From the NCBI GenBank assembly GCA_037178675.1, contig JAYMGJ010000280.1:32300-96299 (forward strand): a DNA stretch of 64,000 nucleotides, written 5' to 3'. How positions within the stretch are numbered: the stretch's first letter is position 1; each line of letters starts with the position of its first letter. Made by a program: the position numbers and the translations under genes. The notes beneath the pieces were generated by a model, which did no database searches, was not told the origin of the DNA, and was given only the letters and a program-made list of their open reading frames with translations. Source of the DNA: Scleroderma bovista (taxonomy: Eukaryota; Basidiomycota; Agaricomycetes; Boletales; Sclerodermataceae). This document shows positions 1 through 64,000 of this stretch, piece after piece.

Positions 1-1012
1 TACTGGCCCCCTCGCAATCAGCTCCGATCAACCTCCCTGGCCCTTCAGCACACGAGATGCGTGCAGCAACCCCCACGACTAGATCCCAGGCTTGGATGCC
101 ACCGTCGCCTCCAATCGCTGCCAGTTCATCCAATGTGCCGTCTACCCTCACCATTCGGTCGCAGGCATCAATGCCACCCCCGGCAGCAATGCCAGCTACC
201 CCATCGGTTCGGCCATCATCCCAAGGCACCCAACCGCAAGCATGGATGCCACCGTCGCCATCCCCCACGATGGCCGCATGGATCCCGCCCTCTCCAGTGC
301 ACGTGCCACGTATTGGGACGTCATCCCCATCAATGCCGGCATCCTCAGTCCCGGCATCACCGTCCAGCCCGGCATCACCATCCAGCCCGGCATCGCCATC
401 GCTCCCGGCATCGCCATCGAGCCCGGCATCGCTATCTAGCCCGGCATCAAGCCAGCGGATTCCCACCTCCCCAATGGAGGCAGAATCATCTCCTGAGGCT
501 GTATCTGGATCGCATGCACGATTCCGGGAACACGTGCATGCAGAGGATGGTAAGTCAGTATTACTGCAGGAATTATGTGTATTTAACAATCATCCAGTGG
601 AATATTTTGAGATGGTGGACAGGATTAATGCATTGCATGAGCATTTGGATCCATTCCAGAGTGATGCGCTTTCATGTAAGTCTCTCTTGGGCTTCATCCA
701 TAGTATCAGTTGATCAGTTGTCATCTAGTGGCCTCTGCAAGGCAAGTTGCTACATCCGTCCCTCCTAGGAACTTGCCCGACCTACTCCCACTCGATGCCG
801 GCCTTGATCACCCTATGATCGCGGCCTACATTCATTACGCAAACACGTTGCTCGACACCGCCAGGTTGTGGAGATCGGAAATGTGCCGGAGAGCGATGTT
901 GGCAAATGTGCGGGATATGTTGGCTAGGTCAGCCCGACTTGGCGAGAATGGTGACATAATTGAGTCCGATCACCCTGAGGATGTGGTAGTATTAGATCCC
1001 TCCAAGCTGTAG
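1..1012 (+). CDS. Unknown Pro/Ser-rich protein, 3' part
   Basis: The reading frame is open from the left edge and ends at the stop at 1010-1012. An ATG at 57 is the first in frame, but codons upstream are also open, so the gene probably starts outside the window. The first half is Pro/Ser/Ala low complexity with a six-residue tandem repeat; the second half is a compact, charged domain (HPVEYFEMVDRINALHEHL, then MIAAYIHYANTLLDTARLW). The two halves join by a GT-AG intron at 676-728 (53 nt, phase 1) that restores the frame. I recognise no family. It is convergent with the next gene and lies just upstream of the KDZ/TET block, so it may be cargo of that element. Confidence 0.5.
350..448 (+). repeat. 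18-bp coding minisatellite
   Basis: Five and a half tandem copies of an 18 bp unit start at 350, 368, 386, 404, 422 and 440 (core cccggcatcgccatc). The unit is a multiple of three, so it encodes a six-residue PASPSS-like repeat within the unknown gene. Confidence 0.85.
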
Positions 1013-1656
1013 TTTTGTTACAGTAGTGCGGCAATAAAATCTTTCGGCACAAGACATGGCAGATTTGACAATAGCATTATTCTACAAGTATATTATTTGC
1101 GGCGTCTCTTTGGGCTGGGCGTAGGGACATCGGCATCGGGCCGCTTTGGCCGCCTTCTTTGCCGTTCCGGTTGACTAGGCCCGGCAACGGCATTGACATG
1201 TTGAGCCCTGGCAATCCGGCGTGTGCTGGCAGCCCGCTTCCCCTTGCCTCCAGAGTGTGTGGCATCATCATCCCCTGATCGACCACCCTCCATCCCATTT
1301 GTGTTGCCAATGGAATGCATAGTTAATTCACCAACTATCATTTGTCGGAATTGCTCAAATGGATATTGAAATAGGCAAACTTACATTCCACTGGCGCATC
1401 GGCTGTGTTCTTTTTAACCCGGGGCTTTGGCTTCATCGGTCCATTAGCATTGACGTTGCCGGGATCCATATGTGCTTTTTCTTATATGAGAATACGTGCC
1501 ATTTCCAAGTAATTGAGACCAATACCCACCTTGCTGTTTAGGTTCGGCCGGCTGCCGTGCCATCAGTGCCGCTGATGCTCTTCGTCAAGATGGTCCCACC
1601 GGCATAACAAAACCAAGCCCCACGCACCATTTTCCTTAGCATTATGTCCATCTGAG
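1013..1656. other. Convergent intergenic stretch, possible extra 3' exon
   Basis: This lies between the 3' ends of two convergent genes. On the minus strand a short open frame at 1093-1341 ends in a basic nuclear-signal-like tail (RRRPKRPDADVPTPSPKRRR). It could be a last exon of the minus-strand gene that starts at 3486, but I could not find a convincing splice connection. Nothing else is recognisable. Confidence 0.35.
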
Positions 1657-3486
1657 TCATCCTCTATATATAAACTTCATATTCTGACAACAAAAATATT
1701 CAAAGGAACTGACCAGGCTGTTCAATGGGCGTTGTATGGCTTGCTGACAGGGATGTTCCAAATGTAGGAGGATCAAATGCTTGGAATACGGATGGGGCGT
1801 ACCATCATCCTGGTTTGACCGGCATTGGTTTTTGTTTGTTGCACTGGACTCCCTCTCCTCTGGGGCCTCTTCTTTTATGCATGTCAATGGTTGCATAACA
1901 TGGTTGAAAGATCCATACCAATTGTGCGCCGCCTCTTCCGACTGCTTGCGAGTTCCACATCTCGTGCCGCAGGTTCTTTGAACCAGTCAAAACAAGTTGA
2001 TAAAAGTATTCAGAGCTAACCTTTCAGGGGCGGCTTTGCTGCACTTATCATTCCGGCCACTGAGTCCTCACAATCTGATACTGGATCTTGTAATCCACCA
2101 TCCATATCTCTCCATTTGTGAAATGTCAGTACATCTTCCGGATCTGTCACTTGCCTATCGCGCCAGAATTCCAGTACCTTTGTAACTTCCTGATTTGTGA
2201 GCCGGGTCGGCTCTTTGAACTCCCAATGCCGCGGCAGGTACACAGATGAAATGTAGATACCGGTCTTTGCATGTATGGCAGCCCAAGGAACACTGGCACT
2301 TGGCTTGCCGCATGCCTTGCCTGCGGCAAGGGGTCAATTCTCCGTCTATTTACAAGGAAGAACTTACGATAATGCCATGTCACAAAGGTCCTCATAACAT
2401 CCTTTCTCTCCAATGCTTGCATATCGAGGATGATCGGAATCATTGGTGTGCCATCTTCCATTGTTGGTAAAACAGTTTGCGGCCTCTTCTGCCCTTTCTT
2501 CCGGCAGAGCGTCGGTCCGGCATCTTCATCGCTATCATCGTGTTCTTCCCCTCCTATGGCCTGCTGTGCATAGGCATCCCAGTGGTGCTTGATGTCATCC
2601 CAATCGGCAAAGGTCTTCCCTTGTCCCAATGCCGAATTAAAGTCATGCCTGTGAATGTGAGTATACAAATACCACAAGTGAGAAGTGACATACATTCCCA
2701 TCATGGGCTGACCATTCCGGCCCTTCCATGCCGCCATCACAACCACCCGCATCCCACACTGCCGCCACATTTCCTGCGCAAACTGTTTGACATATTGTCG
2801 GCCTTTTGTCTCGGCCATTCTGTTTGCAGATGAATAATTGTCGAGATAACATGTCAAACTTACTCGGCCTGGACCTCTGCCGGCGGCTGCTCCTCGTTCC
2901 ATTCATCAGCCTGCTTTGCCGCAGCATCCCTTTCCTCCTGGGTGAGCTTCCCCATGATGCATCCCACCGCCTTTTGGTAGCCTTTAATCATGCCTGTGCT
3001 TCCTTGGGCAATTCCGGCCCGTTCGAATTCGGCTTCGATTTCTTTTTTCTTCGACTTCATTACGACTGATCTGGCAGTCCACCTACGTCCATACTTTACT
3101 AGGGCCTTTCGGGCACGGGCTCGGCTGTGGTTATACAACCAATTTTTAATTGCCTGATATCACTGATGCATCAGTAGTCCATGTGAAGTTATGGAAATGG
3201 GGCGCACTTTTTTTTTCTTCTCCCATTCGTGTCCTTTGAGTGTGCTATTGGCAGGGAGATTTTTGATTTTTGCCTTCATGGCATTCTTCATACCTTTCCT
3301 TTGGTTGCTGTCAGCTGCCTTCCAGTCTTCCAAGGCTTCCTCAAGGACCTCGACCTCATCATCCCGGAGTTTTGTTTTTACCACATTTTGTGGTGCCTCT
3401 GTGCCCGACGAGTCAGAAGAATGGTCTTGCTCATCTTCTGTATCAGGATTCTCCATAGATCTGCTGGATGAACGACTGCGGGCCAT
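1657..3486 (-). CDS. Unknown Agaricomycete protein, seven exons, element-associated
   Basis: Exons on the minus strand are 3486-3208, 3153-2864, 2819-2694, 2648-2368, 2320-2021, 1975-1919 and 1871-1657. All six introns are GT-AG, 44-54 nt, and the exon lengths sum to 516 codons (515 residues). The order is: a Ser/Asp/Glu-rich N-terminus; a Lys-rich helix; a segment starting AIKNWLYNHSRARARKAL; a conserved-looking core (KQFAQEMWRQCGMRVVV); an acidic stretch; and a Trp-rich C-terminal part (LPRHWEFKEPTRLTNQEV). I recall similar unnamed proteins in many Agaricomycete genomes, without a known function. The 3' end is uncertain: it could splice on towards 1093. It is head-to-head with the KDZ transposase across 421 bp, suggesting co-mobilisation, which is inference. 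Confidence 0.65.
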
Positions 3487-3907
3487 GCTGTATGTTGAGT
3501 AGACTTAGATACTTTTTTGAGTGGTGCTGTGCTAGAGAAGTCCCGGACACTTTGTTGAAGGATTCCCGAGCTATTGTTTCTCCCATGTCAATTAGTGTTC
3601 AATTCCTCCACGCCGACCTCTTTTGGAAAATCCATTGGTGAGCTAGCTACTTCTGGGGCCGGCTATGTTGTTCGGCAGCTAACAAGCTATTTCCGGACTT
3701 TAACTTAGGATCTAATTCAGTAGCGGCCACCATATATGGGATTTTTGCATTGGTGCCTGATCTTCAAGTCCATATTACAAAAGCTAGATCCAAATCGGCA
3801 GATCCAAAGATCCCTTTCCGATCACTGTCCATGCTGTTTCAATGAGGCTTCAGTGAGATACAATGTGGAAAGACTTTGTGCAGGGATTTCCTCATCAGAT
3901 ACCACTC
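3487..3907. promoter_or_regulatory. Shared 5' region between unknown gene and KDZ transposase
   Basis: A 421 bp interval lies between two divergently transcribed genes, so it must hold both promoters. I see no clear TATA box or operator. An in-frame ATG at 3863 would add 15 residues to the transposase; I preferred the ATG at 3908. Confidence 0.4.
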
Positions 3908-6900
3908 ATGGCAAAGTCCAAGATACAACCTGCTGGTAGCTCTACTCCGGTGGTTCATGTAACATGGCAGGCATTCAAATCAAGGAGGGGATCTATTGAT
4001 AAGATGGTGAAGGCAACGCCCCGAAAGAAGGCCCGTCATGGAAAAGCTCCTTCAAATGACACTCCGACCCAGTCAGCATCTATAGGATTAGAACAATCCC
4101 AACTGTTTCCAGATGATGGCCAGCCATACATTTCCATGGATGATCTTCCACCCCGAAAGAGAACAGGTGTGTCAAAGAATCAGGTGTGTGATTTATTCCG
4201 ATCCTGCACTTGCCATGTCCTCCTGAAGGCATAATAGGACAGTTACTTATTGGCATGGTTGCCATACAAGCAGAGGTACCTCCAGGTCCTTCTGGACATG
4301 GAGGCACCCCCTCACCCAAGGGTCTGCATGTTGTGTCAAGGAGATGGCACGTACAGATGCGCCGAATGCATCCACCGGCCCTTGCTCTGCAGTTCCTGTT
4401 GCAGAAAGGAACACAAGTTGCGGCCCTTCCACCGGGTGGACCAATGGAACGGTACATTCTTTGAGGAATCATCGTTACGACTGGTGAGTCATCAATTCTA
4501 CGTGGCATACAGCAACAACTCATTTAGAAGGCTGGGTTGGTGGTACACCTCGGCCATGGTGGGGATCCGTGTCCGAATGGCGGGATGGATGGTGAGGACA
4601 TTGCTGGTGATGTTGAGGATGAATGGGAGGATATTCAGGACCAACCAAGACCACATCATCTTTCTGGAGGAACGGACAGGTCTTGCCTAACTGTAGTGCA
4701 TAGATCTGGGGTACATTTTTGCGATGTGAGGTATTGTAACTGTCCAGATGCAGGAGCTTCGCATTTGCAGTTGGTCAAAGCAGGACTCTTCCCGGCAACT
4801 ACAAAGGAACCTAGGACTGTATTCACCTTCCAAGTATTGGATGACTTCATTATGGATAATGTGGAGTGCGGCACCTCTGCCATGAATTATTACAGCAAGC
4901 TTCGGCGAGTCACATCCAATGCATTTCCTGGCCTTGTACCGGTGAGTTCAAAGCATGATATTAAGGACCCGATGACACCACCAACACTGATCCAAGAACA
5001 GATACAGAGAGCTACTCAGGGTGTCGAGGATGTGGAGGCTGTTAAAGCTGTTAAAATGGCAAGGTTTTCATCCAGGATCTCCTGATCCCAAGAGGGGGGA
5101 ATTGGTGCTGTTCTGTCCGGCATGCCCACAACCAGGAGTAAACATTCCATCCAGTGAAGATGTAGACCTCTCGGAGTAAGTAATGTTTTATTTTTACTTG
5201 TACTTATTGAGCAGCTGCATGATATAGGTGGAAATATTCTAGGACCATCGTGATGGATGGAAACTTCAAGGCCGAGCATATGCGGCCAAAGAATTCAGCT
5301 AATGAAGTTTGGCTCATGGACGGAATGGGATTCATGGTTACAATGCCGCAATATAAGGATTATCTGGCCGGAACATTGAACCGGGTCGAGGTTTGTGATT
5401 GCACATGTTTACAATACGGTTCAGCATTGTAATGGAATTCACAGAAATCTGACTGTAGCAACCATCGAGCAGTAAACCAGGCAAATGCTAAAAGAAATCA
5501 GCTGGCATCTACTGGAATTGGCGGGTGTGCATGTGCGCGGCATGGATGCTTTGTACCCCATGCAATGGTTGACTTTCAGAAGGGAGAGCAGTATGTGCCG
5601 ACATGTTGCATGCATTCCACCCTAACAGGAAGATAGGCAGGTAAATATGGATTATGCTCTGGCACATGCCGTGCAACATGGGATGGATCCGCAACAAAAA
5701 GTCATAACCTTTTATGACATCAATTGCCAATACAGCAAAAACCTAAAGCGCCGGCTAGAAGCAAACAATTTTATATCCTTACCATGTGGGCTATGGATTC
5801 AACCTAGCATTGGGCTCTGGCATGTACATGGTCACAAGGCAGAATGTTTCACCCGATATGCTCCCAATTTCATTTCTGGTGTAGGCCGCGTCGATGGTGA
5901 AATTATGGAGACTCTCTGGTCCTCTCTTAACATCATTTCGCCATCGGCCCGCGGAATGGCAACGCCGCATAGACAGGAGCTGCTTGATTTTCAAATGAAT
6001 GACAACAACTTCTTAAAGATGGTGCGGATGCGTGAGTGGTATCACAATATCTTGCAGATTTTGGGTGAAGTATGCCGACGACATATTGCACAGCCATCGC
6101 CCTGAAAAGAAAATTGAAGAATGCTCAAGAGGCACTGATGTCCGCGGAAGGAGCATTTGCGGAGCTTGATACAAGGGTTCCGGTCGAGTTGCATGAGCTT
6201 TGGGCACAGCAAGAGAAATCGGCTTTGGAGAATAGGGTTACTGATCCAAAATCAATGGACATATTTGAGGTGCAGCTGGAAAAAGGTATTTACTTGCTTG
6301 GCTGATTTCAAACGAATTTGATGTATTATAATGACAGCTCAAACAACTAAGTCGATCGAAATGGATATTATAAGTAATCAGGGACCGGATGGTCGTATGC
6401 GTGGGGCAGCAACATGGATGGCAAGGGTATTGAAAGCCGAAGAATCACAAATTATTTTGGCCATAGATGTCCGCCACATTCATGCAAGGGCGACGGAAAC
6501 ACAAAGGTTGTCTATTGCCCGCCGGCAGGACCGCCTGCAGATGCAAATTGATCGGCTCTGTGAATCAGCTTCCCAATTTCTAGGCGAAGATTGGAATGAG
6601 GACATCTCGGATAATCTCATTTCCACAACGGACATCGATGAAGGTGATGGTGAAGATGTATTTTCAGACACATTCCACCCACAAGATCCCAACTACTCGG
6701 ATGCTGTGGTACTGCCCTTGCCGTCGTACCTGGGGATGCAGCAAGCCGATAGGTTGGGGCTTTTAACCATGGTGGATCAGGAGTTACGATTGAGGGAAGG
6801 TCAGGCCAACGATGCTCTACATGAACTAAGGGTTTCGCTGGCACACAAGGCAGTCATCTTCCGGACCGATGTCAGACATGCCGGGACATACAATATGACT

Positions 6901-7430
6901 ACGAGGGCCTGGGGGAAGGTGGGTAGTGCCGATGTGAAAGTGCAGCGGCATGCGGCAATATATCGTCGGTGCCGGAAACAAATGATAGCATTGAATGCAA
7001 GTGGCAACACATTGAACCGATACAAAATGTTGAGGAAAGAAGACCTAAAGATCAGTGCAACCATTGCCGACCCAAATGCAAGGGGTCATAGGGATGACAC
7101 TTTGGCCTGGTTTTGGACAATGGATGTGCCGCGGGATACAGAGGTCAATGATTGGATGTCTGAATGTAAGATGATTGCTCCTCATGTTAACACCGGCTGA
7201 CATGTATAGTTTACCGGGTGCATTGGTTGAGGGCGAAAGCATTGCGAGACAGGTGGGACGAAGAGGTAAAACTATTGACATGTGAAGCCACGTGGACAAG
7301 ACAATTTCTTTCGTATAGGGAAACACTTTGGAGAGATCAGAAGGAGGAGGCTAATATGAGCGGAGAGATGGGGAGAGCATGCTATGCAGCAAAGCAATGT
7401 CAAATGTATGGTAGACTTGGTTGTGTATGA
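3908..7430 (+). CDS. KDZ-superfamily DDE transposase with CxC2 cysteine cluster, intact
   Basis: This is a cut-and-paste DNA transposase of the Kyakuja-Dileera-Zisupton group. Exons are 3908-4183, 4238-4483, 4528-4941, 4997-5175, 5228-5390, 5445-5590, 5637-6031, 6094-6285, 6338-7165 and 7210-7430. All nine introns are GT-AG, 44-62 nt, and the frame closes exactly (1020 codons, 1019 residues). Exon 2 has the CxC2 cluster (CMLCQGDGTYRCAECIHRP, then LLCSSCC). Exon 3 has the KDZ segment LTVVHRSGVHFCDVRYCNC and MNYYSKLRRVTSNAFP. Likely acidic residues of the catalytic core sit in VMDGNFKAEHM, TFYDINCQY and VDGEIMETLW, followed by the GLWHVHGHKAECFTRYAPNF block. The C-terminus is helical (FYRVHWLRAKALRDRWDEE). 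No stop or frameshift is seen, so the protein may be active. The last few residues could differ if a further intron follows 7411. Confidence 0.93.
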
Positions 7431-7855
7431 TTGGCATTGACCATCGGCATCAAATACCGCTATATGGTATGCAAAGAGGACATATTTGAAACGGATCATC
7501 AAGTGGCTGTTAGTGGAAAAAACAAGGTGCAACTGCAAGGTATTTATGGGGTGCATACCTTGGAATGAATGGATGATGGAATGGGAGGGTCATGGACAGT
7601 GGCACATAGATTCGCTGGTAGCCGCAATGGCAAAGCCATGCACCAGCAGCAATTGAATGCCATGCATGAACACCCTTCGGCCAATATGTAAATATAAATC
7701 TGCCAAGGGAAGATGTGCAAACATGGGCCTACCGGCCATGGTCCTCGTAGTTCCATGACTGCTGGCATTGATAACAATCAACTACCGCAGCTAGAAACCA
7801 TTGTGTGCCGGTGCAACAGCTAGCTATAACATATGTGCCATAGTTCACTGCATCA
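7431..7855. other. KDZ 3' flank, no gene recognised
   Basis: About 425 bp lie between the transposase stop and the minisatellite. An alternative 3' splice at 7472 would extend the transposase by some 30 residues to about 7560; I rate this less likely than the stop at 7430. Otherwise nothing is recognisable. Confidence 0.4.
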
Positions 7856-10340
7856 ATCATGCTGTTGTGTAGCGGCGTGTCAGGATGTTTCCAGCAGCGT
7901 GTGCCGCAATGATGATGGTGCCGAATTGTTGATTGTGCTGGAATGTTGACTGTGCCGGAATGATGAATGTGCCGATGGTTGATTGTGCCGAACGGTTGAT
8001 TGTGCCGGAGGGCTGACTCTGCCGCAATGTTGAGCCAGAATGGTGATTGTGCCGAAATGATGATTGTGCCGCAGTGTTGGCTCGGCCGCAATGTTGCCTG
8101 TGCCGGAGGGTTGAGTGTGCCAGAGTGTTGACTGGGCCAGACTAATGATGGTGCCGACGGAGTGTTGATTGTGCCGGCCTGTTGACTGCCGGGATGTGGA
8201 TCCTGCCGGAGTGTTGACTGTGCCGCAAGGTTGATTGTGCCGGAGTATTGATTGTACTGGCCTGTCAACATTACGGCAGAGTCAACACTGCGGCACAAGC
8301 TGTCCAGGTCGAGCACGCTCTGAGGTAGGACTGTGCTGGAATGATGACTGTGCCGGACTGGTAATGGTGCCGGAGTGTTGACTGGGCCAGACTAATGATG
8401 GTGCCGAAGGGTTGATTGTGCCGACAGAGTGTTGATTGTGCCGGCCTGTTGACTGCCGGGATGTGGATCCTGCCGGAGTGTTGACTGTGCCGCAAGGTTG
8501 ATTGTGCCGGAGTATTGATTGTGCTGGCCTGTCAACATTACGGCAGAGTCAACACTGCAGCACAATCAACCCTCCGGCACAATCACCGTTCTGGCTCAAC
8601 ATTGTGGCAGAGTCAACCCTGTGGCACAATCAACCATTCAGCACATTCATCATTCCGGCACAGTCAACAGTTCGGCACAATCAACAATTCGGCACTATCA
8701 TCATTGTGGCACACATTGCCAGAAGCATCCTGACACACCACTACACAACAGCATGATTGATGCTAGATTAGTTCACGCTGCCAGAATTATAATTGTGCCG
8801 AACTGTTGAATCTGCCGGAATGATAAATGTGCCGCACAGTTACATGTGCCGGAGTACACAGCAATTGGTGATGTTCACTCCATGGATGCCATTGCCATTG
8901 AGGCACCGCACGCCTTCACTCGGACAGAACCAGCAGAGCAAGAGAGATGTGATCGCAGCTATTCCCACGGGTGGTCAACGCGGATCAAGTTGGAACCGAC
9001 TGTCGACACTGAAAATGATGAGAAGCTTGCATGAGCTGCATCAGCCTTGAGGAAAAACTGTTGCTGATGAGTGCTCCATATGCACCTGCAGAAGGATTTG
9101 AAGTAGCTAGGAAGGAAGACAAGTGTACACAGTGCAAAGAGAGAGACTTACTGCAAAACCAGGTCGAGTGTTCGACCTGGACAGCACACAGTAAATCTCT
9201 CTCCATGCACTGGGTACACTTCTCTTCCTCCCCAGCTACTTTTCTTCCTTCTGCAGGTGTGTGCATATGGACCACTCATCAGCGACGGTTTCTCCTCAAG
9301 GCTGATGCAGCTCATGCAAGCTTCTCATCATTTTCAGTGTCGACAGTCGGTTCCAACTTGATCCGCGTTGACCACCCACGGGAATAGCTGCGATCACATC
9401 TCTCTTGCTCTGCTGGTTCTGTCCGAGTGAAGGCGTGCGGTGCCTCAATGGCAATGGCATCCATGGAGTGAACATCACCAATTGCTGTGTACTCCGGCAC
9501 ATGTAACTGTGCGGCACATTTATCATTCCGGCAGATTCAACAGTTCGGCACAATTATAATTCTGGCAGCGTGAACTAATCTAGCATCAATCATGCTGTTG
9601 TGTAGTGGTGTGTCAGGATGCTTCTGGCAATGTGTGCCACAATGATGATAGTGCCGAATTGTTGATTGTGCCGAACTGTTGACTGTGCCGGAATGATGAA
9701 TGTGCTGAATGGTTGATTGTGCCACAGGGTTGACTCTGCCACAATGTTGAGCCAGAACGGTGATTGTGCCGGAGGGTTGATTGTGCCACAGTGTTGACTC
9801 TGCCGTAATGTTGACAGGCCAGCACAATCAATACTCCGGCACAATCAACCTTGCGGCACAGTCAACACTCCGGCAGGATCCACATCCCGGCAGTCAACAG
9901 GTCGGCACAATCAACACTCCGTCGGCACAATCAACCATTCGGCACCATCATCAGTCCGGCCCAGTCAACACTCCGGCCCAATCAACACTCCGGCACAGTC
10001 AACACTCCGGCACAGTCAACACTCCGGCACCATTACCAGTCCGGCACAGTCATCATATGGACCACTCATCGGCGACAGTTTCTCCTCAAGGCTGATGCAA
10101 CTCGTGTGAGCTTCTCATCATTTTCAGTGTCGACAGTAGGTTCCATCTTGATGCGCGTTGGCCGCCCCCGGGAATACTTCTTGCTCTGCCGGTCATGTCC
10201 GAGTGAGGGTGCATGGTGGGCAGTGCTGGAATGCCGATCCTGCCGGAGTGTTGACTATGCCTCATTGTTCGTTGTGCCGGAGTGTTGACTGTGCTGGAAT
10301 GATGAATGTGCCGCCCTGTTGAATGTTTACACTTGACCAA
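7856..10340. repeat. 17-bp GTGCCGG minisatellite region
   Basis: The region is built from a degenerate 17 bp unit, roughly TTGATTGTGCCGGAGTG, on one strand or the other. Orientation flips near 8275, 8525, 8800, 9550 and 9805. Larger modules recur directly: 7856-8060 matches 9588-9800, 8105-8290 matches 8372-8545, and 9262-9440 matches 10054-10215. The open frames that cross it are products of the repeat and are not genes. It lies between the KDZ transposase and the TET/JBP gene. Confidence 0.9.
8342..10056. repeat. 1.7 kb near-perfect palindrome, arms about 830 bp
   Basis: Position x pairs with 18346 minus x over most of the length: 8521 pairs with 9825, 9031 with about 9315. The outer parts are almost identical, and the inner 250 bp is more diverged (I estimate about 85 percent). 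The centre is CCAGGTCGA (9159-9167), four bases, then TCGACCTGG (9172-9180), so there is almost no spacer. The right arm has two or three extra 17-bp units near 9985-10025. Such a structure can extrude as a hairpin or cruciform. Confidence 0.92.
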
Positions 10341-10518
10341 GCCGGATCATTGTGATCATGCCGGAATCGACTTTGGGCTCGCCGAGCGGCACTACATCCC
10401 ATCGGCACAACACACGTTCGGATAGTATCTACTACAAACTACTTCCAACAAATTTGGACTACATACCATCAGAATTACATTTTAGTACAACAAACAATCA
10501 TATCAGGAAGCTAATTAT
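10341..10518. other. TET/JBP 3' flank
   Basis: A short interval follows the minisatellite and precedes the stop of the minus-strand TET/JBP gene; it would carry its 3' untranslated region. No feature is recognised. Confidence 0.3.
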
Positions 10519-11887
10519 TCAATGCTTCACCAGTGCATTGCGGACATTATCTGGCGTCACCCAATCAAGAGGCCGTGGCACCCTCAACCAATGGTGAATA
10601 TTATCCCTCATATAATACGCCAAACAGCACCTCGCTCCGTCAACCTCGTTGACGCCGTGCCGAAAGAGCCGGCCGGAAAATGCAACGACAGTGCCGGGAT
10701 TGTACAATACCTGAATCCCAAGACTGGGAATGTGCAGTGCACAATCATCATAATTACCGACACTGACTAGCATGTCATACCAATCTGCTCGAGAGTGTGG
10801 GTCCCTGTGGAGGGGGGTACTTCGATTGACAATTAGCGAGATATTGGTGAAGACAGTGGACCAATTTTCAAGTGCCGCCAGCATTCCGGGATCATGGCCG
10901 GTCGCCCAGTCATTCAAGCGTTGCATGGCAAGGTGGCCGGCATCGTATAGAGACGGATGGATAATAGAAAGAACACCTGAAAGTATGGCCGACGGAAGAC
11001 ATATATCCTTGCTCCATTGATAGCCGGTAGGACCGGCCAAAGCCTTGGACACCCCCGGAATGTCATTGGGGGTCTAGCAGAAGATCAAACAAGTGCATTG
11101 TCAAAAGAAGAAGGTACTCACAGAATGGCCGAGCATGTGCCGTGCCGGAGAGAATTCCAAGCACCCGAAAATATCCACGTCATCCTTGAAATACTGGTGT
11201 GTTGTACGCCATGATTGATTAGTAATACTCTCTTCCAGTGGATCTGCAAGTGAATCGATGGATGCCGCGATGTGCTCCTAGAAACAAAGGCCTCAACAGT
11301 GGACAATGAGAGTGGAATGATACCATACTTGGATGCAGGGAGCTAGAGCTCCGGGAAGATACCACAATGCAATTGTGTCACCTTCTCCCAGAATAATGGT
11401 GGGCCGGGAAAGGGTCCCAGTCAAAGAGGAAGGATGTCTACAGAGGACCCTAATCTCCTGTTGCTCATTTGTTCCGGATTGCATTGGTCCGAGGCTTTCA
11501 GACAACCTAATCAAGTCAATGCCGCACGAAACTTCAGCGGATATCAAGCAAGGGATAATAGAACTATAAAAGAATTGGCTCACTCCGATTATGGTATGCC
11601 TGTGTGATGGTGGATACAATTTGGTTCATGGCTACAGTTGCGTCCACCGGCAGGGACAGAAGTGTTTCCGGGGTGGGGGAATTTAAGTCTGGGAATGCTT
11701 CATTCAGGAAGCGGCGCCGCATATATGATGCCATGATGTCAGACAAAGTATAGTTGGATGGCACGGCATTTGCACCGGCCATTGGAAACAGGACGACTTT
11801 TGACAATGTGGGGAGTAAAAATTTTAGTGGGGGATGTGCGGCATCCTGCGGACATCTGTTTGCAAACGGCAATGCAACACATTCCAT
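10519..11887 (-). CDS. TET/JBP-family 2-oxoglutarate/Fe(II) dioxygenase, intact
   Basis: Exons on the minus strand are 11887-11584, 11531-11329, 11277-11122 and 11073-10519, with GT-AG introns of 48-52 nt. The lengths sum to 406 codons (405 residues). The C-terminal exon carries the double-stranded beta-helix core. The Fe(II)-binding HxD is in PLHRDPHSRADWYDMLVSVG, the distal histidine in VLYNPGTVVAFSGRLFRHGV, and the 2-oxoglutarate-binding arginine probably in GARCCLAYYMRDN. The N-terminal half has PTIILGEGDTIALWYLPGAL, also typical of fungal members. The family oxidises the methyl group of modified bases, 5-methylcytosine in the characterised fungal homologue; the substrate here is inferred. 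It could change the methylation of the transposon or host DNA. It is divergent from the gene at 12058 across 170 bp. Confidence 0.93.
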
Positions 11888-12057
11888 TCTCGGCTAGATC
11901 CACTAAACAAGGCTGATCGGCGATTGGCCGGTGCGAAACAACACATGCCCGGTTGCACAATGTGGTAATTATGCATCAGGTGACATGTGGACCGTGAGAA
12001 CATTGATTACCTGAATGTTATAAGGCTTAGGGCGAATCGGCCATCACACCATCAATC
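11888..12057. promoter_or_regulatory. Divergent promoter region of TET/JBP and the 224-residue gene
   Basis: Only 170 bp separate the two start codons, so both promoters must share this stretch. No canonical TATA box is obvious. Confidence 0.45.
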
Positions 12058-12842
12058 ATGAATACCACATCCGAACTGCGCGAAACCTGCGAACTGTCCA
12101 TGGTATTGCAATACGTTGGAGTCCGCTTTCGACGGATGGTGCACGCGGTTCAACAACAGCCCGAGGGGATGCTGGCCACAGCTGAATGGTATGCAAACGT
12201 ACAAACGGAAGTGGTAAGTGGAGAATGATTACATTTGATTAACACACTCATGAGCCCCCAGGCAAATTTAGAACGTGTGCTTGCCGCATGCCAGGCTATG
12301 GGTGCGAAGATGATATTGCCAATGATGGCGAGCAGGGTGCACAGAATGGTCGTACTAGAAGATCTGCCGCCGGCAAGACTGTATGCGGCAATGCGACAGT
12401 TGAACGTCTATCATGCGAAGGCCGCCGAAGTCCAGGTTCCAAGTACGCTTCAAGTGGCAAACTCGTGGTGGGTAAATGGCCACGGCCCATGTATGGCAGG
12501 GTACAGCACGCGGCCGCTGCGGGACATGGTATCGGAGGCAGAGGCATTCTTTCCGCCGGACCTGGTATGCTCCCTTATTCGTGTTGTGTTAGATACTAAA
12601 GCTTTTCCAAGGTTGCTGATAGAAAGGTCACCATTCTACTCACCGTTGGGTATACCTCCGACAAGGCCTTGTCAAATGCACGGTACTTCTGCGACAATAT
12701 GTTGCGGAGCTCGGACAATGCCCTCAAATATCATATGGAGGTGATGCAGCATTGTGCAAAAAGGATGGAGGACATTGAGATGCTAACCCGTGCACCAAAT
12801 GCATTGCGGCAGAAATGGGAGGAGTCTTTGGGTGGTAGGTAA
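12058..12842 (+). CDS. Unknown 224-residue protein divergent from TET/JBP
   Basis: Exons are 12058-12213, 12262-12564 and 12627-12842. The introns (48 and 62 nt) are GT-AG and the frame closes at 225 codons. The N-terminus is hydrophilic and helical (YVGVRFRRMVHAVQQQPEG), the middle contains PPARLYAAMRQLNVYHAKA, and the last exon encodes another helical segment (NARYFCDNMLRSSDNALKY, MQHCAKRMEDIEML). No domain, signal peptide or membrane span is visible. A competing frame in exon 2 (from 12288) is also open but does not splice to the last exon. Its position suggests co-expression with the TET/JBP gene as element cargo, which is inference. Confidence 0.6.
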
Positions 12843-12879
12843 ACATTGTATGAATACCTACATATATGTTCATCACAAC

Positions 12880-13365
12880 AATAATTGGTTAATCAAATAT
12901 CGGCCAAAGCGACACATGTGATATAATGTTGCCGGCCAAAGCGGCTGCAACACCCGGCCAGGTTAACAATGAGGCAGAAATCACACAGGGAACACATCGG
13001 CATGAATGGGAATAGCACATGTCTGGGTGGAGGTGTCGTCCGCATCTTCCAATACAATGGGTGCCGCAAGTTGATACCTTATGCCGGTCGTCAAGTTTGC
13101 GGCTGTGATGGCTGTAACCAATCATGGCCAGGCGGCAGTGGTGGCCTCCACTATGACAAGTACAGCCGCGGTATCACGGCAAAAGAAAGGTATGCCACAG
13201 CAATGCGGCCAGAGAACCAGGGATAGCCGCTGCTGCCGAAGGACTGTTAGCAGCATGGCGGCCAAAGCAGCAGGGTAGCCATGGAATTGCGGCCAAGGGG
13301 CTAGAAGTAGCAGAGTAGGCCCCGCCTCCTGCAGTTCCCAAGGCACGCCGCTAAAGTGGTGTCAC
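12880..13365. repeat. Degenerate GCGGCCAAAG-type repeat
   Basis: This is imperfect repetition of GCGGCCA-containing segments (for example 13195-13290), related to the 76/77-bp repeat at 58.64-58.89 kb. No gene is seen. Confidence 0.5.
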
Positions 13366-14090
13366 ACAATGTGTCAAGCCCCATATGATGGTGTCCCATG
13401 ATTACATAACAGCCCCAGGTGCCGTATCATCTATAAGAGCAGGAGGCCCTGGATATAGTGTTCTCTATTCTATTATAGAGCCCAACAAATAGGAGTGAGT
13501 AGGAGGGCTGCAGTGCCAGTGTCCCGTGCTTTGCATCAGGCCCTAAATATGGTTTGCCATTTCTGTTGGCAGGCCAGAGGAATAGTGTGTTTCGGGCTCT
13601 GATCAGGCTGTAACAACAGAGTCCCTTTCTTACCAAAGGGCCATGGAACTATTGTCCCTTGCATTCCAATGGGCTGTGCAGAGACTGTACCTTTAAGGGG
13701 TGCTAGCCACAGGTGTGGTGTCCCATAACTCTGGGCAAGCCCTGGAGACAGCGTCATTTATAGTCAGTGCGCCCAGCTCAGTCTGACAGGCAATGGCCAT
13801 GGTATCCCATAGCATTGGGCAGGCCCTAGCAGAGGTGTTATCTAGCTATGCAGGCAAACCTTGCAAGTACATTTTAAAGTGACAAGCCATGAATGGGGTG
13901 TCCCAGAGGATTAAACAAGCCCTCAATGCGGGAACAACTATATAGTTGGGAAGGCATGTGGATAGGTGTCCCATTGAGTGCGTTGGGCCACAAAGTTGAT
14001 CTCCCTGTATACCCATTAGGCCCTAGATACTATGTCCTCTATATAGATGTATCGCCGTGCATATAGTGTTAAGTAACTACCGTTAGGCCA
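13366..14090. repeat. Degenerate GGTGTCCCAT/CAGGCCCTAG repeat, sister of 58.9-59.9 kb
   Basis: GTGTCCCA and AGGCCCT recur at roughly 65-75 bp. The stretch aligns collinearly with 58916-59925. At 13427-13455 the sequence runs unbroken through the point where the sister copy carries a solo LTR, so this is the empty-site allele of that insertion. Confidence 0.75.
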
Positions 14091-14158
14091 AGATCCGGCA
14101 CGAGGAACCGTCGGCACTAAATTGATGCAGCAATAGATGCGGCCGACACATAACACCC

Positions 14159-14356
14159 AGCACCACATATCGTCGGCACCACATATCAGCGGCACCACAT
14201 ATCAGCGGCACCACATATCAGCGGCACCACATATCAGCGGCACCACATATCAGCGGCACCACATATCAGTGGCACCACATATCAGCGGCACCACATATCA
14301 GCGGCACCGCATATCAGCGGCACTGCATATCAGTGGCACAACATCTCATCGGCACA
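14159..14356. repeat. 16-bp tandem repeat CAGCGGCACCACATAT
   Basis: About twelve head-to-tail copies of a 16 bp unit occur with few changes (cgtc or cagt in place of cagc, cgc or tgc in place of cac). The translated open frame repeats with a 16-residue (48 nt) period, as expected for an untranslated 16-mer. Confidence 0.92.
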
Positions 14357-14364
14357 TCTCTCGT

Positions 14365-14700
14365 TGAACATGCCGGAGTGTTGACTTTGCCGCACTGTTG
14401 ACCATGCCGCAATGCTGATTGACCGGCTCACTATGGTGTTATTGCTGCCGTCAGATTTCACCACACTGCCTCCATTGCGTACTGGCTCACTTATTCTATT
14501 GGTATGCTACTCCTCTCAGCCCGAGTATTTTCATGACGACACCCATTTGTCCGGCTTAAGACTTTCACCCTACCCCGTGATGACAACAGAGCCATGGGCC
14601 CACCGTTGTCACTTGGTGACAATGCTGTCGGGGGCTGACCCCTGTGATACGGCAAAGCTCTAGTCATAAGCCTCACTTCCGCCAGCCCGTGTAGCACGGC
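14365..14700. repeat. 17-bp units and TACGGC-type repeats at the right edge of the block
   Basis: 14365-14425 holds three more 17-bp units (CATGCCGGAGTGTTGAC and variants). From 14641 into 14732, three diverged copies of a TGTNNTACGGC-like motif follow (cctgtgatacggc, cgtgtagcacggc, cgtataacacggc). These could mark an element end. No gene is seen between them. Confidence 0.45.
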
Positions 14701-14706
14701 CGATTG

Positions 14707-15658
14707 TCATCGTCCGCTGACCGTATAACACGGCCTACACAGGTGCATGGGCTCCATGAAGTTCCTGATGGCGAGTTTTTGACAAGGATCGTCGAGTTCG
14801 AGCACTTGTTTTGGAGGGTTGCGGAGCCGGTCAAGAGACTCCCCTCTAAGCCCCGTTCCGTCATCAAGCGAGGCATTCCGAATCCATTGAATAAATGACA
14901 TACTTCGTGCATGCTTTGGCGTGGTGGAGGCTAGGTCGGCTAGTTCGTTTAGGTTGAGACCCAAAAGTGGGTTGGGAGCGGTGTCTCCATTCGCTGAACG
15001 ACTGGGCGAACGTACGGGAGTATTATCAGGAGCTGGGTGGGGTGTACGGCATCCAGGCAAGGGGGTGGGAGAGTCGCCATTTGCTGGATGTCCGGGTGAA
15101 GGTGGGGGAATGTCATCCTGCTCCGGCAGGGGAGTATGACGTCCAGGTGAGGGTGGGAGAGTATCTCTGTGTGCTGGTGGGGGTGTACGATGTCCAGGCG
15201 AGGGTGCGGGAGCATCTCCGTGTGCTGGTGGGGGTGTATGCCACCCAGGTGAAGGCGGAGGAAACCCACCATCCATGCCCCAGTCTTGATCTATGTTGCC
15301 AGCATCAGAGGGCTCACTTGACACCTATAAGCTGTTGTTGAGAAGATTATATTGATGTATAAAATGGTAAACTCACCGAAGTCTGCCCCGATAAGCAGTT
15401 AGAACGGTCAGGAGGACGCTGCACGAGAGATCAAGCATCCTCGATGAATGCACGAAAGCCATCGGAACGCCTTGCTAATCGAATGTTCTGCTTCTCATCC
15501 TCGCCTGCTTCACGGTAATGACGACGCCAGGTCGCGGGCGTTCTTAATGCCCTGCGAATACCTTTACAGTACTTCCTGCAAACACACCAGTATTCGTCTG
15601 GAGGGTCAGGCATAATCTGTGCACATTGTAAGTCAACCGAGAGTTCTGGATAACCCAA
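14707..15658 (-). pseudogene. Truncated Plavaka-like transposase N-terminus with in-frame stop
   Basis: An upstream exon encodes a CVCRKYCKGIRRALRTPATW segment like the short cysteine-containing N-terminal domain of Agaricomycete Plavaka (CACTA-like) proteins; the likely start is the ATG at 15613. The frame then meets TGA at 15431-15433, after which an open frame in the same register (SLVQRPPDRSNCLSGQTS) runs into a GT-AG intron and the Pro-rich exon 15318-14707. A CGA-to-TGA change, a CpG transition, would explain the stop. The second exon has imperfect PPPSPG repeats and ends LDDPCQKLAIRNFM, where such proteins normally continue into the transposase core. The core is absent, so the gene is broken twice. 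The family assignment is from memory. Confidence 0.5.
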
Positions 15659-15795
15659 CTCACCTTATGTACCACCAGGACTACACAAAAGGCTTGATCC
15701 GGGAGGGAGATCTGTGTAGTAGACGAGAGCGTTGGTGATGTCAGTGGAATGGACGCTACTCAGTATCTTTATCTGTAAAACGTTGAATGGAATGG

Positions 15796-15864
15796 AATTG
15801 CATCCATTCAATTGCATTCAAAGCGGTCGACCGAACGCTTGAAACACATTGAATGGATGCAATT
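15796..15864. repeat. Perfect 17-bp stem hairpin
   Basis: 15796-15812 (AATTGCATCCATTCAAT) is exactly complementary to 15848-15864 across a 35 bp loop. The loop itself contains a smaller near-palindrome (TTCAAAGCGGTCGACCG followed by CGCTTGAA). Another partial copy of GAATGGAAT precedes it. It could be a relic of a terminal or MITE-like structure beside the Plavaka fragment. Confidence 0.85.
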
Positions 15865-16545
15865 TGTTGGATGTTTCAACAGATCAAACATATGGCTTAC
15901 TAGGCCGACGAGATCTACACGAACGCCATAGCTACCCATATGTACAAACTATGTCAAATAGAATTACCTACGGAGACCTAAGTTCGCCTATGTCCACTTC
16001 TCACTGGGGCTCAGTACTGAGTCATCGATTCGTATCTGTATCCGCGCCCCAAGTTGGAAGTTGATCAAACCAGCTGGGATCCAGGTCCTGGTTACGAATC
16101 TGTTGATCAGTCAGCACAATGCCAACTTTCAATAGATTTCAGAAACACGGAAAATAGTACATGTATCTGTTTGGTGGCCAATCGACGTGTTGGCCATCAC
16201 AAGGCAGAAAAAATATCCAGTTTTCTCATGAGGATACATTCTTGAGTATTTTGGCTGTACGTTTGGGTACATTGAGTGCCCCACGCCAAGTTGTCGCTTT
16301 CGAACCCCTGTCATCGAGGCAGTTTTTGCATCCGACGTCACCACGCAAGCGCTGACTCAGGCAATAATACCTTGCTTTCGTCAGCTCTAGCCTCGAGGAA
16401 CACGAGGAACCGAGATGACGCTTACCAACATCAGCGCTTTTCCAGTGCTGGTACCCGATATAAGACGGCACATGGTCCTCAAATCAGCAACTCGCTTCAC
16501 ATCTTCATATCCCATCTTCAAAGAAACCAGTCGCATCCCGTCAAT
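15865..16545. other. Intergenic, GST-A upstream region
   Basis: About 680 bp have no recognisable gene. The last 100 bp, with cccatcttcaaagaaaccag just before the start, would be the promoter and leader of the GST gene. Confidence 0.35.
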
Positions 16546-17407
16546 ATGACACCTATCGGAACACTGTACGGTCACCCCCACCAGCCGCAAACCAAAGCTG
16601 TAAGTACTTCCTGTGGACCACATCATCGTTGCTCGTATCGATGGATGCCATGTCCTAGATTATGAGTGCAGCAGCTATCTCGGGCCTCGAAATCGAACTT
16701 CCGCCATTTGAGTTCGGAGTCACGAACAAGTCTCCGGAATTCGTCCAGAAGTTCCCTCTGGCGAAGATCCCAGGGTTTGAAGATAACGAAGGATTCAAGC
16801 TGATTGAAGGAACAGCCATCGCTCGCTATGGTAAGTCACTGCCACCATCCATTATTAATCTGACTACAACTGATAACCTTTATGAACAGTGAGCTCTCTT
16901 GTGCCTGAGGCCGGCCTTCTTGGCCGCAACGCAAAGGAAACTGCACTCGTAGACCAATGGGTGCACTTTGCGGAAACAGAAATTCAGATACCTGCTAGTA
17001 TCATATACATTGGGATCGTTCCGAAGTACCTTCCAGCATTCGGCAAAGAGGTATGTCCGTGTTATGATCTGAGGGAAGGTCGCTGATCCGTGGCCCACGC
17101 GACTTGGCGAGAGCAGCAATACGACTTCCACCAGGAACGACTCGCTCGTTCCCTCCAGTTCCTCGAGGACTACCTGGCTACGCGCCCATCAGGACTCCTG
17201 ATCAACGATAGCGTGACGTTCGCTGATATCATGCTCGTGATCGCTACGCTCCGTGTTGGCCAGACCGTCTGCGGCGCCGCTGAGCGTGAACAGGTTTACC
17301 CGCGCGTCTTTGCTCACTTTGAGAAGGTGACGTCTGATGAGAGGATCAAGTCGTGGTTTGCAAAGCCCGGGTTCGTGGAAACTGCTCTGATGGTCAAGGC
17401 AGAGTGA
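16546..17407 (+). CDS. eEF1B-gamma-type glutathione S-transferase, copy A
   Basis: Exons are 16546-16599, 16659-16830, 16890-17050 and 17117-17407 (225 residues), with GT-AG introns of 59, 59 and 66 nt. The thioredoxin-like N-domain has PIGTLYGHPHQPQTKA, LEIELPPFEFGVTNKSPEF and EGTAIARYV. The helical C-domain has LLGRNAKETALVDQWVHFA and LARSLQFLEDYLATRPSG. The EF1G domain that follows in true elongation factor 1-gamma is missing, so this is a free-standing GST of that class, presumably cytosolic. The last acceptor is inferred from copy B; an acceptor 3 nt upstream gives one extra residue. Exon lengths 54/172/161 are the same in copies B and C, which shows recent duplication. Confidence 0.82.
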
Positions 17408-17639
17408 TCCAGTGCGAAATGGTATATGCTTTTGGATGTGGTGAACAGCATAACCTAGGTCTTACTTGCCTGAATATACCTGCGAATTTGTACATGTAAG
17501 CGACAAGACATGTATTCATCCAACCATGTATTATGCACATATGCCAAACGTAAGAGCAACTATTCCTTACCGCACCACAATAAATCATGCGCCCTGGCGA
17601 CAAAATATAGTTAATCAGTACAGGTTAAGACATGGACAC
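17408..17639. other. Convergent 3' ends
   Basis: A short AT-rich interval between the GST-A stop and the end of the minus-strand broken gene. Nothing is recognised. Confidence 0.3.
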
Positions 17640-18466
17640 AGAACGAGACTCACGACAAATGCTTGGAATGCTTGGAAACACTGCAAAAGAATGGATCGAT
17701 TCGCAAGAGCGACGAGACCTTCTTCGTGGTAGGCAATCGGATTTGGCACAGGTGGAACGCATTTCTGCACTACGGTCACCTGGGGTAGAAAACTACCAGC
17801 TTGAACACAATCGACAAGCTCTGCAGTAATCGGGATGCGATAGAAGGTGGGCACTGCGCCGACCATGACGATGCCGGGAAATATTTGCGAATCCACCTCA
17901 GGAAGACCAGCGAATTTACGGTGGAGGTTATTTTGATAAAAGGCCGCAATAGCCTCAGAGACAAGCGGTAGCTCGGGATTCGTGCGACTAGTACCGCGCT
18001 ATAAGATCAAGTTAAGACAAAGTAATTAGGCAATTAAAGAGATATGAATGGACAACCCTACACTCCTGAACGAGGAGATACTGAGACTCCGTCATTACAC
18101 AAACATCGGGAGTTGCAGCGACCACAGAACCACACATGACGAAGGGTACCTCCTTTCGCTGACGTGTGACACGATCTGGCTCGTCATATTCGAACATGCC
18201 CAAAAGAAATGCAGCGAAGTCGTCGACTAAGGACTTCTCTCCTGTCACAGCACCTTTCAAATACTGAAAGAACAACCGAGCAGATTTGGAAATTGGACCT
18301 TGGGACCGTTTTTCGTTGGTAAGGATCACTGGGGATATAAGGGGAGCAGGCAACTCAGTGTTGAATAAAGTGGCCGCATTGACGGTGTCAAACATTACAT
18401 AAATGCAGTCAGTTCGTGTTCTGTCCAGTCGCTGCCAGATTTGGCGGACAGAACGATGTTCGCCAT
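17640..18466 (-). pseudogene. Broken copy of an unnamed Agaricomycete protein
   Basis: The start MANIVLSAKSGSDWTEHELTA (from 18466) is followed by a frame change near 18395. The matching fragment at 26.0-26.2 kb reads on through LTAFNIRVDTVNAATFF, so this copy has lost one base. Downstream the frame is well kept: SARLFFQYLKGAVTGEKS, VDDFAAFLLGMFEYDEPDR, RKEVPFVMCGSVVAATPDV; then an exon with SEAIAAFYQNNLHRKFAGLP and FPGIVMVGAVPTFYRIPIT. I recall this family as an abundant hypothetical protein in mushrooms without known function. An alternative start at 18500 would avoid the break but loses the conserved N-terminus. Confidence 0.6.
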
Positions 18467-18808
18467 GATGACGGTGGAAGAGAAGATGACTGTCAAACAA
18501 CGCAGTGACTCAGGGGCGCCCCTCTCAGCGTTTGTATGTAGCTTGTGTAATTTGTTGCCACAAAATGCGGTAACTCCCGGCAGTGGTCTTGTATTGCAAG
18601 ACTTGACATGCAACGATCAAGACTCGACACATTGCAAGCAAGCATCAAGACTCGATGCTCAATGTATTGCAATATACTGTTCATGCATCATGCATCATGT
18701 CTTAAACCACATCAATACACTATTGCAATAGTACGAGCGGTAAACCCGTAGTCAATCAAATAAACTATCTGCTACTCGGTGTGTCTTCGCTGTCATCTTG
18801 TACTTAGA
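18467..18808. other. Intergenic between broken gene and GST-B
   Basis: About 340 bp with short direct repeats of AAGACTCGAYRC and TGTATTGCAATA near 18600-18730. Part of the stretch is copied at 26.2-26.35 kb. No gene is seen. Confidence 0.4.
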
Positions 18809-19662
18809 TCACTCAGCCTGGAAAGTAACAGCTTTGTCGACAAACTCAGGCTGTCCAAAGAAGGCTTTGATCCTCTCATCAGATGCCACCTTCACATAGT
18901 GAGCGAAGACATGGGGGTAAGCTTCTCGCTCGGCAGCGCCGCACCAGGTCATACCACTGCGTTTCGTGCCAGCCGCAATGAAGACATCCGCAAGCGTGAT
19001 GCTATCATTAACCATTAATGCCGAAGGGCGCGTAGCAAGGTAGTCCTCGAGGAATTTAAGAGAGCGGACGACCCGCTGCAACCAGAATTCGTGTTGCTAT
19101 TCACGCCCAAACCAGGAACTTGCAAGTTAGATGATATAATCGAAGACATGATCAAGAAATCATACCTCAGAAGTGTATCCTGGAACCACTTTCACGATGA
19201 GGGCACCGTAGAACATCCCGCTGGGAAAAATGATCTCAGTTTCCGCGAAGTGGACCCACTGATCCACGAGGGTGGTTTCCTTGATGTTCCGACCCAGGAG
19301 CCCCGACTCAGGCACAAGAGAACTCACTGGTCGAGCATAACAGTCAGTACAGATCTACAAGTTTCTGATGATAACTCCCTACCATAGCGAGCGATGACTG
19401 CGCCTTCGAACAGGTTGAACCCATCAGTGCCTTCGAAAGCGGGAACTTTCGCCTGGGGAAACTTCTGAACAAAGTCTGGTTCCTTGTTCGTGACTCCGAA
19501 TTCAAATGGTGGGCTTTCAATCTCGAGTCCTGCGATGGCTGCTGCACTCAGAATCTAAAGCATCCCGTTCAGGAGTAACTACAACGTGACCGCATAGTGG
19601 CGACATACAGCTATGGTTTGCGCCGCCTGTGGGTGGCTGTAGAGCTTTCCTATCGGAGCCAT
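18809..19662 (-). CDS. eEF1B-gamma-type glutathione S-transferase, copy B
   Basis: Exons on the minus strand are 19662-19609, 19554-19383, 19326-19166 and 19096-18809, giving 224 residues. Introns of 54, 56 and 69 nt are GT-AG. The protein begins MAPIGKLYSHPQAAQTIA, then ILSAAAIAGLEIESPPFEFG, EGAVIARYVSSLVPESGLLG, DQWVHFAETEI, SLKFLEDYLATRPSALMVND and VFAHYVKVASDERIKAFFGQ. All expected segments are present without stops. As in copy A there is no EF1G domain. It is convergent with the broken gene and divergent from copy C across 1.1 kb. Copy A and this copy differ at many positions, so the duplication is not very recent. Confidence 0.85.
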
Positions 19663-20765
19663 ATTTGTGTGGACTGTGCCAGAGTCTTGAAGATTGGAGT
19701 GAAGGCGTGGGGTGAGTTGATGGAACGTTAGGCATTACACCGATCCCTGTTTTATACCAGTCCCAAGCAACCTCCAGTGCGCAGTTGCGGCGGAGTGATT
19801 CGCTATATTTGCAACCTGTATCTCCACTGGTCTCTGATGACCAAACCAGGGTCATGTGAGCCGCAACTGAGGGTTATCGTGCTGACTGATTGATCAAACT
19901 GACCTGCGTGTTAGTAATGCACAGCAGATGTCCATAATGTATGTGCAGGCGGGCCCCTTTTCCAAACCCCTGAGTGGCGTCATGGCTGACTGCGTTCCGG
20001 CTCTGAATTGCGCCCGCTGATATCGGCATAGTACTACATATCTCAGCTGAACCTTGGTGAGTTGTCACAATCCACCATACTTACATGTAAGTAATGTGAC
20101 CAGACTCGCCAACGACTGCACCTCAAGTCATAGAGCTGATGGTGGAGTATATCAGATTTATTCTTCGAAGGATAAAGTAGCTGGAGGGCCCAAGAATGTG
20201 CAATTATGAATTCAAGCTTACTTTGACCAACAGATATTAACTTTGATACCTACCTGACCATAATAGTCCTAACCGTAGCATCCCGGACCCGCGACCATGA
20301 TGGTGACTCCAGGTCCAATCATATCCGCGCTTTTGGCAGGCACGTGTATCCGCTATCTGGAATATTGGTGCTGCCTACTTAAAACGTGCACAGCAGACCA
20401 TTAGCGAACGCCACTCGGGGTTCAAACTCAATAAATTGCTGTGCGGGGACGCGATTTGTCACCCTAGTCGTCGATGGATCTAAGTATAAGTAAACGACTC
20501 AGCATCGGAGTGAGTGCAATTCGTTAACCGCAGCTATCTTAGCGCGCATTCGAATCAATACTACGGGGTCCAGTGGCTGTGCAAGTGGTGAGTTCTGACT
20601 CACTCAAATAATTCGGTTCATCAGCTTAGACGATGAGGACATATTGACTCACCGAGATCAGCGCTTTGAAGGTTGCTGGTGACCGGTATAAACAGGATGT
20701 GCCATCCCTGATATCACATCCCAACACTCACTTTGCACCCTCGGAAGAAGCAGACCCGCACAAAC
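19663..20765. other. 1.1 kb between divergent GST copies B and C
   Basis: No gene is recognised. Both ends resemble each other in inverted orientation (GCAACCTCCAGTGCGCAG near 19770 and the complement of GAAGGTTGCTGGTGACC near 20670), consistent with inverted promoters of the two GST copies. The middle is unique, without repeats that I can see. Confidence 0.4.
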
Positions 20766-21633
20766 ATGGCTCCAATCGGAAAGCTCTATGGTCACCCGCA
20801 GCAGCCATACACTATAGCTGTAGGTCGTCACAATGCGACCATATTGCAGCTACTCATAGAGCATGATATCTTAGATTCTGAGCGCAGCGGCCATCGCAGG
20901 ACTCGAAATCGAAAGCCCTCCATTTGAATTAGGAGTCACGAACAAGGATCCGGATTTCGTTCGTAAGTTTGCTATGGCGAAAATCCCCGCTTTCGAAGAC
21001 ATCGAGGGGTTCAAGATGATCGAAGGCGCGGCCATCGCTCGCTATGGTAGGAAGTTATTGCTAGAAACTTGTAGATTTGTACTGACCGTCACCACCCAAC
21101 CAGTAGGCTCTCTTGTTCCCGAGTCAGGACTCCTGGGTCGCAATGCCAAGGAAACTTCTCTCGTGGACCAGTGGGTCCACTTTGCGGAAACCGAAATCAT
21201 CTTGACCGTAATGACAATCTATTATGGCATTGTCGCGAAAATCCTCCCAGGATACACTACTGAGGTATGATTCAGTTTCCTTGATCACGTCTTGGTCGAC
21301 GTTCTCTGACATGTGACCGCTTGGCTTTGGCGCAAGCAGCAGCATGAATTCCACATGCAGCGCATCACTCGCTCCCTTTAGTTTCTCGAGGATTACCTTG
21401 CCACGTGCCCTAGTACAGGATTCATAGTCAATGACAGCATCACGCTGGCAGACCTCTTCGTTGCCGGTGCCACGATGTGCGCTGGCCGGACCGTCTGTGG
21501 TGCTGCTCAGCGTGACAATGCTTACCCCCACGTTTTCGCTCACCACGCAAGGGTGACATCTGATGAAAGGATCAAGGTTCTGTTTGGGCAGCCCGAGTTT
21601 ATCAACGAACCTCTTGCTGTCCAAGCTGAGTGA
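20766..21633 (+). pseudogene. eEF1B-gamma-type GST, copy C, one nonsense codon
   Basis: Exons are 20766-20819, 20875-21046, 21104-21264 and 21340-21633. The first three have the same lengths as in copies A and B (54, 172, 161). In the last exon the codon at 21379-21381 is TAG where copy A has CAG (TCCCTCCAGTTCCTCGAG), so a single C-to-T change ends the protein before most of the helical domain. The frame downstream is otherwise kept to the normal stop (VFAHHARVTSDERIK, then AVQAE). The gene therefore died recently, or the codon is read through. Everything before the stop looks functional. Confidence 0.8.
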
Positions 21634-22375
21634 TCTGTATGTAGTCAAAGTCTGTGAGAATAAATGCACCTTACAGGCATTTCGGACTTGATCCTGTGGA
21701 CGAACTAAACCTGATTCGCGTATGCTTCCATATCATCACTTCGTATAGACGGTCGTTTATACCAAACTAATGGGCCTGCTGAGTTTCCCAAGACGAATCG
21801 CTAGTTCCTCTGCACGAGGCGTAAGGCTCAAAGTTAGAAGGTCACAATGTAGGTTATCCGCGTCCGCGGATGTGGTGATTTTATGCTCCGATTCAATACA
21901 GCGAAGGGTCCACGGTGACGCGTTGCGAAAGTTACTCGTCAACACCGTTACCTGCCGTGCCAACAGCCTTGTACATTCTTGTGTACATTGCTTCCACCCC
22001 ACTCCTCCCCCACTCGAGGGCGCACCTGACTCGGATGCCATTTCAGTAGCCAAAATGAGTGATCAGCGTCATCTCGGACACTGAATTTTCCGTATCTCGT
22101 GAATCGAGAATGGTGACTTCTGTCACTGATAATCGTTTGTTGGCGACTTCGAATCGCTCAATCACCTCACCATGTTTCGTGCCGTCACTACCATAAGTAC
22201 TGATTCCAGGGGATCCACAAACCACCCTTTCCTTTCCCTCGCTCTCAAAACCCCAGGCAGACAGGGTGAACACAAGTCGGTTTCGCTCTCATAGTGTTAT
22301 CAGGTACTCAAAATGCAAACTTTGTGATACGTGAAAAAGCTGATTTTTCCGTCACTCGCCGCCGATCAAGATATC
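21634..22375. other. Upstream region of membrane protein/Hsp70 copy 1
   Basis: No gene is recognised. 21951-22290 is closely matched by 30241-30600 upstream of Hsp70 copy 2. This copy alone has an extra 60 bp at about 22291-22350 (with caaactttgtgatacgtg). 21770-21920 is also present as a fragment at 26520-26640. Confidence 0.5.
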
Positions 22376-23589
22376 ATGGCACTCTCCACAGGTAATGTGG
22401 TGCTTCCCACCAGTACAGCTGGAGGCGGGCTCTCTTCCAATCCAGTATCCCTCCCAACTAGTTCGGCAGCTCCTACCATTTCTGCGTCTCCTCGCTGATG
22501 AGCTCTTCTGTAGCGTCCTCAGAAGCCACCAGTTCGACATGCGCATCGAAGTTGGTACCAGATCCTTCAACAACATCATCCACAACGACTTGTACACAGC
22601 AAACATCAACACTCGTTGTAGCGACTATGGTGCCCCCTACTACGTCCCAGTTCGAACCTACATGTGGCGGGGTAGTTATTGTGACAATTTTTACATCTGT
22701 TACTCCTACCACAACGTCGTTGTCGATTGCACAAAGCTCCCCAAACCCGAACCCGTTCTGGAGCAACAAGGGAGCAGTCGCTGGGGTATTCACCGCCATT
22801 GGATTGATCGGCTTGGCGCTCGCCACATTACTCATCAATTTTGTCCGTCGACGCCGTCGGCGTGCCACTAAATCTGACAAGGAGATTGCAGCAGCAGCAG
22901 ACGTCGCCACTTTCGTTCCGCTTGACGATTCTTCTGAACGTGGCGGTGATGGTTATGGATTCTCTGATAAAAGCCATGGTATAGCCGAGATGCCACAGTC
23001 CGATCCTCACGCTACTGGTGGCGTGGTGGTGGGTGGTGGAACTGCTTTCGAGACCGGGAATAGAAAGGAAAGCGAGATCGATGCGCCAGATGTTGTAGTT
23101 GTCGGTGCTGGTAACTTAGCTCGTGGGCCGAGTACCCACACACCTTCCCATACCCCCACCGGTCCCATCGCCCAGGAATTATGCGACCCTACCACGGATA
23201 TTTCATGTCCACGTAGCGCGTTGACTGAAGGCCTTGTCCTCGAGCCTAGTACGGGCCTATCGGGTACTGGAGAAGTAGCTGTGGAAAACGACACTGGCAA
23301 TGCACAAGTCAATCTTAGGCCCTCCGAAGACACTCATCACATTCGCGAATCATCCGGTGATGGAGAACGCCCCTCTCTGGTGCAACCAGGATACGAGTCT
23401 GATGTAAGCACAGTCATTCTTGCACGATTGCTTGCTATGTACCTACAGCATACCCGAAGTTCATCAGCCCGCCGCTTCCTAATCCACAGGCCCCCATCCT
23501 TCAAGAAATGGAAGACTTTGACGGTGCCATTGCCATTGATCTTGGTACTACCTCTTCGTCTGTTGGTGTCTGGAAAGATGGTCGGGTAG
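22376..23589 (+). CDS. Ser/Thr-rich single-pass membrane protein, copy 1, overlapping Hsp70
   Basis: Exon 1 (22376-22391, MALSTA when spliced) joins at 22514 across a 122 nt GT-AG intron. The long exon then stays open past the Hsp70 start. The order is: Ser/Thr-rich, presumably O-glycosylated outer part; hydrophobic segment [20 protein letters not shown]; arginine stop-transfer RRRRRR; acidic, low-complexity inner part ([18 protein letters not shown]). No cleavable signal peptide is seen, so a type III N-out topology is likely. An intron starts at 23404 (GTAAGC). Using acceptor 23448 gives an alternative 3' end at 23589; using acceptor 23459 continues in frame into Hsp70. Many fungal mid2-like sensors have this architecture. 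Without splicing the frame opens at 22498. Confidence 0.68.
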
Positions 23590-25352
23590 AAATCATTGCC
23601 GACGAACAGGGTAACCGGTCAACACCATCATACGTCGCCTTCTTGGCTGAAGGGCGTCTGATTGGTCATGCGGCAAAGAAACAAGCCACAATGAACCCGC
23701 GCAATACCATCTTCGACGCAAAGCGTCTGATTGGTCGTCGCTATGCTGATCCAGACGTTCAAAGAGATATGGCTCGCTGGCCTTTTGCGGTGGTCGAGAA
23801 GGAGGGCTCTCCTCTCATCAAAGCGACCTACCTCGGGGTGGAAGAGACTTTCACACCCCAAGAAATATCTTCGATGGTCCTCAGTAGAATGAAGGAAATT
23901 GCTGAGGCCAAGCTTGGCAAGACTGTCAAAAAGGCTGTCATCACTGTCCCGGCCCACTTCAACGACTCCCAGCGTTCGGCTACCCAGGATGCTGGTACCA
24001 TCGCCGGTCTCCACGTTATCCAGCTTATCAACGAACCCACAGCTGCTGTTGCTGCTTACGGCCTCGACCGAAAATCAAATCTTGAAAAGAATGTCGTTAT
24101 TTTCGACCTTGGTGGAGGCACGCTTGATGTCTCTTTAGTCAACATGAAGGGTGGAGTCTTCGCTGTGAAAGCGACCGCTGGTGACCCTCATCTAGGTGGT
24201 GAGGACTTCGATAATGCACTCCTCGAGCACTTCAAGAACGAGTTCAAGCGGAAGCACAAACTTGATATTTCGCAGGATCCTCGTGCCCTCAGACGTCTGA
24301 GAGACGCCTGTGAGCGTGCCAAGTGCACCCTTTCTAGTGTCTCCCAAACGACTGTTGAAGTCGGTTCACTTTTCGAGGGTGTCGACTTCTCTGCTAGCAT
24401 TTCTCGTGACCGTTTTGAAGAGATCAATGCCACATTATTCCAGTCGACCCTCGAACCCGTGAAGAGGGTACTCAGTGACGCTAAAATACCCCGCGAGAAG
24501 GTTGATGATATTGTCCTTGTTGGGGGTTCCACTCGTATTCCGAAAATCCAAAGCGTCGTCTCCGGGTACTTTGGTGGGCGGCAGTTGAATAAGTTGGACA
24601 ACCCTGACAAGGCCGTCATCTCCGGTGCTACTATACAAGCTTCAATCCTCACTGGTCAGACTTCAGAAACGACCCAGGACATCGTTCTTCTGGATGTCAC
24701 CCCACTGTCACTTGGCGTGGCGTTGGTGGGTGATATTTTCGGCATCGTGATTCCTCGTAATACCCCCATCCCGACAACCAACTCAGAAGTGTTCACGACC
24801 GTCGAGGATAACCAAACCTCGGTCCTTTTCCCTGTGTATCAGGGTGAACGCATTGTCGAGTGCAGTAAAAATAACCACTATCTCGGTGAATTCTTGCTCA
24901 CTGGCGTCCCTCCCATGCCTCGTCATCAACCTCAGCTAGACACTACCTTTGATATTGACGCCAGCGGTCTCTTGAAGGCTTCCGCTCGGGAACGTACTTC
25001 TGGCAGCAGGGCATCAGTCACCATCACCAACTCTGTCGGTCGCTTGTCGGCAGCTGAGGTTGACCGGATGATGAAGGATGCTGAGCGGTTCAAACGAGTT
25101 GACAAAGAATTGGAGGCACGACAGCGAGCCAAGACAGAAGCCAAGTATGACCTTAAGTCGTATATTGGCCAAGTCAAGGGGAGGATCGCCTCACCCCAGA
25201 TTGGCATGAGACTCAGCCGCACAGCTAAGGAACGGATTGAAGCCAAACTGGCTCACGCTCTTGAGAAGTTTGAGAATGAAGATACGACAACCGATGAATT
25301 CAGGAAATTGCAGCTTGACATCACGCAGGCCTTGCAGGAGGCAGGAATCTGA
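23508..25352 (+). CDS. Hsp70 family chaperone, copy 1
   Basis: A 614-residue ATP-dependent chaperone read without introns from the ATG at 23508. The nucleotide-binding domain has [14 protein letters not shown] (canonical members have TYSC), [14 protein letters not shown] with the catalytic lysine, [29 protein letters not shown] and [14 protein letters not shown]. The linker [14 protein letters not shown] is normal, and the substrate domain has [20 protein letters not shown]. The helical lid ends QALQEAGI, without the GGMP repeats and EEVD of cytosolic SSA proteins. Upstream codons are open for 16 residues (from 23460) and can be spliced to the membrane protein at 22376, giving a 932-residue fusion. 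Expression as a separate protein from the internal ATG is the alternative. Confidence 0.93.
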
Positions 25353-25608
25353 TGGGATAATTGCACATTTATGTGATCATGTTTGTATTTCTACCTTGTA
25401 ACTCTTCAGCAGGTGTTTTGCTATGAATGTGAACGAATCTAGTCACCTACATAGAGTCGTCATTCACTTGTAACATCAATTACCTTCTTGCTCTCTTGTA
25501 TTCCCTTTGATCCCGCACTCCTTATGCTTCTTGGCCGATTACAATTCAGCACTTCTCTGCTATCTTCGCTTGATGCTCCATCATATACTATACATAGCTG
25601 TCGGATCT
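25353..25608. other. Hsp70 copy 1 3' flank
   Basis: Matches the 3' flank of copy 2 (33476-33729) almost base for base, so it lies within the duplicated block. Confidence 0.6.
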
Positions 25609-25975
25609 TCAATACCGATATAGCTTACAAACATGTGAAGTGTAATTTAGGTCATTGTGATTTACCTTCAGCACCCTTTTCACCTTCACCGACGATCTTT
25701 CCCTCAAGTTCGCTCTCCACTTGCTGTCGCAGTCCACTCCTATCAGGGACACGTACACGCCACGCTGTAGTATGACAGGGTACGACCCTATGGGGATCCC
25801 CTCTGCGCCGACATGGGCTTGGAGCTGAGTAGGATATGGTACAATGGAGGACTCTGGAAGGCCATTTGAAGGCTGAGAGTGGACAGTGAGTACTACCAAG
25901 GGACGAGCGTACGACGTGAACACCTGTACCCTAGGTGGACGCGCGTCCGGTGGTGGCAAGCGCAGGTACTAAAGC
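25609..25975 (-). pseudogene. CinA-N/MoCF-domain gene, C-terminal fragment
   Basis: The minus strand encodes PPPDARPPRVQVFTSYARPL, PESSIVPYPTQLQAHVGAEG and YVSLIGVDCDSKWR, which match the last two exons of the intact gene at 40969-42255. The rest of the gene is missing: at about 25976 the sequence switches abruptly to an unrelated duplicated fragment. Confidence 0.7.
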
Positions 25976-26645
25976 TTCAGTCCATCGAGCATGAGGATAC
26001 AAGGGGAGCAGGCAACTGTGCTGTGTTGAAGAAAGTGGCAGCATTGACGGTGTCGACTCGGATATTAAACGCAGTCAGCTCGTTTTCTGTCCAGTCGCTG
26101 CCAGATTTGGCGGATAGAACGATGCTCGCCATGATGATGGTGGAAGAAAGAACGAAGATGACGGTCAAATAACGCAGTGACTCGGGCCCCTCTCAGCATT
26201 TGTATGTAGTTTGTGTAACTTTGTTGCAACAAATGCGGTAACTCCCGGCGGTGGTCTTGTACAAGACTTGACATGCAACGTTTCAAGACTCGATGCTCGA
26301 TGTATTGCAATAATACGAGCGGTAAACCCGTAGTCAATCGAATATACTATCTGCCACTAGGTGCGTGTTCTCTGTCATCTCGTACTTAGATCACTCAGGC
26401 TGTCCAAAGAAGGCTTTGATCCTCTCATCAGATGCCACCTTCACACAGTGAGCGAAGACATGGGGGTAAGCTTCTCGCTCGGCAGCGCCGCACCAGGTCA
26501 TACCACTTGTATGGATAATGAGCCTGCTGAGTTTCCCAAGACGGATAGCTAGTTCCTCTGCGTGCCCATTAGAAGGTCTGCGGTGATTTTATGCTCCGAT
26601 TCAATACAGCGAAGGGTCCACGCGTGCATTTGCGTGGGCGCGTTA
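25976..26645. pseudogene. Chimeric remnant of three other loci
   Basis: 26000-26350 copies 18330-18770: on the minus strand MASIVLSAKSGSDWTENELT and LTAFNIRVDTVNAATFF, the N-terminus of the unnamed broken gene. 26380-26512 copies the 3' end of GST-B (18850-18960). 26516-26640 copies 21765-21930. Each junction is sharp, and all three pieces are too short to function. Confidence 0.65.
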
Positions 26646-26755
26646 CTCGTCAACGGGCCATCACTGGGACTGAATTTTTCCGATAATGCTGTATATGCAC
26701 TTTGCAATAAGTACCGTGTCTAACATGTGACTATCTGACAAGGATAGTCATGCAT
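26646..26755. other. Left junction of the stretch between Hsp70 copies
   Basis: The duplicated sequence ends at about 26690 and AT-rich unique DNA begins. No gene is seen. Confidence 0.35.
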
Positions 26756-27190
26756 GGCCTTATAAGTCTTTATAAGGCTTTAAGCTTCACACAAGATTTC
26801 TAGGTAATGGTAACCTAACACATTATGATAGGCATGGTAATACACAAACTATCAGTTCTGTAAGCCCATTCAGTCTATGTCAGATAACACTTGATCACAC
26901 TTCTCATGTCCTTAAACAAGGACATGATTTATCAGATTGGCTGAACCCTGTATTGATCATAAGTTGGATAATGTTATATATGGTTGTATAAGGCTTTGAG
27001 CTTGACACAAAAATTATAGGTGATGGCAACCTAACACATTATGATAGGCATGGTAATACACAAACTATAAGTTCTGTATGTCCATTCATTTCATGTCAGA
27101 TAACACTTTGACCACACTTCTCATGAGTTTAAACAGGGACATGATTTATCAGATTGGTTGAATTGCATGAGTTGGATAATGTCACATATG
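26756..27190. repeat. 216-bp direct tandem duplication
   Basis: Two diverged copies share CCTAACACATTATGATAGGC (about 26814 and 27030, 216 bp apart), TCAGATAACACTT and ACATGATTTATCAGATTGG. AT-rich, no coding potential. Confidence 0.8.
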
Positions 27191-27980
27191 GCTGTATAAG
27201 GCTTTCAACATGAAGTTTATGGACTTTGTTGTAACAAGCATAAAATACCACTATTTATTAATTATGTAATTGCTAACCACTGTGGCTCAGATTTTCAGAG
27301 ATAAAGTTTAGTGACTTACCTCATGCAATTACCATATGAGATAAACAATAGCAACTTAGCTGATCCGGCGAAATGCAACTTACCTAACCCTGATCCAATG
27401 AAATGTAACTTACCTGACCCTGCTCCAACCCAATTCAGTGTAACAGTAACTTACCTGACCCAGCTTCAACTCGAAGATCGAAGTCACAGACAAGAGTGAA
27501 GAACCTAAACAGTTCCTTCCAGGAGGGTTTATATATAACATGGGTACTGTACAGTTCTTACTGATCATTTCCCGCGCTTTGACCATTTCTACTTTAGGGT
27601 ACATTTGCAAATTCAGTACACCTGCCGGTCACACTCGACAGCACCTTGGACAATGGTGGGGATACGGTTGTTGTCATCGCTGGACAACAGGCTGGTGGAT
27701 GGCCGTCGTCATCATCAGTTGACAGTGCACACAGTGAAGATAACTGCCCGCATCAAGAGGGCAATTCAAATCAGCAAACCAGCCCTTCCGATTAGCCGAG
27801 CTGACAGCACTTGACAGCGCTTAGCCGACCGCCCAGCCTGTCCGACTCTGTGCCAGTCTGTCGGACTCCCGAGTGCCAGTCTGGTTGTCACTCGATTCAA
27901 ATATTCAGTAGAGAAAAAAAAGTATATTAGGACTAAAGAAAACTAGAGTGCTAATCACAAATGACTAAATAATATATTTA
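27191..27980. other. AT-rich intergenic with a short 30-35 bp repeat
   Basis: 27345-27470 repeats ATGYAACTTACCTGACCCTG-like units three or four times. A TATATATAA box sits at 27529, but no convincing downstream gene is seen. Confidence 0.4.
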
Positions 27981-27984
27981 TACG

Positions 27985-29200
27985 ACCGGGCCCGTGGTTG
28001 TCGAACGCAGGGGAGGGCGATCGTCGACGCTGCGCTGGCGCGATGGCCAGCGTTGCTGTGGCTGGGAGGTTGGTGGGCGTCGGGGGCGTCATTGTCGGAT
28101 GACGCTGGGATGGGAGTCATCCCGTCGTCGCGCCGTTGCGCCGTCGCCGTCGACGCTGGGGATGTGGGTGGTCGCATCGCCGCCGTCGACGCTGGGGGTG
28201 GTGGCGGGGTCGTTGTCGTTGTCGTCGTGGTCAGTGTTGATGGCCACGGCGACGACGTTGACGGTGGGGGTCGTCGTCATCAGTGGCCACCTCGACGACG
28301 TTGGTGGTGGGGCCGTCGTTGCCCTCGCGTTGGTGGTGGCCGTCGACGCTGGTGGTGGAGCGGTGGTGGTGGCCTAGCCGTCGTCGTCGTCGTCTGGTCG
28401 ACGACGCTGCTGGTGGTGGTGGTGGTTGGTGTCGTCGCCATCGGCCGTGGTGGGGTCGTTGTCGTCGTCGTTGCTGATGGTGGTCGATCGACGACGCTGG
28501 TGGTGACGGTGGCTGTGGGCGAGGCGTGTAGTGACGCGGTAAATACTATTAGGAAATGTTGATAGTTCAATATGCTGATATAATCGTTACACAAACACAC
28601 GCACACACATACTTGAAAATTTTTGAAGTCTCTCATTCTCATTCTCTTCATCCGTCGACCACCACCCGACAGTCACCACCACCACCGTCAACGCGACCAC
28701 CACCACCACCGTCAACGCGACCACCACCACCCACCACCGTCGATGACGACGTGGCCACCACCCACCACCGTCGATGACACCACCACCCACCACCGTCGAT
28801 GACGACGTGGCCACCACCCACCAACGTCGACCACCACCACCACCATCAACGCGACCACCACCACCAACAGCGTCGACAACGACAACGTGGCCACCACCAC
28901 CAACGTCGACGACGCGACCGCCACCACCACCAGCCTCGTCGACGACGACCCCACCAGCAGCGTCAACGACACGGACACCACCACCAACGTCGACGAGGCC
29001 ACCACCAACGACAACCGCCACCCCACCAGCAGCGTCGACGATGACACGACCACCCCACCAGCAGCATCGACGACGCGACGACGACGACCCACCCCACCAC
29101 CAGCGACGACGACGATAACAATGACCACCTCGCCGCGGTCGCCGCCACTACCCCCATCACCTGCGTCGACATTGCGGCCATCGACGACGACGACAACCAC
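27985..29200. repeat. Inverted pair of GTGGTCGTCGAC minisatellites
   Basis: The left half (28000-28510) is G-rich with GGTGGTGG and GTCGTCG words. The right half (28660-29200) is the C-rich counterpart (CCACCACCACC, GTCGACGACG). About 150 bp of ordinary AT-rich DNA lies between. Long open frames occur on every frame because the unit is a multiple of three; none looks like a gene. Confidence 0.85.
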
Positions 29201-30228
29201 CTCGGTATATATAATACTTAGTCTTTGTTCTGTAGTTTATTGAATTAATATAAATTGGTTAACATTAACATTGAATGAATTGAGTGCTTGAAAAGTTTCA
29301 AGTACAGGCAGTAAAGGTAATATGGATGCTGTTGATAGTGCTACTGGGACAGTCTGGACAGTGCTAGCCAGTTAGGTACCTTGCTAGGAGTAGCTGGGGC
29401 TCTGGGGTAACTGGCCAGTACTGTCCAGTGCTGTCCAGGGGAGGGTTGGTTTGCTGATGCAACCTGCTTTCTCAACAGACTCATTCTCAGGCATGAATAT
29501 GCCGATACTATTGACACTAATTGCCTTCCATCGATCTGGACGCCTGGGCAATTCAACTTCAGAATGCACTCTGTGTTCTCGACTTTGAGAGTGCATCGTG
29601 AGTTGTGCCCAAATAGGCAATATAGGAAATGAGCTCTCCGCACGAAATGTAGCCTAGTTGATATGTTGTGAGCACAGCCTTCCATGGCCATATATAGAAC
29701 ATGTCTATTTTATATTATTTGAAGATGACTGCATGGTCTTACCATACACCTACTATGAAAGTACCTGTATTTCAGATCCTTCTGTCTGTTGATCATGTTG
29801 AAAATGTACTTTCCTATTCCACCATGCACCATACTATGCAAGCTGATAGTCATTGCCTCTGCAAGAGTGATCTACCCCAGGAACTACAATATTTATGTAC
29901 AGTTATTGGTCAATACAAACTTTGCAGTCTTGTCTAACACTGTATCATAGGGGGAGAAATTGATAATGGCCATATAATTATCTTTTCACAAATTGCATTA
30001 TGTCAGTCATGCTGAATTGGACAGCTGTTGGTAACTTAATGACATGGATCATATAATGTCAATTAATTATTTTTTCATGAGTTGCATTATGTCAGTCATG
30101 CTGAATTAGATAGCTGTTGGTAACTTAATGACAAGATCATATATCAGTATGTCATGAGGCTGAATATATGATATATATGATCAAGTTATTTGTTTTGTAA
30201 TCATAGCTTATCATGGATCGACGGTCCC
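29201..30228. other. Intergenic with an 89-bp direct repeat
   Basis: 29950-30140 contains two copies of a segment with GCATTATGTCAGTCATGCTG (29995 and 30084). A 116-residue minus-strand open frame at 29341-29691 has no recognisable domain and I do not call it. The duplicated Hsp70 block resumes near 30230. Confidence 0.4.
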
Positions 30229-30633
30229 CGTGATGACACTACCTGCCGTGCCAACAGCCTTGTACATTCTCGTGTACATTGTTTTCACCCCACTCCTCCC
30301 CCACTCGAGGGCGCACCTGATTCGGATGCCGAATTTCAGTAGCCAAAATGAGTGATCAGCGTCATCTCGGACACTGAATTTCCGTATCTCGTGAATCGAG
30401 AATGGTGACTTCTGTCACTGATAATCGTTTGTTGGCGACTTCGAATCGCTCAATCACCTCACATTTCTCGCGCCGTCATTACCACAAGTACTGATTTCTG
30501 GGGGATCACAAACCACCCTTTCCTTTCCCTCGTTCTCAAAACCCCAGGCAGACGAGTGAAAGGAGGCTTTCACCGGCCACGGGGTGAAAACAAGTCGATT
30601 TCGTTCTCATCACTTGCCGCCGATCAAGATATC

Positions 30634-31724
30634 ATGGCACTCTCCACAGGTAATGTGGTGACTCCCACCAGTACAGCTGGAGGCGGGCTTTCTTCCAATC
30701 CAGTATCCCTCCCAACTAGTTCGACAATTCCTACCATTTCTGCGTCTCCTTGCTGATGAGCTCTTCTGCAGCGTCCTCAGAAGCCACCAGTTCGACATGC
30801 GCATCGAAGTTGGTACCGGATCCTTCAACAACATCATCCACAACGACTTGTACACAGCAAACATCAACACTCGTTGTAGCGACTATGGTGCCCCCTACTA
30901 CGTCCCAGTTCGAACCTACATGTGGCGGGGTAGTTATTGTGACAATTTTTGCATCTGTTACTCCTACCACAACGTCGTTGTCGATTGCACAAAGCTCCCC
31001 AAACCCGAACCCGTTCTGGAGCAACAAGGGAGCAGTCGCTGGGGTATTCACCGCCATTGGATTGATCGGCTTGGCGCTCGCCACATTACTCATCACTTTT
31101 GTCCGTCGACGCCGTCGGCGTGCCACTAAATCTGACAAGGAGATTGCAGCAGCAGCAGACGTCGCCACTTTCGTTCCGCTTGACGATTCTTCTGAACGTG
31201 GCGGTGATGGTTATGGATTCTCTGATAAAACCCATGGTATAGCCGAGATGCCACAGTCCGATCCTCACGCTACTGGTGGCGTGGTGGTGGGTGCAGCTCG
31301 TGGGCCGAGTACCCATGCACCTTCCCATACCCCCACCGGTCCCATCGCCCAGGAATTATGCAATCCTACTACAGATATTTCGTATCCACGTAGCGCGTTG
31401 ACCGAAGGCCTTGTCCTCGAGTCTACGGGCCTATCGGGTACTGGAGAAGTAGCTACAGCAAACAACACTGGCAATGTCGAATCATCCGGTGATGGAGGAC
31501 ACCCCTCACTGGTGCAGCCAGGATACGAGTCGGATGTAAGCACAGTCATTCTTGCACGATTGCTTGTTATGTACTTACAGCATACCCGAAGCCCATCAGC
31601 CCGCCGCTTCGTAATCCACAGATTCCCATCCTTCAAGAAATGGAAGATATCTTTGACGGTGCCATTGCCATCGATCTTGGGACTACCTCCTCGTCTGTTG
31701 GTGTCTGGAAAGATGGTCGGGTAG
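30634..31724 (+). CDS. Ser/Thr-rich single-pass membrane protein, copy 2, overlapping Hsp70
   Basis: It has the same structure as copy 1: exon 1 30634-30649, an intron of exactly 122 nt with a better acceptor (CTTCTGCAG), then the long exon from 30772. The transmembrane segment [20 protein letters not shown] and arginine cluster are identical. Relative to copy 1, 42 codons are missing in the inner, low-complexity part, and the indels preserve frame. An intron starts at 31536; acceptor 31591 (56 nt, as in copy 1) continues into Hsp70 through 16 codons, while the nearer acceptor gives the alternative end at 31724. Frame maintenance despite indels argues that the product is translated. Confidence 0.68.
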
Positions 31725-33475
31725 AAATTATTGCTGACGAACAGGGTAACCGGTCAACACCATCATACGTCGCCTTCTTGGCTGAAGGGCGTCTGATTGG
31801 TCATGCGGCAAAGAAACAAGCCGCAATGAACCCGCGCAACACCATCTTTGACGCAAAGCGTCTGATTGGTCGTCGCTATGCTGATCCAGACGTTCAAAGA
31901 GATATGGCTCGCTGGCCTTTTGCGGTGGTCGAGAAGGAGGGCTCTCCTCTCATCAAAGCGACCTACCTCGGGGTGGAAGAGACTTTCACACCCCAAGAAA
32001 TATCTTCGATGATCCTCAGTAGAATGAAGGAAATTGCTGAGGCCAAGCTTGGCAAGACTGTCAAAAAGGCTGTCATCACTGTCCCGGCCCACTTCAACGA
32101 CTCTCAGCGTTCGGCCACTCAGGATGCTGGTACCATCGCTGGTCTCCACGTTATCCAGCTTATCAACGAACCCACGGCTGCTGCTGCTGCTTACGACCTC
32201 GACCGAAAATCAGATGTTGAAAATAATGTCCTTATTTTTGATCTCGGTGGAGGAACTCTTGATGTATCTTTAGTCAACACGGAGGGTAGACTCGCTGTGA
32301 AAGCGACCGCTGGTGACCCTCATCTAGGTGGTGAGGACTTCGATAATGCACTTCTCGAGCACTTCAAGAACGAGTTTAAGCGGGAGCGTGGACTTGATAT
32401 TTCGCAGGATCCCCGTGCCCTCAGACGTCTGAGAGATGCCTGTGAGCGCGCCAAGTGCACGCTTTCTAGTGTCTCCCAAACGACTGTCGAAGTCAATTCA
32501 CTTTTCGAGGGTGTCGACTTCTCTGCTAGCATTTCTCGTGACCGTTTTGAAGAGATCAATGCCTCATTATTCAATTCTATCCTCGAACCCGTGAAGAGGG
32601 TACTTAAAGACGCCAAAATCCCCCCCGAGAAGGTTGATGGTATTGTGCTTGTTGGGGGTTCCACTCGTATTCCGAAAATCCAACGCCTCGTCTCCGGGTA
32701 CTTTGGTGGACGGCAGTTGAACAGATCGAACAACCCTGACGAGGCTGTCATCTCCGGTGCTACCATACGGGCTGCATTCCTCACTGGTCATGCTTCATTT
32801 CTGAAGCCTGTCCTTGATGTCGCTACACTGTCATATGGTGTGGCGACGGTGGGTGATATTTTCAGCGTCGTGATTCCTCGTAATACCCCCATCCCGACAA
32901 CTAAATCAGACGTGTTCACGACCGTTGAGGATAACCAAACCAAGGTCCTTTTCCGTGTGTATCAGGGCGAACGCACTGTTCAGTGCAGTAAACATAACTA
33001 CTTTCTCGGTAAATTCTCGCTCACCGGTGTCCCTCCCATGCCTCGTGGTGAACCTGAGCTAGACACTACCTTTGATATTAATGCCAGCAATATCTTGAAG
33101 GTCACTGCTCGGGACCGTACTTCTGGCAGCAAGGCATCAACCACCATCAGTGACGCTGTCGGTCGCTTGTCGGCAGCTGAGGTTGACCGGATGATGAAGG
33201 ATGCTGAGCGGTTCAAACGAAATGACAAAGAATTGGAGGCACGACAGCGAGCCAAGATGGATGCCAAGTACGACCTTAAGTCATATATTGGCCAAGTCAA
33301 GGAGAGGATCACCTCACCCCAGATTGGCATGAGGCTCAGCCGCACAGCTAAGGAACGGATTGAAGCCAAACTGGCTCACGCTCTTGAGAAGTTTGAGAAT
33401 GAAGATACGACAACCGACGAATTCAGGAAATTGAAGCTTGACATCACGCAGGCTTTGCAGGAGGCAGGAATCTGA
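31640..33475 (+). CDS. Hsp70 family chaperone, copy 2
   Basis: A 611-residue paralogue of the protein at 23508. The ATPase motifs are kept ([64 protein letters not shown]). The region around the interdomain linker has drifted: copy 1 DVTPLSLGV is DVATLSYGV here, which loses the proline and leucine used in allosteric coupling. The end QALQEAGI is identical and EEVD is absent. The fused model with the membrane protein would be 887 residues. Differences cluster in the substrate-binding half, so the two copies may be diverging in client choice or this one may be decaying. Confidence 0.92.
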   Translation: MEDIFDGAIAIDLGTTSSSVGVWKDGRVEIIADEQGNRSTPSYVAFLAEGRLIGHAAKKQAAMNPRNTIFDAKRLIGRRYADPDVQRDMARWPFAVVEKEGSPLIKATYLGVEETFTPQEISSMILSRMKEIAEAKLGKTVKKAVITVPAHFNDSQRSATQDAGTIAGLHVIQLINEPTAAAAAYDLDRKSDVENNVLIFDLGGGTLDVSLVNTEGRLAVKATAGDPHLGGEDFDNALLEHFKNEFKRERGLDISQDPRALRRLRDACERAKCTLSSVSQTTVEVNSLFEGVDFSASISRDRFEEINASLFNSILEPVKRVLKDAKIPPEKVDGIVLVGGSTRIPKIQRLVSGYFGGRQLNRSNNPDEAVISGATIRAAFLTGHASFLKPVLDVATLSYGVATVGDIFSVVIPRNTPIPTTKSDVFTTVEDNQTKVLFRVYQGERTVQCSKHNYFLGKFSLTGVPPMPRGEPELDTTFDINASNILKVTARDRTSGSKASTTISDAVGRLSAAEVDRMMKDAERFKRNDKELEARQRAKMDAKYDLKSYIGQVKERITSPQIGMRLSRTAKERIEAKLAHALEKFENEDTTTDEFRKLKLDITQALQEAGI

Positions 33476-33729
33476 TGAGACAATCGTGCATTTATGTGAT
33501 CATGTTTGTATTTCTACCTTGTAACTCTTCAGCAGGTGTTTTGCTATGAATGTGAACGAATCTAGTCACCTATATAGAGTCGTCATTCACTTGTAACATC
33601 AATTACCTTCTTGCTCTCTTGTATTCCCTTTGATCCCGCACTCCTTATGCTTCTTGGCCGATTACAATTCAGCACTTCTCTGCTATCTTCGCTTGATGCT
33701 CCATCATATACATAGCTGTCGGATCTTCA
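33476..33729. other. Hsp70 copy 2 3' flank
   Basis: Duplicate of 25353-25608. A shorter related piece (from cctttgattctgcattcctt) also precedes the intact MoCF gene at 40838-40968, showing that all three blocks share one ancestor. Confidence 0.6.
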
Positions 33730-34960
33730 ATACCGATATAACTTACAAACACGTGAAGTGTCATTCAGGCCATTGTGATTTACCTTCCGCACCCTTTCCA
33801 CTTCACCTACAATCTTTCCTCTCCACTTGCTGTCACAGTCCACTCCTATCAGGGACACGTACACACCACGTTGTAGGACAAGGTACGATCCTATGGGGAT
33901 CCCCTCTTCGCCGACACGGGCTTGGAGCTGAGTAAGATATGGTGCAATGGAGGACTCTGGAAGGCTATTTGAAGGATGAGAGGAGACAGTAAGGACTACC
34001 AAGGGACAAGCGTACGACGTGGACACCTGTACCCTGCGTGAGCGTGCGTTCGGTGGTGGTAAGCGCAGGTACTAAGGCTTTAGTCCATCGAGCATCTTAT
34101 GGAAGAGCGAGGGTATGCCGGGGAGGATGCATATTTTACCCTGCACGCGGACGACGGGCTATGTAGACCGGCCGGGAATCGGACGTTTTAACGTGCATCA
34201 CTGCAAGGGATGTCCGCATTTGTGTATTGCGCGGAGATGGATGTGTGGGGCATGCACGTTTGCGTTTGATGCACATGGGCGTACTATGTGGATAAGCTGT
34301 GGATATATCTGATTTGGAAGTGGCGCCAGTACTCACTGTATCCGACCTGACCAGCGAGATGCACCACTCAGAGATCGCCAGCCACAAACAGGACCTCGGC
34401 GCCTTCTGGGAAGAGCGCCATTCTCTTCTGTGCAGAGCGTTGTTCTTCGAGAGAGGGCCTGTTTTTTTGCTATGCTGTCCACGCGAGCCAGTGTTTTGAT
34501 ATGATAGACTAAGGGACGGTTAAAGGACTTGGCGACCGATGCGTAGTACGTGATTGTCTGGGGTTGATGAGATCGATCAGGGGCATGGAGGGGTTGTAGG
34601 TACCGTCGTGCGTGGGACCTATTCCCCCAGAGGTAACAACCAAGTCGTACTTGTCGACCATCGATCGTCGACTAGCCTCGATGATGCGGTCAGCGAGCGT
34701 ATCCTGCATCAAATGACGCAGAAGCATATGTTCACCTTCGTCTTCGAGGATGACTTCTATTCGTTTCCTGAGAAAACGTCATGATTCTGTGGGCTGTATG
34801 GAATACATCACGAACAGGTCTATATGACCGAGCTCGCAGCAGTATGTACTGTGCAAAGTAATTCGAGTTGCGGTCGAGCGTCTTTCCTTTCACCTCTTTG
34901 GTTGTGAGCGAGATAAATTGAGGGAAAGCAAGGGCACACACCCGATGACGAGGGAAATGG
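33730..34960 (-). pseudogene. CinA-N/MoCF-domain gene, full-length but broken
   Basis: The order of segments matches the intact gene at 40969-42255, including the DKYDLVVTSGGIGPTHDG motif (about 34620-34670) and the C-terminal YVSLIGVDCDSKWR. Several lesions are visible. The GDEILNGKT exon start is shortened (AGGTGAAAGGAAAGACG in place of the normal GATGAAATCCTGAACG region), a large central part after the TSGGIGPTHD exon is not open, and the 3' part is rearranged. It follows Hsp70 copy 2 tail to tail. Confidence 0.7.
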
Positions 34961-35034
34961 CCGCCTTGATGTACTGGCCGTGCTAGCCGAGGGGGTTCTT
35001 TGAGATGGAAGAGTTTGCCGGTCGTGCGAGAGGG

Positions 35035-35190
35035 GGAAGCGATAAGCTTGATGTTTTTTCCCACTACGCGAAGGTGGCATCTGATGAGAGGATCAACCTT
35101 TTGGGCTCTGTTTGGGCAGCCGTAGTACGTTCGTCGACAAGCCGTCTTCTGCTCAGCCTGACTGATCTGTATACAGGCAAAGTTCAATGC
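35035..35190 (+). pseudogene. GST 3'-end fragment
   Basis: VFSHYAKVASDERI matches the C-terminal exon of GST copies A and B; a frame shift follows within ten codons. No other exon is present. Confidence 0.6.
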
Positions 35191-35487
35191 TGATGGAAGG
35201 TAAATGCACTTGACAAATAGCATTTTGTACTTGATACTGGTGGACGAAGAGTCGGATGTGTTTCCACAGAATAGCAGACAGCCCGATAGAAAGCATCTTG
35301 ATATTGAATAGGGTTATATATTGGTAGGAATGATGCGTAGCTGGGAGTGCAGGAACAAATGATACATATCTACTGTGGAGACGAGATAAGACAACTGGCC
35401 CACAAACAATGGCATGATACTAGTACATATCAGTTAACAGGGAATACATGATAGGCCTCCCGGACGTGATGTTGTCATGGTAAAGAT

Positions 35488-36568
35488 TCAATACCAATAC
35501 AGGCATTCCGTGATTCGGTGGAGAACAATGACAGCAAGGACAAGCAGACCATAACATACAGCATATAACCACCCCTCCCCAACCAGGAAACCCTGGAATA
35601 TCAATGCTAGCAAGAAAAATATGATGCTATGGACAATGAAAACACTGTGAGTTGCTTGTAACCATAACAACCACGCTCAACACACCTGTGCATAAAAAAT
35701 ATAAACGGAGAGCTCAGGGTAAAAACCACGATATCAGAACGTGCTGTACGGTGATTTGTCTATCTTCAGCATAAGCAAATGCTTTGTTTAGCAGTGACAG
35801 TCCTAAGAATCACTTACCAACAGCCTTGGTAAGTACGTAGTTGATCCCAACGAAATGCTGGCAAGTGCAGCCAAAAGAGACAAAAAATAGAAACCTTGAA
35901 CAATGGCCGATTCGTTCGGTGGACCAAAAACGAGAAGGCTGGCACCCGTCCCAAGGATCAGCGTCGCCTTTTTAGACTCATATTAGCAACCTGTCTGAGT
36001 TGATGTGCAATGTTCTCAAACTCACCGAGAAGTTGACATGTTTTATTTTTTTTGCGTATTCTTTAGAAAAATTGCGCCATTCCTCAATATCAGTAGAGAG
36101 TACTCCATTATTGTCTTTGACTTGGGTGTCAGCGAGGGAACGTCGGACGAAGTCAAGTTGATTGACGGAGACCACGAAAATCAACAAACGCAGAACCCCC
36201 CACGCAAGATTGATCGAGCCTTGTTTGAAAGCTCGGTATCTATTTGGAGGAAGTAAGATGTGGAGTGGAGGTGTGCCATTAGTTTGCCCACAGCCTTCTT
36301 CCATTGCCGCACCATCGGATCCTTGGCGCTGTCTACGCGAGTAGAGTCCAGAATTCGTTTGACCAGCTGTGGTGCTTGGACGTCCTTCAGGGAGAGGTTC
36401 CTTCCCTTCTGCGATGGTAGAAGTCCTCAGAGGAGACTCATGATTCGGGTGCTGGTCACTGGGCATTTGGGAGATTGGATAGAGGATTCCGAGAATTGGT
36501 TGGTTTGGTATAACGGTAGGATGTGGTGGCCATTTAAGTGAGATTCCATAGAGGTATAACGTGGACAC
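35488..36568 (-). CDS. Multi-pass membrane protein of unknown function
   Basis: Exon 1 (36568-36026) is hydrophilic, with IEEWRNFSKEYAKKIKHVNF at its end; the likely start is the ATG at 36466 (MPSDQHPNHE). A GT-AG intron (35968-36025, 58 nt) leads to exon 2 (35967-35818) with two hydrophobic segments around a PPNES loop (ATLILGTGASLLVFG, FYFLSLLAALASISLG). The last exon near 35670-35488 adds two more (IIFFLLALIFQGFLVG, WLYAVCYGLLVLAVIVL). The exon between 35670 and 35817 is not resolved. Exon 2 ends TTG|GTAAGTG, as in the related copy at 39.8-40.5 kb. Four membrane spans and a long N-terminal cytosolic part are predicted; no family is recognised. Confidence 0.55.
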
Positions 36569-37880
36569 TGTCTTGCACGTTGTAAGTGCATGGATTACCT
36601 CTGGTCGGTCGATTTTCTCCCTGTTCCAGCTTCGTCCTCGCGCCGCATGAGGTGCAACTACCTGTGGGTGGAGCTAAGCCAAGGGTCCTGTGGCAAGAGC
36701 GGGGCAGTTCCTTTCGTGGCTCTGCTTATTCGTTCTGCTGTACGGTCGGTGCCGGGGACTTTGGGCACTGTGAAAAATCATCTTGCTTACAGATTGAACC
36801 CCGGATCTGCAAAGTTACCTGAAGGAGAATGGGCATGGAATGGGCACTCCGTTCGGAAGGACATGCTGTAAGAAAATTTTTCCACTCGCTTAGACGCTCG
36901 CAGGTCAATAAGTAAGAGCCTGGCTCCATCAGGTACAAGAGATTATCAAACAACCGCCCCGCTTGTTGTGTGTTCAGATCGGCCTATCCCCCCTTCCCTC
37001 AAGGAGGATACATGCAGCGAACTTGAGACTTGAGTAGAAGGAATCGAACGGAATTGAAATAATGACGATCGCGGAGACATCTACAACCCATCGCGGTGTC
37101 GAGCTGGCATGAGTGCGCCATCAGACGTTGAAGAAAAGATGACGCATTTCCAGTTGCAGTGGTCGACGTTGTCGTAGATCAGGTGATGAGTCGCTACAGC
37201 AAAACGCACTAACCTGCATGTTGACAGGATGGAGCCACAGTAATCTGAATGAACTTTGACTGTGATGATCAAGGGACTACCAACTGGGAATCAGACCGAG
37301 GCACCTCGCACTGCGGCAAGCGCCGCGGCTGTCCGACATTGGAGATACCCTTTGTCCTCGCGCAGTTGATGTCGGATTCAATGCTGTTAGCTTCTCCAAA
37401 TCCTCATTTTCCTGTTCAGAATGATCTTGCCAAGATTGGCCGACTGCGTAGTAGAACAGCTCAACCTGGGTACAAACAAATGTGAATACCTCGGATCATC
37501 GAATATGTATGTAATAGATCGACTAACCACGCACAGAACAATTAGTGTTTGTGTACTAAACAGCCTCGCGATGGTCGTGCCCTACAAGTTGACATAGCCA
37601 CTCAATTGTTCCCAACACCATGCGGCAATGAGGCACTGGAGAGGCCTATGTATGTAATCCAGTGCCCGTCCTTCGTCGGGTGCACGTGTACGAGTAGATG
37701 GAGTGCCACAGCCTTTTCGAATCAGGAAGCCTGCCAGGATCTGTCAGACGACTTGGTCGTTGGCTCGGATGCTTCTGTTGTCCCGGATCGCACTGCTACC
37801 ACATAGGCGTGAGATATGCACGCATTCCAGCGACAGGCTCGTGGGATCATCCGAAGTGACTGGCAATCGTTGCTTCGGCA
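36569..37880. other. 1.3 kb intergenic
   Basis: Short open frames on both strands lack domains or splice partners. I see no repeat and no RNA gene. Confidence 0.35.
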
Positions 37881-37884
37881 TTCA

Positions 37885-38880
37885 CTTGTAATCCGTTCTT
37901 GCTCTCTTGTACATATCCATCCCCTCTGCCGACACGAGTTTGAAGCTGAGTAAGATATGGTGCAACGGAGGACTCTGGAAGGCTATGTCGAAGGATGAGA
38001 GTGCACAGCACAGTGAGTACTACCAAGGGACGGGCGTACGGCGTGAACACCTGTACCCTGCGTGGGCGCGCGTCCGGTGGTGGCAAGGGCAGGTAAGGGG
38101 TTTCAGTCCATCGAACGTCTTCTGGAAGAGTGAGGGTATGCCAAGGAAGATGCATAGTTTACCTTGCACGACGGGCTGTGGGAATCAGGCGTTTTAGCGT
38201 GCCCATCGCAAGGGATGTCCGCATTTGTGCATTGCATGGAAACGGATGTGGGTCAACCACACGTTTGCGTTTGGTGCACATGCGGTATAAGCATGTGCGT
38301 ATGTAGATATATGCGATAATGTGGCGTTAGCACGCACCATATCCCACCTGGCCAGCGAGACGCACCGCTCGGAGATCGCCAGCCACAAACAGGACCTCGG
38401 CGCGCCATTTTCTTCCGTGCAGTGCGTTTTTCTTCGGTCTAGTGCGCGAAAGAGGGCCTGTTTTTGGATATGCTCTCCATGCGAACCAGTGCTTTGGTAT
38501 GATAGGCTAGTGGATGGTGGAAGGACTTGGCGATGGATGCGTAGTACGTGATGTCTGGGGCTGATGAACGGAGGTGTTGGACGTACCGTCGTGAATGGGA
38601 CCGGCTAACCCCGATGCTGATGTGATGTGATTTTCGGGGATGGCTTCTATTCGTTTCCTGAGAAAACATCATAGTTCTGTTGGCTGTGTGGAATCCGTCA
38701 CGAACAGACCTTATAATACCGAGTTCGGAGCAGTAGTACTGTGTAAAGTAATTCCAGTTGCGGTCGAGCGTCTTTCCGTTTAGGACCTCACCTCTTTGGT
38801 TGTGAGCGAGATAAATTGAGGAAAAGCAAGGGCACAAGCCCGATGACGAGGGCAATGGCCGAGGGGGCTCTTTGAGACGT
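37885..38880 (-). pseudogene. CinA-N/MoCF-domain gene, second broken copy
   Basis: VLNGKTLDRNWNYFTQYY (near 38770) and ITYYASIAKSFHHPL (near 38550) match the intact gene, but the exon with the TSGGIGPTHD motif has been deleted. The C-terminal exon survives (PDARPRRVQVFTPYARPLVV, PESSVAPYLTQLQTRVG) and then runs out of register. It lies between the two membrane-protein copies. Confidence 0.68.
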
Positions 38881-38944
38881 AAGAGTTTGCCAAGGTGGAC
38901 TGTCGTGCTGTGAAGGCGATAAGCCTCAACTGGAATTAATCTTC

Positions 38945-39200
38945 ACTCATCGCCAAAATTCTCGGTGTGGTTCAGTTTCCTTGATTAGTAGGGCTTCGAC
39001 TATTTTCTCTAACACGTGAGCCCGTAGTTCTGGTGGGAGCAGCAGCACGAATTCCACTCGAGGACTAGTAACTCGCGCTGGCGGGACCTTTTCGTTGTGC
39101 GCTGGCTGGACTGTGTGCGGCGCTGCTGAGCATACACCCACGTTTCCACACACTGTGCAAAGATGAGACTCGGAGGATCAAGGCAGCCTGAGTGATCTAT
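38945..39200 (+). pseudogene. GST intron 3/exon 4 fragment
   Basis: GGTTCAGTTTCCTTGAT through GAGCAGCAGCACGAATTCC matches the third intron and start of exon 4 of GST copy C, followed by degraded exon 4 (cgctggctggactgtgtgcgg). A further 3' scrap lies at 39740-39815 (gcgtgaaggtgacatctgat). Confidence 0.6.
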
Positions 39201-39828
39201 AGGGAGGTCAAGTTGGTGATAGAGGGTGAAGGCACCTCACAGATATTTGAACTTGATGCTACACATTGGCAGATATCTTCATTGCCAATGCTGAGATGTT
39301 TACTGGTTGGACAGTGTGCAGCGCTGTTGAGTGTGAAAATGTTGTGATGGTGCCGGAAATCCCCGGCAGCTAGCGTCCAGCCGATGAGCGCTAGGTAGGC
39401 GCCTACCTCTCTCGTTCTCGAACCACCACTAGCGTGTGCTCGTCGCCATCTCTTTCAGCATCCTCGCATATCCGTCTCTCTCGTTGCACCCACCCTCTGC
39501 ACCCTTTATACCCTGTAATTGCCTTAGTCATTTAAGTCCATAGATAATACATGACATATGGTTTGGCTCAATCCATTCGTCCTCCTTAGTCCACGGTGCA
39601 TGACTTCCGGCGAGCAGGTATCCTGCCCACCCGAGCGGCTCCACCTGCCTCGCCCCAGCTGAGCTAACGCTCGGCCCAGCCCAACCACAGCAGGTCGCGC
39701 ACCACCGAACTGAGTGACGGACGAAGCTGGAGCTCACTGCGTGAAGGTGACATCTGATGAGAGGATCAACTTTGCCAATTGGGCTCTACTTATGCAGCCT
39801 ACATTCGTCAACTAAGGAGCCAATATTA
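39201..39828. other. Intergenic with a 16-bp palindrome
   Basis: AGGTAGGCGCCTACCT at 39392-39407 is a perfect palindrome. A GC-rich block at 39600-39690 has a faint tRNA-like D-arm, but I could not build a tRNA from it. No gene. Confidence 0.35.
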
Positions 39829-40540
39829 CTATGGCAGTGGTTCTGTGATCATCCAGTAGCAGAGAGTAACGACGGCACAGAAAAGCAGGGAAACACCTGC
39901 AGGAACCATCCAACCCTCTTCCTCCTGGAAAAAATAATAAAACAGTCCTAGAAAGAAAAATGAGGTGCTAGTAGTACGATAATAAAAACATTTGTGAGTT
40001 CCTATGTAATCATAGAAATGATGCTCAACACACCTGTACTTAAAAGAACTCGGGGTATAAGCCAATGGGCGGCCATTACCCTATTTGCGGCATAAGCAAG
40101 TTTACCTGCAGTAATAGTCCTAAAAATCACTCACCAACCATTTTGGTGAGCACATAATTGTCACCAACACGATACTACCCAGTGCACAAAAAGAGAGAGA
40201 TACATAAACCCGAGGCGAGACCGTCTTCGACTGGCGAATGGAATCGATGGCAAGAAGGCCGACAATCGCTGTAAGGACCAATGTCACAGTCGCCTTTTTA
40301 GAAACACGTTAGTAGCAGTTACTAAATGCTGATGTGTTGAACATTCTCAAACTCACTTGCAACAAATGAACACGCTTTCTATTGCACAAGATTGCCTCAC
40401 CCATAGGACTGAAGGCTGGTTTAAAAGGTCAATAGGCTCTACTTTGAGGAGATTTCGGAAATGTGTCAGTACCATGTGCGCCGCTCGACAGGGGAAATGC
40501 GTCATTAGTGTGCTGATGACCTTCTTCCATTGCCGCACCG
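39829..40540 (-). pseudogene. Related multi-pass membrane protein, probably decayed
   Basis: A central exon (GT-AG flanked, about 40297-40139) encodes ATVTLVLTAIVGLLAIDSIR and VYVSLSFCALGSIVLVTIM, the same exon structure as in the gene at 35488-36568. A C-terminal exon near 39829-40000 has WMVPAGVSLLFCAVVTLCYW. The upstream exon (40540-40370) has EPIDLLNQPSVL in one frame and RKRVHLLQ in another, so a shift or an extra intron separates them. It may be a working gene with one more intron; decay seems more likely. Confidence 0.42.
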
Positions 40541-40968
40541 TTGGTTCTGACTTGGCGCTGTCTAGGCGGGTATGGCGCAGAGTTTGGTTGACCAGCCGTG
40601 GTGGACATTTTTCAGATTTGATAAAGGAACTCCGAGAATTGGTGGCGGATATTTACGAAGTGCGATTTGCTTGGATTACGTCAATTTTTCCCCGCCCCCG
40701 CTTCGGCGCCACCATGCATGTTGGGCCACCGAGCCGAGGAACAAGGAGCAAGACGGTTCCTGTCGTGGCTCTGCTTGTTTACTACATACTACGAGGCCAG
40801 AGATATGCTCGCCTGGGCGCCCCTAATCTGTGTGTTCCCTTTGATTCTGCATTCCTTATGTTGTTGGCCGTTTACTTCCCTGCTATCTTCGCTCGATGCT
40901 CCATCATATACTATACTCGTGTCAATATCGATATAACTTACAAATACGAGAAGAGTAATTTATGTAGG

Positions 40969-42255
40969 TCATTGTGATTTACCTTGCGCACCCTTTTCAC
41001 CTTCACCGACAATGTTCCCCTGGAGTTCCCTCTCCACTTCTGCAGCAATACTTGTGACCCGTTCGCGGTCCACACTTATCAGAGACACGTACACGCCACG
41101 TTGTAGGACAGGGTACGATCCTATGCGGATTCCCTCTACGCCGACACGGGCCTGTAGCCGAGTAAGGTATGGCGCAATGGAGGACTCTGGAAGACTATTC
41201 GAAAGATGAGAGTGGAGAGTAAGGAGCATCAAGGGACGAGCGTACGACGTGAACACCTGTACCCTACATGGGCGTGTGTCCGGTGGTGGCAAGGGCAGGT
41301 AAGGCTTCAGACCATCGAGCATCTTCTGGAAGAGCGAAGGTATGCCGGGGAAAATGCATAGTTTACCCTGCACGCGGACGACGGGCTAGACCGGCCGGGA
41401 ATCAGACGTTTTAGCGTGCATCACAAGGGATGTCACCGCATGTGTGGAGGTGGGGCATACACGTTTGCGGTTGATGCACATGCGCGTATGTGGATATATG
41501 CCATTCGGAAGTGGCGTCAGCACCCATTGTATCTGACCCGACCAGCGAGACGCACCACCCAGAGATCGCCAGCGACAAACAGGACCTCGGCACCTTCTGG
41601 GAAGAGCGCCATTCTCTTCTGTGCAGTGCGTTGTTCTTCAGTCTGGTGTGCGAGAGAGGGCCTATTTTTGGCTATGCTCTCCATGCGAGCCAGTGTTTCG
41701 GTATGATAGACCAAGGGGCGGTTGAATGACTTGGCGATGGATGCATACGTGATGTCTGGAGTTGATAAGATCGGCTCTCAGGGGCAGGGAGGGGGTGTAC
41801 GTACCGTCGTGGGTGGGACCTATGCCCCCAGAGGTGACGACCAAGTCGTACTTGTCGACCAATCGTCGACTGGCTTCGATACTGATACGGTCAGAAGGCG
41901 TAGTGCGCATCAAATGACGCAGAAGCATACATGTCGTTTTCGTCGTCGGGGATGACTTCTATTCGTTTCCTGAGAAGACATCACAGTTCTGTGGGGCTGT
42001 GTGGAATGCGTCACGAACAGGTCTATACCGAGCTCGAAGCAGTACTGTGCAAAGTAATTCGAGTTGCGGTCGAGCGTCTTTCCGTTCAGGATTTCATCTC
42101 TTCGGCTGTGAGGGAGACAAGTCGAGCGAGAGCAAGGGCACACACCCGATGATGAGGGCAGCGGCGGTCCTGATGTGGTGTCCTTGGTTCTTCGGGACGG
42201 GCGAGAGCGCCAGGGAGGACGCGGTGCGAGCGATAAGCCTGGCCTGGAGGGACAT
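40969..42255 (-). CDS. CinA-N/MoCF-domain protein, intact copy
   Basis: Exons on the minus strand are 42255-42146, 42099-42019, 41969-41931, 41881-41805, 41755-41556, 41385-41246 and 41194-40969; they total 291 codons (290 residues). All introns are GT-AG, 46-51 nt, except intron 5 (41386-41555), which is 170 nt. Conserved blocks are AALIIGDEILNGKTLDRNSN, LKRIEVIPDDEND, DLVVTSGGIGPTHDDITY, LWVPVVRVQGKLCIFPGIP and PESSIAPYLTRLQARVG. This is the COG1058 fold shared with CinA N-domains and MoaB/Mog, in which nucleotide or ADP-ribose pyrophosphatase activity is known for some members; the role here is inferred. The N-terminus MSLQARLIARTASSLALS resembles a mitochondrial presequence. It is the probable parent of three broken copies in the window. 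Confidence 0.87.
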
Positions 42256-42410
42256 GGTCGAACGAGACGAGGAATCTGCTCTTGTGACGGGGGACACACG
42301 TGCGTCGCCAGCCAATCAGAACGCGCGAAACGAGCACACGAGCATTCTCCAACTCTCCGTGCGTTTTTAACTCGAGTCCGTCGTCTCGTCGTCGTCGTCG
42401 TCTCTCCCCC
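42256..42410. promoter_or_regulatory. Divergent promoter of MoCF gene and bHLH gene
   Basis: Only about 155 bp separate the MoCF ATG (42255) and the first bHLH ATG (42411). The end is CGTCGT/CTCTCC-rich, as is common for fungal leader sequences. No TATA box. Confidence 0.4.
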
Positions 42411-43797
42411 ATGTTTCCCTTCCGTCCCATCGCCCCCGCGCCCCCGTCTCCGTCTCTCCCTGCACGCGACATGCCCAGCGACGTCTACGCTGCGTCGTGC
42501 AACCCTCCCCGCCGTGCAAAGCGTGTGCGCCCAGACGACTCTCCTCCGTACCCCCACCCCGTCCGCGAGTCGCCCTCTCCGTCCACAGACAACCCCGACG
42601 ACGTCCCCCAGCCCTCTCCCCCGAAGCGCCGGGGCCGCAAGCCTGGCACCCTGTCTCGTGCTGCACGCGAGGCACAGAGGAAAATCAATCACTCCCTCAT
42701 AGAAAAAGCCCGTCGCACAAAAATTAACGATGCGCTGGCTACGTTGCGCACACTCGTTCCCCCCCATTACAAACGTGCTTTCCTGGATGATCATCAAGAC
42801 GAGTCTGACGACGATCAAGATCCCACCAGCACCGGCATCAACAGGCCAAAACAGCAGAAATCAAAGGGCTCAGGGGAAAAAGAGTTCAAGTTGGAGATCC
42901 TCGTTCGCACCGTTGCCTATCTCCAAGACTTGACCGAGAGGGCCGAGAGCCTCGAGCGTGACGGGTGTCCACACTGCAGCAAGTCTATCTCGTCGTTGCG
43001 AGACGGCGGTCCTGCCAGGCGCACCGACGAGCCTGCCACTGCCCCGCCCCCATCCGCAGCACCCAAATTCACCTCCACCTCCCGTCTCCCTTCTATCTCG
43101 ACGTGGCTGCCCACCCTCACACCTTCCCAGTCGCCGTCATGTGATCTCACAGTCCCTTCCCCTTCTTCTCTTGGTGCACGCCCATCTGCCATCGGTGCCA
43201 ATATCCCGCCATCCCATCAATTACCCACCCCTCCCACGTCAGCAGCCTTCACGTCCTCCGCATCCACCGTCGTCGGCGTCCTTCCTGCCCTCACATTACC
43301 CTCCCCACGCACACTCCTCCCCGCTGGCCTCCACGGGCTTCTCCACTCGACCCCGGGCACACTCGGGACGAATGCCAATCCAAGGATTGCCATCGGTGGG
43401 AAGAAGACAACAACAACGGCTCCCCTGCCGCTTCACCCGTGTACACCCCTGACGATGAGACCGCAGCCTCGCTATTGTTGCGCATGAGCACGTCATCCAG
43501 TACGACGTCTCCCATCCTCCCGACATCGCCGCAATCCGGGATGAACAGGCTGCGCTCGTCATCGTCTGCGTCTCTCACGTCGATGTGGCTCAATCCGGCC
43601 ATGATGGATGCTGGCATGGGCTATGGCGGTGGCGGTGGCGGCGGTTCGTCACGGTCTGATGCGGAGTCAGGCCCGAGTGCGCGGTCTGCATTGACGCCTA
43701 GTCGGTTGTTGGGCTTGGCGACCAGGAGATCCGAGGTGAGTGATGCCCGTAACACGTTTGGTGGCATATCACCGACTCATCAATCTCACAGTAGGTA
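42411..43797 (+). CDS. bHLH transcription factor
   Basis: The start is ATG 42411 or, perhaps better, 42471 (MPSDVYAASCNPP). A Pro/Arg-rich nuclear-signal-like part (SPPKRRGRKPGTLSR) is followed by the basic region and helix 1, INHSLIEKARRTKINDALAT, with the HxxxExxRR residues that contact E-boxes. The loop is long and acidic (about 40 residues), and helix 2 is KLEILVRTVAYLQDL. The rest is Ser/Pro-rich with SRLPSISTWLPTL. The reading frame changes between about 43265 and 43400, by an unresolved intron or an indel, into the conserved-looking tail SPVYTPDDETAASLLLRMST. A final GT-AG intron at about 43735-43791 would bring in the stop. It is divergent from the MoCF gene. Confidence 0.83.
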
Positions 43798-44163
43798 AAT
43801 TGATACTGTTTTTTTTTTGGTTTTTGCCTCGCTTGGATATACAGTCGTGTATAAATATACCTTAGTTCGTGTAGTTGGTATCGCCTTGGCTATTTATCCC
43901 CTCTCTCTCTTTGTAGTACTCGTTTGTTGTATGTACAACTATTCTACAGTGTTGTGCTTGTATGTATTGATGACGAGGTAGACATACCTCGGTACGAGTC
44001 CCGACAGGACCACGTCACAAGCATCATGAAGGCGCAATCATTGAATCAACCGCATGCTTCGAATGTGCGCTCGGGATTGGTCCATACTGTAAATGACGTC
44101 AAGGTCTCACATCTACGTTTAAGCTCATGGGCCACAGCCCCAGAATCCCACTAGCTGATAGCC
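43798..44163. other. bHLH 3' flank
   Basis: A T-rich stretch (ten Ts near 43811), then unremarkable sequence. No gene. Confidence 0.35.
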
Positions 44164-44865
44164 TGACTGTTATCACTGCCCAGTTGGCTCCGGACACGTA
44201 AAACCTGGACCCGCTGAGCCGGCGAAACAATCCCATTCGTTTCTCCAACCTTATGGATGGCCTTGCTCCTGGAGGTTGGCAGGGCCAATTTACGTATGTG
44301 ACAATGTCAGCCTGATCTGGGCCTGGCCAATGCCCAGCTGAGGCGGGAGACCCGTTTGTAAGAGAGAGCATTTTGATTCGAGGGACGAAGCTAAAATGGC
44401 TGGCAGCTGTGAACTCGTCAGTTCAGACTGACCAGTTGTCAAGTTTAAAGTTGAACACGGTGCTAGCCCGATGTATGTTCGACCATCATCATATCAGTCA
44501 CTGACTGTTACTATCACTGCCCAGTTGGCCCCGGACACGTATGTAAAACATGGATCCGCCGAGCCGGCGAAACAATCCCATTCGTTTCTCCAACCTTGTG
44601 TTACTATTGGATGGCCTTGCTCAGCCTGGAGGAGTTGACCTGAGGGTCAATTTACGACCCGTGTTTATAAGTTCGACACGACCTGACACGACATACATAC
44701 TTATGTATGTGTCAGTGTCAGCCTGATCTGGGCTTTGCCAATGCCCAGCTGAGGGGGGAAACCCGTTTGTAAGAGAGTGTATTTTGATTCGGGGGATGAA
44801 GCTAAAATGGCTGGCAGCTGTGAACTCGTCAGTTCAGTTGTCAGGTTTAAAGTTGAACACGGCAG
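44164..44865. repeat. Direct tandem duplication, about 340 bp unit
   Basis: 44164-44468 and 44504-44865 share CACTGCCCAGTTGG, GAGCCGGCGAAACAATCCCA, TTCGTTTCTCCAACCTT, CCAATGCCCAGCTGAGG and ATGGCTGGCAGCTGTGAACT in the same order. The second copy has an insertion near 44640-44705. Noncoding. Confidence 0.85.
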
Positions 44866-45059
44866 TGTAGCAGCCCGGTTCGCACCCTATGTTCGCGAAA
44901 TTATCTCAGTACGATAAGGATATTCCCTGGTGTCTCCCACGGAGTAGTATGGGAATCGGGAACAGGGGGAGTCTTCGTACGTTGTTTGTTCGCCGTTGGT
45001 CCCACCTGGATGAGTCGTCCATTGCTTTAGGAATGTGACCCCCTCTTTTGGGGACGCCC

Positions 45060-45800
45060 TTCATTTCTTTCTGCCACGACGATGGGTTCGAGCTTCGAGC
45101 TTCAAGCTTCAAGACTCAGAGTTGGGTACCATATCCCGCTCTTAGGAATTCTAGGTCCCACCCAGAAATGGGTACACACGAACGCATGGAACGCGTTGAC
45201 GACTCAGAAATGATTCAGGTGAGCACCTTGACTGACTGAGACGTATCGACTGGAACATCTGTGCCACTGCTTTCAAAAGTAGGGCGAAGCATAGCATTCG
45301 GGGGTAGAGCCTATCACCTAATGGCATGCTTCGCTTGACCTTCACTGCATCGTGCACCCGCCCAGCGTCTGATCACGCCTAACGTTTTCAGAGGGCGCCT
45401 CTCAAATCCCCAATGAACAGACTGCCGCACGGATTCCAGAATCAGTCGCACTTTTTACCGCAGGATTCTTTTCTAGTACGGTAGCTGGCCCACCAGGAAC
45501 CGCTCCACGCATTGAACCAGCCAGCCACACACAGAGAGCGACCCACACAGACCGCTTCCTCAGCTTTCCCGGATAATAGTAGTACATGTTACCGCAGGCT
45601 CTTCCGTAACCCATGCCTGCACGACGGTCTTGAGGCTCTCGGTGCCATTGTTGTTGGTGTTGGTGTTGTCGTTGTTGTCGTGATTTGCGGGCGGACGCGT
45701 GAGGCTTGTCTTTGTGCTTTGGCTGCTTCTGGCGCGAGCCTTGTCTTGTCTCTGCGCCGGCGTTCAGCGTTGACCAAGGTTACTGTATGACTCTAAACCA
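45060..45800. repeat. Left copy of direct repeat flanking the F-box gene
   Basis: GGGTACACACGAACGCATGG, CATTCGGGGGTAGAG, TCACCTAATGGCATG and CTCTCAAATCCCCAATGA recur in the same order at 48599-48890. The segment TGGTCTTGAGGC is also shared (45630 and 48332). On the minus strand it has short open frames (LKTVVQAWVTEEPAV) that look like remnants of one exon. Confidence 0.75.
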
Positions 45801-46001
45801 GATGCAGCCTCGCTTTTTGAAGAAGGTTGTTCCCGCACTTTCAGGATGGTCGGACGTCGTGTCATGAACGAGGAAGATTGTCATAATTACATCGCGATTT
45901 TGGAGTACTGATACGGGCAGCAAATTTAATTAGGTGCGGTACTATTTTGAGCCTGTGTTCAAGGACGTTATTCGTGCCTGTCTTGCCAAAGAACTTCCTC
46001 A
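45801..46001. promoter_or_regulatory. F-box gene upstream region
   Basis: A 200 bp interval upstream of the F-box start. No clear motif. Confidence 0.3.
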
Positions 46002-47370
46002 ATGACAAGCAGTGAGTAAACTCTCAGCGGGTTGTCCTGTTCTACTAAAGTGCCATTGCTTTAAAGGATTCAGACAAATCCAAGCCCCCATCAACTCATT
46101 GCCCACTGAAATTGTGTGCGAGATACTGACAACTGCCATCGAAATGCCAGGCCTTGACCGTGGCTATGCACACCGTGATCGCAAACCCGAACTGGCCACT
46201 GTGTGTCGCCGTTGGAGAGATATCATTCTCAACCCTTTCTTGTGGACTTACATTGAGATATCACCCAGATGGTCAACGACGTCCTTGTTGAAGGTGCACG
46301 TAGAAAGGAGCCGCGAATGTCCCCTCGTTATCGGATGCCATGGTTTTGATTTGGAACCTGTGAGAGCAGAACGTTACAAAGCATTTGTGGACATATTGAT
46401 AGCCACCATGCATCGCTGGTGTAGCCTCACCATCACCAACAACTTTCACGGGTGCAGACTTATCACCGACAGATTGGGTTGCACTGTGTTTCCTTTACTT
46501 ACACGTCTTTTCATACCAGGCTATTGGCCGGATCCTCCCATATCCCTTTATCCAGAATATTTCCCCGCACTCAAACACTTGGAAATCTCCATTGAGGCAT
46601 TTACCCGAAATCACTTTCCATTCCCTCTCACTCTTGAGGAGCTCGCCATTCACGAATTCTGTGGTTGGACCTCTTGTTCCCTGCAATTCCTTTCATTCCA
46701 AAGACTGAAAGTACTTTCATTTCGTGGATACACGAAGGCGCAGGGGGAAATACAACCTGATAGCATTCATTTACCCCTCCTCACGCGCCTTTCATTTTGT
46801 GTCTCATATGCTGAACAACTCCTGCGCATCCTCTCAGCCCCGAGCCTCACTCATATTGACTATGAGCAGCAAAGTTACCAAACCTTATTCACGGCATTCA
46901 ATGGGATCCCGTCCAAGTGGACGAATGTCCATGAGCTGTGGCTTAAGCTTCTACCACCGGTTTATAACACCCGAGAAGACTACCATGTTGGCTTGCCAGC
47001 GTTCTGCCTCGCAGCTCCGGAGGTTCGGAGTATGGCAGTCATGGCACAAAACCTGAACAAGCTCCTTGATTGCCGACAGGGCGTATATCCTATAGATCAC
47101 TGGGTGCACCTTGAAAAGCTTACTGTCATTGGCAATGTTCTCCAGTTCAATAAGACCCTGCTGGGGAAATACATACTCCCGTGGCTCAAGCAGCGAAGGG
47201 ACATGGGGAAATCTGTGCTAAGGCTCAGCTTCTTGCTGATTGGTGACAAAGCTGAGTTCAAGAATATGATCGAGGATGTTGGTCAATATTGTGATGGGAT
47301 TGATCTGTGTATGGAGAGAGTAGACTGCCACCAGCAAATAGGAATACTAAGACAAATTACAAAACAGTAG
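46002..47370 (+). CDS. F-box protein
   Basis: A tiny first exon, 46002-46011 (ATG ACA AGC A), splices by a 55 nt GT-AG intron to 46067-47370, giving 437 residues. The F-box is at the start: INSLPTEIVCEILTTAIEMP, then LATVCRRWRDIILNPFLWTY. It would bind Skp1 in an SCF ubiquitin ligase. The rest has leucine-rich segments (FPALKHLEISIEAF, LKVLSFRGYTKAQ, LPLLTRLSFC, VHLEKLTVIGNVL), as in the large Agaricomycete F-box/LRR family, which would pick the substrate. No defects are seen. Without the first exon the frame opens only at a GTG, which supports the spliced start. Confidence 0.88.
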
Positions 47371-48185
47371 CATATGTAATTATGATACTATATAGCGAAT
47401 ATTTGTGGGTCATTCTAGGTCTTGTTGGGTACCCATGGAGGGGTGACTCAATCGCGTGTGTTAAACAGGTTGTGATGAACATGTGGGGAAGTTGGTACAA
47501 CTCTGTCTGTCACACTGGAGGTAGTTTGGGTAAACTTTGGGTGGGGTAAGGGGACATTGTTTTTTGAATGCGTGGGTGGCACGGAGGAATTGTATTAGCG
47601 CTTCTACACTGACTTTGGTGTCGTTGCGTGTGGAGAATATCAGTGCCCAAACACATTGTATTGAACAGCTCTATAAATAATGTCTCCAGACTGTACGGGA
47701 CGCCAAATGGCGCATCGACGATGTCGGCGCCAAGTGACGAGGGCCTTCCCTTGAACAGATCAGGAGTCCCAGCTGTCCATGCGATTGCCTAGATGAAAAG
47801 TATTTGAGGAAAGATATGTAATCTTCATCTAGATGTGAGTTATCAAGCTGCCGTGATTAATGGGTGTTTGGATATCATACCCTTGTCGATTGTATTATTC
47901 CTTGCATCATCCTTCTTCTCAGTAGGCACCTTCTGGAACATTGCAAATCCAACAATGGCCCGCAATTCGTTTCCTGTGCACCGTCATCGGGGGAATGTCG
48001 GCTCACAAAGAGATGCACACGGGAATGGCGGGACCATGGACTAGCTTTATAATTGAATGTATGCCCGTCGTACCCTTGACTGAACGTAGCTATATAGGCA
48101 TCTCCTCATTCTTGAATGCAATATATGCACTCTCCTTGTTCATCCTACGCCGTAATACCCTCTATCAACACATCACAAGGCGAAA
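47371..48185. other. F-box 3' flank and intergenic
   Basis: No gene or repeat is recognised. Short open frames near 47835-48050 overlap in several frames and have no domain. Confidence 0.35.
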
Positions 48186-48189
48186 CGAG

Positions 48190-48950
48190 CAACAGAGAGT
48201 GACGCACACAGACCATAAGTTCCTCAGCTTTCCCAGATGGTACATCTTCCACATCACTGTCTCTTCCGTGACCCACGCCTGCACGCTCTGCTAGAAGATG
48301 TCCTCAGGCAGGTTGGGTGGCAGACAGTGCATGATGGTCTTGAGGCGCTCTGTGCCATTGTTGATATGATTCACAGACATGTGAGGCTTGTCTTTAAGCT
48401 TTGGCTGCTTTCGCGGTGCCGGCCATCCATGTTTGATTGACCATAGATGCAGCTTCGCTTTTTGAGGAAAGCTGTTCCTGCGCTTTTCAGGATACAAACG
48501 AGTTTGACCTCTCCTTCTAGAGGAACGACTATCTTCGTCTACGAAGAGAGTCTGGCTTAGGGAGACTAAGTTTGACCATATCCCACTCTATCCTATGGTT
48601 CCACCCATGAATGGGTACACACGAACGCATGGAACACGTTGACTATTCAGGTCCGAGAATGATTCAGGTGAGCACCTTGATTGAAATGTATCGACTGGAA
48701 ATGTTACATACTCTGTCTTTTATTTGTGCTGGCACACTGCTTTCAAAGTAGAGCCAAGCATGGCCATTCGGGGGTAGAGAATCACCTAATGGCATGTTTC
48801 GTTTGACCTTCACATATCCACCCATCTCAGGATCACGTTTAGTGCTTCAGAGGATGCCTCTCAAATCCCCAATGAGCAGACTACTGCAGGATTCTTTTCT
48901 GTAGCTGCTGGCCCACCAGGAACTGCTCCTGTCAACCAGCCTGCCAAGCT
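48190..48950. repeat. Right copy of direct repeat flanking the F-box gene
   Basis: Diverged copy of 45060-45800 in two blocks: 48237-48400 (minus-strand remnant NGTERLKTIMHCLPP) and 48599-48920. The order of the blocks is reversed relative to the left copy, so a rearrangement followed the duplication. Confidence 0.65.
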
Positions 48951-49140
48951 CTTTGTGTTCCACTCATTGGTTGGCGGGTATAATGGGATGGTCGTATCGT
49001 CATTGTCGATTCTCTCAGTGTCAGTCGTGTTGGAATCTGCAGCATTGAGCCTTTCGAATTGCACTCTTGAGCAGCAATGAAATATAGCATATTCGTGAAA
49101 AACCAAAAAAGCGTTACACTTTCCACTCCCACACACCGCT

Positions 49141-51484
49141 GTGCGCCTAAGTGAGGGAAGAGGTCAGAACAACCAACAACCAACACCAAATGACAGCAAA
49201 ATGTGAGTGGTGGTCTTCCTTTGCGTTTCTGGTATTTAATCTCCTCAGGGGGATGTGCTGCACACCTTCAGGCAGGATGCAGGAGGGAAGGGAAGGGCTT
49301 CTGATGGGGATGGAATGCGACTGGGGATGGTATTGACTCCTCTTCAGCCTACCACAGTGGTTAGGAAGAGTCCTGGGATTGAAGAGTGATGATAGATTGA
49401 TGATAGGGGTGGAATAGCAGTGATGGAACAACAGGGAAGCAAGGGGACAGTTCCTGCTTCAAGAATGTGATGGACAGTGATGGGATGGAGTGGACAGAGA
49501 TGCTAGACTGCGCTTCAGCCTAGAGAAATGATCAGATACAAGATATATCTGATAAACAACAATATAGGAGCTTTAGGCCAGCACTGAGTGACCTACAAGT
49601 CCAAAGACAGAGATAGAGCTTATAGACAGTGAGGGAGAGTGAATGTGGTCGCTTTATTGAGGGGGAAGCAGACACTTCCTTGCAGCCTTTGGCTGCTGGT
49701 TTATATACAGGAGGGGCTGTGGCCCTGTAAGCACAAATGACTAAGTGCTTGGTAAGAGATTGGTAAGAAATTGGTAAGCGATTGATAAGCAGTGTAATCA
49801 GGCTGAGTCATCGATGGGGAGAGCCTGAACAAGCTGCTGAGCCAAGGGAAAGAGCAAAAACATAGGTAAAAAGGGGTGCACAACCAAGAATATGGAAAAA
49901 TCATTGCATGGGACCCAAAAGAGAGGGGGGGAAAGCATGGGATGAGTAGATCAAAGCTAAATGAGCATATGCGATGACATAATGCATATGAATCATAGGG
50001 GCATGAGTCATGAATTGATAAGCAGCATGATAAGCATGATTTGAAGGATGATTGGTAAGTGATTGGTAAGGGGAGTAATGGGGATTAGTAATGCCAAGAG
50101 GGGATGAATAATGCGCAGCAGAGTGAGTCAGAGTGAGCCAGAGTGACTCTGTGTGACTCAGAAAGAAGGGAAGCACAACCTATGATTTATTGAACTTTAG
50201 ATCTGGAGATGAGCTTCTGAAGCAGTGCCACTGATGGGAGTGGCTGGGGGATAATAAAAGAATTGATCCGACCAGAAGAGCAGTGTCAGGGGGCCTGGAA
50301 TGACAAGTAGAGTCACAGCTGGTCACAGAGTGTCACAAATCCCTTGGATTGAGCTTCTGTAGAGCAAAAACGCGAAATTTGGTGCTCCCGAAGTGCAGTC
50401 TTCCCTTGAGCAGTAAGGGGAAGGTTCTGTACTCTATTAGGGCTCCTAAGAAGTGTTCTAGAGCACTGTTTCATTCATGTTTGTTGTGGGATAGCAGGGA
50501 AGTGAAACGTGAATAGTGGATTTGACGTGTCCAGGGAAGCGAGATGAATGATAAAGGGAGATGGATGTGACAGGACTCTGGGATGAAAGGACCATATGCA
50601 GAGGACTCAGGAGACACAGAGACAACCAGGTATGGATTTTCAAGTCTAACAATAGACTTGAGACGACCAAAGTATGTGCGTGACGCAGGACTGACGAGGA
50701 GAACACGCTGACCGAGAATGAGAGGGACTGGGGGAGCAGGCTGGGAAGATATGTACCAGACAGTACACAGGAGCTCAGGGAGAGGCTGTCCCAAGAGCAG
50801 GACATAGTTGAGGTCTGCTGCAATAGCGGAGAAATGTTCCAGAGAAAATGCGGACTCCATAGTGAGTGATGAAGTGGGTGTCTGGATTGTGGGTGGAATA
50901 TCTCCGTGGGAAATAAACAGATTTATGTCGGAACTTGACAGGCAGATAGACCATGGTCTAGGCTCCATGATGGTATAGTCACATGATTGATAGCTTCAAA
51001 AATGGTGGAGCTATTCAAAATATCAGAATGCTGGCACTGGGCACCTAAATTTGACATTTGGGCACTAAAAATGATTCTTCCTTTTCTCCTTCATTTCTCT
51101 ATTGTTTCTTCTGCTTCTTTGGTTGTTCTGGTATGGGAGTTGGACTGCAGTAGGTTGCATTTCTCTCTCATACTGAAATGATCATCAATCCTTGGATTCT
51201 TCTGCTTCTTGGCGGTTCTTGTGCGATAGATGACTGTCAGTGTTGGCATTCATCTCTCGCATCAGGATAGTCATTCTTGTGCGATAGATGGCTACAACGA
51301 GCTTGTATTCATTCTTCGCATAAGGATAGCCTTGACTTTGCGTGATATGGATAGCAAGGGCTGTCTGTATCCCTCAAGTCGGGACAATCTTTCAACAGAT
51401 CTTGGGTGTGCGTTCTTCGCATTAGTTTCATCGGCTAACTTTCTCCATGTCCACAGTACCAAACACGTTTGGTGCATGACACCG
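49141..51484. mobile_element. 2.3 kb dispersed element, copy 1
   Basis: The copy starts TGTGCGCCTAAGTGAGGGAA and ends TTTGGTGCATGACA. It is flanked by CCGC on both sides (49137-49140 and just after the end), a putative 4-bp target duplication. It is nearly identical to 55478-57824. Inside are TTGGTAAG repeats (49748-49790, 50050-50075), a TTGATCCGACC segment, ACCAAACACGTTTGGT near the right end and a conserved minus-strand reading frame. A TG...CA structure hints at an LTR-like, nonautonomous element, but no polymerase or integrase is present. Confidence 0.7.
50471..50968 (-). CDS. Conserved 165-residue reading frame of the dispersed element, copy 1
   Basis: It begins MEPRPWSICLSSSDINLFIS, has a hydrophobic middle (LNYVLLLGQPLPELLCTVWY), then VPLILGQRVLLVSPASRTYF and SPESSAYGPFIPESCHIHLP. 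Copies 1 and 2 are the same length without stops. Copy 3, which is clearly more diverged, keeps the central 100 residues with mainly conservative changes (I/V, R/K, E/D). I recognise no family. It might be a fragment of a larger, spliced protein. Confidence 0.45.
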   Translation of the reverse strand: MEPRPWSICLSSSDINLFISHGDIPPTIQTPTSSLTMESAFSLEHFSAIAADLNYVLLLGQPLPELLCTVWYISSQPAPPVPLILGQRVLLVSPASRTYFGRLKSIVRLENPYLVVSVSPESSAYGPFIPESCHIHLPLSFISLPWTRQIHYSRFTSLLSHNKHE

Positions 51485-52170
51485 CCCCGTGGTGCTTCTT
51501 GTGATGTTTATAGAATTGATTCCAGAGAATATGGGCACTCCGACAACTCTTTGATCTGTCTTGATTTGTCATTCTCCTATGTTTCTCTCCTCCGGCTGTA
51601 GTATTTGTAAATACGTTGAACTTCTCCTCAGTTTGTCTGTCAATAGGAACACTCCCTCCTGAGTGTCAACCCGTCTGATTACATAACTCCACTCTGCTTC
51701 GTGGGCAGGATATTTGCAGGTATTCAGAATATGTTGAGGCTGATGCGCTTCTCATCAGACCTGGTCCAAGATCAGTCTTTTTTTTCATGAGCCTGATGTG
51801 TGCCCAAGGACCAAGGTGGTATTTCCATTCTGTTGTTGTATGCCTTTTTGGTCTGCGGTCCCAGAACACTATATATAGTACCTGAGGCTAACACCTTGCT
51901 CTTTCACTCCCCTCCTTGTCTTTTACCCACATAATGCACCTGCATTGTCCCATACAACACGGACAGACGAAGCTGACAATTGGCCATTCTACATGGCCAG
52001 CTGGGATAGGGTCCAGCTATGGCACATCCCCATGCCATACGAGTGCATCAGCAAAACAGCACTTTTGGGCTACAGACACTACAGACCACATGACATGTGT
52101 ACAGGTCTGTACAGCCTGTACAGACGCATCAACTCTGTACAACTCTGTAAATTCCTAACTACTGACACTA
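51485..52170. other. Intergenic, no gene recognised
   Basis: A T-rich stretch follows element copy 1. A TATATATAGTACC box occurs at about 51870, followed by short open frames rich in Thr/Cys, without a family. Confidence 0.35.
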
Positions 52171-52179
52171 TTGCTACAC

Positions 52180-53170
52180 CTTTACTACACTTTTGACTAC
52201 ACTTTTTTGTACACTTTAACTACACTTTTTTGTACACTTTAACTACACTTTTTTACTACACTTTTACTACGCTTTTTTGTATATTTTTACTACACTTTTG
52301 ACTACACTTCTTTATACACTTTGACTACACTTTTACTATGCTTTTTTGTACACTTCTTTATACACTTTGACTACACTTTTGACTACACTTTGACTACACT
52401 TTTTGTACACCTTTACTACGCTTTTACTACACTTTTAATACACTTTTTACTACACTTTTACTACACACTTTTGTACACTTTTACTACACTTTTCTGTACA
52501 CTTGTGACTACACTTTTCTGTACACCTGTGACTACACTTTTGACTACACTTTTACTACACTTTTTTGTACACCTTTACTACACTTTTTTGTACACTTTTA
52601 CTACACTTTTTACTACACTTTTTGACTACACTTTTACTACACTTTTGACTACACTTTTACTACACTTTCTGTACACTTCTAATTACACTTTGACTACACT
52701 TTTGACTACATGTTTTACTACACTTTGGGGTGCACTTGTTAACCCAGTCACAGCTATGCTACTTAACCTAATCATGACTACCCTTCTTAACCTAATCATG
52801 ACTACCCTTCTTAACCTAACCATGACTACACTACTCAATCTAATCAATTTACAAAAAGTGTAGTACAAGTGTAGTAAAAGTGTACCAAAAGTGTAGTACA
52901 AGTGTAGTAAGAAGTGCATTAAAAGTGTAGTCAAAGTGTAGTCAAAAGTGTACGAAAAAGTGTGTGAAAAAGTGTAGTAAAAGCGTAATCAAAAGTGTAG
53001 TAAAAGTGTAGTCAAAAGTGTAGTCAAAAATGTAGTAAAAGTGTACAAAAAAGCGTAGTAAAAGCGTAGTAAAAGTGTAGTGAAAGTGTACAAAAAAACA
53101 TAGTAAAGCATAGTAAAAGTGTACAAAAAAGCGTAGTAAAAGTGTTGTCAAAGTGTAGTAAAATGTGTAC
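52180..53170. repeat. Inverted pair of ACTACACTTTT minisatellites
   Basis: 52180-52730 carries about 45 copies of an 11-12 bp unit, ACTACACTTTT or GTACACTTTT. 52850-53170 carries the complement, AAAAGTGTAGT. Between them (52742-52845) are three copies of a 24 bp unit (CTTAACCTAATCATGACTAC plus CCTT). Open frames here are products of the repeat. Confidence 0.93.
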
Positions 53171-53680
53171 AAAAAATGTGTAGTGTTTGTATTGTAGTGT
53201 TGATTACCAAAAATGTGTAGTAACAATTAAGAAATTTTGTGTTGTGTTTGTGTGGTAGTGTTGATTACCAAAAATGCGTAGTAGTTCTGCTGTGTTTGTG
53301 TTGTAGTGTTGATTGCCAAAAATGTGTAGCATCAATTAGGAAATGTTGTGTAGTATTTGTGTTGTAGTGTTAATTACCAAAAATGCGGAGTAGTTGTGTA
53401 GTGTTTGTGTTGTAGTGCTGATTACCAAAAATGTGTAGTATCAATTAGGATGTGTTGTGTAGTGTTTGTAGTGTAGTGTTGATTACCAAAAATGCATAGT
53501 AATTGTGTTGTGTTTGTGTTGTAGTGTGGATTACCAAAAATGTGGAGTAGTTGTGTAGTGTTTGTGTTGTAGTTCTGATTACCAAAAATGTGTAGTGTCA
53601 ACTAGGAAGTGTTGTGTAGTGTTTGTGATGTAGTGCTGATTACCAAAAATGCGTAGTATAATTGTGTGTAGCAAAAGTGT
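53171..53680. repeat. Higher-order satellite alternating 61 and 48 bp units
   Basis: GATTACCAAAAATG-type landmarks lie at 53202, 53263, 53311, 53372, 53420, 53481, 53529, 53577 and 53638. The spacings are 61, 48, 61, 48, 61, 48, 48, 61. The longer unit contains an extra 13 bp around ATCAATTAGGAA. The basic block is thus a 109 bp dimer. Confidence 0.92.
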
Positions 53681-53814
53681 AGTACCACTTGGTAGTTGGT
53701 ACTGCCACTGTGTGCCCAAAATTTGACTAAGTGCCCAAAAATGCCAAAAATGCGATATTGTGGACACTGTTTGTCACGCCTCTTGCGCAACATGGCAAAC
53801 TTGACCAAACAGAT
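53681..53814. other. Junction sequence
   Basis: Contains GTGCCCAAAA and AATGCCAAAA repeats over 60 bp; nothing coding. Confidence 0.4.
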
Positions 53815-54240
53815 GCCTTTTCCTACTATGTAGGAGTGGGCTCAACACAACAAAGGTTAGTGCTGGAGCTAATGGTAAGTTTCCTACTACCACAACATAT
53901 TAACTTGTCTAACAATGCTACTAATAGGTTATTTCACTGCACAACAAATGTTAGTGCTGGAGCTAATGGTAAGTTTCTCACTACCACCACATATTAACTT
54001 ATCTAACAATGGTACTAATAGGTTACTTGACTACACAACAAATGTTAGTGCCAGAACTAAAGGTAAGCTTTACATGTTACCTTGTCTAATAATGGTACTT
54101 ATAGGTTATTTGACTATGGTCAAACACCACTAGAGGTTATTAGCCTGCCGGAAATTGACAATCACTTTCAACTCTGTAAGTAGTTTGTCTCCCTTAATCT
54201 AGCTTGTCACTAACTCAACTTTTATATAGGTTAATTGCTT
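53815..54240 (+). repeat. Tandem exon-plus-intron modules, 94 bp period
   Basis: Each module has a 41 nt exon-like part (GTTAGTGCTGGAGCTAATG at its end) and a 53 nt intron-like part that starts GTAAGT, has a CTAAC branch-like motif and ends ACTAATAG. Donors are at 53875, 53969 and 54063; acceptors end at 53927, 54021 and 54104 (the third intron-like part is 42 nt). A 71 nt exon-like segment (54105-54175) and a further donor (GTAAGT at 54176) follow. Exons of 41 nt change frame in each step, and the spliced frame meets stops, so no protein is called. Confidence 0.6.
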
Positions 54241-54949
54241 TGTGTGGGTAGTTGTGATTAGGATTATATTATGTAGTGTCTCTAACTACACCATGTATGT
54301 AGTAGTTAGTAATTGCTAATATATTTGTTGCTTTATATGCTAGTATTTGGAGTGCTATAAGAGTTTGAAAGAGTATGGTAATGGCATTAGTGTCAATCCT
54401 AGTATATAGCCCTTGTGCTAGTCCCGGAAACACTAGACCTGTACAAATGGGAGGTGTTTGTATAGGTCTGTACAGAGCAGTACAGACTCTGTGCACTCTG
54501 TGAAGCCCTGTATTAGTGGGAACCTTTCTGTGGGCTCTGTGACTCTGTACAAGTCTGTGTGGCACTATATAGGGAAGGGCTGGTTTGCTGATGTGGGCTA
54601 ATGTAAGCAGTTTCACCATGCAATATTGGTGGCTCATGGAGAGGTTGTCACCAAGCAATATCAGTGGGCTGACACACTGGTATGCTAGATCAGAATGGAC
54701 TGTGGAAAAAGGGGCTTATGCAGCTGGCATTGAGGCCGAATGATTGCAGCTAGGGAACTGCACGGGTCAACCCATGGGTGTTGGGAGGCTGACCCACACC
54801 CATACCTGCACTTACCCGTACCTGCGGGTGTACAGGTGTATATCACCATGGGTGTCATCAACGGGTATGCGGGTATGTACCCACGACAGGTATATTCATG
54901 GGTTGCATTGTAATTTACTATATTAGAAATAAAAAATTTGTGACTGCAT
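54241..54949. other. Intergenic with GTACAG and CCCGTACC repeats
   Basis: 54435-54560 is rich in CTGTACAGA and CTCTGTG words. 54775-54895 has imperfect ACCCATACCTGC units, also found at 58556-58625. No gene. Confidence 0.45.
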
Positions 54950-55477
54950 TGTTTGTTGTCGTGTTGTGCATTGTCACCATTGTCATTGGTGTCCCTCGTT
55001 GGCCTCATGTCATGCGTCACTGGTCATTGTTGTCGTCAGCACCATTCTCATGCTGCTGTATCACTGGCCATGCTCCCGGTGGCCATGTTGTTGTCGTCAT
55101 TGTGTCGCGTTGGCATTTGCCAGGCGCGTCGCGTTGTTGTCGTCTTCATGGTACTGGCATGGACGTGATGCCGTTGTCATCATTGTCGCTGTGTCGTGTA
55201 GGCGTGTTTCATCACCTTCGTCTTCATTGTGCTGACGTGGATGCACTGTCGTCTTTGTTGTGCTGATGCGGACACGTTGATGCGCTGTCGTCACCATCGG
55301 CGTGGACATGCTGTCGTCGTTGTCGTGTCGTGGTGGCATTGGCCATCCGTGTCTTGTTGTTGTCATGACGTGGTGGCATTGGCCATCTGCGTTCCATTGT
55401 CAACATCTTCGTTGTGACGTGGTAGCATTGGCCAGCGTTGACGTCGTCGATGTCTTCATCATGCTGGCGTAAACCCG
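54950..55477. repeat. GTTGTCGTG/GGCATTGGCC minisatellite, left part
   Basis: Imperfect units with GTCGTGTCGTGGTGGCATTG and GGCCATCYGTGTC. The same repeat resumes at 57825-58250, directly after element copy 2, so the two were one array before the element inserted. Confidence 0.8.
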
Positions 55478-57824
55478 TTGTGCGCCTAAGTGAGGGAAGA
55501 GGTCAGAACAACCAACAACCAACACCAAATGACAGCAATATGCGAGTGGTGGTCTTCCTTTGCGTTTCTGGTATTTAATCTCCTCAGGGGGATGTGCTGC
55601 ACGCCTTCAGGCAGGATGCAGGAGGGAAGGGAAGGGCTTCTGATGGGGAATAGATGCGACTGGGGATGGTATTGACTCCTCTTCAGCCTACCACAGTGGT
55701 TAGGAAGAGTCCTGGGATAGAAGAGCGATGATAGATTGGCAACAGGGGTGTAACAGCAGTGATGGAGCAACAGGGAAGCAAGGGGACAGTTCCTGCTTCA
55801 AGAATGCGATGGACAGTGATGGGATAGAGTGGACAGAGATGCTAGACTGCGCTTCAGTCTAGAGAAATGATCAGATACAAGATATATCTGATAAACAGCA
55901 ATATAGGAGCTTTAGGCCAGCACTGGGTGACCTACAAGTCCAAAGACAGAGAGGGAGCTTATAGACAGAGAGGGAGAGTGAATGTGGTCGCTTTATTGAG
56001 GGGGAAGCAGACACTTCCTTGCAGCCTTTGGCTGCTGGTTTATATACAGGAGGGGCTGTGGCCCTGTAAGCACAAATGACTAAGTGCTTGGTAAGAGATT
56101 GGTAAGAAATTGGTAAGCGATTGATAAGCAGTGTAATCAGGCTGAGTCATCGATGGGGAGAGCCTGAACAAGCTGCTGAGCCAAGGAAAAGAGCAAAAAC
56201 ATAGGTAAAAAGGGGTGTATAACCAAGAATATGGAAAAATCATTGCATGGGGCCCAAAAGAGAGGGGGGGAAAGCAGGGGATGAGTAGATCGAAGCTAAA
56301 TGAGCATATGCGATGACATAATGCATATGAATCATAGGGGCATGAGTCATGAATTGATAAGCAGCATGATAAGCATGATTTGAAGGATGATTGGTAAGTG
56401 ATTGGTAAGGGGAGTAATGGGGATTAGTAATGCCAAGAGGGGATGAATAATGCGCAGCAGAGTGAGTCAGAGTGAGCCAGAGTGACTCTGTGTGACTCAG
56501 AAAGAAGGGAAGCACAACCTATGATTTATTGAACTTTAGATCTGGAGATGAGCTTCTGAAGCAGTGCCACTGATGGGAGTGGCTGGGGGATAATAAAAGA
56601 ATTGATCCGACCAGAAGAGCAGTGTCAGGGGGCCTGGAATGACAAGTAGAGTCACAGCTGGTCACAGAGTGTCACAAATCCCTTGGATTGAGCTTCTGTA
56701 GAGCAAAAACGCGAAATTTGGTGCTCCCGAAGTGCAGTCTTCCCTTGAGCAGTAAGGGGAAGGTTCTGTACTCTATTAGGGCTCCTAAGAAGGGTTCTAG
56801 AGCACTGTTTCATTCGTGTTTGTTGCGGGATAGCAGGGAAGAGAATCGCAAGTAGCGGATTCGACGTGTCCAGGGAAGCGAGATGAATGATAGAGGGAGA
56901 TGGATGTGACAGGACTCTGGGATGAAAGGACCATATGCAGAGGACTCAGGAGACACAGAGACGACCAGGTATGAATTTTCAAGTCTAACGATAGACTTGA
57001 GACGACCAAAGTATGTGCGCGACGCAGGACTGACGAGGAGAACGCGCTGACCGAGAATGAGAGGGACTGAGGGAGAAGGCTGGGAAGATATGTACCAGAC
57101 AGTACACAGGAGCTCAGGGAGAGGCTGTCCCAAGAGCAGGACATAGTTGAGGTCTGCTGCAATAGCGGAGAAACGTTCCAGAGAAAATGTGGACTCCATA
57201 GTGAGTGATGAAGTGGGTGTCTGGATTGCGGGTGGAATATCTCCGTGGGAAATGAACGGATTTATGTCGGAACTTGACAGGCAGATAGACCACGGTCTAG
57301 GCTCCATTATGGTATAGTCACATGATTGATAGCTTCAAAAATGGCGGAGCTATTCAAAATATCGGAATGCTGGCACTGGGCACCTAAATTTGACATTTGG
57401 GCACTAAAAATGATTCTTCCTTTTCTCCTTCATTTCTCTATTGTTTCTTCTGCTTCTTTGGTTGTTCTGGTATGGGAGTTGGACTGCAGTAGGTTGCATT
57501 CCTCTCTCATACTGAAATGATCACCAATCCTTGGATTCTTCTGCTTCTTGGCGGTTCTTGTGCGAGGGATGACTGCCAGACGATGGCATTCATCTCTTGC
57601 TCCAGGATAGTCATTCTTGTGCGATAGATGGCTATGACAAGCTTGTATTCATCCTTCGCATAAGGATAGTCATGACTTTGTGTGATATGGATAGCGAGGG
57701 CTGTCTGTATCCCTCAAGTCGGGACAATCTTTCAACAGATCTTGGGTGTGCGTTCTTCGCATTAGTTTCATCGGCTAACTTTCTCCATGTCCACAGTACC
57801 AAACACGTTTGGTGCGTGACACCG
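55478..57824. mobile_element. 2.3 kb dispersed element, copy 2
   Basis: The copy starts TGTGCGCCTAAGTGAGGGAA and ends TTTGGTGCGTGACA, flanked by CCGT on both sides (putative target duplication). It interrupts the GTTGTCGTG array. Its sequence is very close to copy 1 throughout, so amplification was recent. Confidence 0.75.
56810..57307 (-). CDS. Conserved 165-residue reading frame of the dispersed element, copy 2
   Basis: Collinear with 50471-50968, the same length and no stop codon. Differences from copy 1 include F/L, N/S and T/A changes. Function unknown. Confidence 0.45.
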   Translation of the reverse strand: MEPRPWSICLSSSDINPFISHGDIPPAIQTPTSSLTMESTFSLERFSAIAADLNYVLLLGQPLPELLCTVWYISSQPSPSVPLILGQRVLLVSPASRTYFGRLKSIVRLENSYLVVSVSPESSAYGPFIPESCHIHLPLSFISLPWTRRIRYLRFSSLLSRNKHE

Positions 57825-58250
57825 TGGCTGCTGTTGTTGTTGTTGTTGTGTCGCGGTGGCACATGCCATGCGTGTCTCATTGGTCACATCATTGTCGTCA
57901 TCTTTGTGGACTCATCATTGTCATTGTCATTGTCGTGTCGTGGTGGCATTGGCCATCTGTGTCTCGTCGTTGTCGTCTTCATCATGGACCCATTGTTGCC
58001 ATTGTTGTGGTGGTGGTGGCTTGGCCATGCTGTACGTCTCGTCGTCTTCATCATCCTGGCATGGACCTGCTGTCACCGTTGTTGGTGTCATGTCTTGGTG
58101 GCGTTGGCCATGCATGTCTCGTTGTCGCTGTCTTCATTGTGATGCATGGACGCGCTGTCGTCATTGCTGTCATTGTACAACTGGCATTGATGGTGGGTCA
58201 TCCAGGTGGTCGTGGTGGTGATCGTGTCATCGACACTGCTGGTGGGTCAT
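57825..58250. repeat. GTTGTCGTG/GGCATTGGCC minisatellite, right part
   Basis: Continuation of 54950-55477 beyond the inserted element, with the same TGGTGGCATTGGCCAT words. The open frames (for example 57597-58142) start in the element end and run through the repeat; not genes. Confidence 0.8.
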
Positions 58251-58638
58251 GGCAAATGAGATGAAAGAAAAGAAAGAAAAGGTACATACATATTTGAGAC
58301 ACGCATGTACATGCAGGCGGTTGCGGTGTGCGGCCATAGGTGCATGGGGGTGCATGCAGAGGACCTGTAAGAAGAGATTGTCAATGAAATAAATAAAATA
58401 AAATAAACATACTTGTGGGGGTCATTGGACCCAGGCGTTGATGCAGAAGCTTGAAGATGCAAGAGGAGTACTTTGTGGACTGACACATTGTTGCCTGTTT
58501 TGGAAGTCGTGTCACATGGGTCACTGCGGGTTGAGCCACAGGTGCTGCGGGTTCTGGAACACGACCTGCAACCCACACCCATAGGCACCCATACCCGTAA
58601 CCCGCACAGGTTACCCATACCCGTGCATTTCACTAATT
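58251..58638. other. Intergenic
   Basis: An A/G-rich stretch (58255-58285) and an ACCCATACCCG-type repeat (58556-58625). No gene. Confidence 0.4.
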
Positions 58639-58890
58639 GCAGCAGGGCAGCCGCCATAGCAATGCGGCCAGAGGTGAATGCCACAGGGTTGCCATGGCAT
58701 TGAGGCCAAATGATTGCAGCAGGGCAGCCGCCAGCCAGAGGTAAATGCCACAGGGTTGCCATGGCATTGAGGCCGAATGATTGCCGCAGGGTGCTGCCAT
58801 AGCAATGCAGCCAGAGGTGAATGCCACAGGGTTGCCGCAGCATTGAGGCTGAATGATTGCAGCAGGGCAGCTGCCATGGCATTGTGGCAA
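58639..58890. repeat. 76/77-bp tandem repeat
   Basis: Three and a half units with GCAGCAGGGCAGCCGCC, GAGGTGAATGCCACAGGGTT and GGCATTGAGGC. Landmarks are at 58639, 58716, 58783 (10 bp deletion) and 58859. Related to 12.9-13.3 kb. Confidence 0.88.
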
Positions 58891-58915
58891 AGGACTAGGG
58901 TAGTAGTCGCAGCAA

Positions 58916-60065
58916 TGTGTCAAGCCCACTATGATGGTGTCCCATTATTACATGACAGCCCCAGGAACATGATCATCTATAGGATCTGTTGAAGCAATAC
59001 CTATATACGTAGAGGAACTGCTACTCCAACTCACCTGTTGGGTGGAGTGCACAACCAGAGATGGTAGCGGTAGCTGGTTAAGAGCTGTTATATTATATAA
59101 GCAATGAACTCTGTTTATATACAACAAATAGTGTGACACGTGACTGTGACACGTGACGTGTGACATGTAACATCTACTCTAAAGCGGACTATTACTAAGT
59201 CTACACTAATATGGGTCGCAGTCTTGTGCACACTTCGTCGATGGTTTATGCCAGGTGCACGTGCAACTTCAACAGGATCAGGGGGCCCTGGAGATGGTGT
59301 GCTCTATTCTACTATGGAGCCCTAGTTATGTGAATGAATAGAAGGGCTGCAGTGCCAGTGTTGCATACTTTGCATCAAGCTGTGGAATTGGTGTCCTGTT
59401 TCTGTTGGTGGGCTGATAGAATGGTGTGTCCCATATGTTTTACTGGGGTGTAGGGTTGTTGCCCTGGCCTTGGTGTAAAGCCGCATATATAGTGTCCCTT
59501 GCTTCCCAATGGGCTGCATATAGGGTGTACCCTTCAGAGTAGCAAGCCATGGGGGTGGTGTCCCATGACTATGAGCAGGCCCTGGAGTCAGTGTCATTTA
59601 TATAGTCAGGGTGGCCAGCATATGGGTATGATGTCCCATAGCATTAGATGGGCCCTAGAAAGGTGTTATATAGCTATGTGGGGAAACCATGCAAGTATAT
59701 TTCAAAGTCACAGGTTATGAATGTGGTATCCCAGAGCATGAAGCAAGCCCTCAATGTGGTGACAACTATGTAGTTGGACAGGCCTGTATGTTGGCTTCCC
59801 CTTCGGTATGATGGGCCATGAGGTTGGCATTCCAGTATACCCAACAGGCCCTAGATACCATGTGCATTGTCTAAATGTAGTGCCACATATATGCTGCTCT
59901 CATAGTACCATTAAGCCAGGATGCGGCAGTACATACATGCGGCACTACACTTTCAGCACAAGCCTGGATGCGGCACAACATGGCACAGCAGAACAGCAGC
60001 ACAACATACTATCGGCACTACAAACATACGGCATTACAGAACTGCGGCACTACAGGATCAGCACA
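58916..60065. repeat. Sister copy of the 13.37-14.2 kb repeat module
   Basis: Begins GTGTCAAGCCCACTATGATG, follows the GGTGTCCCAT/AGGCCCT pattern and ends with GCGGCACTACA-type 17-bp units (59930-60060), in the same order as 13371-14200. It carries the solo LTR at 58987-59274. Confidence 0.8.
58987..59274. mobile_element. Solo LTR, 288 bp, with target duplication
   Basis: Begins TGTTGAAG and ends CTTCAACA (8 bp perfect inverted ends, TG...CA). It is flanked by the direct repeat GGATC at 58982-58986 and 59275-59279. A TATATAAGC box at about 59093 fits an LTR promoter. The sister sequence at about 13427-13455 lacks it, so it is an insertion. It probably arose by recombination between the two LTRs of a retrotransposon; no internal region remains. 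Confidence 0.88.
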
Positions 60066-60109
60066 ATATACATATCATTGATGTACCATGGCACTGATGG
60101 ATTATGAAA

Positions 60110-60404
60110 ATATGGTTGCTGGACATATGTTTTGAGAAGAAAGGTCCACAGGAGTCCAAATATGGCTGCAGCAATAATGCTTCAGCATGCACCAGCCACA
60201 GCAACAATGTCCTGGACACATAGTATGAAGTACAACATGAGCCAGGCAAGTAAAACAGTGGTAATCATGTATTAAGCAAATATCATTGCCGGACATATGT
60301 TGTGGGCAGAAAGGTCCGCAGGAGTCCAAATATGGCCACAGCAATAATGCTTTGGCATGCTCCAGCTGCAGCAACAATATCCCGGACATATAGTACCAAG
60401 CTGG
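60110..60404. repeat. 170-bp satellite, left part
   Basis: CTGGACATATGTTNTGAGNAG to GTCCAAATATGGC and AGTAAAACAGTGGTAATCAT. Units begin at about 60121 and 60291 (170 bp). The second unit is cut near 60404 by element copy 3. Confidence 0.88.
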
Positions 60405-62503
60405 TGTGAGTCAGTGTGGATTTGGGTCAGAGTAATAACCCAAACACAACACCAACAAAGGACTACAAAAATGTGCGAGTGGTGGTTTACCTCCATGGTG
60501 TCCAGAGAGGATGTGCTGAGGAGGGGGGAAGGAGATCTACACCAACAGGGTGATGCAGACAATGATGCAGGATACTCCTGGGGTACAGGAGCAATAGATG
60601 ACGAAGGGGATAGGGGTCTAAACTCTTCCTGAAGCCTAGGAAGTGTCAAAGCGGGGATTGAGGTGACTGGGACTAAAGTAGCAATACTACACCTAGAGGT
60701 TGGTGCAGCAAAGGGGCAAGGGGGCTCCTGACGTCCAGAAGCAATGGGATATGAAGGATAGACAGGCTAGACTCCACTTGAGCCTAGAGAAATACTTGGA
60801 CTTGAATAGATTGAATAAAACTTGAATATCAGAGTCTTTAGACCTTCACTGAAGCCTACAAGACTCAAAGAGCTGAGGGGATACTGACTGAGAGAGTCTG
60901 AGAGAGGGATAATTTCGTGCAATTGGGTCTCTCCTCACTGGGCTGAGCCCAGGGGTTTAAATACATGGGGGGGCACAGCATTAAAGAACAAAAAGAGAAG
61001 GGAGTAAGCAGAATTTGTCAAGGATTGGTAAGGGATTGGTAAGAGCTTTGTAATGGGTTTGTAAGTGATGAGTAAGCAAGGGATAAGCAGGAATGAGTAA
61101 GCATAGGGAGCATGAATAAGCTGCTGAGTAAAGGAATGAGTAAGCTGCATGACAAGATTGATTGGTAAGGGAGTGAGTCATCAGCTGAGTAATATACCAA
61201 AAATGCGAAAGGGATAGAGTAATACTGATGACAAGAGAGCATCAGTAAGCAAGGGATGAGTCACTGCACAGCAGAAGGAGTCATTGATGCACAGCCTAAG
61301 AAGTTTGATGGGGGGCTGTGTACCATCAGGAATTTGATGGGACAACAATGGGGAAGATCTGAGATAAACAGGGGGATTGATCCGAGACAAAACAGCCACA
61401 AGAAGGGTACCAGGGGTCCAGAGGTCTTTTGGGGGGTCAGCATACACTAAGGTATAGTGCATGTGTTCTAGCACCACTGAAGCGCAACCATGGGCTCCCT
61501 TGACAAGCTCTCTTCTGGGAAAGAACAAGAGAGGGTTCTTCTTCCTAATAGCACTATAAAGTGGGGGCATAACTGTCATGGTGCTGGGGGACGTCGTCTG
61601 AAAGTAGGGAAGCGGATAGAGTATTGAATTCAACGCATCCATGGAAGTGAGATGAACAACAGAGGAAGATGGACATGGCAAGTATCTGGGAGGAAGGGAC
61701 CATAGGCTGAGGGCTCAGGGGACACAGAGACGACCAGAGAAGACTTCTCAAGCTTGACAATAGACCTAAGATGACCAAAGTATGTCCTTGACACAGGACT
61801 GACAAGGAGAATGCGCTGACCAAGAACGAGAGGGACTGAGGGAGCAGGCTGGGAAGATATGTGCCAGGCAGTGCACGGGAACTCTGGGAGAGGCTGTCCT
61901 AAGAGCAGGACATAGTGGAGATCTGCAGCAATAGCAGAGAAATGATCCAGAGAAAATACGGACTCCATAGTGAGCAATGAAGCGAATGTCTGGATTGCGG
62001 GGGGAATATCTCCGTGGGAAATGAACAGATTTGCATCGGAACTTGTCAGGCAGATAGACCACGTTCTAGGCTCTCTGATGGTATAGTCACATGCCTGATA
62101 GCTTCAGAAACGACGGAGCTATTCAAAATATCGGAATGCTGGCACTGGGTGCCTAAAAATGACATTTGGGCACTAAAAATCATTTCTTCTTTTTCTCCTT
62201 CATTTCTCCATCAATTCTTTGGCTTCTTTGATCGTTCTGGTATGGGAGTTGGACTGCAGATGTGTGCATTCCTTTCTCATACTACAATTGACGTTATTCC
62301 TTCAGTTTCTTCTGCTTCTTGGTGGTTCTCATGCAATAGATGACTGTCAGCATTGGCATTCATTTCTCGCATCAGGATAGTCTTCTTGTGCGATAGATGG
62401 CTATGATGAGGGTCCATCATGCTTATCCTTCGCATAAGGATCATTCAATATAGGCGTTATCTTCCATGTTCACTGTACCAAACCTGTTTGGTGCGTGACA
62501 CCG
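60405..62503. mobile_element. 2.1 kb dispersed element, copy 3 (diverged)
   Basis: Same order of landmarks as copies 1 and 2: GTGCGAGTGGTGG near the left end, TTGGTAAG repeats at 61020-61060, the conserved minus-strand frame, GGTATGGGAGTTGGACTGCA, then CCAAACCTGTTTGGTGCGTG. It is clearly more diverged and somewhat shorter. It lies inside the 170-bp satellite and has no clear 4-bp flanking duplication, so it is an older insertion. Confidence 0.7.
61630..61977 (-). pseudogene. Conserved element reading frame, copy 3
   Basis: LTMESVFSLDHFSAIAADLH, LVLGQRILLVSPVSRTYFGH and SPEPSAYGPFLPDTCHVHLP align with the frame in copies 1 and 2. The N-terminal 35 residues are in another frame (a small indel near 61970), so the full frame is broken, while the central part is still open. 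Confidence 0.45.
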
Positions 62504-63105
62504 GGCAAGTAAAACAATGGTAATCATGTATTAAACAAAATTGCCGGACATATGTTGTGGGCAGAAAGGTCCACAGGAGTCCAAATATGGCTGTGGGAAT
62601 AATGCTTCAGCATGCTCTGGCCCCAGCAACAATGTCCCAGACATATAGTACCAAGTACAACATGAGCTGGGCAAGTAAAACAGTGATAATCATGTATTAA
62701 ACAAATATCATTGCTGAACATATGTTGTGGGCAGAAAGGTCTGCAGGAGTCCAAATATGTCCACAGGAATAATGTCCTGGTATGCTTCAGCCATGGCAAC
62801 AATGTCCCCGACACATAGTACCATGTACAACATGAGCTGGGCAAGTAAAACAGTGGTAATCATGTATTACGCAAATGTTGTTGCTGGACATATGTTATGA
62901 GCAAAAAGGTCTGCAGGAGTCCAAATATGGCTGCAGGAATAATGCTCTGGTCCCTTCTGGCCATGGAAACGATGTCCAAGACACATATAACCACACACAT
63001 AATCTTCTAGGCAAGCACACCAGTGGCAATGATTCATTATGCACATATGGTGCAGAACACATGTCCTGAGTGCACAGAGCTGCAGGAGTCCACATATGGG
63101 TGTGT
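62504..63105. repeat. 170-bp satellite, right part
   Basis: Units with landmarks at 62546, 62716, 62886 and 63056, exactly 170 bp apart. Continues the array cut by element copy 3. The last unit is degenerate. Confidence 0.92.
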
Positions 63106-63339
63106 GAGTGATAACCACCCATATACAATACTTATCGGTCACTGTGTCAGCACTTCAACAGCTCAATAACCTTCATCTCTCTTCTCATTTCAAACATATA
63201 TATATATTGTACCTACACAATATACACCCCAGGCATTGTTACACTTTGTGCACATACTGAGTGTTTCCTATAGGTATTGAAGTATTCTTATACACCCAAC
63301 CACTACTATCATTTATAATAACTTACCCAGGTTGGACTG
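63106..63339. other. Short unique spacer
   Basis: Contains (TA)n near 63198; no gene. Confidence 0.35.
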
Positions 63340-64000
63340 CTGTGGCCAGCATGCCTCAGTCACAGTGCCTAGTATGCCTTAGGCAATGGTTCCCATGCCA
63401 CATGGTGCAGTGCCATGGCTGTAGTGGTACTGTGGCTGCAGTTGTGCCATGGCCACAGTCTTTCCATGTTTACAGTCATGCCGTTGTTGCAGTCTTGCCA
63501 TGGCCACAGTCTGTTGTGCTGTGGCTGCAGTAGTGCCATGGCCACAGTCATGCCATGGTTTCAGACTTGCCATAGCTGCATAACCACTGTCTTGCCATGG
63601 CCACAGTTGTACCATGGCTGCAGTTGTGATATGCTGCAGTTGTGCCATTTCCACAGTCTTGGCATGGCTGAGATTGTCATGGCTGCAGTCATGCCATAGC
63701 TGCAGTCTTTCTGCAACTGCAGTAGTGCCATGGCTACAGTCTTGCCATGGCCGCAGTAGTGCTGTGGCTGCAGTCATGCCATGGCTGCAGTCTTGTGGTG
63801 GCCACAGTCATGCCATGGCCGCAGTCTTTCCATGGCCACAGTAGTGCTGTGGCCGCAGTAGTGCCGTGGCCGCAGTCTTTCCATGGCTGCAGTAGTGCCG
63901 TGGCTGCAGTCTTGCTGTGGCTGCAGTAGTGCCATGGCTTCAGTCTTGCCATGGCCACAGTAGTGCTGTGGCTGCAGTCTTGCCATGGCTTCAGTCTTGC
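63340..64000. repeat. 17-bp TGCCATGG/CTGCAG minisatellite, runs off the window
   Basis: About 38 head-to-tail copies of a 17 bp unit such as CTGCAGTAGTGCCATGG, varying between CTGCAG and CCACAG and between CCATGG and CTGTGG. The unit length equals that of the minisatellite at 7.9-10.3 kb. Open frames on both strands are products of the repeat. Confidence 0.93.

Follow-up and report, generated by a model that had tools for sequence, protein, structure and literature searches.

The described systems closest to the present locus are chimeric retrogenes and polycistronic loci. In Drosophila, jingwei arose from an Adh retrocopy joined to ymp, and the borrowing of promoter and exons from an upstream gene is a described route for retrogenes (PMC2413143). 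Chimeric retrogenes have also been described in rice (PMC6881317). Among the Agaricomycetes, Ganoderma lingzhi is reported to have 1272 polycistronic loci, with members also transcribed alone, and a mean distance of 434 bp is given in the same study (PMC11590231).

The locus analysed here lies in a stretch of 64,000 nucleotides (the window) from the Scleroderma bovista assembly, which comprises 51.8 Mb in 850 contigs. In this window, a gene for a membrane protein runs directly into a gene for an Hsp70, and the pair occurs twice in tandem (Table 1). The original prediction had proposed that splicing joins both genes in frame to a membrane-tethered chaperone, and the geometry on which it relied was found to be exact. 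The Hsp70 reading frame is whole-length (614 aa), and the membrane-protein frame (22498-23589) runs over its start, leaving no space for a terminator and a promoter between the two. A GTAAGC donor at 23404 and a CCGAAG ending at 23459 delimit a 56-nt intron in phase 0, and 16 open codons separate this acceptor from the Hsp70 ATG. The membrane-protein gene probably starts at 22376 with a 122-nt intron behind its short first exon, and given this exon structure the fused product would have 932 aa as calculated before. Copy 2 (30634-33475) shows the same join, with the donor at 31536, the acceptor at 31591, PISPPLRNPQIPILQE as the linker and a fused product that would have 887 aa, and the reported upstream difference of 42 codons between the copies was reproduced (exons of 302 vs 260 codons). 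The claim of a single transmembrane helix likewise agreed with the membrane part, which has one hydrophobic helix followed by RRRRRR.

Table 1. Features of the two tandem gene pairs (positions in the window; a slash marks the splice site in acceptor classes)
Feature	Position	Strand	Support or remark
Putative exon 1, membrane-protein gene (ATGGCACTCTCCACAG, MALST-)	22376-22391	+	In-phase join to 22514; likewise in copy 2
Putative intron 1 (GTAATG...CTGTAG, 122 nt)	22392-22513	+	YAG acceptor; CTGAT 15 nt from 3' end in both copies
Main exon, single-pass membrane protein (Ser/Thr-rich N part, helix, RRRRRR, tail)	22514-23403	+	Homology, hydropathy
Candidate intron (GTAAGC...CCGAAG, 56 nt)	23404-23459	+	RAG/Y acceptor; no YTNAY in copy 1
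Alternative candidate intron (86 nt, CCACAG/G)	23404-23489	+	Fuses too, 6 linker codons APILQE
16-codon linker	23460-23507	+	Last ~30 nt resemble SSB 5' leader in register
SSB-type Hsp70, intronless, 614 aa	23508-25352	+	PF00012, E 4.9e-207; 8 of 8 modelled SSB introns absent
Retained SSB 3'UTR homology	25377-25424	+	40 of 48 nt identical to the sequence behind the genomic SSB stop
Copy 2 membrane-protein exons (30634-30649 and 30772-31535, 260 codons)	30634-31535	+
Copy 2 candidate 56-nt intron, counterpart of that in copy 1	31536-31591	+	CTTAC 14 nt from end
Copy 2 16-codon linker PISPPLRNPQIPILQE	31592-31639	+	16 of 25 nt match SSB leader
Copy 2 SSB-type Hsp70, 611 aa, diverged interdomain hinge	31640-33475	+

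SSB is a cytosolic, ribosome-associated Hsp70. By its sequence, the Hsp70 of the window is a member of this subfamily, closer to SSB than to SSA or BiP. Its best solved relatives are SSB1 (9r9o and 7olc) and 5tky, which is named an uncharacterized protein, with Hsc70 behind them, and the names SSB or sks2 are frequent among the annotated fungal matches of ordinary length listed for it. Of the ordinary Hsp70 genes detected in the genome, an intron-bearing SSB on contig 98 comes closest (L035, 2043-4302; exon identity 59-78%). The model made here for this genomic SSB contains 8 introns, each 47-56 nt long and with YAG at its end, and its protein of 613 aa is ~94% identical to SSB of Lactarius psammicola, Mycena pura and Pisolithus orientalis. 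A generic cytosolic SSA-type Hsp70 was ruled out, since SSB was closer in the genome and structure comparisons, and a chance reading frame was ruled out by the Pfam score and by dN below dS. Searches with Rfam gave no match at gathering score, and viral contigs gave one pattern match with no confirmed relative.

All 8 modelled SSB introns are missing at their exact positions in both window copies. Together with the retained 3'UTR homology, this strongly suggests that the Hsp70 is a processed, cDNA-derived copy of a spliced SSB mRNA; acquisition of this copy from another fungus is possible. A poly-A tract or a target-site duplication was not seen by eye, including in the sequence after 25424, and the copy is old (dS 0.62).

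A 5' remnant of the mRNA may also be present, less certainly than the 3'UTR. Adjoining the ATG, 17 of 25 nt in copy 1 match the SSB leader in register, which was reached by 4 of 20000 shuffles; in copy 2, 16 of 25 nt match, reached by 8 of 20000 shuffles. The placement in L035 is the single best one for copy 1, whereas that of copy 2 ties with one further site there (16/25). Counted per 10 nt upstream of the ATG, the matches are 6, 6 and 7 and then 3, 3 and 1, so that the similarity fades ~30 nt up, which would be the length of leader retained. The evidence depends on the fixed register, because the whole 60-nt leader, aligned locally with gaps, gave no significant match (equally good scores in 1155 and 1552 of 2000 shuffles). 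If the cDNA origin with a retained leader is correct, ~10 of the 16 linker codons would be former SSB 5'UTR. The linker shows no sign of constraint: the two copies differ there by 5 nonsynonymous changes and 1 synonymous change (p 0.81).

The product of the upstream gene is, judged by its hydropathy, a single-pass membrane protein. Hydropathy has its maximum of 2.32 at residue 95, the helix spans approximately residues 91-118 of the product, and 19-residue windows above 1.6 start in the membrane part only at 91-100, the others lying at 710-716 inside the Hsp70. Ser and Thr make up 38 of the first 90 residues, RRRRRR lies on the inner side of the helix, and no hydrophobic N-terminus was seen in the hydropathy profile; the topology would be N-out/C-in. 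Four relatives were matched among 7995 candidates scored. The main exon is 94% identical to P0001 over 86% and 35% identical to P0002 over 83%. The alignment with P0002 reaches base 23400, adjoining the donor, and P0002 then extends for a further 84 residues to an end in ...RVLRVANE; P0003, with a weaker alignment in the tail, ends in ...RVLKVANE. P0002, P0003 and P0004 from Rickenella mellea are fungal single-pass proteins with a Ser/Thr-rich N part that share with the window genes a transmembrane motif around GAVAGVF and a basic flank. Whereas P0002 and P0003 carry the VLRVANE or VLKVANE end, this type of C-terminus is absent from the window membrane genes, which have the SSB copy there instead. 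A tblastn search of the window with P0001-P0004 (E up to 1) detected nothing of the host C-terminus behind the Hsp70, and thus the SSB copy appears to occupy the place of the end of the host gene. Paralogs from the same genome (C40, C157 and C660) were too distant to serve as a guide to the exon structure of the membrane gene.

Five AG acceptors follow donor 23404 when introns of 40-120 nt are allowed: two fuse the frames, one leads to a stop and two continue in other frames. In each copy 2 of the 5 AGs open the Hsp70 frame, and this frame is in any case open upstream of the ATG for 35 codons in copy 1 and 49 codons in copy 2; the join is therefore weak evidence of a fusion. The acceptor at 23459 belongs to the class RAG/Y, and both it and its counterpart in copy 2 are given here as candidates only. 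RAG/Y acceptors are rare: of 2022 introns examined in the core genes of four species of Fusarium, they make up 2.18% (PMC5677156), a frequency that is only a guide here because Fusarium is an ascomycete. A YTNAY branch match is absent from the 56-nt intron in copy 1 and present as CTTAC in copy 2, compared with 7 of 8 genomic SSB introns that have it 10-16 nt from the end. The acceptor CACAG/G at 23489 is of the class YAG/R, fits the consensus better and also fuses the frames, leaving six linker codons only; the resulting 86-nt intron has in copy 1 CTAAT only 7 nt from the end and TTCAT at 26 nt. With a third acceptor, the YAG of CATCAG at 23467, the membrane protein would terminate at PAAS; in both copies the stop comes four codons later. 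From the proposed fusion, the open phase-0 join thus stands in both copies, whereas the use of the 56-nt intron, with its RAG/Y acceptor and no branch match in copy 1, does not follow from it. In the same way, the recurrence of the join in copy 2 was confirmed but lost its weight as an independent confirmation, because the copies are tandem duplicates.

Six sequences, the two window copies and P0005, P0006, P0012 and P0013 from ENA or JGI contigs, form one clade (support 100/100). All are full length (611-617 aa), and the latter four were taken as intronless because they are single gene calls. The tree was midpoint-rooted and did not place this retro clade next to the SSB of the same genome. 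As a reference, 92 ordinary rows were used (P0022-P0124 with 590-640 aa, minus P0024, plus the genomic SSB). Against these, the six clade members all carry a change at 36 of the 352 columns that are nearly invariant; copy 1 departs at 63 and copy 2 at 73 of the 352, compared with a median of 0 and a maximum of 16 in ordinary rows. Position 273, Arg in ordinary rows and presumably equivalent by alignment to the adenine-stacking Arg272 of Hsc70, is Cys in all six. In Hsc70, Arg272 is described as one of two arginines that sandwich the adenine (PMC5052559). The six members also have Ser in place of Tyr15, and P0013 has His in place of the Asp of DLGGGT. Judged from these replacements, the chaperone cycle of the clade may be altered.

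The relatives also bear on the junction. In P0001 (94% to the membrane protein) the candidate intron is read through and FFKK forms the end, and P0005 and P0006 (96 and 94% to the Hsp70) start with MKEV. The window has AAGAAATGGAAG at the junction, where a change of G to A would give TGA after KK plus ATG-AA. The end of P0001 and the start of P0005 and P0006 both follow from one DNA string, AAATGAA, and would therefore reflect the same overlap. A relative thus very probably has the same overlap without spacing, the adjacency being deduced from proteins. Among the protein records compared, no related genome with the two genes apart came up. A separate case is the 748-aa P0024 from Lactifluus subvellereus. 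It is a diverged relative of SSB whose annotation includes ~140 additional N-terminal residues, repetitive and rich in Pro, Ser and Thr; SSB copies with N-terminal additions may recur.

The tandem copies are 98.1% identical over 22352-23035 and 91.3% over 23346-25992. A near-identical tract (22514-23035 and 30772-31293) has 4 differences in the first 176 codons, its flanks are ~6-9% diverged, and intron 1 differs at 8 of 122 positions. The tract probably stems from recent gene conversion, so that the first 176 membrane codons are uninformative on selection. Copy 2 (31640-33475) has lost 3 residues, and its interdomain hinge, PVLDVATLSYG, differs from that of copy 1, a feature common to P0012. 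Between the copies, dN is below dS in the Hsp70 (0.068 and 0.148, Fisher p 6.5e-6) and in the membrane part after codon 176 (0.075 and 0.20, p 0.013); for Hsp70 residues 300-600, dN was not significantly below dS (p 0.07). Versus the genomic SSB, dN/dS values are 0.145/0.619 and 0.160/0.665. The locus is probably not debris, given these dN and dS values of the Hsp70 and the membrane tail and the junction that a related genome from a metagenome apparently shares. Even if unfused, it would represent an old SSB retrogene retained under selection in an overlapping gene pair.

The 3' flank of the pairs was considered as a dispersed transposon (25430-26000), which was rejected, as it was found in at least 4 places including itself, all on this contig. 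It recurs at 25494-25992, 33617-34954, 37919-38567 and 40827-42158 as a local repeat cluster. Elsewhere, the window contains a KDZ transposase piece (PF18758, 9.8e-28, 5647-6102) with a CxC2 cysteine cluster (PF18803, 1e-23, 4585-5082) within 4585-6102, and an inverted pair at 18806-19672 and 20756-21636 (75% identical), which by eye we take to be glutathione-S-transferase-type genes. Further downstream are a bHLH transcription factor (42411-43484, PF00010, 2.8e-11), an F-box-like protein (46144-47367, PF12937, 2.6e-5, just over the cut-off) and a direct repeat of 2.35 kb (49136-51484 and 55475-57824, 96.7% identical).

With moderate confidence, the locus can be explained as a chimeric retrogene locus of the jingwei type, in which an SSB retrocopy was joined to a membrane gene and duplicated, forming one transcription unit. 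A spliced SSB mRNA would have been reverse-transcribed, and the cDNA would have kept ~30 nt of its 5' leader and the 3'UTR. It would have been joined, conceivably by insertion, to a gene for a single-pass membrane protein in its 3' part, replacing the C-terminal end and the terminator, and the joined locus would then have been duplicated in tandem. The SSB copy would be transcribed from the promoter of the membrane gene and ended by the SSB 3'UTR, as one unit. Joining of donor 23404 to 23459 or 23489 would lead to a membrane-tethered Ssb-like chaperone on the cytosolic face; without such splicing, the same transcript or an internal one would give the Hsp70 as a separate protein. A transcript shared by the membrane gene and the Hsp70 seems reasonably likely, given that retrocopies usually arrive without a promoter and that a terminator has no space here. 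For a separate production of the Hsp70, from the shared or its own transcript, the chances appear about even. A fusion protein as a main product is somewhat doubtful, and slightly more so is a membrane-tethered Ssb-type chaperone that has recruited its former 5'UTR as a linker, is under selection and was duplicated.

Among the alternatives, a bicistronic or overlapping arrangement is a strong rival to the fusion, though still a minority view, in which one mRNA is made, the membrane protein ends separately and the Hsp70 arises by reinitiation or from alternative transcripts. Three ends of the membrane protein are conceivable: PAAS if acceptor 23467 is used, the stop of the unspliced frame (23589) or, as the relative seems to have it, a TGA that overlaps the Hsp70 ATG. 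In eukaryotes, reinitiation after a long reading frame is usually inefficient, and the upstream frame here is long. The stop behind acceptor 23467 in both copies is nevertheless in line with a separate end, as are the reported prevalence of polycistronic loci in Agaricomycetes (PMC11590231) and the ends of P0001 and P0005/P0006, which fit an ATGA overlap. This overlap is, however, absent from both window copies, because the unspliced membrane frame runs past the Hsp70 ATG in each of them.

Two independent genes, with a promoter for a cytosolic Hsp70 inside the membrane-protein coding region, are a comparably modest prospect. Compact fungal genomes allow a promoter inside a neighbouring coding region, and the start context of the Hsp70, AGAAATGG, has the purine at -3 and the G at +4 of the context rule. 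Heat-shock elements were rejected as a sign of an own promoter, however, as they were not in excess in the window (12 one-mismatch matches vs 13.5 expected); one such match lies ~150 nt upstream of the Hsp70 ATG (23342-23354, minus strand). It also speaks against an own promoter that retrocopies usually carry none and that the junction has no intergenic space.

It is improbable that constitutive splicing of 23404-23459 makes the 932-aa membrane-tethered Hsp70 the main product. The canonical GTAAGC donor in phase 0, the equal join and length in both copies, the CTTAC of copy 2 at 14 nt from the acceptor and the fitting topology would agree with it. On the other hand, all 8 modelled SSB introns use YAG where this intron would use RAG/Y and lacks a branch match in copy 1, two other acceptors compete (23467, which leads to a stop, and 23489), and the linker is unconstrained. 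Moreover, no fused relative, that is, no match to the N part, was found at E <= 0.001 among 7992 candidates scored (0.55-1.75 times the fused length), where unspliced gene calls would miss a fusion. Finally, a decaying retropseudogene beside a truncated gene is very unlikely, as the 63 and 73 departures at near-invariant columns, the Cys at 273 and the loss of 3 hinge residues in copy 2 stand against six full-length clade members and dN well below dS versus the parent.

If the fusion is made, the chimeric retrogene locus would be a natural experiment in which a chaperone of the ribosome is relocated to a membrane; it would also be a fungal gene of the jingwei type whose splice site is still ambiguous. 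If the tethered reading is true, a chaperone with an altered nucleotide site would be held at the membrane. Among the titles and abstract openings covered, in a literature set with few subscription journals, none dealt with an Hsp70 retrogene fusion, and those listed for membrane-anchored Hsp70 all concerned animal, human or virus work.

Compared with Ssb1/Ssb2 (sks2), the window Hsp70 is similar in length (614 vs 613 in the genomic SSB), in having no EEVD end and in its best PDB matches, which are SSB1. Unlike them, it is intronless, sits on a long branch, shares with the other five clade members the 36 altered near-invariant positions and may have an N-terminal membrane anchor. With the polycistronic loci of Agaricomycetes it has in common a pair of coding genes that point the same way and are hardly spaced at all, but in the window one partner is a retrocopy and the frames overlap. 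Jingwei differs from the present locus, which is fungal, has a membrane protein as partner, seems to have its junction in the former 5'UTR and is known from its DNA only. By origin, the locus nevertheless resembles most closely the jingwei type of chimeric retrogene, a processed copy of a housekeeping gene that lies downstream of an unrelated gene able to give it a promoter and 5' exons, and that could be joined in frame to this host gene.
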